Below, piece after piece: positions 1 to 64,000 of a stretch of DNA of 64,000 nt; position 1 is the first letter of the stretch, and every line of letters starts with the position of its first letter. Below the pieces are notes generated by a model. The model was not told the origin of the DNA. It did no database searches and saw only the letters and a list, made by a program, of their open reading frames with translations. The stretch comes from Liolophura sinensis (lineage: Eukaryota; Mollusca; Polyplacophora; Chitonida; Chitonidae). Made by a program: the position numbers and the translations under genes. Where the stretch lies: NCBI RefSeq assembly GCF_032854445.1, contig NC_088295.1:3166501-3230500 (forward strand). Direction: 5' to 3'.

Positions 1-1450
1 GTATGGATACCAAACCTTCTTATGGAAGCTCTCCATGCACTGATAACAGGATAGATTGGAATAAGCTGAGGAACAGAAGGAAGCAGAGACACACATAGAG
101 AACCAGTATGTCATAATACCAGCGTAAGAGAGTAGCAGGTTTATTCAAATCGACAAAATAAAACACTGGCTATTTTCTTCACTTCGTTTATGATCATCCC
201 GACGCTACACGTGTACACAGAGCAAGGTTGGTCAAACAGCCTCACTTTTCACACATTACTGATTATAACATCGGTAGAGGTGTCGGCTTAGTTGTGATGG
301 GTAACACTGAACATAACATTTCAATTTCCGCCCGCCGGCCTGCATTGGCTCACACACCCGGTCGCAACACACCTGGAAAGGAGCCCGTGAGTGGGGAAAC
401 CGGAGAGACGGCTTACAAACCACTCAACCGCATAGCCATGGGAGACTTTTGTATCGATCATAGGCCGTGGTATTTACAAAACTCGTCACATATATAAGCC
501 CTCTAGTGTAGTCACGCTGAGAACAGTGGTACATGGTAGATTCTGTCCGCTGCTTCTGTGACACACAAGGTCAAAAAGTCAACAGCGGGCCTAGCAGGTA
601 CCGGTATACGTCTAGAAAAACGACAGTTTGATGTGATTTGAGGCAACGTTAAAAATTATAGGTCAAAGTTACAAATCACAGAAATTACAACACAAAACAG
701 CACTGCCTCTGAATCTATTCAATCCAGTTATCTCTTTATAAAACTGTTTTAACCTGAATGGAAAGAAACAGTGTTTTCTTCGCTTTGTCGTTCATTACAG
801 GAATGTTTCCCAAATGCACAGCGCCATGACTCACGAAATCACCGAGGAAAACCTGCATGAGAGAAAATCGATTAAAAGCCAATCAGACTGAGCCAGAGAG
901 ATGTGTCGATATCTGCGTGAGGTACGCAGTCAATACAACCCATTACTCTAATTGGTTGAAAATAAATGAGTAGAATAGAGTAGCAGAGCAAACAGTGAGA
1001 ATCAACAAAGGGCAATGCTGACGTTCCCGGTGGTTAAAGTAGCAGCTTTGGATAAACAGATCTATTGGAAAAGATCGATCAAAAGCTAAATGATTTGTAC
1101 TGATGTAGGGGCTTAACGGCTCCTTCCCGATCCCCATAAAATACCCTGTATTCAGATTAGGCAGAATCGACGGCCTTTCTGCTCAACCCTTGAGTAGTTC
1201 ACTTTTTATTACAAGTAAACTAAACATGTACAAACCAGGTGTGGCTGGAGAGGGTGGGGTTTGGGTGGTTTGTAAAGAGAGTGGAGACAGGATGACCTCT
1301 AAGACACTTCACAGGTACGCAAAACTCGGGGATTGAAAAACAAGTGAAATGAACATCGGAATGTACGTCACATGTATTATAATAAAACACTTGCATATTA
1401 ATCTACACGTAATGAACCAATTTCTTTTGTCTGAAGTGGGCATTAAAATT
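1..1450. other. No gene recognised
   Basis: Mixed-composition sequence with only short open frames (the longest about 90 codons on the plus strand, 228-497) that show no recognisable motif. I see no splice-bounded exon I could connect to a neighbour. Confidence 0.4.
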
Positions 1451-1465
1451 TGATATCTTAATTAA

Positions 1466-4330
1466 GATAAGTGTAGGCCTAGTTCCTTCCATTCATGTAA
1501 GCGTGTTCATATATACACATGGGTAGGGAACAACGTTACTGATAGATAAGTGTAGGCCTAGTTCCTTCCATACATGTATCTGTGTTGCTGAATACACAAG
1601 GGTATTGATCAACTTTAACGATAGATAAGTGTAGGCCTAGTTCCTTCTATTCATGTATCTGTGTTGCTGAATACACAAGGGTATTGATCAACGTTAGTGA
1701 TAGATAAGTGTAGGCCTAGTTCCTTCCATTTATGAATCTGTGTTGCTGAATACACAAGGGTAGTGACCAACTTTAACGATAGATAAGTGTAAGCCTAGCT
1801 CCTTTCATTCATGTATTTGTGTTGATGAATACACAAGGCTAGTGAACAACTTTAACGATAGATAAGTGTAGGCCTAGTTCATTCCATTTATGAATCTCTA
1901 TAGCTGAATACATAAGGGTAGTGACCAACGTTATTGATAGATAAGTGTAGGCCTAGTGCCTTCCATCCATGTATTTGTTCTGCTCAATACACAAGGGTAG
2001 TAGTGACCAACGTTATTGATAGATAAGTGTACGCCTAGTGCCTTCCATCCATGTATTTGTTCTGCTCAATACACAAGGGTAGTAGTGACCAACGTTATTG
2101 ATAGATAAGTGTAGGCCTAGTTTCCTTCCATCTATGTATCTGTGTTGCTGAATACATCAGGGTAGTGACCAGCGTTACTGATAGATAAGTGTGAGGCTAG
2201 TTCCTTCCATCCATGTATTTGTTCTGCTCAATACACAAGGGTAGTAGTGACCAACCTTATTGATAGATAAGTGTAGGCCTAGTTTCCTTCCATCTATGTA
2301 TCTGTGTTGCTAAATACATCAGGGTAGTGACCAACGTTAGTGATAGATAAATGTAGGCCTAGTTCCTTTCATTCATGTATCTGTGTTGCTGAATACACAA
2401 GGGTAGTGACAAACGTTACTGATAGATAAGTGTAGGCCTAGTTTCCTTCCATCTATGTATCTGTGTTGCTGAATACATCAGGGTAGTGACCAACGTTATT
2501 GTTAGATAAGTGTAGGCCTAGTTTCCTTCCATCTATGTATCTGTGTTGCTGAATACACAAGGGTAGTGACCAACGTTATTGGTAGATAAGTGTAGGCCTA
2601 GTTTCCTTCCATGTATGTATCTGTGTTGCTGAATACACAAGGGTAGTGACCAACGTTATTGGTAGATGAGTTTAGGCCTAGTTTCCTTCCATGTATGTAT
2701 CTGTGTTGCTGAATACACAAGGGTAGTGACCAACGTTATTGGTAGATAAGTGTAGGCCTAGTTTCCTTCCATTCATGTATCTGTGTTGCTTAATACACAA
2801 GGGTAGTGAACAACGTTATTGGTAGATAAGTGTGGGCCTAGTTCCTTACATCCATGTACTTGTTCTGCCCAATACACAAGGGCAGTGACCAACGTTATTG
2901 ATAGATAAGTGTAGGCCTAGTTTCCTTCCATTCATGTATGTGTTAGGCTCAATACACAAGGGTAGTGAACAACGTTATTGGTAGATAAGTGTAGGCCTAG
3001 TTTCCTTCCATCTATGTATCTGTGTTGCTGAATACACAAGGGTAGTGAACAACGTTATTGATAGATAAGTGTAGGCCTAGTTCCTTCTATTCATTTATCT
3101 GTGTTGCTTAATACATAAGGGTAGTGAACAACGTTACTGATAGATAAGTGTAGGCCTAGTTCATTCCATACACGTATCTGTGTTGCTTAATACACAAGGG
3201 TAGTGAACAACGTTATTGATAGATAAGTGTAGGCCTAGTTCCTTTCATTCATGTATCTGTGTTGCTGAATATATAACGGTAGTGACCAACTTTGACGATA
3301 GATAAGTGTAGGCCTACCTTTTTCATACATGTATCTGTGTTGCTGAATACACAGGGATAGTGACCAATGTTACTTATAGATAAGTGTAGGCCTAGTTCCT
3401 TTCATTCATGTATCTGTGTTGCTGAATACACAAGGGTAGTGACCAACGTTACTGATAGATAAGTGTAGGCCTAGCTCCTTTCATTCAAGTATCTGTGTTG
3501 CTGAATATATAACGGTAGTGACCAACTTTGACAATAGATAAGTGTAGGCCTACCTTTTTCATACATGTATCTTCGTTGCTGAATACACAGGGATAGTGAC
3601 CAATGTTACTTATAGATAAGTGTAGGCCTAGTTCCTTTCATTCATGTATCTGTGTTGCTTAATACACAAGGGTAGTGACCAACGTTAGTGATAGATAAGT
3701 GTAGGCCTAGCTCCTTCCATTCATGTATCTGTGTTGCTTAATACACAAGGGTAGTGACCAACATTAACGATAGATAAGTGTAGGCCTAGTTCCTTCCATT
3801 CATGTAAGCGTGTTCATATATACACATGGGTAGGGAACAACGTTACTGATAGATAAGTGTAGGCCTAGTTCCTTCCATACATGTATCTGTGTTGCTGAAT
3901 ACACAAGGGTATTGATCAACTTTAACGATAGATAAGTGTAGGCCTAGCTCCTTTTATCCATCTATCTGTGTTGCTGAATACACGAGGGTTGTGACCAACT
4001 TTAACGATAGATAAGTGTAGGCCTAGCTCCTTTTATCCATCTATCTGTGTTGCTGAATACACGAGGGTAGTGACCAACTTTAACGATAGATAAGTGTAGG
4101 CCTAGCTCCTTTTATCCATCTATCTGTGTTGCTGAATGCACAGGGATAATTACGTACAGATAAGTGTAGAACTAGTTTCTTCCATTCATGTACTTGTCTT
4201 ACTGTGTGCACACGGGATACTAGACAACACTGCAGTAAAGTAAGTGTAGTGTCCTTCCATTCAATTCCTTGTGTTATTAATGCATCTGCAGAGAATATAC
4301 AAAACATGACTGTAAGATAAGTGTACATCT
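1466..4330. repeat. Tandem array A, ~79-bp unit
   Basis: About 36 imperfect copies of a ~79-bp unit recognisable by AGATAAGTGTAGGCCTAG, then CTGTGTTGCTGAATACAC and AGTGACCAACGTTA. Copies differ by substitutions and 1-3 nt indels (for example GGGTAGTAGTGACC against GGGTAGTGACC). The last units decay and grade into the next array, which shares the order AGTGTAG, TTCCATCCATTCAT, CTGTGTTGCTG. No host gene was found, so intronic or intergenic status is unknown. Confidence 0.95.
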
Positions 4331-6335
4331 TTTTTATACATCGACCTGTGTTGTTGTATATATAGACGATACAGACAAAAGTTACTTTAGGTCAGGTGTA
4401 GTTTTCCATCCATTCATCGACCTGTGTTGCTGTATGTATAGAGGATGCAGACAAAAGTTACAGTAAGTCAGGTGTAGTTTTCCATCCATCCATCGACCTG
4501 TGTTGCTGTATGTATAGACGATACAGACAAAAGTTACAGTAAGTCAGGTGTAGTTTTCCATCCATCCATCGACCTGTGTTGCTGTATGTATAGACGATAC
4601 CGACAAAAGTTACAGTAAGTCAGGTGTAGTTTTCCATCCATTCATCGACCTGTGTTGCTGTATATATAGACGATACAGACAAAAGTTACAGTAAGTCAGG
4701 TGTAGTTTTCCATCCATCCATCGACCTGTGTTGCTGTATGTATAGACGATACAGACAAAAGTTACGGTAAGTCAGGTGTAGTTTTCCATCCTTCCATCGA
4801 CCTGTGTTGTTGTATATATAGACGATAGCGACAAAAGTTACTTTAGGTCAAGTGTAGTTTTCCATCCATCCATCGACCTGTGTTGCTGTATGTATAGACG
4901 ATACCGACAAAAGTTACAGTAAGTCAGGTGTAGTTTTCCATCCATTCATCGACCTGTGTTGCTGTATGTATAGACGATACCGAGAAAAGTAACAGTAAGT
5001 CAGGTGTAGTTTTCCATCCATTCATCGACCTGTGTTGCTGTATGTATAGAGGATGCAGACAAAAGTTACAGTAAGTCAGGTGTAGTTTTCCATCCATCCA
5101 TCGACCTGTGTTGCTGTATGTATAGACGATACAGACAAAAGTTACAGTAAGTCAGGTGTAGTTTTCCATCCATCCATCGACCTGTGTTGCTGTATGTATA
5201 GACGATACCGACAAAAGTTACAGTAAGTCAGGTGTAGTTTTCCATCCATTCATCGACCTGTGTTGCTGTATATATAGACGATACAGACAAAAGTTACAGT
5301 AAGTCAGGTGTAGTTTTCCATCCATCCATCGACCTGTGTTGCTGTATGTATAGACGATACAGACAAAAGTTACGGTAAGTCAGGTGTAGTTTTCCATCCT
5401 TCCATCGACCTGTGTTGTTGTATATATAGACGATAGCGACAAAAGTTACTTTAGGTCAAGTGTAGTTTTCCATCCATCCATCGACCTGTGTTGCTGTATG
5501 TATAGACGATACCGACAAAAGTTACAGTAAGTCAGGTGTAGTTTTCCATCCATTCATCGACCTGTGTTGCTGTATATATAGACGATACAGACAAAAGTTA
5601 CAGTAAGTCAGGTGTAGTTTTCCATCCATCCATCGACCTGTGTTGCTGTATGTATAGACGATACAGACAAAAGTTACGGTAAGTCAGGTGTAGTTTTCCA
5701 TCCTTCCATCGACCTGTGTTGTTGTATATATAGACGATAGCGACAAAAGTTACTTTAGGTCAAGTGTAGTTTTCCATCCATCCATCGACCTGTGTTGCTG
5801 TATGTATAGACGATACCGACAAAAGTTACAGTAAATCAGGTGTAGTTTTCCATCCATTCATCGACCTGTGTTGCTGTATATATAGACGATACAGACAAAA
5901 GTTACAGTAAGTCAGGTGTAGTTTTCCATCCATCCATCGACCTGTGTTGTTGTATATATAGACGACAGCGACAAAAGTTACTTTAGGTCAGGTGTAGTTT
6001 TCCATCCATCCATCGACCTGTGTTGTTGTATGTATAGACGATAGCGACAAAAGTTACTTTAGGTCAGGTGTAGTTTTCCATCCATCCATCGACCTGTGTT
6101 GCTGTATATATAGACGATACAGACAAAAGTTACAGTAAGTCAGGTGTAGTTTTCCATCCATTCATCGACCTGTGTTGCTATATGTATAGACGATACCGAG
6201 AAAAGTAACAGTAAGTCAGGTGTAGTTTTCCATCCATTCATCGACCTGTGTTGCTGTATGTATAGACGATACCGACAAAAGTTACAGTAAGCCAGGTGTA
6301 GTTTTCCATCCATCCATCGACCTGTGTTGTTGTAT
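4322..6335. repeat. Tandem array B, 76-bp unit with higher-order structure
   Basis: About 26 copies of a 76-bp unit marked by CGACCTGTGTTGCTGTATG, TAGACGATACAGAC and AAGTTACAGTAAGTCAGG. Variants recur in fixed order (GAGGATGCAG; GATACAG; GATACCG; TATATA plus GATACAG; TACGGTAAG; CCTTCC plus GATAGCG). The GAGGATGCAG variant is near 4440 and again near 5046, about 608 bp or eight units apart, so blocks of units have been duplicated. Most units carry a plus-strand 5'-splice-site-like ACAGTAAGT. The unit is a diverged relative of array A. Confidence 0.95.
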
Positions 6336-6384
6336 AAGTGTACTTATACTTGCGAATGAATACATAACAGGAAACTAAAAACGA

Positions 6385-6540
6385 CAAGAAAAGTGTACAT
6401 TGATGGACGTGGAAGCATGTACTTACCTGTGACGTTCAAAGTTTGACACAATACAACGACAAGAGAAGTGTGCATTGGTGTACGTGCAAGCATGTACTTA
6501 CCTGTGACGTTCAAAGTTTGACCCAATACACCGGTGTTCA
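6385..6540 (-). repeat. Two-copy 75-bp repeat of an exon tail plus 5' splice site
   Basis: The block containing GTCAAACTTTGAACGTCACAG followed by GTAAGTACATGCTT occurs with its donor at 6496-6501 and again 75 bp further along the minus strand (donor at 6421-6426). Only a few substitutions separate the copies. The first copy is the end of the candidate exon at 6502-6555. Confidence 0.8.
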
Positions 6541-6555
6541 ACACCCCAAGCAATG
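6502..6555 (-). CDS. Candidate 54-nt exon of an unidentified minus-strand gene
   Basis: On the minus strand a pyrimidine-rich tract ending TGCGTCTGTTACAG is followed by 54 nt and then a consensus 5' splice site, CACAG|GTAAGTA. The interval is open in two frames (one reads LLGVLNTGVLGQTLNVTG, another WGVEHRCIGSNFERH), so the frame is undetermined. No partner exon was found on either side. The splice signals are strong; the coding status is a guess. The exon tail and donor are duplicated 75 bp downstream. Confidence 0.35.
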
Positions 6556-6559
6556 CTGT

Positions 6560-9500
6560 AACAGACGCATGTAAAATAGAGAAAAAACAATATTTTTTTT
6601 TGTTTTGTTTTTTTTAACTATGATAAATAATGTAAACTGTGAGGTAAAAGCTTGACATTCGAGCGGAGCTCCATTTTGGATGAATGTTTTTATTTGTAAA
6701 TGAAAATGCCCATAAACCGTTCTTATTATAGCATTTTGGCGATGAGCAATGAAATAATAATACTCAAAAGGTGTTGTCATTGAGTTAGTCCTAGACATTC
6801 TTAGGGTACTTCATGAAATCTTTTTTATAACAATTAAATGTGCTTTTCGGAACAAATTTATCATTCGTTTACATCTTAGTCAACACGTTTGTTAATTTTC
6901 ACTAATATGACGGCTCTCAGGATTATGATTGGAGGTCACCAGGCAGAGATAGGCACAAGAAAAAAACGGTGGCACTTCGTCAACTACATGACAAAACTCC
7001 CGACTCCGTGCTGCAGCGGGTGCAGCCAATGGCGGACAGGCCTGTGCTGTAATCATTAAAGTCGGCGAGGAACCTCAACAGTTAAATAAATAGTCCTATA
7101 TCAAAACCAACAGTAAATAAGAGTTGTTATCTGTATGTAATATTTCGTCAGACCAGTACCCAAGCGACCCGCAGCGAAGAGATTCATGTCCAAATTTGAC
7201 TGTGTTGTAAATGGTTTCTGCTACGACAAGGAGCAGTCTATATGTGTGTCTTTATATTCTTAAGTACAGAAATGTGAGTAACGGCATTGTCTAAATAATA
7301 TTGTAATGACACATTGATACAAATAGGTCCTGCCATGCGATTTATGAAAGGCAGAACAGAAAGTTTTCAGCGAATTCAGTTCAGTGAAACCATTAACCTG
7401 ACACGTGAACCATTGGTATGATTTAATTGTTTATTCTGACATTCTATATTCATTCATTTTCGTTGTCCTCAACACCATCAGCCAAATGTTTCTCCGTTCA
7501 CCGTTCTTCGTCCATTCTATTAGTGAGAAACGTCTACTGTAGGTTGAGATTTCAGCCAGTGATACCGAACAAAAAAATCTTTGTTTCTAGTCATGATAAA
7601 ATATCCCTTTGTGTTTTTCTAAAAAGCAGAAAAAACACAAAAAAAAAACAAAGGATTAAAGATCACCCACCTGTGGTCAGGTATCCGTACAAAGTTAGAG
7701 TTAACATCAGGCACGGAAGACGGCGTAACTCCATATTTATATCATGCCAACATCATGAAAACAGCAACCAGAATATCATTATTGTCTCCTCCCCAGCTGT
7801 CCGAAACTCTCAGGTGCCCCAAGTAAAGATCGGTCTCACAGGTACCCCATCGGCCCGTGTCACACTGATCGCGTCAAGTCACATGGTTCTGTCATGTCAG
7901 GTGCCTCTGGTAAGGTACATCCACAAGTTGAAAAGTAAACAAATTATCAAAATCTATACCACTTGAGGCTCCTACAGGCTACCTCCAAGCAGCGGGAAAA
8001 GACCGAAATACGACTTGGAACTTATGGGTGTGAGGGGCCTGTAAAGATTACGAGTGAAATCGTGATGCTAACGGTCCTGAACACCTGGTGCCTCCGATCT
8101 TCGCCTACTCGTAAAGCCGAGTCTCTCTCAGACCGATGAACTACCAGTGCGACTCTGTAGGTGGCTGTTGCTATGGCGATAGCCTGAAGTCAATTAACAC
8201 TGGAGCGTGGTTGATTCAGCCTGGCGCGAACCCCCCGATCTGTTTAATCAACCCTCCGTCAAACTCAAAGACCGGTCGATTTCAAGAGGGCAATTATGTT
8301 GTTGGACTCTCGGGGATTTAGACGAAATTCAAAGGAAAATACTGAGATGTAATTAAGATGTATAATGCCACAACGGGCATAAATGCAGCACCAGATTTCT
8401 GAATTAGATCATCTAATTTAAACATTAGAGAGCTGGAATTTTAATGGCTGACGTTACAGTCGCTTACTACACGTTTGGAAAATAAGTAATGCGGAAACTC
8501 CCTTCCTTTGTGTTCACATAAACTGTGCCAACCGACGGACATTCTCCGTAAACTTATTTCGTTTGCCTTTTAGACGCGAGAGCAGAGATGAAAAACTCAC
8601 AACGACATGTTTATTTCAGACTTGAGTGAAATTTAACTTCAGTACACAAATTATAGATAACGTTCAAGTCCAGTTAAACATCTTTTCAAAAATCTTACTA
8701 CTCAGAGTGGAGATTATTTTTAACCCTACTGGGTCGTTATGTGATGACGTCCTCCAATTTCCACTGGCCTTGTCAGATTATCTTACAAGATTGCCCCAGC
8801 TTAATCTGACCTAATCGGTCATGGCACTTTGTCCTATTAGATAGAACTAAACTTTCATCATGTTAAACCCTTCTTTATTGGGCTGTTGGTGCTGGTAGAA
8901 GTTTTTACAAACAACTATAGAAACCCTGTACAGCTGGAAAGTCATTCATATTTCAAACTTTAAATAACTGCAGAGCTCTGTTATTGCTCTGGATGTACAT
9001 TAAAATGTGTTTCTCAATAAATCATCATTAAGTGTGCACTGTCAAAAGAAATACGTGTATTTTTGGCAAAAAACGCGAGGAGTGATCTCTTGTGTCTACA
9101 ATGGTGTCCTTGTGACAGACTGGGCTCTGTGATGCCGATGTCACACGTAAATCACGTATGGTTAAAACGGAAAAAAACGAGTCGCCGACAAGTATCACTG
9201 AAAGCATTGAAGTATTTTGCTTAAGCCTTATTCTCGCCACACTGAGCGGCAACCACTCCACACACGAGTACCACCCCAGACAGGTAAACAGAGACGCCTG
9301 GCCTGCATTTCCTTACTCCTGGAAAAGTCCATTAGTTTAAAAGGCGTCATATAAACACACCTGTCACGAAATTTGGACTGGCTGAACGCGACCATACGCT
9401 CTATAAATGTATGTTCATAAGTTTTTTTCTTCTTTTCATCGGAGATCAATACTCAAGAATATTGAATTTTTATGAGGCCAGGTTTATGATTGGATTAAAC

Positions 9501-9780
9501 CAGGCAAACGAAAACTTCCCTAAGTGTCAGGTAAACATTCAGACCAAAGTCACAGTCAAATCACTTGAGCTGGATTTTGTTCACCGACTTGAACGGGCTG
9601 CCAGCTGGGACAACAACAATTTTCCACGGGTTTGACGTGGAAAGGTCTCGTGAAGTTTCTTCCCCTCACTGAACTGAAGTAATACCAGAGGCCAAAATGA
9701 GTGAACTGTCTAACTTTAAGGAGAAAAGACAGGATGTGTCGAAGTGTAGCCTTCTGGGGTGTCTTTTCTTGGATGCCGCA
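6560..9780. other. Unassigned region, no supported gene
   Basis: AT-rich sequence with scattered short open frames. A 179-codon plus-strand frame at 7427-7966 has low-complexity, lysine-rich content and no motif or splice context. The stretch 7980-8330 is more GC-rich (GTGAAATCGTGATGC, AAGCCGAGTCTCTCTCAGAC) and could be an old dispersed repeat, but I cannot prove that from one copy. Confidence 0.4.
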
Positions 9781-9784
9781 TTTT

Positions 9785-10243
9785 CCAGAGTCATGTCAAC
9801 CTCTTCTCGGGTGCACCTTCAGTGTTATACTGTGTATCCCAAGGTCAAACGGCAGCACACTTGCATTTACCCGGGTACACTTTGGGCGTTACATTGTGCC
9901 TTAAAGGATATACGGCCGCCAACCTGCATTTTCCTGGGTATACCTTGGGCCTTACGCTGTGTAATCCAAGGATATAGGGCAACTAACCTGCATTCTCCAC
10001 GGTACACCTTGGGCGTTACACTGTGTAATCTAAGGATATACGGCAGCAAACCTGCATTTTCCAGGGTACAACTTGAGTGTTACACTGTGTAATCCAAGGT
10101 CATACGTCACCAAACCCCTTTTTCTAGGGTACACCTTGGGCGTTACGCCGAGTAATCCAAGGATATACGGCAGCAAACCTGCCTTTTCTCGGGAGCACCA
10201 TGGGTGATATATTGTATATTACAAGGTCATACGGCAGCAAACC
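9785..10243. repeat. Tandem array D, ~64-bp unit
   Basis: About seven diverged copies of a ~64-bp unit marked by GGGTACACCTTGGGCGTTAC, ACTGTGTAATCCAAGG and ACGGCAGCAAACCTGC. Overlapping open frames on both strands here are by-products of the repeat. Confidence 0.9.
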
Positions 10244-11458
10244 TGAGGAGTGTGGCTGGTTCATGAAATCAAAGCGCTGGTCACTTCGGCTCACTTGTGA
10301 AGTTTTAGTCTGCCAGCATCCAATGGGCCTCTAACTTCGCAGCCTCGAATCCGGTCTTAGCGGTGACTATGTCAATGGGGGGAAGATTACTCCACACTGG
10401 TATTAGAGAAAAAGTCTTTAGTATCGTGTAAAGTATCAATCAAACAAACAATAAACATTATTCGTGTACATAATGCAGAAACGTTCCATCATTATTGAAT
10501 GATATCTGTGTATTTAAAGTTTTTCTACACGTGGACGGCGCAGCAGTCGTAACAATGACCTTATTTTCAGAGAAAATGCACACCAGATACCACAAGGCTG
10601 ATAGATTGGTCAATGTGGATATAGTTTAACAAAATGAATGTCTGTTTCAGACTGTGGTACAGATTCAAATGAAATAATATAAATGTGGATAAAATTACAG
10701 AGAAATAATAACAAAAAATTGTACATTTGTTAACATTACACCATTAAACCAATGATGTAATTAAAGCACCGTAATAACTCTCCAGCAACTGACTTTGCCT
10801 AAAGCCTTAAATCCCATTAGGTACACCCATATTTTCTGCTTTCACGCAAGAAGAAAAATATTACAAGCACTCAATCCAAATATAAGACAAACTGCTGCAC
10901 CAGGCCTTACACTTTCGTTTACTCTCTCGAAATAAAGCTCTTCAGAAGCAACAACAATGAAATCCTAGTCACTCAGCTGTTATAGGTCTATGTTAGCATC
11001 AAAAGTGTCATAAGGAAATCCTAAACATATAAAACCAGAAAAAACAAGGTACCTCAAGAAAAATGCCAAACCCTAATGACTAACACCTGGTGGAGACCTG
11101 TTACCTTCGTAAAATTCAACTCAATCACGAAAAAGTGATAATAATAACTTGTTATTTCAGCATGCCACATGGGACATCATGTAACCGCTTGTAGCTGGAG
11201 AGCCAGACAAGCTTGAGATACAAAAAAAACATATCACAATAAATATCACCCATTTCTGCATTTCCCTGCATGTTTTATACCTTTACAACTGGATTAAAAA
11301 GTTTTTGAAAGTTTTCAGCTTTAAGTACATTTCATCAAAACGATACCGTACAAGGCACTGGGTTAAGACTGTGTAGGCCTCGTGTCTATGTGAAAAAGTT
11401 TTTAAAATCTTAAAATTTTAAAATCAGTGTAGATATCCAATTTCTTCTTGAAGCACAA
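10244..11458. other. 3' flank of the RRM gene, no feature identified
   Basis: AT-rich non-coding DNA beyond the stop codon at 11459 (minus strand), so it should include that gene's 3' UTR. I could not identify a convincing polyadenylation signal on the minus strand. Confidence 0.35.
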
Positions 11459-11643
11459 TCACTCATTCCTGATCTGGTCAGTAACCTGGTATCCTGTACT
11501 TCTCCTCTGATATATGTGGATATGTGGATCCTCTGGATAACTCATTAACAGGCTGAACAGAAGTGCCACACGTGGGCAGATATCTACCTTCAGAAAGAAG
11601 TCATCAGAAATGAAATGTTGCGAAACGGTGACAACTGTTATAG
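11459..11643 (-). CDS. RRM gene exon 7 (stop codon)
   Basis: The acceptor is AGCTGCCACAG. Two bases complete the codon left open by exon 6, then ITVVTVSQHFISDDF (suitable as the last RRM strand) and a tail ending TDQIRNE and TGA. The intron between exons 6 and 7 (11644-14447) is almost filled by two tandem arrays. Confidence 0.65.
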
Positions 11644-14600
11644 CTGTGGCAGCTACAACTACAAGTATCCACAGTGACAATATTCCCAGGTGAAAGAGAT
11701 CCAAGGTGAAAAGGATCCACAGTGACAAGATTCCCAGGTGACAGGGATCCAAAGTGACAAGGATCCATGGTAAAAAAGATTAAAGGTGACAGCGATCCAC
11801 GACGACAAGATTCCCAGGTGACAAGATTCCCAGGAGACAGGGATCCTCGGTGACAAGGATCTTCGGTGACAAGGATCTGTGGTGACAAGAGCTCCAGGTG
11901 ACATGGATCCATAATCACAAGATTCTAAGGTGAAAGGGATCCAAGGTGAGAAAGATCCATGCTGACAGAGATCCATAGTGACAAAATTCCCAGGTGACAG
12001 GGATCTATGGTAACAAAGTTCAACAGTTGTAACAAGGATTCACAGGTCATATGGTGAGAAGGATCCACAGTGACTAGATTCCAAGGTGACAAGGATCCAT
12101 GGTGAAAGGTATCCACAGTGACAAAATTCTCAAGTGACAGGGATCTAAGGTGACAAGGATCTGTGGTAACAAAGCTCCACAATGACAAAGGATCACAGGT
12201 TCCATGGTAAGAAAGATCCACAGTGACGAGATTCCCATGTCATAAGGATCCACAGTGACAAAATATCCACTGTGACAGGATCCATGACAGCGGACATCCA
12301 AGGTGAGAAGGATCCACATTGACAAGATTCCTAAGTGACAGGGATTCACAACGACAGGGATCCACAGTGACAAGATTTCCAGGTGACATGGATCCATGGT
12401 AACAAGGCTTCACAGATTCCATGATGAGAGGGATCAACAGTGACAGGTTTCCCAAGTAACAGGGAACCAACACAGGGTTCCATGTTGACAACATTCGATG
12501 GTAACAAGGTTCCACAGCAAGGAGGTTCTATGGTAGCGAGGTTCTATGGTAGCTAGCTTATACCCGCATGCAGATCAAGACGGATGTGGCTTCTAAGTAA
12601 CAGAAAAGAGGGTTTAATTCAATAAAAAATGAGATACGCCCTTATTCTTTAACCTACTACATTATTGAACATAGTTGAACATATCAAAAGTATCCAGATC
12701 TGCTGTAGTCACTGAGTGAAAAATGAAACCCTATCCTGAAATGGTTCCCATTAACTTTTGTGATATTAACTATGTGCTAGTCTACAACTGTCCTGATCTG
12801 GTGAAATTCATACATTATCTGTCAATACCTGGAGAATAATAATGCCAAGTTTTTACTCCCATTATCTGGGTTGACTCCTATCCTTGGCATACACATGCAC
12901 AATTTTTACTATTATTTCTCTGTAATTGTATCCCGTGTTATATTATGTATGCCAACTAGATCATTGACACGAAAATGTCAATATTACATTGCTAAAATCC
13001 TCCTTTATGTCACTAGATACATGCAGTGACAGATCCGCAACACGCAAGGCCTCATCCCTCTCATAATTCACCTCCCACACCAGCCCCTGTATACACCACT
13101 CACCAGCCCCTGTGTACACCACTCACCAGCCCCTGTATACACCACTCACCAGCCCCTGTATACACCACACACCAGCCCCTGCACACACCACTCATCAGCC
13201 CCTGCATACACCACTCACCAGCCCCTGTATACACCACTTACCAACCCCTGTATACACCACTCACCAGCCCCTGTATACACTACTCATCAGCCCCTGTATA
13301 CACCACTCACCAGCCCCTGTACACACCACACACCAGCCCCTGTATACACCACTCACCAGCCCCTGTATACACCACTCACCAGCCCCTGTATACACCACAC
13401 ACCAGCCCCTGTACACACCACTCACCAGCCCCTGTATACACCACTCACCAGCCCCTGTATACACCACACACCAGCCCCTGTATACACTACTCATCAGCCC
13501 CTGTATACACCACTCACCAGCCCCTGTATACACCACACACCAGCCCCTGCACACACCACTCATCAGCCCCTGCATACACCACTCACCAGCCCCTGTATTC
13601 ACCACTCACCAGCCCCTGTATACACCACTCACCAGCCCTGTACACACCACTCACCAACCCCTGTACACACCACACACCAGCCCCTGCACACACCACTCAT
13701 CAGCCCCTGCATACACCACTCACCAGCCCCTGTATTCACCAGTCACCAGCCCCTGTATACACCACTCACCAGCCCCTGTACACACCATCACCAACCCCTG
13801 TACACACCACACACCAGCCCCTGTACACACCCTTCACCAGCCCCTGTATACACCACACACCAACCCCTGTATACACCACATCAGCCTATGTACACACCAC
13901 ACACCAGCCCCTGTACACACCACTCACCAGCCCCTGTATACACCACTCACCAGCCCCTGTATACACCACTCACCAGCCCCTGTATATACCACACACCAAG
14001 CCTGTACACACCACACACCAGCCCCTGTATACACTACTCACCAGCCCCTGTACACACCACACACCAGCCCCTGTACACCACTCACCAGCCCTATATACAC
14101 CACTCACCAGCCCCTGTATACACCACTCACCAGCCCCTGCATACACCACTCACCAGCCCCTGTATACACCACACACCAGCCCCTGTATACAGGGACTCAC
14201 CAGCACCTGTATACACCACACACCAGCCCCTGTATACAGGACTCACCAGCACCACCTGTATACACCACTCACCAGCCCCTGTATACACCACTCACCAGTC
14301 TACAATCCATCTCCAAGCAGTTCATTATTGTCACTGATAAACCCAGCTGAGCTAAACAGCATAATCAATACCAAATCTACCATGAATGATGATGACAGTC
14401 CTAGTCATGGGTATTGTAGGGATGCTGAAAACAACCATTACTATTACCTGGATAAATGCAGTCCGAGTCATGAAGACACTCCACAGCAAAATTACACGCT
14501 TCCTCACTTTCTAACCTGAAACAGTACAACCAGCAGTAAATTACACATAACTAGGTAAGTGAAAAATCATAGGATGAAAATGCAATGCACCAATCTTGAA

Positions 14601-17600
14601 ACAGCTTTTGAAGTCAGTGCAACTTTTTCGAGCTTCCAATGAACAAAAACACTTCCTAACTTCATTATTTAACATACATCCGACATACCTTACCTACACC
14701 TGACAAACTATGCCCTTTTCTGACATAACTTACCTACACCTGACAAACTATGCCCTTTTCTGACATATCTTACCTACACCTGACTTACTATGCCCTTTTC
14801 TGACATAACTTACCTACACCTGACAAACTATGCCCATATCTGACATAACTTACCTACACCTGACAAACTATGCCCTTTTCTGACATAACTTACCTACACC
14901 TGACAAACCATGCCCATATCTGACATACCTTACCTACACCTGACAAACCATGCCCCATATCTTAACTCCACCTGACAAACCATGCTCCATATCTAGCTTA
15001 CAGTTACCTACACCTAACAAACCATGCTCCATATCTGACATACCTTAACTACACCTGACAAACTATGCCCTTTTCTGACATACCTTCCATACACTTGACA
15101 AACTGTGCTCATATCTGACATACCTTACCTATACCTGACAAACCATGCCTATACTTGACATACCTTACCTACACCTGACAAACCATGCCCATATCTGGCA
15201 TACCTTACCTACACCTGACAAACCATGCCCCATATGTTACCTACAATTGACAAACCATGCCCCATATTTGACATACCTTACCTATACCTAACAAACCATG
15301 CTCATATCTGGCATACCTTACCTATACCTGACAAATCATACCCACATCTGACATACCTTACCTACACCTGACAAACCATGCCCCATATTTGACATACCTT
15401 ACCTATACCTAACAAACCATGCCCATATCTGGCATACCTTACCTACACCTGACAAACCATGCCCCATATGTTACCTACAATTGACAAACCATGCCCCATA
15501 TTTGACATACCTTACCTATACCTAACAAACCATGCCCATATCTGGCATACCTTACCTACACCTGACAAACCATGCCCCATATGTTACCTACAATTGACAA
15601 ACCATGCCCCATATTTGACATACCTTACCTATACCTAACAAACCATGCTCATATCTGGCACACCTTACCTATACCTAACAAACCATGCCCATATCTGGCA
15701 TACCTTACCTACACCTGACAAACCATGCCCCATATGTTACCTACAATTGACAAACCATGCCCCATATTTGACATACCTTACCTATACCTAACAAACCATG
15801 CCCATATCTGGCATACCTTACCTACACCTGACAAACCATGCCCCATATGTTACCTACAATTGACAAACCATGCCCCATATTTGACATACCTTACCTATAC
15901 CTAACAAACCATGCTCATATCTGGCATACCTTACCTACACCTGACAAATCATACCCACATCTGACATACCTTACCTACACCTGACAAACCATGCCCCATA
16001 TCTTACCTACAATTGACAAACCATGCCCCATATTTGACATACCTTTCCCACATGTACACCTGACAAACCATGCCTATATCTGACATACCTTACCCACATG
16101 TACACCTGACAAACCATGCCTATATCTGACATACCTTACCCACATGTACACCTGACAAACCATGCCAATATCTTAGATATCTTACCTACACCTGACAAAC
16201 CATGCCCATATCTGACATACATGTACCTTACCTACACCTGACAAATCATGCCCATATCTGACATACATGTACCTTACATATATCTACACCTGACAAACAG
16301 TTGAAGCCTTTAAGGCCTATGTGTACGCCAGACAAATTCTATTGAACACAGTATACCTCTATTTTATGCAATACACATTTCTCTAACCAAGAGTACCTGT
16401 CTTTGTAGACAAATTGTACCTCTATAGTGCCCTCTTACCTGTATCTAACAAAGAGCTGTCCGTTCACTGACAGCACCTCCCGTCTTAGAATGCTCCCGTA
16501 GGATGCCACCAAGTCCTCGAGCACCTGGAGGTCAGCACTAATCGGCAGCCCCTCTAGCTGGATCAGGTGTCCCTCCTTCATACTCCAGTTCATCTCACTT
16601 ATACATGAGTCTGGATATGTACTCCTCAGTCCTTGAACTGGAAGGATAACTCCCCTAGATGCCTCAGAGTTGTAACCAGCCAAATTAGCCACTGCTTCAC
16701 ACATGTCCTGGCCACTGAGGGAAACACCATCAATTGCTTCTGAGAGTTCCCCCTCTGTCATATCACTGAAGTCCTTAATCTCATGAATCGTTGCCTGTGT
16801 CACATCATCTACTTCAGCAGATTCACCCTCTGTCATATCACTGAAGTCCTTAATCTCATGAATCTTTGCCTGTGTCACATCATATACTTCAGCAGATTCA
16901 CCCTCTGTCATATCACTGAAGTCCTTAATCTCATGAATCGTTGCCTGTGTCACATCATCTACTTCAGCAGATTCACCCTCTGTCATATCACTGAAGTCCT
17001 TAATCTCATGAATCTTTGCCTGTGTCACATCATCTACTTCAGCAGATTCACCCTCTGTCATACCACTAAAGTTTTTAATCTCATGAATCTTTGCCTGAGT
17101 CACATCATCTACTTTGGCAGATTCACCCTCTGTCATATCACTGAAGTCCTTAATCTCATGAATCTTTGCCTGTGTCACATCATATACTTCGGCAGATTCA
17201 CCCTCTGTCATACCACTAAAGTCTTTAATCTCATGAATCTTTGCCTGAGTCACATCATCTACTTCGGCAGATTCACCCTCTGTCATACCATTAAAGTTTT
17301 TAATCTCATGAATCTTTCCTTTACTCATACCAACAGAGGTCAAAGGTTCACTGTGAGTGAGGTTATCTATACTCTCTGACTGTAGGTTTCTGGAGTTGCT
17401 GGAGAAATGTTTGTTGCTTCTATCAGCCACAGGTGTGACTGGTACAGGTAAGACCTCGGTATTTCCATGTGTTAAAACCTCCTCCTGATTGGTGCAGTGT
17501 GCTGTTGAAGTTTTTGGTATCTCCTTGTAGACATCCTTGATGTAACAGTTAGCATCTTCTAATGATTGTGTTTGCCCACTGGATCCATCACTTTTCAAAT

Positions 17601-20600
17601 ATTCACTGCATCCTTCACTTATTATATGTTCTCTGAATCCTTCAGTTGGTAAATGGTCACTGGATCCATCATGTTTAATTTGTTCGGCAGATGCTTCCCT
17701 TTTCAAAGATTTATTTAATCCTTCAGCCATTGTATACTGATTGCATCTTTCACTTCTCACATGTCCACTGGATCCTTCATTTCTCACATGTCCACTGGAT
17801 CCTTCACTTCTCACATGTCCACTGGATCCTTCACTTCTCACATGTCCACTGGATCCTTCACTTCTCACATGTCCACTGGATCTTTCACTTCTCACATGTC
17901 CACTGGATCTTTCACTTCTCACATGTCCACTGGATCCTTCACTTCTCACATGTCCACTGGATCCTTCACTTCTCACATGTCCACTGGATCTTTCACTTCC
18001 AGTATATTCATCTGATTTTTCACTCTTCACTTGATTTCTTGATTCTTCTCTTTCTACTTGTTCAACAGATTCTTCACTTCTCAATTGTTCACTGGATCCT
18101 TCACGTTTCACTTGTTCAATGGATTCTTCACACCTGCCATCATCAAGGGATTCTTCACTTCTCACATGTTCAATAGGTTCTTTATTTCTCACAAGCTTAC
18201 TGGATTCTTCATTTCTCACATGTTTACAAGGTTGATATCTAACATGTTCACTGTTTCCTTCACTTCCTACTTGTTCACTAGATCCTTCATTTCTCAAAGG
18301 CTCACTAGGTTCACATCTAACTTGTTCACTGGATCCTTCATTTCTGATCTGTTTGCTTGATCTTTCACTTTTCATATGTTCAAATTTATTTCTCAAATGT
18401 TCATTGGATCCTTCACTTTTCAAACATTCAAAGGGTCCTGCACTTCTCACACGTTTAATGGATCCTTTTTTTCTTACATGTCTGATGGTTCTGATCTTGG
18501 TCAGAAGTTTAAAGATTGGCTCATTTCTTTCATATCCTCTGGGTCTTTTAATACTCTTGAGTTTGTCAGATCTGTTCAGTTTAATGGAGCCTCCACATTT
18601 TACAGGTACACCGGATGCTTCCCTGATCCTACATTCCTTGGATCCTTCAGGCCTCACATCAGAATGTTCAGTTAATAATCTGGCCTTAGACAACTGACTG
18701 CATTTATTTGTCAATGGAAGGGATACTGACTGGCTAAAATGTGATGGGCACTGTTCACCAATCTGCACGGAATCCAGCCTGTCTGGAGGCCAAGTATTAC
18801 TGAATGTCTCGCCAATGCCACGGGAGGTAACCACTTCCTGTTCAGAACAGAGCTGAGTAAGACCTGAGTTATCTTCTATGAACGCCTCCTGACCAACCAG
18901 AGATAGCAAATCACAGTCAGCTCTGGCGGTCTCTGAGCTATTTTGTCTTTTCTGTGTTCTCTCCCTGTTGGACTGTGACGCATTGAGATGGAACTGAACT
19001 GTCCTGATGGCACTGTCTGAGAACAGACTGGTTTTCTCTATGTGAGTCACATCACTCACATCCCTCAGTGATGATATGCCAAACTCTGTGTTAAACTCTG
19101 GTAAAGTCTCAAAGCTGTTCACCGGTATGATGTCACCACAGTCTGAGGCACACATGCTGTCACTGTCCGACACGTACACAAAGCTGCTGGTGTCATCTGT
19201 ATCACCTGCCCTCGCCAGTGGTACTTGACTCAAGTCCAGCAGAGCCTGAGAGTGGTCACCCCCTGCACAGCAGTGAGGCGTGGGAGAGCTCTGTGAGCCC
19301 CGGACACTGTGTGCAGCATGTGAACTCAGAGTCCTCTTTATGTCACCACTGTTACTGGTCACGGAAGACTCCACTCTGTCATCACTCTCACTGGCATAAT
19401 CTAGGCCAGAGTTTTCTGATGTGAGCTGATCCTCAGAATCACACACACCTGGGTCAGTGTTCCTCGCCCTCTCTCTAGAACTTGGACGGCGTTTCTGTTG
19501 GCCAGGACGCCTCGGCTTACTAACTAGGGAAGCTGGTGTAGGAGAAAACTTTGCTCTTTTGTCTTGTCTGGAGCTTACTAAGGCAGGAAATTCAGTGAGG
19601 CTGTGGATGGCAACACAGGGTGCTGAGGCTGTACGTAGCATTCTATCACCGTTTCCAGATTCTACTTTAAAACCCTCTGTGGACACGGTCTGACTAGAGG
19701 ATGACAGTCGCTTCTCCTTCATCAGGTGTGCCTTTGGTGTGGCAGAGGCTGAACAAAAAAGAACAAAATGTCTTTGCGAAAAAATGTTACAAATGTGGAT
19801 AGAACAGATGTTTAATGAATACATTTGCACCAGAATTTGGTCTTTTCAGCTAACAAATGGGTCAACCTGGATTTTGATAATATTAATATTTTTAATACAT
19901 TCATAAATATTATCAAAATAAGTACAAAAGTGCAAAAAAGTGGTAAATATGGTATTCAATATTTGTGCCAATTGTTCTTTAAAGAGAAAAAGAACATGAA
20001 AATATTTTTTTGTATGGTGGGTATCTGGGACCATCTCTTGGTATATACTGTCTTTGTGAAATAATGTTTTAATTGTGGATAAAAACAGATGTTTAATAAA
20101 TATAGTTGCACCTGATTTTGTTTTTTTTCTGCTAATAAATGTGTTCAACCTGGATTTTGATCATATTTTTCATATATTTTAAATATATTCATAAATATTA
20201 TCATACTTCAGAGTAAATGCATTTGCTTGTGTTTAAATAACAAATTTACATTCAAATACATTTATTGGTCATGCACCACATCCTTATTTCAAACACTATT
20301 ATGCAAAGAGTATATATACCAAATATCTTCAAATACCCTTTTCTTCTGAAAGAAAAATCTAAAAAAAAAAGCATTAAATTTGCAAGTAAGTTTTCACGAT
20401 CTTTCATCTCATTTTGATATCATTTCTATGTTTTCTTTTCTTTAGAGCAAAGAAAACAGGACAGTTGGCCAAGGGTCAGTATAAAGTGACTGGGTGGGGG
20501 TGACATGTCTGGTGTCTTTGGCATGATACTCCAGTGGCAGCAGTGCTTTGGTGTCATGGTCTCGCCCCTGCCACAAGAAGACACAGCATATGTAGACATA

Positions 20601-23600
20601 TCTAATAAATCCTCATCATCACATGGCTGTAAACAAGGTGAAGTACGATGTAAAACTCTGTGCATGCAGACAAATATGCATCTGCTACTCACACAAGTGT
20701 ACATGTACACCTATACATGAATACGCTAATTCATTTATTTATGGATTGTTGTTTAATGCTTTTCACTATGATGGAGGTACAAAGTTTTAAGGATGTAGGA
20801 CATGCTAGAGTGAACAAACCACACACTTTTGGCAGGTTACCAATGTAGTTCTGATGTACAGATATACACACCATACTCGTGAAAGACAAGTGCTTTTCAA
20901 TCAATGTTATACAGCACAAACAGTCACACCGGCATCTTTGACCTTTTATTGTCACCAAAGCATCACATATTATAAGATTACAGGAATGTACAAATTCGCT
21001 ACTGTCCCATGGATAGGATTGAGCCCATACTTTGTGTGTCCCAGTAAGTGAAAGAAAGGCTATATTAAGGAGTTACATCTTCAAATACTCATTTCATCAC
21101 CTTGCTAAGTTCACTCCATGAACACATACATGTACCTGCTGTGATAATATACTGTATGAGACATATTCAAGAATAAATTCTATTCCATTTCATAAATACA
21201 TACATAAGCACAAACAAACGGTAACAATCATTGCTAGGCACTGAAACACAGCACAGTCTCTCACCGGCCTGGTCTTTGACGATTTCAGCTGGTTCAAACC
21301 TCCGGTTGTTGTACATCTAGGCTAACAGAGCAGAGGGAAATTCCTCGTGCCCTGCCACGCCCTCTTCCAGTAGCACCTGTCCTCCCCTGGGGCAGCTGAA
21401 ATAAAAACAGAGAACTTGTATCTGTATGAGGTTAAGAAAACACTTACAATGCGACATGCCTAGATCCAACTTCACTCTATATCTGTTCATAAGGTCATGG
21501 TAATCAAGAAACATAAACCATCTTAAAATACTGAAGTTGTACACAAAGCCGAAGGCTTTGTACACGTACAAGGCAGACTTGTCTCCCGAGGATAATCTTA
21601 ACGCAGGCCATCCAACAAGCAGTGCCGGCTTAACAGCTGTAGGGCATGGTCCACGACATCTGGAACTGCCCTTTACATTCCCAATTTTCCCTCTCATGCT
21701 AATTTTGTCACAATAAGGCATCTCAGAGACACTGAAACACATCCCTTGATAAACCTATACTTATAAATCAGCAGGTAAAAAAAGCTGTGTACATATAGTT
21801 CCTATATACAGCCAGGGATCAATATACAAGTATATCTACTCAGTGAGGAGTCTTCTTTCTTTATAGACCACGCATCTGGGTTATACATTTGTCAGATTTA
21901 TTAGGCAGATGTCAAATATGAAATCTTTAAATAATCTGACTAGAGCTGGATTTGAACTGCCAACAGGAAAAGCATTAAATGCAGNNNNNNNNNNNNNNNN
22001 NNNNNNNNNNNNNNNNNNNNNNNNNNNNNNNNNNNNNNNNNNNNNNNNNNNNNNNNNNNNNNNNNNNNNNNNNNNNNNNNNNNNNNNNNNNNNNNNNNNN
22101 NNNNNNNNNNNNNNNNNNNNNNNNNNNNNNNNNNNNNNNNNNNNNNNNNNNNNNNNNNNNNNNNNNNNNNNNNNNNNNNNNNNNTAGACAAATTGTACCT
22201 CTATAGTGCCCTCTTACCTGTATCTAACAAAGAGCTGTTCGTTCACTGACAGCACCTCCCGTCTTAGAATGCTCCCGTAGGATGCCACCAAGTCCTCGAG
22301 CACCTGGAGGTCAGCACTAATCGGCAGCCCCTCTAGCTGGATCAGGTGTCCCTCCTTCATACTCCAGTTCATCTCACTTATACATGAGTCTGGATATGTA
22401 CTCCTCAGTCCTTGAACTGGAAGGATAACTCCCCTAGATGCCTCAGAGTTGTAACCAGCCAAATTAGCCACTGCTTCACACATGTCCTGGCCACTGAGGG
22501 AAACACCATCAATTGCTTCTGAGAGTTCCCCCTCTGTCATATCACTGAAGTCCTTAATCTCATGAATCGTTGCCTGTGTCACATCATCTACTTCGGCAGA
22601 TTCACCCTCTGTCATATCACTGAAGTCCTTAATCTCATGAATCTTTGCCTGTGTCACACCATCTACTTCGGCAGATTCACCCTCTGTCATATCACTGAAG
22701 TCCTTAATCTCATGAATCTTTGCCTGTGTCACATCATCTACTTCAGCAGATTCACCCTCTGTCATACCATTAAAGTCTTTAATCTCATGAATCTTTGCCT
22801 GTGTCACATCATCTACTTCGGCAGATTCACCCTCTGTCATACCACTAAAGTCTTCAATCTCATGAATCTTTGCCTGAGTCACACCATCTACTTCAGCAGA
22901 TTCACCCTCTGTCATACCACTAAAGTCTTTAATCTCATGAATCTTTGCCTGTGTCACATCATCTACTTCGGCAGATTCACCCTCTGTCATACCACTAAAG
23001 TCTTCAATCTCATGAATCTTTGCCTGAGTCACATCATCTACTTCGGCAGATTCACCCTCTGTCATACCACTAAAGTCTTCAATCTCATGAATCTTTGCCT
23101 GTGTCACATCATCTACTTCGGCAGATTCACCCTCTGTCATACCACTAAAGTCTTTAATGTCATGAATCTTTGCCTGTGTCACATCATCTACTTCGGCAGA
23201 TTCACCCTCTGTCATACCACTAAAGTCTTTAATCTCATGAATCTTTGCCTGAGTCACATCATCTACTTCGGCAGATTCACCCTCTGTCATACCATTAAAG
23301 TTTTTAATCTCATGAATCTTTCCTTTACTCATACCAACAGAGGTCAAAGGTTCACTGTGAGTGAGGTTATCTATACTCTCTGACTGTAGGTTTCTGGAGT
23401 TGCTGGAGGAATGTTTGTTGCTTCTATCAGCCACAGGTGTGACTGGTACAGGTAAGACCTCGGTATTTCCATGTGTTAAAACCTCCTCCTGATTGGTGCA
23501 GTGTGCTGTTGAAGTTTTTGGTATCTCCTTGTAGACATCCTTGATGCAACAGTTAGCATCTTCTAATGATTGTGTTTGCCCACTGGATCCATCACTTTTC

Positions 23601-26600
23601 AAATATTCACTACATCCTTCACTTATTATATGTTCTCTGAATCCTTCAGTTGGTAAATGGTCACTGGATCCATCATGTTTAACTTGTTCGGCAGATGCTT
23701 CCCTTTTCAAAGATTTATTTAATCCTTCAGCCATTGTATACTGATTGCATCTTTCACTTCTCACATGTCCACTGGATCCTTCACTTCTCACATGTCCACT
23801 GGATCCTTCACTTCTCACATGTCCACTGGATCTTTCATATCTCACATGTCCACTGGATCCTTCACTTCTCACATGTCCACTGGATCTTTCACTTCTCACA
23901 TGTCCACTGGATCCTTCACTTCTCACATGTCCACTGGATCCTTCACTTCTCACATGTCCACTGGATCCTTCACTTCTCACATGTCCACTGGATCCTTCAC
24001 TTCTCACATGTCCACTGGATCCTTCACTTCTCACATGTCCACTGGATCTTTCACTTCTCACATGTCCACTGGATCCTTCACTTCTCACATGTCCACTGGA
24101 TCTTTCACTTCTCACATGTCCACTGGATCTTTCACTTCCAGTATATTCATCTGATTTTTCACTTCTCATTTGTTCACTTGATTCTCCCCTTTCAGCTTGT
24201 TCAATGGATTCTTCACTCCTCACTTGATTTCTTGATTCTTCTCTTTCTACTTGTTCAATAGATTCTTCACTTCTCAATTGTTCACTGGATCCTTCACGTC
24301 TCACTTGTTCAATGGATTCTTCACACCTGCCATCATCAAGGGATTCTTCACTTCTCACATGTTCAATAGGTTCTTTATTTCTCACAAACTTACTGGATTC
24401 TTCATTTCTCACATGTTTACAAGGTTGATATCTAACATGTTCACTGTTTCCTTCACTTCCTACTTGTTCACTAGATACTTCACATCCTGCTTTTTCACTA
24501 GATCCTTCATTTCTCAAAGGCTCACTAGGTTCATATCTAACTTGTTCAATGGATCCTTCATTTCTGATCTGTTTGCTTGATCTTTCACTTTTCATATGTT
24601 CAAATTTATTTCTCAAATGTTCATTGGATCCTTCACTTTTCAAACATTCAAAGGGTCCTGCACTTCTCACACGTTTAATGGATCCTTTTTTTCTTACATG
24701 TCTGATGGTTCTGATCTTGGTCAGAAGTTTAAAGATTGGCTCATTTCTTTCATGTCCTCTGGGTCTTTTAATACTCTTGAGTTTGTCAGATCTGTTCAGT
24801 TTAATGGAGCCTCCACATTTTACAGGTACACCGGATGCTTCCCTGATCCTACATTCCTTGGATCCTTCAGGCCTCACATCAGAATGTTCAGTTAATAATC
24901 TGGCCTTAGACAACTGACTGCATTTATTTGTCAATGGAAGGGATACTGACTGGCTAAAATGTGACGGGCACTGTTCACCAATCTGCATGGAATCCAGCCT
25001 GTCTGGAGGCCAAGTATTACTGAATGTCTCGCCAATGCCACGGGAGGTAACCACTTCCTGTTCAGAACAGAGCTGAGTAAGACCTGAGTTATCTTCTATG
25101 AACGCCTCCTGACCAACCAGAGATAGCAAATCACAGTCAGCTCTGGCAGTCTCTGAGCTATTTTGTCTTTTCTGTGTTCTCTCCCTGTTGGACTGTGACG
25201 CATTGAGATGGAACTGAACTGTCCTGATGGCACTGTCTGAGAACAGACTGGTTTTCTCTATGTGAGTCACACCACTCACATCCCTCAGTGATGATATGCC
25301 AAACTCTGTGTTAAACTCTGGTAAAGTCTCAAAGCTGTTCACCTGTATGATGTCACCACAGTCTGAGGCACACATGCTGTCACTGTCCGACACGTACACA
25401 AAGCTGCTGGTGTCATCTGTATCACCTGCCCTCGCCAGTGGTACTTGACTCAAGTCCAGCAGAGCCTGAGAGTGGTCACCCCCTGCACAGCAGTGAGGCG
25501 TGGGAGAGCTCTGTGAGCCCCGGACACTGTGTGCAGCATGTGAACTCAGAGTCCTCTTTATGTCACCACTGTTACTGGTCACGGAAGACTCCAGGGATGT
25601 AGACTGCACTCTGTCATCACTCTCACTGGCATAATCTAGGCCAGAGTTTTCTGATGTGAGCTGATCCTCAGAATCACACACGCCTGGGTCAGTGTTCCTC
25701 GCCCTCTCTCTAGAACTTGGACGGCGTTTCTGTTGGCCAGGACGCCTCGGCTTACTAACTAGGGAAGCTGGTGTAGGAGAAAACTTTGCTCTTTTGTCTT
25801 GTCTGGAGTTTACTAAGGCAGGAAATTCAGTGAGGCTGTGGATGGCAACACAGGGTGCTGAGGCTGTACGTAGCATTCCATCACCGTTTCCAGATTCTAC
25901 TTTAAAACCCTCTGTGGACACGGTCTGACTAGAGGATGACAGTCGCTTCTCCTTCATCAGGTGTGCCTTTGGTGTGAGCAGAGGCTGACAAAGAAGAGCA
26001 AAGAAGTGGCTTAGGTGGTGGCAGAGGCTGAACAAAAAAGAACAAAATGTCTTTGCGAAAAAATGTTACAAATATGGATAGAACAGATGTTTAATGAATA
26101 CATTTGCACCAGAATTTGGTCTTTTCAGCTAACAAATGGGTCAACCTGGATTTTGATAATATTAATATTTTTAATACATTCATAAATATTATCAAAATAA
26201 GTACAAAAGTGCAAAAAGTGGTAAATATGGTATTCAATATTTGTGCCAATTGTTCTTTGAAGAGAAAAAGAACATGAAAATATTTTTTTGTATGGTGGGT
26301 ATCTGGGACCATCTCTTGGTATATACTGTCTTTGTGAAATAATGTTTTAATTGTGGATAAAACAGATGTTTAATAAATATAGTTGCACCTGATTTTGTTT
26401 TTTTCTGCTAATAAATGTGTTCAACCTGGATTTTGATCATATTTTTCATATATTTTAAATATATTCATAAATATTATCATACTTCAGAGTAAATGCATTT
26501 GTTTGTATTTAAATAACAAATTTACATTCAAATACATTTATTGGTCATGCACCACATCCTTATTTCAAACACTATTATGCAAAGAGTATATATACCAAAT

Positions 26601-29600
26601 ATCTTCAAATACCCTTTTCTTCTGAAAGAAAAATCCAAAAAAAAAAGCATTAAAGATCATATTTGCAAGTAAGTTTTCACGATCTTTCATCTCATTTTGA
26701 TATCATTTCTATGTTTTCTTTTCTTAAGAGCAAAGAAAACAGGACAGTTGGCCAAGGGTCAGTATAAAGTGACTGGGTGGGGTGACATGTCTGGTGTCTT
26801 TGGCATGATACCCCAGTGGCAGCAGTGCTTTGGTGTCATGGTCTCGCCCTGCCACAAGAAGACACAGCATATGTAGACATATCTAATAAATCCTCATCAT
26901 CACATGGCTGTAAACAAGGTGAAGTACGATGTAAAACTCTGTGCATGCAGACAAATATGCATCTGCTACTCACACAAGTGTACATGTACGCCTATACATG
27001 AATACGCTAATTCATTTATTTATGGATTGTTGTTTAATGCTTTTCACTATGATGGAGGTACAAAGTTTTAAGGATGTAGGAAATGCTAGAGTGAACAAAC
27101 CTCACACTTTTGGCAGGTTACCAATGTAGTTCTGATGTACAGATATACACACCATACTCGTGAAAGACAAGTGCTTTTCAATCAATGTTATACAGCACAA
27201 ACAGTCACACCGGCATCTTTGACCTTTTATTGTCAGCAAAGCATCACATATAATAAGATTACAGGAATGTACAAATTCGCTACTGTCCCATGGATAGGAC
27301 TGAGCCCATACTTTGTGTGTCCCAGTAAGTGAAAGAAAGGCTATATTAAGGAGTTACATCTTCAAATACTCATTTCATCACCTTGCTAAGTTCACTCCAT
27401 GAACACATACATGTACCTGCTGTGATAATATACTGTACGAGACATATTCAAGAATAAATTCTATTCCATTTCATAAATACATACATAAGCACAAACAAAC
27501 GGTAACAATCATTGCTAGGCACTGAAACACAGCACAGTCTCTCACCGGCCTGGTCTTTGACGATTTCAGCTGGTTCAAACCTCCGGGTTGTTGTACATCT
27601 AGGCTAACAGAGCAGAGGGAAATTCCTCGTGCCCTGCCACGCCCTCTTCCAGTAGCACCTGTCCTCCCCTGGGGCAGCTGAAATAAAAACAGAGAACTTG
27701 TATCTGTATGAGGTTAAGAAAACACTTACAATGCGACATGCCTAGATCCAACTTCACTCTATATCTGTTCATAAGGTCATGGTAATCAAGAAACATAAAC
27801 CGTCTTAAAATACTGAAGTTGTACACAAAGCCGAAGTTTAACAAATTCACACCAGACTTATGCCTTTATCACAATAATTCATGTGAGACGTGCAAGTAGA
27901 GGTCCACTTAACCTATTCAATAAATCAGACCCTCTAGAGCACACAGACATGTGACAGATAATTTTAGCTGACAATTCCTAGTGTGGTGAAATCCAGGGAC
28001 CACTGCCTCACATCTGCAATCTCTTCATACACGTACAAGGCAGACTTGTCTCCCGAGGATAATCTTAACGCAGGCCATCCAACAAGCAGTGCCGGCTTAA
28101 CAGCTGTAGGGCATGGTCCACGACATCTGGAACTGCCCTTTACATTCCCAATTTTCCCTCTCATGCTAATTTTGTCACAATAAGGCATCTCAGAGACACT
28201 GAAACACATCCCTTGATAAACCTATACTTATAAATCAGCAGGTAAAAAAAGCTGTGTACATATAGTTCCTATATACAGCCAGGGATCAATATACAAGTAT
28301 ACTCAGTGAGGAGTCTTCTTTCTTTATAGACCACGCATCTGGGTTATACATTTGTCAAATTTATTAGGCAGATGTCAAATATGAAATCTTTAAATAATCT
28401 GACTAGAGCTGGATTTGAACTGCCAACAGGAAAAGCATTAAATGCAGCACGAAAAGCTGTCTATTTGGCTGACATCAAAGAGGCTGTGTTACATGAAGCT
28501 GTTTGTTCTCACCCTTCTGAGAGCTTGAGCTGCAATTATAGCCTTCCTGACCTGTACATCTGAACTGTCTGTGTCTTCATCTTCTCTAGCAGAATCACCC
28601 ATGTCAGAGCTGAACTGTTCTGCTGGATTATCTCCCCTTAATTCCTGTTCCTGCTTTAATTGCTCACACTGTTTCAGTTTGCTCTCTTCCTGTTCTCTCT
28701 CGCATTCCTCCTTTGCTCTCACACTCATCTCCAAAGCAAAAGGAGGAAGACTTGGAATCGGCCAATTTATACGCTCTCCTCGACCCATCATTGAAAAGTA
28801 ACAAACCTCATATTCAGGTTCTGCCAACTCTGGGAAGTACAGAAACTCTGCATACAATTTTTGTACATCATCCATTGTCATTATACCTGTGAAAAAATGA
28901 AATTTAAAATATTTAGTTACTCTTCTGCCATCGCATGTAATGTTCTTCACTATCTCAACAAACATTATCGTTTCCCGTAGGGACTTTTTACCCTATCAAT
29001 TCACCTATAACATACTTGGCACTTTATAGAAGGCAGTACTTGCTACAGACCACATTTCTGTCTGAGTCTCAACAGTAATCTAAACATACACATTTAACAG
29101 CTAAATTTCAGTCACAGACAGTAAGCCTATGCATACAATTGGAATGAGTGAGAAATTCAGAAAAAATAAAACTTGCAAGCTTGAACCGCAATAAAACAAC
29201 TACTCTCGGCAATAGTTCAATTAACTTAAACGTTCAGTTCTACGCTCAACAATTTCTGAAATCTGCCTGTCTCAGTACCAGGAATTGTTGAAAATAGTCC
29301 TTAACGTTTAATTTAATTGAACTAGCCCCTGCTAGTACTAAACACAGTGGGTTACATTCGGATAGCCACTAAGAAAGGACATAGATACTTCGCTGATCCT
29401 TTTTGTCTTGAATTTTAGCGTATATTATATAATCAAGACTTTGTAAACTAAAGACATTACAGTCTACAGTAAAAGTGAAACTAACACGAAAACTGAGCAT
29501 AGGATGATATAATATAACTGACCCTTCACTCATTTCTTAAAATGTGATGCTCGGTAATGCAATGACATCACTGCGGGCTTTATTCTCTGAAAGAACTTAC

Positions 29601-29778
29601 TCGGGAATTTACAAAACTGCAAATATACTGTCAGGGGAGAAAAACAGGTCGTAATAACGTGATCATGTCGCATACCTACACGGGTGTAGCCTACTGATAT
29701 ACTGTCGTCGTTGGTGATGATTAAAAAGGGAAATAGCTTCTCTACACACATTGGGGTAAGAGTTGTTTCCCTTCCCAT
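11459..29778 (-). CDS. Repeat-rich RRM protein gene (composite model across a duplicated region)
   Basis: Seven exons join with consistent phases: 29676-29778 (ATG), 28513-28886, 28012-28221, 27546-27677, 22218-25984, 14448-14515 and 11459-11643 (TGA), giving 4839 nt or 1612 residues. Residues 1-229 are acidic and charged (glutamate-rich stretch with KEECEREQEESKLKQ). An Arg-Gly motif (GRGRGRARG) lies near residue 240. The large exon (about 274-1528) is Ser/Glu-rich with two internal repeat families. The C-terminus has an RRM-like fold: RNP2-like LIQLEGLP, RNP1-like GQLFVRYR, then a helix (EEACNFAVECL) and a strand (ITVVTVS), about residues 1483-1560. RNA binding is inferred from the RRM only; I do not recognise the family. 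Exons 1-5 come from the right-hand copy of a duplicated assembly block and exons 6-7 lie beyond the left-hand copy, so the model assumes the two copies are alleles. Confidence 0.72.
11660..12545. repeat. Tandem array E, ~17-18-bp unit
   Basis: About 50 degenerate copies of a ~17-18-bp unit of the type GGTGACAAGGATCCA, some clustered as CAGGTGACAGGGATCC. It fills the end of the intron before RRM exon 7 and starts only about 20 bp from the acceptor. Minus-strand frames reading DPCHLGSLSP and similar are products of the repeat. Confidence 0.9.
13078..14298. repeat. Tandem array F, 23-bp unit with a 5'-splice-site motif
   Basis: About 50 copies of a 23-bp unit (CACCAGCCCCTGTATACACC) with few variants. 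On the minus strand, the sense strand of the surrounding RRM gene, most units read GGGGCTG|GTGAGTGG, a near-consensus 5' splice site. The array lies inside the intron between RRM exons 6 and 7. The long Pro/His/Thr-rich plus-strand frames across it exist because the unit has no stop in those frames. Confidence 0.95.
14448..14515 (-). CDS. RRM gene exon 6
   Basis: The acceptor is TACTGTTTCAG and the donor TATCCAG|GTAATA. One base completes the Arg begun in exon 5 (AG|G). Twenty-two codons follow (LESEEACNFAVECLHDSDC...), then one leftover base. The sequence matches the second helix of an RRM following the RNP1-like strand at the end of exon 5. Confidence 0.7.
14680..16305. repeat. Tandem array G, ~40-bp unit, resembles the exon 5 donor junction
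   Basis: About 40 copies of a ~40-bp unit (GACATACCTTACCTACACCT followed by GACAAACCATGCCCATATCT). It lies in the intron between RRM exons 5 and 6. On the sense strand, units such as TTTGTTAGGTATAGGTAAGG align with the real exon 5 end TTTGTTAGATACAGGTAAGA at 17 of 20 positions. The array may therefore descend from that exon-intron junction. Confidence 0.9.
16755..17330 (-). repeat. 75-bp coding minisatellite (left copy)
   Basis: Eight in-frame units of 25 codons (IHEIKDFSGMTEGESAEVDD with variants), the last diverging into ELSEAIDGVS. There are fewer units than in the right copy. Confidence 0.9.
17745..18005 (-). repeat. 27-bp coding minisatellite (left copy)
   Basis: Nine in-frame units of SSGHVRSE(G/R). 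More degenerate units of the same Ser-Glu-Glu/Gly type continue to about 18480. The complementary strand of the unit also lacks stops in all three frames, which creates shadow frames reading HFSHVHWIL, LLTCPLDPS and FTSHMSTGS. Confidence 0.9.
21265..21395 (-). pseudogene. RRM gene exon 4, left copy with 1-bp deletion
   Basis: 131 nt against 132 in the right copy. The plus strand reads CCTCCGGTTGTTG here and CCTCCGGGTTGTTG at 27581-27594. The lost base shifts the frame and brings a TGA within three codons. Acceptor and donor are intact. Confidence 0.6.
21560..21754 (-). pseudogene. RRM gene exon 3, left copy lacking its donor
   Basis: It matches 28024-28221, but about 190 bp corresponding to roughly 27840-28027 are absent. 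The last five codons of the exon and its GTGAGG donor are gone. The junction carries six extra bases (GCTTTG) that form an inverted repeat with the adjacent CAAAGCC. Confidence 0.6.
21985..22184. other. Assembly gap, 200 N
   Basis: A run of exactly 200 N, a typical placeholder for a scaffold join of unknown length. Both flanks lie inside the same duplicated block, so the two contigs overlap in content. Confidence 0.99.
22218..25984 (-). CDS. RRM gene exon 5, giant repeat-bearing exon (right copy)
   Basis: The acceptor is TTCTTTGTCAG at 25985-25987 and the donor AGATACAG|GTAAGA. It gives 1255 codons plus two bases and is entered in phase 0 directly from exon 4. The peptide starts PLLTPKAHLMKEKRLSSSSQ. 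It contains a degenerate Ser/Glu/Arg-rich region, about 14 copies of the 9-residue unit SSGHVRSEG, about 11 copies of a 25-residue unit (HEIKDFSGMTEGESAEVDD), and finally the first half of the RRM. A second acceptor lies 49 bp upstream (TTTTGTTCAG); from it a phase-0 entry would be out of frame. Confidence 0.75.
22520..23325 (-). repeat. 75-bp coding minisatellite (right copy)
   Basis: Eleven in-frame 25-codon units, including HEIEDFSG variants not seen in the left copy. Confidence 0.9.
23750..24140 (-). repeat. 27-bp coding minisatellite (right copy)
   Basis: Fourteen in-frame copies of SSGHVRSE(G/R), five more than in the left copy. Confidence 0.9.
27546..27677 (-). CDS. RRM gene exon 4, Arg-Gly-rich
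   Basis: The acceptor is TTTTATTTCAG and the donor AGGCCG|GTGAGA. Forty-four codons, phase 0 on both sides, with GRTGATGRGRGRARG. Arg-Gly clusters of this kind are common RNA- or Tudor-domain-binding segments in other proteins; that role is only inferred here. The left copy of this exon is one base shorter and frameshifted. Confidence 0.65.
28012..28221 (-). CDS. RRM gene exon 3
   Basis: The acceptor is ATAAGTATAG and the donor ATTGCAGAT|GTGAGG. Seventy codons, phase 0 on both sides, beginning VYQGMCFSVSEMPYCDK and containing PALLVGWPALRLSS. The left copy of the duplication (21560-21754) lacks the last codons and the donor. Confidence 0.65.
28513..28886 (-). CDS. RRM gene exon 2
   Basis: The acceptor is TTTTTTCACAG and the donor AGAAGG|GTGAGA. 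The exon gives 124 codons plus the completed glycine and ends in phase 0. The peptide includes MTMDDVQKLYAEFLYFPEL and INWPIPSLPPFALEM, then a charged Glu/Lys/Gln coiled-coil-like run and an acidic patch (REDEDTDSSD). If the donor is ignored, the frame runs only six more codons to a stop. Confidence 0.7.
29676..29778 (-). CDS. RRM gene exon 1 (start codon)
   Basis: Thirty-four codons from an ATG at 29778-29776 ending GTGTAG|GTATGC. It begins MGRETTLTPMCVEKLF and leaves one base (G), which is completed by GT at the start of exon 2. The start was chosen because it is the first ATG of the open frame and the phase to exon 2 fits. Confidence 0.6.
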
Positions 29779-29831
29779 AGATATAACTCGTCTTCAGCTA
29801 ACCTTATGAAGCCGAGCATCGCTCGCATTTA

Positions 29832-29998
29832 TCTATTTGATTGATGTTTTACACAATACTTAAGACTATTTCACTTATACGACGGTGGCCAGCATTATGG
29901 TGGGAGGAAACCGGGCCCGGAGAAAACCCACGACCATCCGCAGGTGGCTGCTAGACCTGAATTAACGATCGTGCGTTCGATCCATCAGAGAGGCTCAC
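29832..29998 (-). mobile_element. tRNA-derived SINE-like fragment, 5' of RRM exon 1
   Basis: Reverse-oriented element: ATTTGATTGATGTTTTACAC, then CACTTATACGACGGTGG, AGCATTATGGTGGGAGG and GTGCGTTCGATCC, a B-box-like sequence. It shares segments with the elements near 37.2, 59.8 and 63.8 kb. It lies about 55 bp upstream of the RRM gene start codon, so it may form part of its 5' UTR or promoter. Confidence 0.7.
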
Positions 29999-30118
29999 GG
30001 GTATGAATACAGGTATATCACTGCAGCTCTACTTTTATATGCTGGTGGACGAAGAGTTGTATGTATAGCGTTAAAGCCACCCGTATTCATAGTTCCTTGC
30101 ACCTGAGCTCCTCGCAAG

Positions 30119-30165
30119 GATTTATTTATTTATTTATTTATTTATTTGATTGGTGTTTTACAGCA
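30119..30165 (-). mobile_element. SINE 3'-tail fragment
   Basis: A (TTTA)n run followed by TTTGATTGGTGTTTTACAGC, the tail of the same family in reverse orientation. Confidence 0.6.
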
Positions 30166-31950
30166 GCTCCTTGCATTGAGCAGAAGATGATAAATAACAT
30201 GGAGCTAAATGTGTGAAATGCTGATTTTTTGCCGATTGGTATAAAATTTAAATCACTACAGGGCATTGAAACTATCATATCTGAAGGCTAGACAGGCTTA
30301 CATTTTGATTTTTTCTCAGAAGGCTTACATTGTTGCTTTGCTACTTAGACTGCCAATGGATGCATCCGATGTGTGCAGCTGTCGTTCTGCGGATCTGTCC
30401 AACAGCATGTGCAAAATAGGGGAGCCACTGTACTTAATCTACGTGAAACACATCAGTGACCTGTTAACGTTTTAATTTATACCTCTATTCCTTCAGGAAA
30501 TCAGATCGAGAAAGAGGAATTAGGGTCTACAGTGAAGCGATGTAGGCTGCACACTTACTACATGTAATCACTTGGGGTTAACATTTGCTAACATCATAAG
30601 AGGAAATTTTTTTTTTTTTTTTTTTTTAAATTTGAAAATATCAGAAAATTATTTATTTTTCCTTCCAGGGAAGATTAAAGCCATAATCATCTATTCTTTC
30701 TTTGTAATTATGTTACTTTACAATAAATTAATCTTTCTGCTCTACAAGTAAACATTTTAGGGATGTTTTCAAGAAAACATTTTCACTGTTTTTGTCTTTA
30801 CTCTAGCCGACTGTATCAAATGACCTCTGATTTTTAAGTAAGTCGAATCTTAAACGGGCGAGTCCAACATCCGACTCAGGTAGGCTACTGATAACAAAAG
30901 ACAAATGGTTACCGACTTTTCAACATTTTATAAATTGCCCGTACTCATTGCTCAATTGCTCAACTCAAAATAAATTAGCCATAATTAAACAAACAAACAA
31001 ACAAACAAAAAACAGAATCACGCAAGCACCGCCACAGTGAAAATTACATGTATAATGAGCAAATCAAGATGTTTATTTACATGTATATGTAGGCCTACGA
31101 CACTACATCGGCAGACCTGCTTCGCATGCCACGTGAAATGTTAGCTATTTCCTTTCAAATTTAAAATGTTTATTTGCTATAAAATGTTTACTTGGGAGAG
31201 ACAATGTGGTCGCACAGTACATTTCCATGGTGGAAGTTGTCATGGTAACCAGATTTGACCTGTATTCACTCTGAAATTAGGTATAGCTGGTATACTAACT
31301 GCTTGACATGCGCAGATTAATTTTTTGTGGACTGGCCTGAGAATAACCCATTTGTCCTGTTGCAGTGGTAACTAGATTGCTCTTTTTATATCTGTTGTAA
31401 AAAAAACAGGTTCTTGTCTGACCTACACCTCCAAGAGCATGTCTAACATGTACATACAAGGTAGGCCTAGAGTTATAATTTCACTGAATACCAGAATATA
31501 CAGAGTCGACATCATGTCGCCACTCACATTTATATTCTTTTGCTGCTGCCATGGTAACTTGCTGGCCACTTTCCATTTATCTAATTAATCTATTTGAACT
31601 TTTAGTAGACACAAATATACACAAATGTGGCAACGTGTCGCATCTCACATGTTCCCATATTTGTGGTTACCATGGCAACCTTATAGTCAGTTTCCCTATA
31701 TCCTCTGAATAAATAGGCGCATTTATTATAACTTCCTAGCTGTCCGAGAAACTGAAATTGTTTTGCGTGCACATTTGATTTCGAGTGAACATGTATTTCA
31801 GAAGTGACCATGTGGAATATACGTTTATCCCATGAATGTTCATTTTTTTTTTGTTTTTCAGGTAATAAGGGCGTGACATATTGTTTTCATATGCACCACA
31901 TGTAATATAAATACCGACATTTTTATTGGTCCGTGTATCTTTTCATTCAT
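30166..31950. other. Non-coding region with diverged dispersed repeats
   Basis: AT-rich, with a poly-T run near 30610-30627. Near 31550 and 31660 a diverged motif (CCATGGTAAC, TACCATGGCAACC following TCGCATCTCACA or TCGCCACTCACA) recurs and is seen again near 33140 and 33310. No gene recognised. Confidence 0.4.
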
Positions 31951-31954
31951 CAAA

Positions 31955-32035
31955 TCGACCAATCAAAAGTTGCAGCTCGGGTGGAGAGGCACTACTGCTT
32001 TTTAAAACTTTTCTTTTTCGTTTGCAACTGTCAAC
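31955..32035 (+). promoter_or_regulatory. Candidate promoter
   Basis: A CCAAT box (31959-31963) is followed about 40 bp later by a TATA-like CTTTTTAAAAC (31998-32008) and, 27 bp further, by an ATG in good context (CAACATGGCC). An inverted CCAAT (ATTGG) is at 31925. Confidence 0.35.
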
Positions 32036-32526
32036 ATGGCCGATTTTCGGCTAGGAGATATTGTAAAAATTGACGCGTCAGAGTAGTAAATGTGACAGAT
32101 AATCGAACCAGTGAGGTAATCCTGGGCATCGACTACGACATAGGGCTATGGACACGAAGGCTAAGTAAAATCCCCAGAATGGAAACATCTGGGCATTGAC
32201 TACGACATAGGGCTATGGACACGAAGGCTAAGTAAAATCCCCCGAACGGAAACATCTGGGCATTGACTACGACATAGGGCTATGGGCACGAAGGCTAAGT
32301 AAAATCCCCCGAACGGAAACATCTGGGCATTGACTACGACATAGGGCTGTGGACACGAAGGCTAAGTAAAATCCCCCGAACGGAAACATCTGGGCATTGA
32401 CTACGACATAGGGCTATGGGCACGAAAGCTAAGTAAAATCCCCGGAATGGAAACATCTGGGCATTGACTACGACATAGGGCTATGGACACGAAGCCTAAG
32501 TAAAATCCCCAGAATGGAAACATCGG
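32036..32526 (+). pseudogene. Candidate first exon with a frame-breaking internal repeat
   Basis: ATG at 32036 reads MADFRLGDIVKIDASE and stops (TAG TAA) at 32084-32089. Shifting one frame gives a second coding-like stretch (VNVTDNRTSEVILGIDYDIG, then LWTRRLSKIPRMETS) that runs into the first unit of a 67-bp repeat. The last unit ends ACATCGG|GTAGGT, a 5' splice site. With only one repeat unit and without the early frame break this would be a tidy first exon. As it stands it could be a pseudogene, a polymorphic allele, or coincidence. The protein is not recognised. Confidence 0.3.
32127..32525 (+). repeat. Tandem array H, 67-bp unit, six copies
   Basis: Six highly similar copies of a 67-bp unit (CTGGGCATTGACTACGACAT then GGGCTATGGACACGAAGG). 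67 is not a multiple of 3, so each added copy shifts the frame. Low divergence between copies suggests recent expansion. Confidence 0.95.
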
Positions 32527-32882
32527 GTAGGTCATCATTTTTCTTAACAATATTCTACAGGCCTAAAACTTTGTGCCTCGCTAATTTTGACATTATTTCT
32601 CTTGGCATTATTATTGTTATAAATATTAACGTATTTATCGATATATTTTATAAAGCAAACTTTGACATATCTGTGGTATACAAAAAAAGTCGCTATGTTA
32701 ATAAATCCTGTCTGAACTATATTATACTCCGCCATGTACTTGTCACTTACTGATGACGCTTCACTTGACCTATATATGTGAAACCACTACGCGGTTAGAC
32801 GTCGGCGCAGTTTCCGAAAAGTTTAAGTGGTAATGACTTTTTTCCGCTACAAGTTTACAGTAGGGCATTTTGGGGATAAATA

Positions 32883-33028
32883 GGATATGAAATGCGTGAC
32901 CCTCGATATCAGATTGATTAAACTTGATTAGTAGTTTTTATTTGTTCCTTGACAGGGACTCGGAACAAATGAAAACTACAACTCACGTTTAATAAATTTG
33001 ATATCTTCGGATCCTTCATTACATATCC
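32883..33028. repeat. Long imperfect hairpin (MITE-like inverted repeat)
   Basis: Arms of about 65-70 nt pair across a short loop: GATTGATTAAACTTGATTAG on the left matches the reverse complement of the right arm (ATTTATTAAACGTGAGTTG), and GTAGTTTTTATTTGTTCC matches GTAGTTTTCATTTGTTCC. GATATC and GGATATG(A/T)AATG occur symmetrically toward the outer ends. Confidence 0.75.
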
Positions 33029-33057
33029 GCTATTCATATCTGATCTGCAACTCCAGT

Positions 33058-33440
33058 AATTTTTGGTGGATACATACACACAGACACATTATATGGCGAT
33101 ATGTCGCGCCCAACATTTGTTTATTTCTGAGCTCACCATAGTAACAAGATTTCAATTTTCCATACCAATACAGCTGTATGTATATATAAATAAGTATAAC
33201 TTCGTGTCCAGGCTAGCACTCCAGCTGCTGAAGATGTGCAATTTTTAATTTTGGAGGATTCACATACACAGGTATGACGCGACCAACATTTGTTTATTTC
33301 TGAGCTTACCATGGTAACCAGATTTCTATTTTACATACACGCATCTAATATATCAATAAGTATGATTTCGTGTCCAGGCTGCTACTCCAGTTGTTGTGCG
33401 TGAGCAGTTTGAATTTTTGGTGGACAAATAGGTAGAAGCC
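33058..33440. repeat. Two diverged ~180-bp tandem copies
   Basis: Both copies share AACATTTGTTTATTTCTGAG, CTTACCATGGTAACCAGATT-like and TTCGTGTCCAGGCT in the same order and spacing. Confidence 0.7.
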
Positions 33441-34260
33441 TGACGGCATGTCATACCACACGTTTGTCCATCAAAGTTGACCCATGTCACCTCTCACCAT
33501 ATTGAAATCAGAACTATAATTCTCATATATTTCTCTTTTTATTCCAGATTCATTCTTTTAAGCATACATGTACATGCAGTTTTAATATCTAATACATGGA
33601 TGTATCAATCAAGACCCGTGAAGTCCATTGACTTGGGGTTAATGAAAATACACCTTCTATTCTCCTAGCAGTTTCAAACCTAGGTGTATATATTTGTCCA
33701 GTCATATATGGCACGCATTCACATAATCTGTCACACCATTCGACAACCAGGTAATGTCAAGGTGTTGTTAGGGATTGTTCAAGATTCACATAGACCTATG
33801 CTTTCGGTAAGTTTGGCATAAAGCAATTAATCTAGTTCAGGTCGGTCTAGGGGTTTTCCGTCTAGGCTGCTACAAAGGTACATTGTCGTGACACGGCCAG
33901 AGAATTGTTGAAGGAGACTAGAAGAGATACAAGTGTACGATGAAAACTAGAGCGTTAAGTGGCAAATGAATCTGGTCAGAGTCTATAGCAGTGAAAGTCA
34001 GAGCTACTCAAAAGATATCCGAAAATTCCCGTCAACCTAATACCAAGAAGGGAACTCGCAGGGTTCATGGATGCGTCCGTTTGGCATGTGACTGGAATGT
34101 GTGATATCTCCCTAGTCAATTAACAAAAGAATGATTATGGATTGACGTCACCCCGACATGGCTGCCATGCCATTGAGGTGAATGTAAGCCAGAATAATTT
34201 CTTGTAACAAAAAAGTAAGCTGCGTGGTTTCGGGTTTCGATCCAATCCAGTGAATTACAA
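33441..34260. other. No gene recognised; 3' flank of the glycosyltransferase gene
   Basis: Unique sequence with no splice-bounded frame. It lies directly 3' of the stop codon at 34262 and should contain that gene's 3' UTR. Confidence 0.35.
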
Positions 34261-34261
34261 A

Positions 34262-34539
34262 CTATAAAAGTGTCCTGTAAATGTCTGAATCAAATGCATA
34301 GAGCCCAAAATATTCGTCTCTTGTTCGATTCCGATGCCATTCTTCCAAGCAGCTGTAGGCAATTTGTCCGTAATCTTGTTCAAACTTGTTTGCGAAAAGT
34401 TGATTTGACTCAGCCATGTAATGAAGATCTCCCACGTTAAATATACAGATGCCTCTTTGCCATTTCCCATGACAGAGTGATGGGAACCATAGCTTGTATC
34501 GGGACATACTCGGTCTGTTTTCCATCTCCTCAAAGCTTC
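34262..34539 (-). CDS. Glycosyltransferase exon 3 (stop codon)
   Basis: The acceptor is TTTTTTTTGGCAG. The first two bases complete a Gly, then SFEEMENRPSMSRYKLWFPS, the conserved GICIFNVGDL and LFANKF blocks, and TAG at 34264-34262. Confidence 0.88.
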
Positions 34540-37500
34540 CTGCCAAAAAAAAACCATTCTCAGTGTAATCTGATTCCAATTTCATGTGACGCTAACTTCA
34601 AAGTCTGTCTCACATACAACATGAAAACTCCAATCTCATGTGACGCTAACTTCAAAGTCTGTCTCACATACAACATGAAAACCCTGCCAAACCAATTCAA
34701 TAACAATAAATACCCCCCCCCCCCACCCTCCCACATACAGAGTCAGTTACCGCAGCCAATATGTGAAAATGAGTTTCATTTTTTAGAAAATCGGGCTTGC
34801 ATTAATATTGACCAGATAACCCAAATTTTGACATTACATCTCTATATTCATATTATTAAGAGGCACATCAGTCCGTTTGGGACTTACATGCTTTAATACG
34901 CTTGGAGACACACCGTTGGAGTCCCCTCAGGGACATCCCCATAGTCGCAGAGGAATATCACATTGGGACTGCCAGATTGGGCTGGAGTGACTTACCTTTG
35001 CATCCACTCGGGGCTACCAGGTTGGGCTGGAGTGATGTCCTCCTGTATCCACTCGGGACTACCAGATTGGGACTGTAGTGACTTACCTCTGTATTCACCC
35101 GGGGCTACCAGATTGGGACTGTAGTGATTTACCTCTGTATCCACTCGGGGCTACCAGATTGGGACTGTAGTGACTTACCTCTGTATTCACCCGGGACTAC
35201 CAGATTGGGACTGTAGTGATTTACCTCTGTATCCACCCGGGGCTACCAGATTGGGACTGTAGTGATTTACCTCTGTATCCACCCGGGGCTACCAGATTGG
35301 GACTGTAGTGATTTACCTCTGTATCCACCCGGGGCTACCAGATTGGGACTGTAGTGACTTACCTCTGTATTCACCCGGGGCTACCAGATTGGGACTGTAG
35401 TGACTTACCTCTGTATTCACTCGGGACTACCAGATTGGGACTGTAGTGACTTACCTTTGCATCCACTCGGGGCTACCAGGTTGGGCTGGAGTGATGTCCT
35501 CCTGTATCCACTCGGGGCTACCAGATTGGGACTGTAGTGACTTACCTCTGTATTCACCCGGGGCTACCAGATTGGGACTGTAGTGATTTACCTCTGTATC
35601 CACTCGGGGCTACCAGATTGGGACTGTAGTGACTTACCTCTGTATTCACCCGGGGCTACCAGATTGGGACTGTAGTGATTTACCTCTGTATCCACTCGGG
35701 GCTACCAGATTGGGACTGTAGTGACTTACCTCTGTATTCACCCGGGGCTACCAGATTGGGACTGTAGTGATTTACCTCTGTATCCACTCGGGACTACCAG
35801 ATTGGGACTGTAGTGACTTACCTCTGTATTCACCCGGGGCTACCAGATTGGGACTGTAGTGATTTACCTCTGTATTCACCCGGGGCTACCAGATTGGGAC
35901 TGTAGTGATTTACCTCTGTATTCACCCGGGGCTACCAGGTTGGGCTGGAGTGATGTCCTCCTGTATCCACTCGGGACTACCAGATTGGGACTGTAGTGAC
36001 TTACCTCTGTATTCACCCGGGGCTACCAGATTGGGACTGTAGTGATTTACCTCTGTATCCACTCGGGGCTACCAGATTGGGACTGTAGTGACTTACCTCT
36101 GTATTCACCCGGGGCTACCAGATTGGGACTGTAGTGATTTACCTCTGTATCCACTCGGGGCTACCAGATTGGGACTGTAGTGATTTACCTCTGTATCCAC
36201 TCGGGGCTACCAGATTGGGACTGTAGTGACTTACCTCTGTATTCACCCGGGGCTACCAGATTGGGACTGTAGTGATTTACCTCTGTATCCACTCGGGACT
36301 ACCAGATTGGGACTGTAGTGACTTACCTCTGTATTCACCCGGGGCTACCAGATTGGGACTGTAGTGATTTACCTCTGTATCCACTCGGGGCTACCAGATT
36401 GGGACTGTAGTGACTTACCTCTGTATTCACCCGGGGCTACCAGATTGGGACTGTAGTGATTTACCTCTGTATCCACTCGGGACTACCAGATTGGGACTGT
36501 AGTGACTTACCTCTGTATTCACCCGGGGCTACCAGATTGGGACTGTAGTGACTTACCTCTGTATCCACTCGGGGCTACCAGATTGGGACTGTAGTGACTT
36601 ACCTCTGTATTCACCCGGGGCTACCAGATTGGGACTGTAGTGATTTACCTCTGTATCCACTCGGGGCTACCAGATTGGGACTGTAGTGATTTACCTCTGT
36701 ATCCACTCGGGACTACCAGATTGGGACTGTAGTGACTTACCTCTGTATTCACCCGGGGCTACTAGGTTGAGACTATAATGGCTAACCTCTCTATCCGCCC
36801 AGGACTGACAGACTGGGACTGTAGTCTTACCTCTGTATCCACCCAGTACACACACATACCAGGAGTGCCAGTTTGCCACAAGTGACTTACCTCTGTATCC
36901 ACCCGGGGCTGCCAGATTGGGACTGTAGTTGAGTGATGAAAAGAAGGTCTCATCTGGGACATAAGTTCCATTTAGCCAAAGGAGGAAATCTTGGGCCCGT
37001 TGGTCATTAGTGAGGAACTCCACAAATCCGCGAACTGCCGCTATGTGGACAGAGCCTTTTGTTAGGGTTATGCCGTGAGGGGCTGGCTCTCGGGACAAGG
37101 TACGATGGATATTCCTCCTGTAGAACAGAGCACATCAGCTTAGTACTAGGGTAACCACTTACTACGCAAGAGAAACCTCTCTGGCTCAGGTGGCTATGGC
37201 GGTGGCTTGCTGTGACAACCGGGTTCCTAAATTTTCGTGTTCGAATCTCGCTGCTTTGACTGACTAGCTTGTCATGAACCTGGCGAAGGTTAGTGATTTG
37301 TTCGAGTCACCACGGTTTCCTGTACCCATAAACCTGAACGTTGTCATATATTTGAAGTGAAAAATTATCGTCACTTGAGTCTCTAAAGGTTTAATTAGTT
37401 CACTGATACTAATAATATGGATTATCTTACCGCTTTAGGGAGCCTTGAATATCGTTTGCACCTTCAAACCTTTTGAGGATTTTTACAAGCTGCAGGTTTG

Positions 37501-38230
37501 TTTTTATCGGAAATTCCTGACCAGTCAGATTTATGAAGTATTTCCATCTATACTTCAGTAATTCCTTTATGCAAATCAGTTCAGCTTCGATGACGTTGAA
37601 AGCGCCCCATTCCACGTCAACTGAGGTCGGTGCAATGAAGACGTTATCAAAGCAATATACTATATTCTCAAGATGGTTGTTAAAGTCCAGGTTCGCTTTC
37701 TTGTCCACGTGGAAACAGTAGAAATTCTGCGGGCGATACACGGCACGGAGTAGCCGCTCCACTTGGACAATGTCCTTGTACACGAGAAGGCTGAAGGCGA
37801 TGGGAAAGTCTTTCTCCTCGCTCGTTAGGGTGTCAGTGATATAAGATCTGCGGCGAACAAACTCTGCACAGCTCTCTGCGACGTCCGCGAACACTGCTGT
37901 TGAGGTGAAGGAGAATATCTCAGGGTGACCAGCCATCATGGAATGAGCCCTGTCCAGTTCTCCTTCATCAGCCGCCATTAACTTTGAACAGCTGACACCA
38001 TGGACGGTTATATTTGAAAACGGCCACTGACTACCTGAAGAGTGTTTTGTGTCTTGTATAGAGTTCTCGTCCCAGGACAGTGATAGAATAACGAGTGACA
38101 CTGTAATATTACAGCCGAGAATGGCCGCTATCCCCCGCAGAGAGTAGGAACACATTGCAACAACTCCTCCTAGCGAGTACCAGCCTAAGCTATGCCCCAC
38201 AGCTGTCATTATTTCTTCTGTGAAATCCAT
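34262..38230 (-). CDS. Core-2-type beta-1,6-N-acetylglucosaminyltransferase (GT14)
   Basis: Three exons, 37431-38230, 36891-37117 and 34262-34539, join in phase to 434 residues. That is the usual length for the GCNT family of Golgi type II enzymes, which add beta-1,6-GlcNAc to make branched O-glycans. Seen: an N-terminal hydrophobic anchor (GIAAILGCNITVSLVILSL, about residues 34-52), a stem, IAFSLLVYKDIVQVERLLRA with FYCFHVDKKA, DVEWGAFNVIEAELICIKELL, NLTGQEFPIKTNLQLVKIL, PDETFF, and the C-terminal CHGKWQRGICIFNVGDL with LFANKF and CLEEWHRNRT. These match core-2 family blocks in order, including conserved cysteines. The first ATG gives a rather long cytoplasmic tail; an internal Met near residue 26 is an alternative start. 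Acceptor specificity cannot be told from sequence alone. Confidence 0.9.
34580..34681. repeat. Two-copy ~54-bp repeat
   Basis: TCATGTGACGCTAACTTCAA followed by GTCTGTCTCACATACAACAT occurs twice in tandem just upstream of the exon 3 acceptor. A C-rich run follows near 34710. Confidence 0.85.
34955..36928 (-). repeat. Tandem array J, 46-bp unit made of the exon 2 end plus its 5' splice site
   Basis: About 40 copies of a 46-bp unit. On the minus strand each unit is the exon 2 tail (TACAGTCCCAATCTGGTAGC, CCCGGGTGGATACAGAG) followed by GTAAGTCAC. The last copy is the real exon 2 end at 36891. Units often alternate between GTAAGT with TGAATACAGAG and GTAAAT with GAGTGGATACAGAG, giving a 92-bp higher-order repeat. 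The array occupies most of the 2.35-kb intron 2. Confidence 0.95.
36891..37117 (-). CDS. Glycosyltransferase exon 2
   Basis: The acceptor is TGTTCTACAG and the donor TACAGAG|GTAAGT. Seventy-five codons (RNIHRTLSREPAPHGITL through SPNLAAPGGYR) plus flanking partial codons. Its last 37 nt seed the tandem array in the following intron. Two further donors at 36825-36830 and 36735-36740 lie in the same phase and would add 20 or 50 codons without a stop. Confidence 0.88.
37171..37395 (+). mobile_element. tRNA-derived SINE in glycosyltransferase intron 1
   Basis: The A-box-like TGGCTCAGGTGG and B-box-like TGTTCGAATCTC are spaced as in a tRNA promoter. The 3' part (CACGGTTTCCTGTACCCATA, ATATTTGAAGTGAAAAAT) is shared in reverse complement with the elements at 29.8 and 63.8 kb. 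Confidence 0.75.
37431..38230 (-). CDS. Glycosyltransferase exon 1
   Basis: ATG at 38230-38228; ends AAAGCG|GTAAGA with two bases left over. It encodes the membrane anchor, stem and the N-terminal half of the catalytic domain through KRFEGANDIQGSLK. Confidence 0.88.
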
Positions 38231-38804
38231 TGTGTGAGCTTATTCACAACAAAAACATATAAACCACTGTGCGCCGCAATGGTAAGTATATTGCCCTGTA
38301 CCAGTTGAGGAATTGTGGCCGTCGCCAAACGTTATAAAATGTACAGATTGACAATAGTCCATATCTAACCTTTATAAATGAATATCCACATGTCAGTCCA
38401 GGAACAAATGCCTGGAGGCAGCTAAACAAATAATTAAAAATGTAATGTTATAAAGTGTATTACTAGAGGACTGAAGCGGAATCGATTTGTATACACAAAG
38501 CTACCTGCAAATGTCATGCTGTTGACCTGACACGAGAGGCAGTTATGTCTAGTCTGGGTGCCAATATAAAGTTGTGTGTCAGGACAGGTGTTAGGCAGAG
38601 CTAACAAACCAGCAATGAGCTCGAAGAGCTACATGGTACTGGGTGCATGATATCGACAACTCTGCGGCTATAGACGTATCAGATGGGCAGATGGGGAAGG
38701 CAAGGCCTTGCGGAAGAACAAATCGGTGGATGGGTAAATGGAATGACAGATGCCTTTTCTGGGTAGTTGGAATGAAGTGGAATGACATATGGATGAAAGC
38801 ATGG

Positions 38805-39060
38805 GTGGAAAAACGAACCGTTGAGTGGGTAAATGTGGACAGATAGATAGGGCACTGACGTATGAATGGAAGAACGAATCGTTGAGTGGATAAATGTGGA
38901 CAGATAGATAGGGCACTGACGTATGAATGGAAGAACGAACCGTTGAGTGGATAAATGTGGACAGATAGATAGGGCACTGACGTATGAATGGAAAAACGAA
39001 CCGTTGAGTGGATAAATGTGGACAGATAGATAGGGCACTGACGTATGAATGGAAGAACGG
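38805..39060. repeat. Tandem array L, ~61-bp unit, four copies
   Basis: Four near-identical copies marked by CGTTGAGTGGATAAATGTGG, ACAGATAGATAGGGCACTG and ACGTATGAATGGAAGAACG, upstream of the glycosyltransferase start. Confidence 0.92.
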
Positions 39061-39709
39061 ACGGGTTTAGAGGTGGCCGATTTATCAACGCTTGTCCCCT
39101 TGACACAGGCTCATTCATTTTAAAAGTTAGTTGATGAGTTAAATAAAAAAGACCGGAAATGGTCAGCTGAATCTATGCGTCGAAACAGATATACCACCCG
39201 TCAACCAATAAGGACTTTTCAGGTCAATATTCGCAAGGCCAATCCCTAAAACGACGTAAAACACAAACCACAAAAGAACTGAGAAAGTACATAAAGTACG
39301 ACAATAGTACGGAATCATGTAAATAGGCCACAAGCCGAGATATATACGCGTCATATACAGGAACCTTCGGTATATTGCTGTCCAAGTAAGGATAATTTAC
39401 AGCGTTAAAATTGGAACTATCCCTCTTGTCGTAAAATCTGCCAGAGAGGAAGCTGTTTTGGTTTTACTACAAATATAGCCCAAGATAAAACCTGTGGTTT
39501 CCTTAAATCCAGCGAAAATGGGTGCTGGTCTCATTCGTCATTTCCTTGGAAACATTTTGCAGAACGATCTTAAAAATTAAAATCTCCACTATCTTTCCTT
39601 TTTCTCGACAAAGTAGAGATGTACTTTGGGTTTCCTGGAACGATCGGCAATGAATGACTCTAACACTACATTATAGAGGATTCGACCTGAATCATCATGA
39701 TATCATCAA

Positions 39710-39830
39710 GGCCCAGTTTCACGAAGCTCTCTTAACTTTGCGAACTCTTAACCTTATGACGTCGTATGCCTACACTATTGGTTGCCGTGGTAGTTAAGTG
39801 AACATAACAAGTGCTTCGTGAAACCGGCCC
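39710..39830. mobile_element. MITE-like element with terminal inverted repeats
   Basis: It begins GGCCCAGTTTCACGAAGC and ends GCTTCGTGAAACCGGCCC, reverse complements with one mismatch and no coding capacity between. It resembles a short palindromic dispersed repeat I associate with marine invertebrate genomes. Confidence 0.7.
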
Positions 39831-39887
39831 AGGGCTATATCTTAAATGGACACCCAATCCTGCGGGACTCAATTTTATCGTGACGCT

Positions 39888-40020
39888 GTATTATGAAGGA
39901 CTAGATTTTAACTTGACACCGTATTATGAAGCACTAGATTTTAATGTGACACCGCATTATGAATGACTAGTTTTTAACTGGACACCGCATTTTAAAGGAC
40001 TGGATTTTAATTAGACAACG
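39888..40020. repeat. Degenerate ~37-bp tandem repeat
   Basis: About four diverged copies sharing ACTAGATTTTAA and GACACCG(T/C)ATTATGAA. Confidence 0.75.
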
Positions 40021-40448
40021 TATTTGCATCATGCAAATATGTAGTCTAAAGAATCTTACAACTTGCAAGAAGTACAATTTGTAGAGGTTTGTCTAAATTA
40101 TACGAACTGGACAAAAAAGACATGCTAAAGTACAGATATGAGATAGACTTAATATTCTTGGCAGATGAATACCAAGAACTCAAGATGGATTCATAAGGAG
40201 ATCGTCTCAACGGGTTATCTATGAACTTTGACCTATGTCCATATTTGATTGTCAGTGTCAAAACTAAATAAGCACGAATGTTATAATACAATAAACAAAG
40301 ACAAAGCTCTTCTTTGGTAACGATTAACGAACAAAAGCAGTATGCTGTATTTACATCGCCTTGTCAATTAGATTCACAAAGTTAATCTCACATTAATACA
40401 CATTCAAAACGGGTTTAAGGGTAAAATGCGGTTAATTTTACAGAAACG

Positions 40449-40545
40449 TAGGCTCAGAACACAGGTAAGCTCAAAACACAGGTAGGCTCAAAACCTAGGT
40501 AGGCTCAAAACACAGGTAGGCTGAAAACACGGGTAGGCTCAAAAT
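40449..40545. repeat. 18-bp tandem repeat
   Basis: Five to six copies of AGGCTCAAAACACAGGT with small changes. Confidence 0.85.
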
Positions 40546-40959
40546 ATTAACCAACTTTAATCATAATCTTCAGATGGAACAAGATTTTCAACATCTATAT
40601 TTTCTTGAAATTTTGAAGTTTAAGCTACTTAGAATCTATTCAAGAGTTATATCTTGGAGCATATCCTGCTTGGTCCCCCCATTCCACTCCGCTGTTCTCG
40701 CCCCAATAATTGCTCCTCATGTGCCTCGATGCCCTAGCGCATTGACAATCAGGCTGGCAGCGAACAGTTCATCAAGCATAACATTTAAGGCCATTTTTAT
40801 CTCGTAGGATGATATTTGAAAGTGTATTTGTACCCATGCTTGTAAGAGAATATCAAAAATTAAATTTAGAGTAGACAAAAAACCGTTACGTTTTATGAAT
40901 CGTTTAACACCCTTTTGAATCGGAGACTTGGGTTCAATATGGAAGTTTGATTCTTTACG

Positions 40960-43335
40960 TCAGTTCGGTCCAATTTGATCCAACGAAGTAATGGACATCT
41001 CCACCATGCCATCACAGATGCTCATTCTTTACGTCAGTTCTGTACAATTAGATCACAAGCCATCAGAGATACTGATTCTTTGCGTCAGTTCTGTACAATT
41101 TGATTCAACGAAGTAACCGACATCTCCACCAAGTCATCTCAGATACTGATTTTTTACGTCAGTTCTGTACAATTTGATCCAACGAAGTAACCGACATCCC
41201 CACCAAGTCATCACCACAGATACTGATTCTTTACGTCAGTTCTGTACAATTTGATCCAACGAAGTAACCGACATCCCCACCAAGTCATCACAGATACTGA
41301 TTCTTTACGTCAGTTCTGTACAATTTGATTCAACGAAGTAACCGACATCCCCACCAAGTCATCACAGATACTGATTCTTTACGTCAGTTCTGTACAATTT
41401 GATTCAACGAAGTAACCGACATCTCCACCAAGTCATCACAGATACTGATTCTTTACGTCAGTTCTGTACAATTTGATCCAACGAAGTAATGGACATCTCC
41501 ACCAAGTCATCACAGATACTGATTTTTTACGTCAGTTCTGTACAATTTGACCCAACGAAGTAACCAACATCTCCACCAAGTCATCACAGATACTGATTCT
41601 TTACGTCACTTCTGTACAATTTGATCCAACGAAGTAATGGACATCTCCACCAAGTCATCACAGATACTGATTTTTTACGTCAGTTCTGTACAATTTGACC
41701 CAACGAAGTAACCGACATCCCCACCAAGTCATCACCACAGATACTGATTCTTTACGTCCGTTCTGTACAATTTGACCCACCGAAGTAACCGACATCCCCA
41801 CCAAGTCATCACCACAGATACTGATTCTTTACGTCAGTTCTGTACAACTTGATTCAACGAAGTAACCGACATCCCCACCAAGTCATCACAGATACTGATT
41901 CTTTACGTCAGTTCTGTACAATTTGATCCAACGAAGTAATGGACATCTCCACCAAGTCATCACCACAGATACTGATTCTTTACGTCAGTTCTGTACAATT
42001 TGACCCAACGAAGTAACCGACATCCCCACCAAGTCATCACCACAGATACTGATTCTTTACGTCAGTTCTGTACAATTTGACCCAACGAAGTAACCGACAT
42101 CCCCACCAAGTCATCACAGATACTGATTCTTTACGTCAGTTCTGTACAACTTGATTCAACGAAGTAACCGACATCCCCACCAAGTCATCACAGATACTGA
42201 TTTTTTACGTCAGTTCTGTACAATTTGATTCAACGAAGTAATGGACATCTCCACCAAGTCATCACAGATACTGATTCTTTACGTCAGTTCTGTACAATTT
42301 GACCCAACGAAGTAACCGACATCCCCACCAAGTCATCACAGATACTGATTCTTTACGTCAGTTTTGTACAACTTGATTCAACGAAGTAACCGACATCTCC
42401 ACCAAGTCACCACAGATACTGATTCTTTACGTCAGTTCTGTACAATTTGATTCAACGAAGTAATGGACATCTCCACCAAGTCACCACAGATACTGATTCT
42501 TTACGTCAGTTCTGTACAATTTGACCCAACGAAGTAACCGACATCCCCACCAAGTCATCACCACAGATACTGATTCTTTACGTCAGTTCTGTACAACTTG
42601 ATTCAACGAAGTAACCGACATCCCCACCAAGTCATCACCACAGATACTGATTCTTTACGTCAGTTCTGTACAATTTGACCCAACGAAGTAACCGACATCC
42701 CCACCAAGTCATCACCACAGATACTGATTCTTTACGTCAGTTCTGTACAATTTGACCCAACGAAGTAACCGACATCCCCACCAAGTCATCACCACAGATA
42801 CTGATTCTGTACGTCAGTTCTGTACAATTTGACCCAACGAAGTAACCGACATCCCCACCAAGTCATCACAGATACTGATTTTTTACGTCAGTTCTGTACA
42901 ATTTGACCCAACGAAGTAACCGACATCCCCACCATGCCATCACAGATACTGATTCTGTACGTCAGTTCTGTACAATTTGATTCAACGAAGTAACCGACAT
43001 CCCCACCAAGTCATCACCACAGATACTGATTCTGTACGTCAGTTCTGTACAATTTGACCCAACGAAGTAACCGACATCTCCACCAAGTCATCACAGATAC
43101 TGATTCTTTACGTCAGTTCTGTACAATTTGATCCAACGAAGTAATGGACATCTCCACCATGCCATCACAGATACTGATTCTGTACGTCAGTTCTGTACAA
43201 TTTGATTCAACGAAGTAACCGACATCCCCACCAAGTCATCACCACAGATACTGATTCTGTACGTCCGTTCTGTACAATTTGATTCAACGAAGTAATGGAC
43301 ATCTCCACCATGCCATCACAGATACTGATTACACA
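40960..43335. repeat. Tandem array N, 74/77-bp unit
   Basis: About 31 copies marked by TTTACGTCAGTTCTGTACAA, CCAACGAAGTAACCGACATC and CCACCAAGTCATCACAGATA. A CAC insertion in the last segment gives 77-bp units mixed with 74-bp ones. It lies between the glycosyltransferase and cyclase genes; no gene overlaps it. Confidence 0.95.
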
Positions 43336-44159
43336 TACAATATTTAAACAATTTAATTAGTTATACTTTATTTTTTGTAAAAGTACAGCTCTCTGAGACA
43401 AAAGAATATGACGGTTGAGAGAATGAGCAGTTTTACGACATAAAAACCTTACTGGACCCCACATAAAAGTAGTATTGTACCCCATGAATATTTAGACGTA
43501 AGACATATCGCAACATCTAAACACACACGTCTGTTTGTAGATGTTTGCCCGTTGATTATAACTCGGAATTAAGTGACATTAATGCAAAACGGTGACAGAT
43601 AAAATCCACCCTATGTTCAACACAGCACAAAATATGGTATTCGCAAAGCGTCCGACGTATTGATGCCTGGTGATTAGGTGAATGTTTACACAAGGAAGTG
43701 TCTGCTGGCATTGTCTCAAGCAAGAGCATGGGTCTTGAGAACATCGGAGAAAACTCCTGAAGTGTAGTTTATCACACGAAAAGACATGAAGTGGAGAGAA
43801 AACAGAGTGTTTGTAGTGCGCAAGATTACAAGCTGCAGGGCACATTAATCCCAGGCAAGTAAGCCGGAATGTACGCGAATTTCGGGAGTTGTGGTAGCAG
43901 AGCTAACATCTCTTCCCGCCGCTAATCAGCTCTATGAAAAGGCGATACTGATATCAGACGTGTGGTGCTACGATACGATGGATTGTCACTTTACAAAGTA
44001 TACACTCGATCGTATTTCAGGCTCTGTGAACACATGAAGCCTCTAATACAGACCAATTGAATCTTTACGAGGAAACTGCTTCCATGTATAAACTCGGCTG
44101 TGTTCCGGAGTCTGTTAACAGACGAGTGATCTTCTAAAACGAACCAACGGGTGGTAACG
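43336..44159. other. 3' flank of the guanylate cyclase gene
   Basis: Unique sequence downstream of the stop codon at 44160 and expected to hold the 3' UTR. No other gene seen. Confidence 0.4.
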
Positions 44160-44726
44160 TTACATGGCAGCTGATTCCACATACAAACTCGGCGTGAGGT
44201 TAACTGTCTTCTTATTAGTTACCCTAACGGTCAGCAATGGGGACGTGTCCACCGCGTCTTCCACACAACCATCTTTATTGTCCTTTTGTACGAGCACAAT
44301 AGAGTTATTATTGGGTCCATTCATGGCGGAGGCTTGGCGGAGCGGTCCCTCAGTTGAGCAAGAGCTGGGAAGCTGCAGTAAGGCAGAAGGGTAAGTCTTG
44401 TCTTCCTCAATCGCAGGAGAACTGAAGCAATCCGGCTCAGAGTTCGGCAGTTCTTCGGCTTCTGTGCCCCTCTCACCGTCCTCGGAAGGTGCGTCCTCGT
44501 CTGCGCTGGGACTGGGGACCCCGAGCCGCGCCTCGATGGCTCGTCGGAAGCTTCTCCTCAAACTGGGCACTGAGCCGCTCCGCTTCCGGTGGTAGGTCCT
44601 CAAGATGTCGAATGGGGACAGAAAATCGTTTTCGGAGGCTCTGGGCGCTCCTCGTTGGGCCTCCCTATTCCGTCGCTTCTCCGGGTCCTCCCCTACCACC
44701 CAAAATGTCCGCACCGACCCTTTACC
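44160..44726 (-). CDS. Cyclase receptor last exon, C-terminal tail
   Basis: The acceptor is TTAATTTTCAG. It begins [19 protein letters not shown] (GKG..TFW is the usual end of the cyclase fold) and continues as a low-complexity tail rich in Ser, Pro, Glu and Arg, ending VESAAM and TAA. Plus-strand frames across it are shadows. Confidence 0.9.
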   Translation of the reverse strand, partial: GKGSVRTFWVVGEDPEKRRNREAQRGAPRASENDFLSPFDILRTYHRKRSGSVPSLRRSFRRAIEARLGVPSPSADEDAPSEDGERGTEAEELPNSEPDCFSSPAIEEDKTYPSALLQLPSSCSTEGPLRQASAMNGPNNNSIVLVQKDNKDGCVEDAVDTSPLLTVRVTNKKTVNLTPSLYVESAAM

Positions 44727-47700
44727 CTGAAAATTAACAAAATGAAAACAAATGGAAAAGCTAATGTAACAATACAAAGCTAATGTAACAGATGTCATTT
44801 TAGACAGCAGCCTAAGTCAGGAAACAGTGTAGTAACACCTGCTATAGATAGTTAACTAATACTTCAGTGGAAATTTAGGCACGATCTTCCCTGCCATTGA
44901 CTTTCGCATGCCTGCTAAAGCCGTTTTATTGTACGTTCATAGAATGGAGAAAAAAGTTAAATTACAAAAATATTGGTAGTAAGGACGACAGAAAGTCTGT
45001 TATAGAATCGGTCTGCACCAACCTTCATGGAGACCAGACCTCGATCCGTGACGTCATATCCGCCCAATTGATCCAGCAGATCTTTACATTGCTCTGAACA
45101 GTGGATCTTCAAAGCTGAAAGTATCCATAAGTCACCATGAATATTTATTCACCACTGATGAGTACCAGTGTGTCTGACAACACAGGATGTCAGGAGGATT
45201 TAGTATATGAGATATCATAATGTATTCCTGGACGATGTTGGTTAACTATTTATACTAGTGTGCTGTTAGTTCGACAACATCACTTGGCCTCAACCACTGT
45301 AATAAAGTTCTAACTAAACTCTGCAAAGTAGTTTTATTGCTATTGCAACATATTATTTTCTATGCTATCCTGTTAATCAAATTGCACTTGCGGTATTGGT
45401 CATTACTTTTAGATTTATGTAATGCTGTGGTTAAAATAAAAACTAAACCTAGTTTTGCAAGCCTTCCTTCTTAGTCACGGGATCAAGAGAAAACGTGAAA
45501 CACCAGCATTATCTTTGACATGATAGGTTAACCAATTTATGGACAAGTTTCAGTGGATGTATGTCTCTCTTACGTAATCCATTGGATTCCATCCTTGACG
45601 ACGTATTAACGGTGTCGCCAAACAGGCAGTATCGGGGCATCTTCAGGCCGACGACGCCTGCGACACAGGGCCCGGAATGGATTCCGATCCGGAGCTTAAG
45701 GACGTCATCAGGGCGATGACGGATCTTAAACTTTTTAATGGCCTCGAGTAAATGTAAGGACATGGAAGTTATCTCCCCTGCGTGCTTGATGCCGTTGGGT
45801 TTGGGTAGGCCGCTGACCACCATGTAGGCATCCCCGATTGTTTCCACTTTGTACACGTCATAGTTTTCAATGATGGAGTCGAACAAAGTGTAGAGGTCAT
45901 TTAACAGGCTAACCACCTGTGGAGAAGAACGGATTTGTGTTACTCATCTGCTGACTGTTCTCTCCGTTGTGTGATTATATAGATCACGAAGCGAGAATAA
46001 TCAAATTGGCTAACTTTATCTGCAGCTCAGGTACAACACAACTCTCTTCTGAAAGAAGTTGAAGTTTATTAACCACGAATACATGTAAACTTGGGCGTTT
46101 TAATCCGCCATACCCACCCCCAGCCCTCCTTGTCAGCACTGCTTAATACAGCATCGGGTTCCTACCTGCATGGGTGAACTCTCCGACGACATGGCTGTGA
46201 ACCCACATATATCGCTAAAGTAGATCGTCACTGAGTCGAACGCTTCCGCCTCGACCTGTTTACCTCTTTTCAACTGCTCCGCCACAGATCTGAAACCGAC
46301 ATCAAAAAATTAGCATGAGCTGATGCACATCACTTTTTAAGTGTTTCATAATATTCCATTTGACTAATGGCAAAAATCCTACACAACGCAACTTACGTTA
46401 CGTGAAATAGACGTTATCTGCAGGAGAAATCGGGATGGCGCTCATAGTCTTTGACAGTTATACCAGATATTGTCAGGAAGACGCTGATAACCTTTGACAG
46501 TCACATAGTCAGTCACTCGTGTGCAGGCAGTTGTGGCTTTAATGGGAAAATACCTTGTAGTGTACATCGTAAGATCGGTAACACGGCTGATTGTTACGCT
46601 TGTGGAAGTGTTTCAGTGAGAGTTTCCAGTCCACAAAGTATTTTTACCTAGGCAACATTTGATGTAGAAGGTCCTCGATTTTCCTTTTCTCCTCAATCAG
46701 CAGCTCTGTTCTCTCCTCCACGAGCTCTTCAAGGTTGCTCGCGTACTTCTCCATTATCGTCATCATGTTGTCAAAAATGTTTGGTTTCCTGAAAAACGAC
46801 CAGGCCGTACTTAAACCATGCATAAAACTTACCGAAATTCCACCCGGAAAAGTACATCTATGTGTAAAATACAACAAAAGCCAGTTATAACTAATTGCAG
46901 AAAGAATTCTCTTACTTCATAACCTAATAGTTATTGCTTCTGTCTAGATAGGGCATCGAGAGCTCTTAGTCACATGATTAATCTCTATACAGCCGCTGTT
47001 GAGATGCAAATGAGCGCTTGTGACATGCTATAATCTCTTTACTATGATTGATGAAATGTGTAAGATTATCTGTACTGTGTCTAGATGAAATGTGTAAGAT
47101 TATCTGTACTGTGTGTAGATGAAATGTGTAAGATTCTTTGTATTGTGACTGGATGAGGTGTGTAAGAATCTCTGTGCTGTGTCTGGATCAGCTGTGTAAG
47201 GTTATCTGTATTGTGTCTAGATGAAATGTGTAAGATTCTCTGTGGTGTGTCTAGATCAGCTGTGCAAGATTATCTGTACTGTGTCTAGATGAAATGTGTA
47301 AGATTCTTTGTATTGTGACTGGATGAGGTGTGTAACAATCTCTGTTTTGTGTCCGAATGAGATGTGTAAGGTTATCTGTACTGTGAGTGGATGAAATGTG
47401 TAAGATTCTTTGTGCTGTGTCTGGATCAGCTGTGTAAGATTATCTGTACTGTGTGTAGATGAAATGTGTAAGATTCTTTGTATTGTGACTGGATGAGGTG
47501 TGTAACAATCTCTGTGCTGTGTCTGGACCAGCTGTGTAAGATTATCTGTACTGTGTGTAGATGAAATGTGTAAGATTCTTTGTATTGTGACTGGATGAGG
47601 TGTGTAACAATCTCTGTTTGATGTCCGGATGAGATGTGTAAGGTTATCTGTACTGTGACTGGATGAAATGTGTAAGATTCTTTGTGCTGTGTCTGGATCA

Positions 47701-48278
47701 GCTGTGTAAGATTATCTGTACTGTGTGTAGATGAAATGTGTAAGATTCTTTGTATTGTGACTGGATGAGGTGTGTAAGAGTCTTTGTGCTGTGTCTGGAT
47801 CAGCTGTGTAAGATTATCTGTACTGTGTCTAGATGAAATGTGTAAGATTCTCTGTGCTGTGTCTGGATGAGGTGTGTAAGAATCTCTGTGTTGTGTCTGG
47901 ATCAGCTGTGTAAGATTATCTGTACTGTGTCTAGATGAAATGTGTAAGATTCTCTGTGCTGTGTCTGGATGAGATGTGTAAGAATCTCTGTGCTGTGTCT
48001 GGATCAGCTGTGTAAGATTATCTGTACTGTGTGTAGATGAACTGTGTAAGATTCTTTGTATTGTGACTGGATGAGGTGTGTAAGATTCTGTGTATTGTGA
48101 CTGGATGAGGTGTGTAAGGTTATCTGTACTGTGACTGGATGAGATGTGTAAGATATGTACAGTCACGGGATTGGATGTGTTAGATTTTTTGTAGTTTGAC
48201 TGGATATGATGTAACATTTCATGTCGTCTACAGGAGATTAGTCTAAGTAGGGGCCAAATGACGATCGCATGAAAGTTG

Positions 48279-48359
<81 letters not shown>

Positions 48360-51300
48360 GCGACTTGTACCTGTTCACTTACATTCCTTTCTGCATGGGT
48401 TTCAGTTTGTTGCGAATGGTTTTGAAGTCTGGCCTACAGTCGGGGTTTTCCGCCCAACACTCCTTGATGCAGTCCGTGATGAACTTTGGGGTGGTGTCTA
48501 GGGCGGCAAGCCGGGGCCTGAACGGGCTATCGACGGGGTCCACGTTAACAACACGCTCTATGATCTCTGGCGGTCAAACATGACGTACATGTACATAAAA
48601 AGCTGTGTTAAAAATTAAAATCCATCTGCTTGTGATACATTTTATCCTTACAGCTTTACATCTGCATGTATAAATGATTTTTATAAAATTTAAATGATAT
48701 TTAAATGATATAACAGATATTTATTGGTTGGTTGTTGTTTGGAGTATTGGCGTCTTCCAGTCCCTCGAGAAAACATTTATTTGACTTAGATTTGGTTGAT
48801 AAACGGGTATATCTGTAAACCTATTTGACTCAGAATACTCTTGAGTACGGCGTAAAACACCAACCAAATAAATATTTGACAGATTTGGTTGCTAGACGGG
48901 TATATCCGTAGACCTTCTGTGTATTTCCCATTAAGGTTGCAGATATACTTGTCCAGCTGTTATAAAGCAAATTTTATGTGAGAATACCTTTAGGGGAGAG
49001 ATCTAGATCTCCGTAGGGACCCCTTCGACCCTGAACTTCAAACATTATGATGGCAAAGGAGTAGACGTCCCCTTTCTGGGTACCATAAGGTAGAGGAGAT
49101 GGGTCTCGCAGTAACTCAGGGGCTGTCCACAGTTTATCTGAAATCAGAACACACACGTGTATTCATGTTCTCATTTTTGCTCTGTTCTCCATTTCCGGCG
49201 GGTTGTAAATCATATTGGGACTTGGGGAGAACCTGTGAAAGGTCAAAATGTTTTCTTTGACAACAGACGACACGTTAATGACTTGCCATCGATCAGGCCC
49301 TTTCCGACAATCAAATATGGGTCTTATCTCCGACAAATTGGGGAATACCATGTTTTCAACTCACTTCTTTCCGTGGCATATTCTCCCTTGTCGTGGACGA
49401 CTCCAGAGCAAAATTCGTGCAGACCAAAGTCTGTGATTTTCACCACCCAGCGACTGTCAACCACGCAGTTTGAGGACTTAAGATTTCCATGTGTCTTAAT
49501 GATACTCTCATGGATATATATCATACCCTGTGAACATAATGAAGCAGAAGTAGGTACAATTTATATTACTGTGAAAACGGTGTTCGCCTGTAAGAATACA
49601 TCTTAAGTGGGTGAAAACAAGGGAAATTATTATCTAATTGCAAAGCTTTATGTTCTTTCTATTTCTTTACAGCAGCCAGTCGACATTACACCCCTGACTT
49701 TCAACTGACGATGTTAACTTGGTAGCAATTCACATACCCTTAAAATGTCAAATACCAGAGAGGCGATGAACATCGAGTCCAGTTTAATCTCCTCGTTTTC
49801 TAGGACATCCTGTCAACAGTCAAGTGAAAAATATGGCAAAATGCCCAAAACTGCAGCTTCGTCGCTCTTGTTGATTAAGTAAAAACAATGCTCAAAAAGC
49901 GAAGAAAAATCGAACATTTTCAAATTCTTAACTACACATGCAACACGTACTTGCAAGCTACCCTTTGAGCAGTATTCAGTGACGATGAAGATGTTTGGAG
50001 ACTCTATACACGCTCCAATGAAGGCGTTGACGTTATCATGACGTATATCGCGAATCTGCAAAGATGAAGACAAAGAAATCTGAGAGATGAGTTTACGTGA
50101 CTAAAAATTACTTCAGTTGATGTGTAAAAGGTAATGAGGGAGACAAATGTAACTCTACGAGACTTGTAATCTGACACAGGACGACAAGTCATCTCTGTCC
50201 ACAGAATCTCATTGGGCTTCAAAGCAGGATATTTTATGGTCCAAACAATACAAGTAGTCTTAGAATAAATCCAAGTGTCATAGTTACACTGCTTGGCTTC
50301 TCCTAAGTTCAAAGTTTCAACGTGCATTGCATAGGCATGCATGACGTTGTCTGTGGCTGTGCATTTCCATACGTGATTGTTTCTTCTCATTTGCGGTCAC
50401 TTTTCCGTCTTTTGGTTAGTAATACCTTTGCAAAACGCATGGCTGCAGCCCCCCAACAACACATCGATTGAGTTCCTTGGCAAAAGCAAGTTAAACGCCT
50501 TAAAAACAGGGGTATTTTTACGGAATGTGAATATCATAGTGCACAGGATTGTACATGTTATCTTGATAGCTTACCCCAGATGGCGTCAAAGAACAGACAT
50601 TAAGTGCCGACAATTCGTAAAACCATAACATACTTTTTACGGGATTTGTTTAATCGCAAAGCCATTGCAGGTGTGATATGAGGGGACAATCTTTAAGACA
50701 CAGCAACTCACATATGTCAAATACCGGATTTGGAGGCAGGGAATAATTACATTTTTGAGTTCTTTCCTGACGTTTCTTGTGAGGTCGACGTGACGCTTGT
50801 TGATTTTCTTGATGGCTACAATGCTGCCCTTGTACGTCCCCACTTCAGTGAAGGTTTGCCTGAGATCTATATCCACCTGGGAACCCAGGGACATTTGGCT
50901 ACCCCTCATAGTCACGCTCATCTGTGAACATAATAAAACGTACGTTAGGTTGTCAAAGAGAGGCTTCCGCACCCTGTCAGGTTATGAGACCCGGTTCTGC
51001 CAGCAGTGCCCAAGGGCTCAGTCTATCCGTCTAACTTTTCAAATTTGGATTACCACAGGAATAACAGCTGCGTACGATCACTCATGTCCTGGATAAGTAT
51101 GTCCGATCAGGGGAGACGTAGCAGACTCAAACAGCCCATTGCGGGCTATAAGGATAAAGACGATATGATAATGACGCCAGTAATAGGTATGTGTCCTGCG
51201 GGCCGCGAACAGAGTCTGGAGGACAAATATTGTCAAGAGAAATCATATGATGATCCTACCCAATCCATTCTGCCAAAAGACGTCGTGAGTCCAGCCGTCG

Positions 51301-54300
51301 TCTGGCAACCATGTGAGTCTTGGAACACAATGTCCTTCACATCTATCTTCCACAACAGACTGGCTAGATCCTGCTCATACTTCCAGTTTCTGAAGCATAA
51401 AGGGTGTCATTTCGATGATTATTCATCTAGGTCTTACTGTCCTTCGTTAAAGTGCTATACTTTTATTACTTAATGTCATCAGTGCAATACCCAGCATTCA
51501 ACAATTATCAGCCCGGTAAACAACTAATACAACACGTCACTGTCCAATTCGTCTAATTTTTGAAACATCTCCTATTTTTAGCCAATATACATTTAATTGC
51601 AACCGGAATATACAGTTTCATCTTTCGTACAGGGTTAGCCCATCCAATGAATAACACAAGCAAGTCGTTACTTTTTTGAGGAATGAGAGAGATATGTTTT
51701 TTTTGGTGCTTTCAGCACTTCTGATTTCTGTTCTAAGAATTAGAACAATTAGAAGAGATGACATAACGAAGGACCGCGATATGCCTGCATTAAGTATTGC
51801 CCAAGTCAGCCTAAATCATGATCATGTTTAGGTAATAATGAACATGCGGTATGATTTGCCTAATACAGTGCATCTCATAGCTCTTTATTAGTCGTAAGTT
51901 GTTTATATGTGTCGTTAAGTCATAGTATGGTACTAACCTGTAAGCTATTGTCATGACAATAATGATGATAACCAGGATGCTCCCGATACAACCTCCCACG
52001 ATTTCACGGACATAGGCTGTAATGTAAACAAATCATGAGTAAATACATCCGATACAACCTCCCACGATTTCACGGACATAGGCTGTAATGTAAACACATC
52101 ATGAGTAAATACATCCGATACAACCTCCCACGATTTCACGAACATAGGCTGTAATGTAAACATATCATGAGTAAATACATCCGAAACAACCACCCACGAT
52201 TTCACGAACATAGGCTGTAATGTAAACACCATCATGAGTAGATTCCTCTGATACAACCACCCACGATTTCACGGACATAGGCTATAATGTAAACACATCA
52301 TGAGTAAATACATCCGATACAACCTCCCACGATTTCACGGACATAGGCTGTAATGTAAACACATCATGAGTAAATACATCCGATACAACCTCCCACGATT
52401 TCACGAACATAGGCTGTAATGTAAACACCATCATGAGTAGATTCCTCTGATACAACCACCCACGATTTCACGGACATAGGCTATAATGTAAACACATCAT
52501 GAGTAAATACATCCGATACAACCACCCACGATTTCACGGACATAGGCTGTAATGTAAACAAATCATGAGTAAATACATCCGATACAACCTCCCACGATTT
52601 CACGGACATAGGCTATAATGTAAACACATCATGAGTAAATACATCCGATACAACCTCCCACGATTTCACGGACATAGGCTGTAATGTAAACAAATCATGA
52701 GTAAATACATCCGATACAACCTCCCACGATTTCACGGACATAGGCTGTAATGTAAACACATCATGAGTAAATACATCCGATACAACCACCCACGATTTCA
52801 CGGACATAGGCTGTAATGTAAACAAATCATGAGTAAATACATCCGATACAACCTCCCACGATTTCACGAACATAGGCTGTAATACATATCATAAGTAAAT
52901 ACATCCGATACAACCACCCACGATTTCACGGACATAGGCTGTAATGTAAACATATCATGAGTAAATACATCCGATACAACCACCCACGATTTCACGGACA
53001 TAGGCTGTAATGTAAACAAATCATGAGTAAATACATCCGATACAACCTCCCACGATTTCACGAACATAGGCTGTAATGTAAACATATCATAAGTAAATAC
53101 ATCCGATATAACCACCCACGATTTCACGGACATAGGCTGTAATGTAAACGTATCATGAGTAAATACATCCGATACAACCACCCACGATTTCACGGACATA
53201 AGTTGTAATGTAAACAGCGCCATGTATAACAAGTCCCCGATACAACCTCGAATTCCCGGATATAGGCTGTAATGTAAACACTATCACAAGTAACAGATCC
53301 CCAATATAACCTCCCACGATTTCACGGACATAGGCTGTAATGTAAACACATCATGAGTAAATACATCCGATACAACCTCCCACGATTTCACGGACATAGG
53401 CTGTAATGTAAACACATCATGAGTAAATACATCCGATACAACCTCCCACGATTTCACGAACATAGGCTGTAATGTAAACACATCATGAGTAAATATATCC
53501 GATACAACCTCCCACGATTTCACGGACATAGGTTGTAATGTAAACATCATCACAAGTAACAATCCCCCCTATACATTCTCCCACTATTTCACGGACATAA
53601 GTTGTAATGTAAACAGCGCCATGTATAACAAGTCCCCGATACAACCTCGAATTCCCGGATATAGGCTGTAATGTAAACACTATCACAAGTAACAGATCCC
53701 CAATATAACCTCTCACGATTTCTCGGACATATGTCGTAATACGAACACCATCATGTGTAACAAATCTGCGATACAATCTCTCGTGATTTCACGGACATAA
53801 GCTGTAATGTAAACGCCATCACAAGTAACAAATTTCAACGATTTCACGGACCTGGAAGGAGGTTGTAATGTACAAAACACCACAGATATTTTTTTAAAAA
53901 CTCCAAGAACCCCCCCCCCCCCCTCCCCCACGACTTCATGAAAAGAAGTTCTAATGAAGAAAATACCATGAGTAACATCTCAAAATTTTAGAAGAAAGAC
54001 TCTATCAAAGAGACCAAATAACTTGTGTAATTTATAATCAAAGCGCAAACCTACAAGAAGAAACTTCCCAGAAACCAGTCCTGTTTATTAGATAATGTCT
54101 AACACCGTGATATCTTCACAAACATCTTCACAAACACTCACATCACCAGGATGTGTTCACAAACACTCACTACACTAAGATGTTTTCACAAGACCTCTTC
54201 CCAAAACCTCACCACACCGTGGTCTCTTCCCCAACCGTCATAACAACGTGATTTCTTCTTAAACACTCAGAGCACTGTGATTTCTTCATAAACACTCACA

Positions 54301-57300
54301 ACACCGTGATTTCTCCCAAACACTCACAACACCGTGGTCTCTTCACAAACACTCACAACACCGTGGTCTCTTCCCAAACACTCACAACACCATGATGTCT
54401 TCACAAACACTCATAACACCGTGGTCTCCTTCCAAACACTCGCAACACCGCGGTCTCCTCCCACACACTCATAACACCATGATGTCTTCCCAAACACTCA
54501 CAACGCCGTGGTCTCTTCCCAAACACTCACCACTCCGTGGTCTCTTCTCGAACACTCACAACACCGTGGTCTCTTCCCAAAACACTCACAACACCGTGGT
54601 CTCTTCCTAAACACTCACAATACCATGATGTCTTCCGAAGCGCTCATAACACCATGATGTCTTCACAAACCTCACCGTGATGTTTTCACAAATACTTGCA
54701 ACACCGTGGTCTCTTCCCACACACTCATAACACCATGGTCTCATCCTAAACACTCACAATACCATGATGTCTTCCCAAACACTCACAACACCGTGGTCTC
54801 TTCTTAAACATTCACAATACCATGATGTCTTCCGAAGCGCTCATAACACCACGATGTCTTCACAAACACTCACAACACCGTGGTCTCTTCCCAAACACCC
54901 ATAACATCGCGGTCTCTTCCCACACACTCATAACACCGTGATTTCTTCATAAACATTGACCATAATGCCTTAATGAACAGCGTACATCAAAGAAAACCAT
55001 ATATAATGTTTCAAAAAACTGACACAACCCATTTAGTTCATACTAAACAAGTTTAGCCACAATTTACAAAGAACTGAACTAGTATCGAGTGATTTGTCCA
55101 CTGCACTCAAGTGGCAGAATGTTCAATATCAGAGCAGATCTAGGAGAATGATCAGTAATCAATACTGATAATACACTAGGTTTCCTGTGACGTAGGACGT
55201 AAACGGTTCTCACCGTAAGCTTTCTATTGTTCTCACACGTGATTAATTACTGTTGGTGACCAGCTAAAAGGCCGGATATCACAGAATCTTGTCTGCGAAT
55301 ATTGTTGACAGCCCATCCGTGATAAAAGCTTTATTATTAGATCTGTGGTCAATCAGCTGTGTAAATAGTGTCCAGTTGATTTGTAAACTGTACAAATTGC
55401 TCCATTGTGACAGTAGGACATTTATTACACCACCTGGTTCACGGAGAGGTGAAAACCTTAATGAAAACCATGTAAATTTGAACTCGGACAAATGACTGAG
55501 CTGTACCTCATATCATGATTAAGCGGTGATCAAATAAACTCAGATGGAAATTCGTCTAACCAATGGTTACATGTTTCTATATTGGTGGAGCATGTAGAAT
55601 GGTAACTCACTTTTGATCTGTATGCATTTCTCTCCCAGGAATCCACACACGGGTTCATCCAGCGGTGGGGAACCGCCCACCCACGTGATTGGATATTTCA
55701 ATGACAATTCCTACAAGACAAGAATAGTTTGCATGCTAAGAAATAGCTACACGGTGTATATATGTAAGCTATTAGGGCATTATGATCAACATATCATGCG
55801 ATATCTGTCTGTGTTCTGTCTTATATCATGATCAGCACATCATGCGATATCTGTCTGTGTTCTGTCTTATATCAAGATCAGCATATCATGCGATATCTGT
55901 CTGTGTTCTGTCTTATATCAAGATCAGCATATCATGCGATATCTGTCTGTGTTCTGTCTTATATCAAGATCGGCACATCATGCGAGTTCTGTCCGCGTTT
56001 TGTGTTGTATCAAGATCGGAACATCATGTAATATCTGTCTGTGTTTTGTGTTGTATCAAAATCAACACATCATGCCACATCTGTCTGTGTTATGTTATAT
56101 CATGATTAGCACATCATGTGATGTCTGTCTGTGTTCTGTCTTATATCATGATCAGCACATCAAGCGATATCTGTCTGTGTTCCGTATTATATTACAATCA
56201 ATACACCATGCAAAGACACTCTTTGTGCTGTGTTATATCATGATTACACCAAGCCATGTCTTTCTCTGTGTTGTGTTATATCATGGTCACACCAAGAGAT
56301 GTGTTGTGTTATGATTACACCAAGCGATGTCTGTCTCTCGGCTGTGTTATATCATGGTCACACCAAGCCATGTCTGTCTCTGTATTGTGTTATATCATGG
56401 TCACACCAAGCCATGTCTGTCTCTGGGCTGTGTTATATCATGGTCACATCAAGCGATGTCTGTCTCGGCGTTTTGTTATATCATGATCACACCAAGCGAT
56501 GTCTGTCTCTGTGTTGTGTTATATCATGGTCACACCAAGCGATGTCTGTCTCTGTGTTGCGTCATGATCAGACCAAGCGATGTCCGTCTCTGGGCTGTGT
56601 TATATCATGGTCACACCAAGCCATGTCTGTCTCTGCGTTTTGTTACATCATGATCACACCGAGCGATGTCCGTCTCTGGGCTGTGTTATATCATGGTCAC
56701 ACCAAGCCATGTCTTTTTCTGTGTTGTGTTATATCATGGTCACACCAAGAGATGTGTTGTGTTATGATTAGACCAAGCGATGTCTGTCTCTGTATTGTGT
56801 TATATCATGGTCACACCAAGCCATGTCTGTCTCTGTATTGAGTTATATCATGGTCACACCAAGCCATGTCTGTCTCTGGGCTGTGTTAAATCATGGTCAC
56901 ATCAAGCGATGTCTGCCTCTGCGTTTTGTTATATCATGATCACACCAAGCGATGTCTGGCTCTGTGTTGTGGCTGTCTCTGTGTTATATCATGGTCACAC
57001 CAAGCGATGTCTGTCTCTCGGCTGTGTTATATCATGATCACATCAAGCAATGTCTGTCTCTTCGTTTTGTTATATCGTGATCACACCAAGCGATGTCTGT
57101 CTCTGTGTCGTGTTATATCATTGTCACACCAAGCCATATCTGCCTCTGTGTTGTGTTATATCATGGTCACACCAAGCGATGTCCGTCTCTGGGCTGTGTT
57201 ATATCATGGTCACACCAAGCGATGTCCGTCTCTGTGTTGAGTTATATCATGGTCACACCATGCGATGTCTGCCTCTGCGTTTTGTTATATCATGATCACA

Positions 57301-60300
57301 CCAAGCGATGTCTGTCTCTGTGTTGTGGCTGTCTCTGTGTTATATCATGATCACATCAAGCCATGTCTGTCTCTGTGTTGTGTTATATTATGGTCCCACC
57401 AAGCGATTTCCGTCTCTGGGCTGTGTTATATCATGGTCACACCAAGCGATGTCTGTCTCTGTGTTGAGTTATATCATGGTCACGCCATGCGATGTCTGCC
57501 TCTGCGTTTTGTTATATCATGGTCACACCAAGCGATGTCTGTCTCTGTGTTGTGGCTGTCTCTGTGTTATATCATGGTCACACCAAGCGATGTCTGTCTC
57601 TCGGCTGTGTTACATCATGATCACATCAAGCAGTGTCTGTCCCTTCGTTTTGTTATATCGTGATCACACCAAGCGATGTCTGTCTCTGTGTTGTGTTATA
57701 TCATGGTCACACCAAGCAGTGTCTGTCCGTTCGTTTTGTTATATCGTGATCTCACCAAGCGATGTCTGTCTCTGTGTTGTGTTATATCAATGTCACACCA
57801 AGCCACATCTGTCTCTGGGCTGTGTTATATCATGGTCACACCAAGCCATGTCTGTCTCTGTGTAGAGTTATATATGATAACACCAAGCGATGTCTGTCTC
57901 TGCATTTTGTTATATCATGATCACACCAATCGATGTCTGTCTCTGGGCTGTGTTAAATCATGGTCACATCAAGCGATGTCTGCCTCTGCGTTTTGTTATA
58001 TCATGATCACACCAAGCGATGTCTGGCTCTGTGTTGTGGCTGTCTCTGTGTTATATCATGGTCACACCAAGCGATGTCTGTCTCTCGGCTGTGTTATATC
58101 ATGATCACATCAGGCAATGTCTGTCTCTTCGTTTTGTTATATCGTGATCACACCAAGCGATGTCTGTCTCTGTGTCGTGTTATATCATTGTCACACCAAG
58201 CCATATCTGCCTCTGTGTTGTGTTATATCATGGTCACACCAAGCGATGTCCGTCTCTGGGCTGTGTTATATCATGGTCACACCAAGCCATGTCTGTGTCT
58301 GTGTAGAGTTATATATGATCACACCAAGCGATGTCTGTCTCTGCGTTTTGTTATATCATGATCACACCAATCGATGTCCGTCTCTGTGTTGAGTTATATC
58401 ATGGTCACACCATGCGATGTCTGCCTCTGCGTTTTGTTATATCATGATCACACCAAGCGATGTCTGTCTCTGTGTTGTGGCTGTCTCTGTGTTATATCAT
58501 GATCACATCAAGCCATGTCTGTCTCTGTGTTGTGTTATATTATGGTCACACCAAGCGATTTCCGTCTCTGGGCTGTGTTATATCATGGTCACACCAAGCG
58601 ATGTCTGTCTCTGTGTTGAGTTATATCATGGTCACGCCATGCGATGTCTGCCTCTGCGTTTTGTTATATCATGGTCACACCAAGCGATGTCTGTCTCTGT
58701 GTTGTGGCTGTCTCTGTGTTATATCATGGTCACACCAAGCGATGTCTGTCTCTCGGCTGTGTTACATCATGATCACATCAAGCAGTGTCTGTCCCTTCGT
58801 TTTGTTATATCGTGATCACACCAAGCGATGTCTGTCTCTGTGTTGTGTTATATCATGGTCACACCAAGCAGTGTCTGTCCGTTCGTTTTGTTATATCGTG
58901 ATCTCACCAAGCGATGTCTGTCTCTGTGTTGTGTTATATCATTGTCACACCAAGCCATATCTGTCTCTGGGCTGTGTTATATCATGGTCACACCAAGCCA
59001 TGTCTGTCTCTGTGTAGAGTTATATATGATAACACCAAGCGATGTCTGTCTCTCTATTGTGTTATATCATGATCACACCAATCGATGTCCGTCTCTGGGC
59101 TGTGTTATATCATGGTCACACCAAGCGATGTCTGTCTCTGTGTTGAGTTATATCATGGTCACACCATGCGATGTCTGCCTCTGCGTTTTGTTATATCATG
59201 GTCACACCAAGCGATGTCTGTCTCTGTGTTGTGGCTGTCTCTGTGTTATATCATGATCACATCAAGCGATGTCTGTCTCTGTGTTGTGTTATATTATGGT
59301 CCCACCAAGCGATTTCCGTCTCTGGGCTGTGTTATATCATGGTCACACCAAGCGATGTCTGTCTCTGTGTTGTGTTATATCATGGTCATACCAAGCGGTG
59401 TCTGTCTCTGGGCTGTGCTATATCATGATCACACCATGCCATGTCTGTTTGTGCGCTGTGTTATATCATGATCACACCAAGCCATGCCTGTCTCTGTGCT
59501 GTGTTATATCATGATCACACCAAGCCATGTCCGTCTCTGGGCTGTGCTATATCATGATCACACCATGAGATGTCTGTTTGTGCGCTGTGTTATATCATGG
59601 TCACACCAAGCCATGTCCGTCTCTGTGCTGTGTTATATCATGATCACACCAAGCCATGTCCGTCTCTGGGCTGTGTTATATCATGATCACACCAAGCCAT
59701 GTCCGTCTCTGGGCTGTGTTATTGTACGGCACACCCCAGTAACCAGAGCATGGGCGGTTCTACTGACTAATATTTATTCGTTTGATTGAAGACTTACGCA
59801 GAACTCAAGAATATTTCAGTGGAAAGCATTATGGTGGAAGGAAAACGGACAGAGCCCAGGGGAGGCTGGTGATTGCTAGCTGACCTTCCCACGTACAACT
59901 GGAGAGGAAGCCAGCATGGTCTGAACATAAACTCACAATGACCCCACTGGTGAGAAGCCCATGGGTCATTGTGCTACGCTAGTTCGCCATAAACCACTAA
60001 ATCACGGAGGACCCCTCTAATGAAGCAAACTGTAGACCCCAATAATCAAGACACGAGTGGTCCTGATGGCCATTGTGAGATGACGCACCATTCCCCTGAC
60101 CCAGGCTGCAGAAGCCAGTAATCAGGACACCAGTGGTCCCTGTGACCGTTCTGCGGTGACGTACGACACCAGCGAGACAGACGGCAGACCCCAGTAATCA
60201 AGGCACTAACAGTTCCAGACATGTTGTTTCTCCTTGAGGAGACTAAGACTATATGCGTTTGTATATCTTACCGGTAAATCCGACAAGTTGTGACTCAGTT

Positions 60301-63300
60301 GAAACACCCCGAGCGGCACCGGCGCTTTGGAGTACGAAGAGGAATTAAATTTTCTAATACCAATCAATGTGTAGTTTCCTTCCGCGTCGCCATTAGCGTT
60401 GATTCTGCTTGTGTAGCCAATGGCACCTGTAACACAGCTAATGGAATCAAATCTCCGTATCGAGATATTATAAAAAAAACCATTAGTTAATGAAAGACCA
60501 AAGTTCATCTGTTAGGAACATTAGTGATGAGTAGAGACAGGAATACAGCAATGTGCTGTACAAATCACGTATCATATCACAAAACTTTCCTTCTTTATTG
60601 GATTACGTGGCGGGGCAGCTAAACATTGGGTAGATTGCTTTTTTTTTAATTTCTTTATTTGCAGTTTATTTTGTGTCTTAGCGTGTATGAGCACTAAACA
60701 GCTTTTCGGCTTTCTTTTGGTGAGTAAACATGACTTTAAACTACAGTTTCCCTAAGGTTCAGCAAGTAAGGCGTTCTTAATAAACTCAAGAAAAAATTCC
60801 CAATTTCTGTTTTTGCATCCTGTATTTGTAATGTCAAAGGTGTTAGATGTCTTAATAGACAGTGCTAATCTGCCCCCATGAGCCTAGTGTGTTCGTTGAT
60901 GACATCCCAAAATTGCCGATTACTGATAGAAAATATGCTCAATAGAGAGGAGCTGTTAAGTTATTTTTAAAAAAAAGTTATGTCTTTTTGGTGCATAACT
61001 TCTTTTTCAATAACAACCATATAATCTTCACGTTAGAGTTACACGGGGCGGTTCAGTAGAATGCCTTAAACTGGTTGCTTACTTTTGTAGGTTGCGCCTT
61101 GCAGTTTTGAGAAGATGGCTCTACCGTCTCTGACATCCACCCCTTCACGAATAAGCTCGTCTGCAGCACGCGCGTAAAGCCACACGGCGTCATAGAGATA
61201 TGCAGCTTCAGGGAGAATCTACAACCAACAGGCAGGGGGTTGTGGTTATATGCGGCTTAATATTGTTTGTTTGTCTAATTATAACAGAATTATCTTTATG
61301 TCTCTACCAGAAGCAGGTATTGAATTATTTCTTCGTGATCTTGTGCAGATAATCCGGGGAAGGATTTGACTTCAGAGTATGCCCACTTAACCGCTTCCTG
61401 TAAACACGAAACTGACATTGCGTATTCATCATTTATAGGGATACATTGGGGGGCTTGATAGGGATTGACTGAGAAAACTAAGAGGGCTATAGAGTTCTGA
61501 AAATTTGGGTAGAAATTTTGGAGAGATGCTAACGATTTACAGCGCTACAGAAAAAGTATGGGATATTAAGTATGGCGGATTACGGAGAAACCTTAGAGAA
61601 TTTATGAGCACTGTGAGTTCAGTGCCAGCTTCGGATATAGGGATAGTTCGAGATTCACCTGCCTCCACGGTCATGGCGATAAACTGTTGACACAAGTCCC
61701 AGAAACATTGGTACTGCCATTTAAATGGCATTCCCTTCAGTACTGTTAGTGTAATACCAAAATACATTGTTAAACAGTTGTCAGTCAAATCCGGGCGATG
61801 ACTATGCCACTTAGCTGTGCCGAAATCGTACATACTATCGTGTTATATTCTCTCTACAGAACTACTTCAAATTCAAGCGATTTCCTTTTCAGTTCACACG
61901 GATAAACTGAATTATCGATTCATGATTTGATAATATCTAAACGAAGACAATAATTAAAATAATAGGCTATCTTCCCATTAGAATGTCATTTCAACAACTG
62001 TAGTGAAAGTGTCAGGTAACGCTTCGCAACATGGGTAGTTTGCGTCAGCTTCATGCCTGGGCGGTGTCTTACTATCTTAAGGCGCCCCATCTCGTTGGCA
62101 AAGTTGAATGGCGGAGCCTCGAGGTATTTGTTGACCGTTCTGGCGAACTCCGTGTACTCTTCCGGACAGGTTGTCGAGATCACACCGATGTAAGACAGAA
62201 ATGCTTCCAGGGTCTCAGGTTTCGACGAGTCCACATTGATTCCTGGAGAAAAAGAGAGAAAACCTGATATGTCCAGTAATGCCAAGACAACATGGCCAGA
62301 GTGACAAACAGCATTAAGCCCGCTCACACTTCACATTTGTAAATAGTGCACACAAACATGCCGAGAAAGGCTGAAAATCGATGAGTGTCTTAGTTTTATA
62401 CGACATTATCCCGAAAAAGTAATAATCGAGCCATTAGTTCGGATTTCCGTGGAATCAGAAATAATTATGCAGAATCGTGAAGTCTCTTACTTTTCTTTCC
62501 ATAACGCTCAAATATGCTCTGCACTATATATCAAAATATCGTTTTGTCTCGAAAAGACTTCTCTTCTACAAAAGAGCCTTCGTCACAATCGGCAAATAGG
62601 TTATTTGGGTAAAATATACTATAAATGCCAGGTACATATTAATAAAACTGTTGTGATAAACCCTACGACTGGTCGCAAGATAAAATGTGAAATCACACAA
62701 TGCTAATGGCATGTGAATGATATTACTACAGGAATATGTCAATTTGTTTATGGATTAGAAAGAGACGACCCACCTTCGATGTAAACGAGAGGGTCATGGA
62801 CTTGGTAGATACCCTTATAAGCCGCCACCACGAAGTACTCGCCCGTTTGGAGAAGTTTCCTGTCATACAGGTGTGTCATCAGCCCAACCAAGTCGTCGTT
62901 ATGACCCAGCATGACATAAACTGTGGAATGAATAGAAAGCATGAACTCAGGCTAAGAATGGATCACATGACATACCATCTTAGGTCTGTGAATCGCATGC
63001 ACTAATAAAGCAAACACTGGTATGTGATGCATGGTTTCATTTTGTAAACTGAAAATGACAAAGGCCATGCAAAGATTAATGTGTACACCGGTCCTGTATA
63101 TAGGGGTAATAACAAAGGCCATGGAGAGACTGACGTGTACACAGGTTTTGTATGTAGGGTTAATTACAAAAGGCTATGGAGAGACTGATATGTATACCCG
63201 TCCTGTATGTAAGGGTAATGACAAAGGGCCATGGAGAGATTAATGCGTGCACCTGTCCTGTATATAGGGGTAATAACAAAGGCCATGGAGAGATTAATGT

Positions 63301-63667
63301 GTACACCGGTCCTGTATATAGGGGTAATAACAATGGCCATGGAGAGACTGATGTGTACACAGGTTTTGTATGTAGGGTTAAGTACAAAAGGCTATGGAGA
63401 GACTGATGTGTATACCCGTCCTGTAAGTAAGGGTAATGACAAAGGGCCATGGAGAGATTAAATGCGTGCACCTGTCCTGTATGTAGGGGTAATGACAAAA
63501 GGCCATGGAGAGACTGATGTGTACACCGGTCCTGAATGTAACAACTTACTTCGTGTTTTGACGAATGTGTCTGCAACTATTTTAACGAAGGGGTTGTCAT
63601 AAGGAAGAAAGATCGGTCCGCTGTAGGTTTTCCTGTATGTTATATTAATCCGGGATTCTGTCAACAG
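44160..63667 (-). CDS. Receptor-type guanylate cyclase (natriuretic-receptor-like), 5' partial
   Basis: Twenty visible exons join in phase to 3237 nt (1078 residues plus stop); the first exons lie beyond 64000. Domain order: extracellular ANF-receptor-type ligand-binding domain (exons 63550-60272; [25 protein letters not shown]), membrane-proximal segment ([18 protein letters not shown]), one transmembrane helix ([13 protein letters not shown]), protein-kinase-homology domain ([27 protein letters not shown], lacking the catalytic Asp of active kinases; ITDFGL), dimerisation coiled coil ([20 protein letters not shown]) and cyclase domain. The cyclase has both metal-binding Asp ([15 protein letters not shown]) and the GTP-selecting Glu and Cys ([19 protein letters not shown]), so it should make cGMP. 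A ~200-residue Ser/Pro/acidic C-terminal tail follows. The exact ligand and orthologue are not decidable here. Confidence 0.92.
45023..45114 (-). CDS. Cyclase receptor exon, end of catalytic domain
   Basis: The acceptor is ATACTTTCAG and the donor TCCATGAAG|GTTGGT. It encodes [20 protein letters not shown] and [10 protein letters not shown]; phases fit on both sides. Confidence 0.85.
45574..45916 (-). CDS. Cyclase receptor exon, catalytic core
   Basis: The acceptor is TTCTCCACAG and the donor GGATTAC|GTAAGA. It carries [17 protein letters not shown] (second metal Asp and the guanine-selective Glu), [20 protein letters not shown] and [20 protein letters not shown] frame-only reading would run past the donor to a stop at 45509. 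Confidence 0.93.
46166..46289 (-). CDS. Cyclase receptor exon, catalytic domain start
   Basis: The acceptor is ATGTCGGTTTCAG and the donor ATGCAG|GTAGGA. It encodes [20 protein letters not shown] and [14 protein letters not shown] with the first metal-binding Asp. Confidence 0.92.
46648..46788 (-). CDS. Cyclase receptor exon, dimerisation coiled coil
   Basis: The acceptor is CGTTTTTCAG and the donor CCTAG|GTAAAA. It encodes [39 protein letters not shown] and HQMLP, the coiled coil preceding receptor cyclase domains. Confidence 0.92.
47045..48200. repeat. Tandem array O, ~40-bp unit
   Basis: About 28 copies of units such as GATGAAATGTGTAAGATTCT and GGATCAGCTGTGTAAGATTA with (T/C)TGTACTGTGTCT, in mixed order. 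Intronic in the cyclase gene (46789-48382). Confidence 0.92.
48283..48355. repeat. (GA)n microsatellite
   Basis: An uninterrupted AG/GA dinucleotide run of about 70 bp, some 30 bp from the donor of the exon 48383-48566. Confidence 0.98.
48383..48566 (-). CDS. Cyclase receptor exon, end of kinase-homology domain
   Basis: The acceptor is TTGACCGCCAG and the donor AAGGAAT|GTAAGT. It encodes [20 protein letters not shown] and [19 protein letters not shown]. Confidence 0.9.
48720..48880 (+). mobile_element. SINE tail fragments
   Basis: A copy of the 3' tail (ATACTCTTGAGTACGGCGTA followed by AAACACCAACCAAATAAATA) and a degenerate reverse copy at its left side (GGTTGGTTGTTGTTTGGAGT), in a cyclase intron. 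Confidence 0.6.
48988..49137 (-). CDS. Cyclase receptor exon, kinase-homology C-lobe
   Basis: The acceptor is TCTGATTTCAG and the donor CCTAAAG|GTATTC. It carries [20 protein letters not shown] and [20 protein letters not shown]. Confidence 0.92.
49365..49527 (-). CDS. Cyclase receptor exon, kinase-homology core
   Basis: The acceptor is TATGTTCACAG and the donor AAAGAA|GTGAGT. It carries [18 protein letters not shown] and [10 protein letters not shown]. The HRD Asp of active kinases is replaced (HGN), while DFG is kept. Confidence 0.92.
49738..49809 (-). CDS. Cyclase receptor exon, kinase-homology domain
   Basis: The acceptor is ACTGTTGACAG and the donor TTAAGG|GTATGT. Twenty-four codons, [20 protein letters not shown] then DILR. 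Confidence 0.88.
49951..50055 (-). CDS. Cyclase receptor exon, kinase-homology domain
   Basis: The acceptor is CATCTTTGCAG and the donor TTGCAA|GTACGT. Thirty-five codons with [20 protein letters not shown] and [10 protein letters not shown]. Confidence 0.9.
50751..50921 (-). CDS. Cyclase receptor exon, start of kinase-homology domain
   Basis: The acceptor is TATGTTCACAG and a weak donor is AAAAAT|GTAATT. Fifty-seven codons with [20 protein letters not shown] and RKELKN. Confidence 0.88.
51260..51389 (-). CDS. Cyclase receptor exon, juxtamembrane
   Basis: The acceptor is TTTATGCTTCAG and the donor GATTGG|GTAGGA. It encodes [20 protein letters not shown], the usual juxtamembrane WKI motif, and ends in phase 0. 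The open frame here is too short to stand out alone; splice phase identifies it. Confidence 0.82.
51938..52016 (-). CDS. Cyclase receptor exon, transmembrane helix
   Basis: The acceptor is GTTTACATTACAG and the donor GCTTACAG|GTTAGT. It encodes [18 protein letters not shown] then IVMTIAY. The acceptor and the first 34 nt are repeated many times upstream in the intron. Confidence 0.9.
52017..53870 (-). repeat. Tandem array Q, 66-bp unit made of a 3' splice site plus the start of the TM exon
   Basis: About 28 copies. On the minus strand each unit is GATTTGTTTACATTACAG, then the first 34 nt of the transmembrane exon (CCTATGTCCGTGAAATCGTG and on to GTTGTATCGG), then ATGTATTTACTCAT. The array abuts the real acceptor at 52017. 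Copies near the exon are almost identical; those beyond about 53200 are diverged (TTACGACATATGTCCGAGAA types). Each unit, read in the exon's frame, gives [15 protein letters not shown] and then TGA. Confidence 0.96.
54110..54960. repeat. Tandem array R, ~28-bp unit
   Basis: About 30 copies of ACACTCACAACACCGTGGTC plus TCTTCCCAA with variants CATGATGTCTTC. Same cyclase intron as array Q. Confidence 0.93.
55611..55710 (-). CDS. Cyclase receptor exon, membrane-proximal segment
   Basis: The acceptor is CTTGTCTTGTAG and the donor ATCAAAA|GTGAGT. It encodes [20 protein letters not shown], a known membrane-proximal motif. Confidence 0.88.
55775..59735. repeat. Tandem array S, ~40-55-bp unit with ~1.1-kb higher-order duplication
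   Basis: Roughly 85-90 units of GTGTTATATCATGGTCACAC and CAAGCGATGTCTGTCTCTG. Segments at 57265-57865 recur almost unchanged at 58417-59017, offset 1152 bp, and part of the 56.9-kb segment recurs at 57.96 kb, offset 1067 bp. It fills the 4.4-kb cyclase intron 55711-60271. Cys/Ser-rich plus-strand frames here are products of the repeat. Confidence 0.95.
59768..59935 (-). mobile_element. Diverged SINE-like fragment
   Basis: ATTTATTCGTTTGATTGAAG, AACTCAAGAATATTTCAGTG and AGCATTATGGTGGAAGGAAA correspond in order to the family seen at 29.8 and 63.8 kb. Confidence 0.6.
60272..60426 (-). CDS. Cyclase receptor exon, ligand-binding domain
   Basis: The acceptor is GCTGTGTTACAG and the donor TTACCG|GTAAGA. 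It carries [20 protein letters not shown], a family hallmark, and a possible N-glycosylation site (NYT). Confidence 0.9.
61083..61218 (-). CDS. Cyclase receptor exon, ligand-binding domain
   Basis: The acceptor is CTGTTGGTTGTAG and the donor TACAAAA|GTAAGC. It carries [19 protein letters not shown], a strongly conserved block of receptor guanylate cyclases. Confidence 0.9.
61308..61397 (-). CDS. Possible 30-codon cassette exon in the ligand-binding domain
   Basis: The acceptor is TTCGTGTTTACAG and the donor CTGCTTCTG|GTAGAG. Ninety nt, phase 0 on both sides, open ([20 protein letters not shown]...). The exons on either side are also phase 0 to each other, so the protein stays in frame with or without it. 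It may be alternatively spliced or a false exon. Confidence 0.5.
62073..62242 (-). CDS. Cyclase receptor exon, ligand-binding domain
   Basis: The acceptor is TTTTTCTCCAG and the donor AAGATA|GTAAGA. It encodes [19 protein letters not shown]; ends in phase 0. Confidence 0.85.
62774..62920 (-). CDS. Cyclase receptor exon, ligand-binding domain
   Basis: The acceptor is CATTCCACAG and the donor ATCGAAG|GTGGGT. It encodes [19 protein letters not shown] and [19 protein letters not shown]. Confidence 0.85.
63030..63540. repeat. Tandem array T, ~54-bp unit
   Basis: About nine copies marked by GTACACCGGTCCTGTATATA, GGGGTAATAACAAAGGCCAT and GGAGAGA. It begins within about 10 bp of the donor of the cyclase exon 63550-63667 and fills the intron. 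Confidence 0.93.
63550..63667 (-). CDS. Cyclase receptor exon, ligand-binding domain (first visible)
   Basis: The acceptor is GTGGTTTGCAG and the donor ACACGAA|GTAAGT. It encodes [18 protein letters not shown] and [16 protein letters not shown] second acceptor 18 nt upstream (AATCTTTAG) is also in phase. Confidence 0.8.
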
Positions 63668-63751
63668 CTGCAAACCACAAAACACCTAAAGATTAAAAAA
63701 TGCTTAGACCACAAATAATCATCATCAAGTATAAACGTAGATCTCAAAATA

Positions 63752-63865
63752 TTATTGATTTATTTATTTGACTGGAGTTTTACGTCGTACTCCAGAATAT
63801 TTCACCTATACGACGACGGCCAGCATTATTGTGGAAACCGGGCACAGCCCTGGAGAAAAACTAAA
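63752..63865 (-). mobile_element. SINE-like fragment, reverse orientation
   Basis: ATTTATTTGACTGGAGTTTT, ACGTCGTACTCCAGAATATT and CGACGACGGCCAGCATTATT match the family, in the cyclase intron upstream of the first visible exon. Confidence 0.65.
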
Positions 63866-64000
63866 CCTTCTTTTTGACAATCTCAAGCCAATCGTTAAGT
63901 ACCAAAGAATCCACTTTCTCCCGTTTTGATCATTCTTTAACATATTCCTCAAGCGCCGAGATGATATTTTTTATGTTAGATCTAATGTTGACATTTCTCT

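Follow-up and report, generated by a model that had tools for sequence, protein, structure and literature searches.

Minisatellites that copy an exon-intron junction are known from amphioxus as "mirages," and the original paper, on the Adh3 gene, reportedly appeared in Nucleic Acids Research in 2002. Such arrays have been described in Adh3, in the globin genes BflGb6 and BflGb9, in PGBD5 and in TnC (PMC3087553; for PGBD5, PMC3902484). According to these papers, they consist of intronic tandem copies of an exon-intron boundary that carry AG/GT signals, their interior units are homogenized and their edge units are not, and the normal gene product is apparently unaffected (PMC3087553, PMC3902484). 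In the open-licence literature, junction-copying repeats were found for amphioxus only and for no mollusc, which does not prove their absence from other animals.

The array described here lies in a chiton gene, within the 64,000-nt stretch of Liolophura sinensis DNA that was analyzed (the window). Its structure is not unprecedented, as the amphioxus mirages are of the same kind. The array is very probably a mirage in the same sense, i.e., a minisatellite whose founding unit was an exon-intron junction, which was seeded at random in an old intron and has been tolerated downstream of the first splice donor.

Gene Structure and Predicted Product

The minus strand of the window carries a GCNT-type beta-1,6-GlcNAc-transferase gene with three coding exons and a 434-residue protein (Table 1; a slash marks the splice boundary). 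Exon 2 ends at base 36891 and intron 2 begins at base 36890. The annotated NCBI protein (P0121) is 100% identical to the model spliced at this first donor over all 350 query residues, and its N-terminus agrees with the translation of the window gene. The identity of the first-donor product with P0121 upholds the proposal, made in a sequence-only reading of this DNA, that the real junction at 36891 is itself the first repeat unit. The residues of P0121 across the exon 2/3 junction read GGYR-G-SFEEM, and the Pfam Branch domain (residues 144-384, profile positions 1-249 of 250) is intact across the spliced junction. P0121 also matches structures of core-2 beta-1,6-N-acetylglucosaminyltransferase (PDB 3otk, E 4.4e-59; 2gak, E 9e-59). 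Judged by its sequence, the product is a predicted enzyme of the GCNT family, a core-2 beta-1,6-GlcNAc transferase; an NCBIfam search with it assigned no family.

Table 1. Features of the GCNT-type gene and of the 46-bp array in its second intron (window coordinates).
Feature	Position	Strand	Description
Coding exon 1	37431..38230	minus	ATG to donor GCG/GTAAGA; Pfam Branch PF02485, E 1.2e-29; matches NCBI protein P0121 in its N-terminal portion
Intron 1	37118..37430	minus	313 nt; no array in the TRF listing
Exon 2	36891..37117	minus	227 nt; last ~38 nt are the exonic share of the repeat unit
Intron 2	34540..36890	minus	2351 nt, ~80% array
Unit copy at the authentic exon 2/intron 2 boundary	36883..36928	minus	CTACAGTCCCAATCTGGCAGCCCCGGGTGGATACAGAG/GTAAGTCA; donor GAG/GTAAGT between 36891 and 36890
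Three degenerate exon-proximal units	36733..36882	minus	First ~58 nt with an insertion, ends GTAAGA; second GTTAGC; third GTAAGT
Homogenized core of the 46-bp array	34955..36732	minus	Three composite 46+45-nt unit pairs, recurring at 459-bp spacing
Degenerate terminal part of the array	34955-34987	minus	Last ~33 nt; limit set by eye
Exon 3	34262..34539	minus	Acceptor TTTTTTTTTGGCAG/GAAGC; runs to the stop codon

Organization of the Array

TRF places an array with a period of 46 and 41.0 copies at 34965-36844. Its 46-bp unit comprises the last ~38 nt of exon 2 and the first ~8 nt of intron 2. An alignment of the junction with an intronic copy extends over 49 nt, from exon position -39 to intron position +10, with a score of 88, while the best of 200 shuffles reached 23; the earlier suggestion that the unit is made of the exon-2 end together with its splice donor was thereby confirmed.

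The junction is separated from the homogeneous core by the three degenerate units (approximately 36882-36733). Twelve sequence types account for the 37 full 46-bp units, and the commonest of them (13 of 37) is only 2 of 46 positions away from the junction copy. Relative to the exon copy, 8/46 and 7/46 positions are changed in the exon-proximal full units and 2-4 in the interior units, with the exception of the three composite units (7-8 differences). The interior of the array is thus homogenized, its edges excluded. Divergence from the exon copy showed no trend along the array (Spearman -0.04, p 0.82; 38 rows, including the partial terminal unit), and none emerged after removal of the two exon-proximal rows (Spearman 0.10, p 0.57; partial terminal unit again included). 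The order of the units follows a higher-order period of ~10 units, or 459 bp, with an identity of 0.775 at lag 459 versus 0.678 at lag 413 and 0.728 at lag 505.

Two steps account for the array. The sequence shows that a stretch comprising the last ~38 nt of exon 2 and the first ~8 nt of an old, conserved intron was duplicated in tandem. Slippage or unequal exchange would then have expanded and homogenized the interior copies, with decay of the exon-proximal and distal edges; the divergence of the units and the 459-bp period point to such a process. That the copies were instead made or inflated by mis-assembly is scarcely credible. The assembly rests on only 14x HiFi coverage (PMC11068029), and the copy number could be off, but the HiFi reads average 8.3 kb (PMC11068029) and so exceed the 1.9 kb of the array, its full units are of a dozen different types, and shorter mirages occur at paralogues. 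A dispersed mobile repeat is not supported as the source of the array: when 431 bases covering array and junction were searched against the chiton genome at the DNA level, with very common words skipped, all 9 matches fell at this locus.

Several other repeats were noted in the window and beyond. At 6380-6555 on the minus strand, a 75-bp unit repeated once forms a possible second, two-copy mirage; here, the last ~29 nt of a candidate mini-exon of 54 nt at 6555-6502 (acceptor CTGTTACAG and donor CACAG/GTAAGT), its donor and ~46 intron nt would make up the unit. A 40-bp array of many units with TAG/GTAAGG-like donors (14678-16274, minus strand) starts ~165 nt past the donor at 16439 of a large ORF, and its match to the exon end of that ORF is weak (17/19 nt; 0/500 shuffles or p 0.01, depending on the scoring scheme). 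Two similar copies of a large, repeat-rich ORF, with 93-97% identity in the best aligned pieces, lie at 16406-20499 and 22185-26782; they contain 75-nt and 27-nt repeats and show weak Pfam matches under the curated cut-offs (DUF4107, DUF285). Contig C99 of the assembly holds seven COX1 copies at ~15.5-kb steps, resembling a concatemer of the mitochondrial genome, and another COX1 copy is found on C632. The best relatives of this COX1 come from chitons, at 94% and 93%.

Donor Sites and Predicted Splicing

The sequence-only reading had also credited every unit with GTAAGT or GTAAAT, and the spliceosome with about 40 near-equivalent donors; both statements have to be corrected. The internal AG/GT hexamers of the array comprise 19 GTAAGT and 17 GTAAAT (36 such sites), one GTAAGA and one GTTAGC, and 3 of the 37 full units carry GGACAT at the donor position. 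According to a textbook donor matrix, GAG/GTAAGT scores 11.5 and GAG/GTAAAT 7.25, so that about half of the donors are much weaker, and several are lost altogether. By the same matrix, none of the 19 internal GTAAGT donors falls below the authentic donor, and 17 extra CGG/GTGAAT sites elsewhere in the unit, absent from the earlier reading, reach 7.0 and thereby approximately the level of GTAAAT.

The outcome of splicing was computed for 38 donors, namely the authentic one and 37 internal ones, leaving out the GTTAGC and GTGAAT sites. The first donor yields the annotated protein. Use of the donors at 36831 and 36741 adds 60 and 150 in-frame nt, respectively, the donor at 36695 brings exon 3 out of frame, and 34 of the 38 donors, all of them internal, lead to a stop within the array. 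As 34 of the 37 internal donors meet such a stop, their frequent use would give mostly broken messages. Splicing at the first donor would remove the whole array and leave the protein intact, as suggested by the agreement of the spliced product with the annotated protein, and presumably takes place in this way in the RNA. Most internal donors would add array sequence with a computed stop, and the resulting frame-broken transcripts would probably be degraded. Together with the reports on amphioxus, the annotation points to the first donor as the dominant one. Extra copies that lie downstream of the original donor can therefore be tolerated.

The number of strong internal donors and the prevalence of stops behind them would also be expected if the internal sites were functional decoys or alternative donors that tune gene expression via unproductive splicing. 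Such a role is very unlikely, however, given that only one identical protein record was present among the best 120 of 977 hits, that amphioxus mirages are reported to leave splicing undisturbed (PMC3087553), and that a homogenized interior is typical of neutral tandem repeats.

Lengthening of a Conserved Intron

The boundaries of ten three-exon PF02485 genes, the window gene and nine paralogues (C3a, C3b, C3c, C6, C1, C10a, C10b, C10c and C13), were compared, with paralogue boundaries placed by homology and splice-site match. Loci L009-L014, L016 and C4, in which exons 1 and 2 are contiguous, and L015 and L026, in which an exon-2 match is absent, were excluded from this test; L050-L052 enter the array table discussed below and stand outside the boundary test. 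By these homology-guided junction calls, 10/10 genes have an exon 2 of 227 nt and possess intron 2, whose length ranges from 133 to 9496 nt. Six annotated Liolophura proteins were compared with the called exon 2/3 junction, which is borne out by five of them (window gene, C1, C3a, C3b and C6). The sixth, P0130 of C13 (L042), is 20 residues longer there than the called boundary predicts, and the called C13 junction may therefore differ from the annotated one.

Six of the ten genes show no exon-end copy above the null; one of these introns is only 133 nt long, and some of them hold other arrays. Since the intron is common to all ten genes, including these six, it was lengthened by the array and not created by it. 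The earlier view that an intron had grown here by tandem duplication of a splice junction thus holds in the sense of lengthening only. A published model for such repeats goes further and has tandem duplication of an AG/GT proto-splice site turn exon sequence into a new intron (PMC3087553). For this locus it has next to no probability, because the junction calls give the same intron position in every gene, with or without copies. Intron gain by this route requires that the intron be absent in relatives without the duplication and was rejected on these grounds.

Recurrence at the Exon-2 Junction and Founding of the Array

Forty junctions of the ten genes were searched for copies that span the boundary with p <=0.005 and at least 4 nt on each side. 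Such copies were found at 4/10 exon-2 donors (window gene, C3a, C3b and C3c) versus 0/30 other junctions; a hand-computed Fisher test gives 0.002, 0.012 or 0.06 when four, three or two cases are counted. C3a (L038:8890-9040) exhibits a 51-bp mirage at its exon-2 junction, with three copies including the exon's own. C3b and C3c are nearly identical genes with degenerate exon-end copies at ~75-nt spacing, and their intronic copy 2 matches the C3a exon at 32/41 positions and their own exon at 28/41. In a tree that was midpoint-rooted for drawing, the window gene, C10a, C13, C10b and C10c are separated from the C3 genes, C6 and C1 with a support of 100/100, and the C3 genes group at 98/95. As junction arrays occur on both sides of the 100/100 split, at least two separate origins are probable, unless a single ancestral array was followed by many losses.

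These counts bear on the question of whether the array was founded by chance. A hand estimate from array density predicts ~0.4 junction-spanning arrays in 40 junctions, and 4/10 versus 0/30 exceeds the prediction of random seeding unless the C3 genes represent one event. By the same estimate, two independent junction arrays (~p 0.07) are not decisive, while three or four would be. The main rival explanation holds that minisatellites of this genome arise preferentially where an exon ends in a donor, e.g., through co-transcriptional R-loops, pausing at donors or microhomology, and that mirages are consequently founded far above the rate of random seeding. Besides the concentration of copies at exon-2 donors with probably at least two independent origins, it can draw on exonic parts that begin within a few nt of the same codon and on possible short microhomologies at the founding breakpoints, placed by eye (ACT in the window gene, ACATT in C3a).

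A sample of 50 arrays was compiled from the window (22 arrays) and 147 kb of paralogue regions, excluding overlapping TRF rows, units <20 nt and arrays with <2.8 copies; this sample is not independent, as the mirage arrays are part of it and eight of its rows belong to a single L051 repeat. No donor enrichment over a reversed matrix was found in it (10 versus 9 arrays at score >=7, 5 versus 7 at >=8 and 3 versus 5 at >=9). A genome-wide search for three AGGTAAGT at 38-66-bp steps likewise showed no enrichment of donors (623 matches versus 546 for the reversed motif), and a hand count limited to the first 100 places of each motif, which reach 82.52 Mb on C1, gave 19 distinct arrays with the donor motif and 17 with the reversed one. 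A general origin of this genome's arrays from donors was thus not seen in the 50 arrays or in the genome-wide motif count. Since donors are not enriched in arrays and two origins are not decisive, random seeding followed by tolerance is preferred, and a donor hotspot is considered unlikely. Under random seeding, the founding event would have been the ordinary birth of a minisatellite in a minisatellite-rich genome, with no process aimed at splice sites.

More tentatively, it is conceivable that the exon-2 end and donor of GCNT genes in this chiton lineage form a recurrent seed of junction minisatellites, that the resulting donor ladder amounts to a natural experiment on competing 5' splice sites, with the first of ~37 reliably chosen by the spliceosome, and that the C3b and C3c copies possibly retain an older version of the exon.

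Comparison with Known Systems

The amphioxus mirages and the chiton array share a unit that spans a real exon-intron boundary, copied splice signals and a homogenized interior. They differ in host, a mollusc versus a cephalochordate, and in size, with ~41 copies in the chiton versus 6 in one BflGb6 haplotype and 3 in the other (PMC3087553). The chiton array copies the 3' end of an exon, whereas the amphioxus globin mirages are reported to involve both kinds of boundary (PMC3087553). Unlike in amphioxus, the same junction is affected in chiton paralogues on either side of a fully supported split. New with respect to the known mirages are therefore the mollusc host, the long array and the recurrence at one junction.

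The Rogers model of intron gain by duplication of an AG/GT proto-splice site, as cited in PMC3087553, resembles the present case in that duplication across AGGT supplies extra splice signals. In that model an intron is gained, whereas in the chiton a shared intron was lengthened and none was gained. Two claims that are often merged can thus be separated, as the duplication of a splice junction can make an existing intron longer and need not give rise to a new one. Compared with ordinary intronic minisatellites of the same genome, the 46-bp array has a similar unit length (22 filtered arrays in the window); among those of the window, copying of an exon end is a candidate feature only, in two arrays. 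These comparisons suggest that junction-copying minisatellites are not a peculiarity of amphioxus and can be expected wherever minisatellites are dense, and they present the array as a natural test of 5' splice-site choice by a spliceosome that is offered dozens of similar sites.

Follow-up and report, generated by a model that had tools for sequence, protein, structure and literature searches.

A probable mirage minisatellite with 28 decoy acceptors at the transmembrane exon of a putative receptor-type guanylate cyclase gene in the chiton Liolophura sinensis

The locus described here raises the question of how an intron can carry a long row of copies of its own 3' splice site, where such a row comes from and which of the copies serves as the acceptor. 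The row lies on the minus strand of a 64-kb stretch of L. sinensis DNA, the whole of which is referred to as the window. The exons of the gene and the array are the following:

55611-55710, minus strand: upstream exon in the joined open frame, end of the extracellular part, with the donor AAA/GTGAGT
51983-53870, minus strand: tandem array containing 28 decoy junction copies and the real one
52017-52047, minus strand: region of the real 3' splice site, tgtatttactcatgatttgtttacattacag, which is the intron part of the last unit
51938-52016, minus strand: real transmembrane exon of the putative receptor-type guanylate cyclase, 79 nt, consistent in frame with its neighbours and sharing its first part with the array
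51260-51389, minus strand: juxtamembrane exon, in the joined open frame
50751-50921, minus strand: first kinase-homology exon, in the joined open frame and with a kinase-like Pfam match

When the exons 55710-55611, 52016-51938, 51389-51260 and 50921-50751 are joined, they give one open frame of 160 amino acids, and the other two frames contain many stops. Its product runs from the end of the extracellular part through a membrane helix and a juxtamembrane stretch into the kinase-homology domain, whose start it includes. Pfam matches on the same strand were obtained for a kinase-like domain (E 3.6e-17) and for Guanylate_cyc (E 6.2e-51). No ligand-binding domain was found in the region 55.7-64 kb, and the label 'receptor' thus depends on the membrane helix and on the domain order. 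Frame continuity on both sides argues that the 79-nt exon is a true exon.

Tandem repeats finder (TRF) describes the array at 51983-53814 with a period of 66, 27.7 copies and 88% matches. Reading unit by unit on the minus strand, 29 junction copies were counted from 53856 to 52016, i.e. 28 decoys and the real one, in agreement with the claim of about 28 copies of a 3' splice site together with the start of a transmembrane exon. The count is based on 32 matches, from which two half-unit chance matches and one match outside the array were dropped. The copies are spaced by 55-69 nt, mostly 66 nt. In a typical unit, about 31 nt of intron end, closing in TTTACATTACAG, are followed by an exon start of about 35 nt that opens with CCTATGTCCGTGAAATCG. 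The repeat takes in the first 34 nt of the 79-nt exon; on re-alignment these 34 nt were identical in the real copy and the neighbouring decoy, and the predicted repetition of the intron end with this exon prefix was thereby recovered. The AG is retained in 24 of the 29 copies (23 of 28 decoys), and four of the 28 decoys match the real acceptor at every position from -20 to +3, i.e. over 23 nt.

The most degenerate copies are those farthest from the exon, above 53.5 kb, and four of these six have lost the AG. The farthest decoy, at 53856, is hardly recognisable, with mismatches at 11 of 35 and 24 of 31 positions. At the end next to the exon, the real copy resembles the core of the array as closely as its neighbours do, and no exclusion from turnover was seen there. 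Exact repeats of 144, 143, 132, 131 and 127 bp occur several units apart, at offsets of 199 to 1318 nt, which indicates copying or conversion of blocks at least two units long. The array occupies about 1.9 of the 3.6 kb of the intron. A DNA search of the genome with the array sequence, in which common words were skipped, returned only its own locus. Other arrays in the cyclase gene (47050-48185, 54112-54955 and 55784-59722) were not counted, as they end at least about 70 nt from visible exon edges.

The donor of the real transmembrane exon, CAG/GTTAGT, agrees with the donor consensus at 8 of 9 positions, whereas the 206 GTs of the array all score 7 of 9 or less. Only the last copy, as had been claimed, runs into the full 79-nt exon and a strong donor. 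With no strong donor in the array, the decoy units cannot easily form exons of their own. Joining of 55611 to each AG-bearing decoy results in an in-frame stop ahead of the real donor in all 23 cases, and neither AATAAA nor ATTAAA occurs within the array. The original prediction, that reading on from any decoy gives one particular peptide, a stop and a truncated receptor, thus holds for the stop; the peptide itself, preceded by T, is formed exactly in 14 of the 23 cases, the other products being different and at most 60 amino acids long.

Exon definition had been suggested as the probable selector of the last copy. The lack of a strong donor in the array speaks for this, but pairing with the real donor is also open to the three nearest decoys and would give exons of 145, 211 and 277 nt. 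Exons of 145-277 nt are ordinary in size, so an extra selector would have to act besides exon definition, which was rejected as the full explanation. Exon definition appears only partly adequate, accounting for the harmlessness of far decoys and not for the pick among several near ones. The extra selector could be a preference for the exon-proximal site, enhancers in the exon body or decay of misspliced RNA.

We consider it highly probable that the array is a homogenised mirage minisatellite, in which the copy proximal to the exon is used and the remaining copies are silent decoys. A tandem duplication would have spanned the 3' intron/exon junction, including about 31 nt of the intron end and 34 nt of the exon start, and it would have been amplified by unequal exchange or slippage and then homogenised in blocks. 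Every such duplication would keep one intact junction at the exon side, and the copies upstream would turn intronic. As the intact junction remains at the exon side, the exon-proximal copy would stay a working acceptor and the duplication could spread without damage, provided that this copy is used. The spliceosome would take the exon-proximal copy, probably because it is the sole one joined directly to the full exon body, and the 28 decoys would normally leave with the intron. From the sequence we infer the use of the last acceptor in the mRNA, the reason for that choice and the mechanism of amplification. Two features by which mirages are recognised were found in the array: its repeats span the exon-intron boundary (34 nt of exon and about 31 nt of intron per unit), and many but not all units keep the AG (23 of 28 decoys). 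Turnover is seen as exact blocks of up to 144 bp and the far boundary is degenerate, but the copy at the exon showed no exclusion.

A second array in the window repeats a junction on the donor side:

34965-36924, minus strand: donor-side array (TRF 34965-36844, 41.0 copies), the 46-bp unit consisting of the end of a Core-2/I-branching (GCNT-like) exon and a GTAAGT donor
37117-36891 as read, minus strand: real exon of this array, Branch domain

The Branch domain was matched with E 1.4e-6 for this exon and with E 2.4e-23 for the stretch upstream of it. The minus strand at 6380-6545 carries a 75-bp unit with ACAG/GTAAGT twice, beside a possible short exon with an upstream acceptor, and this may be a young two-copy mirage. 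Two large arrays lie on the plus strand at 1465-6335, one with 33.7 copies of a 79-bp unit and the other with 26.3 copies of a 76-bp unit; the units of the 76-bp array contain a donor-like ACAGTAAGT, and no exon was recognised. At 16438-19845, on the minus strand, repeat arrays with units of 75 and 27 bp overlap an open frame of 1136 codons; similar repeats are found about 6 kb off, at about 22.5-26 kb, and a run of N near 22.0-22.2 kb separates the two sets.

Donor patterns were used for a search of the whole genome. Three occurrences of CAGGTGAGT at array-like spacing were found 752 times, compared to 36 times for the backward pattern. When separate arrays were told apart by eye, at least 16 were counted over the initial 49.8 Mb of contig 1, compared to 14 for the control in all 609 Mb. 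The corresponding result for three CAGGTAAGT was less clear than for CAGGTGAGT, with 314 matches and 167 for the backward pattern. One array matched by the control pattern, at 92961139-92961585 of contig 1, repeats an apparent exon end, presumably that of a homeodomain exon, followed by GTGAGT. Among the matches listed, 30 donor-bearing arrays were told apart by eye and 28 of them were fetched, the two left out being an array on contig 3 and a short-period array on contig 1. In seven of the 28, a database-supported exon was flush with the first donor, and in eight an exon was possible without firm support:

L015: RNA polymerase III RPC1 exon, flush (E 2.8e-8)
L016 and L023: between them an exon of glycosyl hydrolase family 31 (1.5e-12) and one of an MH2 domain, a SMAD (3e-11), both flush
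L032: exon of a helicase-like protein, which we take to be MOT1/BTAF1, flush (2.6e-18)
L037: exon of an iron-hydrogenase-like protein, flush (1.8e-12 and 6.5e-7)
L038: 2-oxoglutarate dehydrogenase exon, flush (1.5e-20; Pfam only 0.017)
L041: ABCC transporter exon, flush (5.7e-16; no Pfam match)
L013: possible exon, best E 0.055
L017 and L018: possible exons without database support, presumably DERA-like and ARFGEF-like, respectively
L022, L033, L039, L044 and L046: possible exons without a database match

At the other 13 fetched arrays no exon was found (L011, L012, L014, L019, L020, L021, L034, L035, L036, L040, L042, L043 and L045); in L011 the array fills the fetched stretch and the upstream flank lies outside the view. 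The exon part of the unit was 5-35 nt at 14 junctions traced by script, 12 of them outside the focal window. The script sometimes locked on a multiple of the unit length, and its periods are therefore not unit lengths and its decoy counts are partial in such cases.

The frequency of such arrays was also approached from the exons. Of 135 protein-kinase matches listed, 56 were at most 345 bp long, and 40 of these were chosen by hand with the sequence unseen and fetched with flanks of about 350 bp. As the choice leaned to short open frames and passed over some exons close to others already chosen, the sampling was not strictly random. An array crossed the exon edge in five of the 40 short kinase exons (95% interval 4-27%), at two acceptors and three donors:

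L072: array across a kinase acceptor, 37 bp
L074: array across a kinase acceptor, 80 bp
L085: array across a kinase donor, 67 bp
L094: array across a kinase donor, 65 bp
L108: array across a kinase donor, 76 bp

No edge-crossing array was seen at the 25 best-scoring kinase loci, giving 5 of 65 over both sets; these long-exon loci consist mostly of one long exon and are thus a poor test for mirages. Globins are the family with lancelet cases, and none of the six globin loci fetched, out of 25 globin matches, had a mirage. At a paralogous cyclase locus no clear mirage was present at the juxtamembrane donor, and its transmembrane exon was not found. Arrays with a period of at least 8 were present in 10 of the 40 short-kinase loci, and by hand the inner end was placed 5-34 nt inside the exon in five of the 10. 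If the ends were distributed evenly between -350 and +40, P would be about 0.002, which is a hint and not a test, as the interval was picked after viewing the data.

The mirage reading is supported by the anatomy of the array, the AG in 23 of 28 decoys, the block-wise turnover, the lack of a strong donor and of AATAAA or ATTAAA, the donor-side array of like architecture in the window, the recurrence at other genes and the features shared with lancelet mirages. Counting against it are the four decoys equal to the real site over 23 nt, for which some use would be expected from site strength alone, the possible exons of 145-277 nt, the paralogous cyclase locus, and the long-exon kinase and globin loci (0 of 25 and 0 of 6). 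Some of these observations fit another explanation, that an ordinary intronic minisatellite has strayed over the exon edge and that junctions have no special tendency to amplify. We take this possibility seriously, although on the whole we doubt it. The genome is rich in arrays, with 60 TRF rows in the window and arrays at 10 of the 40 kinase loci, each locus being about 900 bp long; 13 of the 28 sampled donor-bearing arrays had no recognisable exon, the CAGGTAAGT triple was only about twice as frequent as its backward control, and the long-exon kinase and globin loci lacked mirages. Straying does not, however, readily account for the large excess of the CAGGTGAGT triple over its control, both in matches and in arrays told apart by eye, nor for the inner ends in the short-exon survey, half of which lie 5-34 nt inside the exon and none deeper, with the reservation on the post hoc interval given above.

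It is also conceivable that the decoys are used under regulation, the joins from 55611 giving a secreted ligand-binding form or a decay-bound RNA and thereby tuning the amount of receptor. The stop within 60 codons, before the real donor, in every AG-bearing decoy would suit such a device, as would the four decoys that match the real site and the ability of the nearest three to share the real donor. We nevertheless find regulated use improbable: the array has no polyadenylation signal of either form searched for, which would probably leave a short form dependent on the downstream exons and subject to decay; arrays of this kind are also found at donors and in genes unrelated to this one, and this speaks against a device specific to the receptor; and mirages of lancelets are reported without disturbance of the mRNA in passages of PMC3087553 and PMC3902484. 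Birth of the intron by tandem duplication of exon sequence (the AG/GT duplication model), with the array as its relic, has been put forward for lancelet globins in the part of PMC3087553 considered. It was rejected here as very unlikely, because the intron part of the unit is unlike the end of the upstream exon when compared by eye, and the share of the intron filled by the array also speaks against it. Long repeats are in general open to mis-assembly, but an assembly artefact is hardly credible and was likewise rejected, since the HiFi reads, with a mean of 8,347 bp according to the section of PMC11068029 used, exceed the 1.9-kb array, the units differ among themselves and similar structures occur on several scaffolds.

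If the mirage reading is right, the window holds, within 64 kb, a natural test of splice-site choice, with an acceptor multiplied 28-fold and a donor about 40-fold. Site choice among near-identical splice sites has been studied with artificially duplicated sites. Further cases are offered by conserved genes, those of RNA polymerase III RPC1, 2-oxoglutarate dehydrogenase, a SMAD and an ABCC transporter. We tentatively propose, with somewhat less than even confidence, that splice junctions are favoured starts of tandem amplification in this chiton, that thousands of its exon edges carry rows of decoys, as extrapolated from a small survey, and that the rule by which the exon-proximal site is picked outweighs both site strength and exon size. 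The rows of decoys may also set the level of correctly spliced RNA. For annotators, splice-site scores alone are misleading in mirage-bearing genomes.

The host is a chiton, and its mitochondrial genes on one strand follow the order cox3-nad3-nad2-cox1-cox2-atp8-atp6 in Pfam matches; the opposite strand has the 16S rRNA and, by eye from the frames, nad5, nad4, nad4L, cob, nad6 and nad1. We take this order to be chiton-like, as in chitons and some other molluscs, and unlike that of lancelets. On contig 99, seven COX1 matches follow each other at steps of about 15.5 kb, and the contig appears to consist of mitochondrial genomes joined head to tail, perhaps a product of assembly. The genome was published as that of Liolophura japonica (PMC11068029, in the part considered), and a later correction assigned it to L. 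sinensis (PMC12441733).

Mirages have been described in lancelets (amphioxus) for Adh3, the original work on which is cited here through PMC3087553, and for the globins BflGb6 and BflGb9 (PMC3087553), with further cases in troponin C and PGBD5 (PMC3902484). According to the passages of PMC3087553 considered, an exon may be affected on both its sides, the AG or GT is kept in many units though not in all, and the units are from tens to about 160 bp long and homogenised within the array; concerted turnover with exclusion of the boundary units and allelic or somatic instability in length belong to the description, and RT-PCR suggested that regular splicing is undisturbed. The architecture in the chiton is the same as in these passages, but the host is a mollusc and not a cephalochordate, and the 28 decoys compare with 6 and 3 units in two BflGb6 haplotypes (PMC3087553). 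The exon-first survey gives a rate for the chiton (5 of 40 short kinase exons), whereas the lancelet passages give none. No paper on mirages outside lancelets, and no report of them in molluscs, was found in the literature searched, which in view of its incomplete coverage is weak evidence of novelty. What is new here is apparently the lineage and the commonness of mirages, the kind itself being known from lancelets; the present cases extend mirages to a mollusc and provide a first rough rate of occurrence.

Other systems resemble the array in part. NAGNAG and other tandem acceptors compete at a distance of a few nucleotides and are often both used; the chiton array likewise has competing nearby acceptors, but in 28 copies about 66 nt apart. 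In the polyubiquitin gene UBC, splice sites are also arranged in a tandem array, as tandem dual-specific sites (PMC10809524, in the passages considered). These sites bound coding monomers and are spliced stochastically, whereas the chiton copies are intronic except for the last and are acceptors without a strong donor. Intron gain by tandem duplication, the Rogers model as presented in passages of PMC3087553, similarly involves a duplication around a splice site. In that model a new intron is formed from exon DNA, whereas in the chiton an existing junction would have been copied into its own intron.
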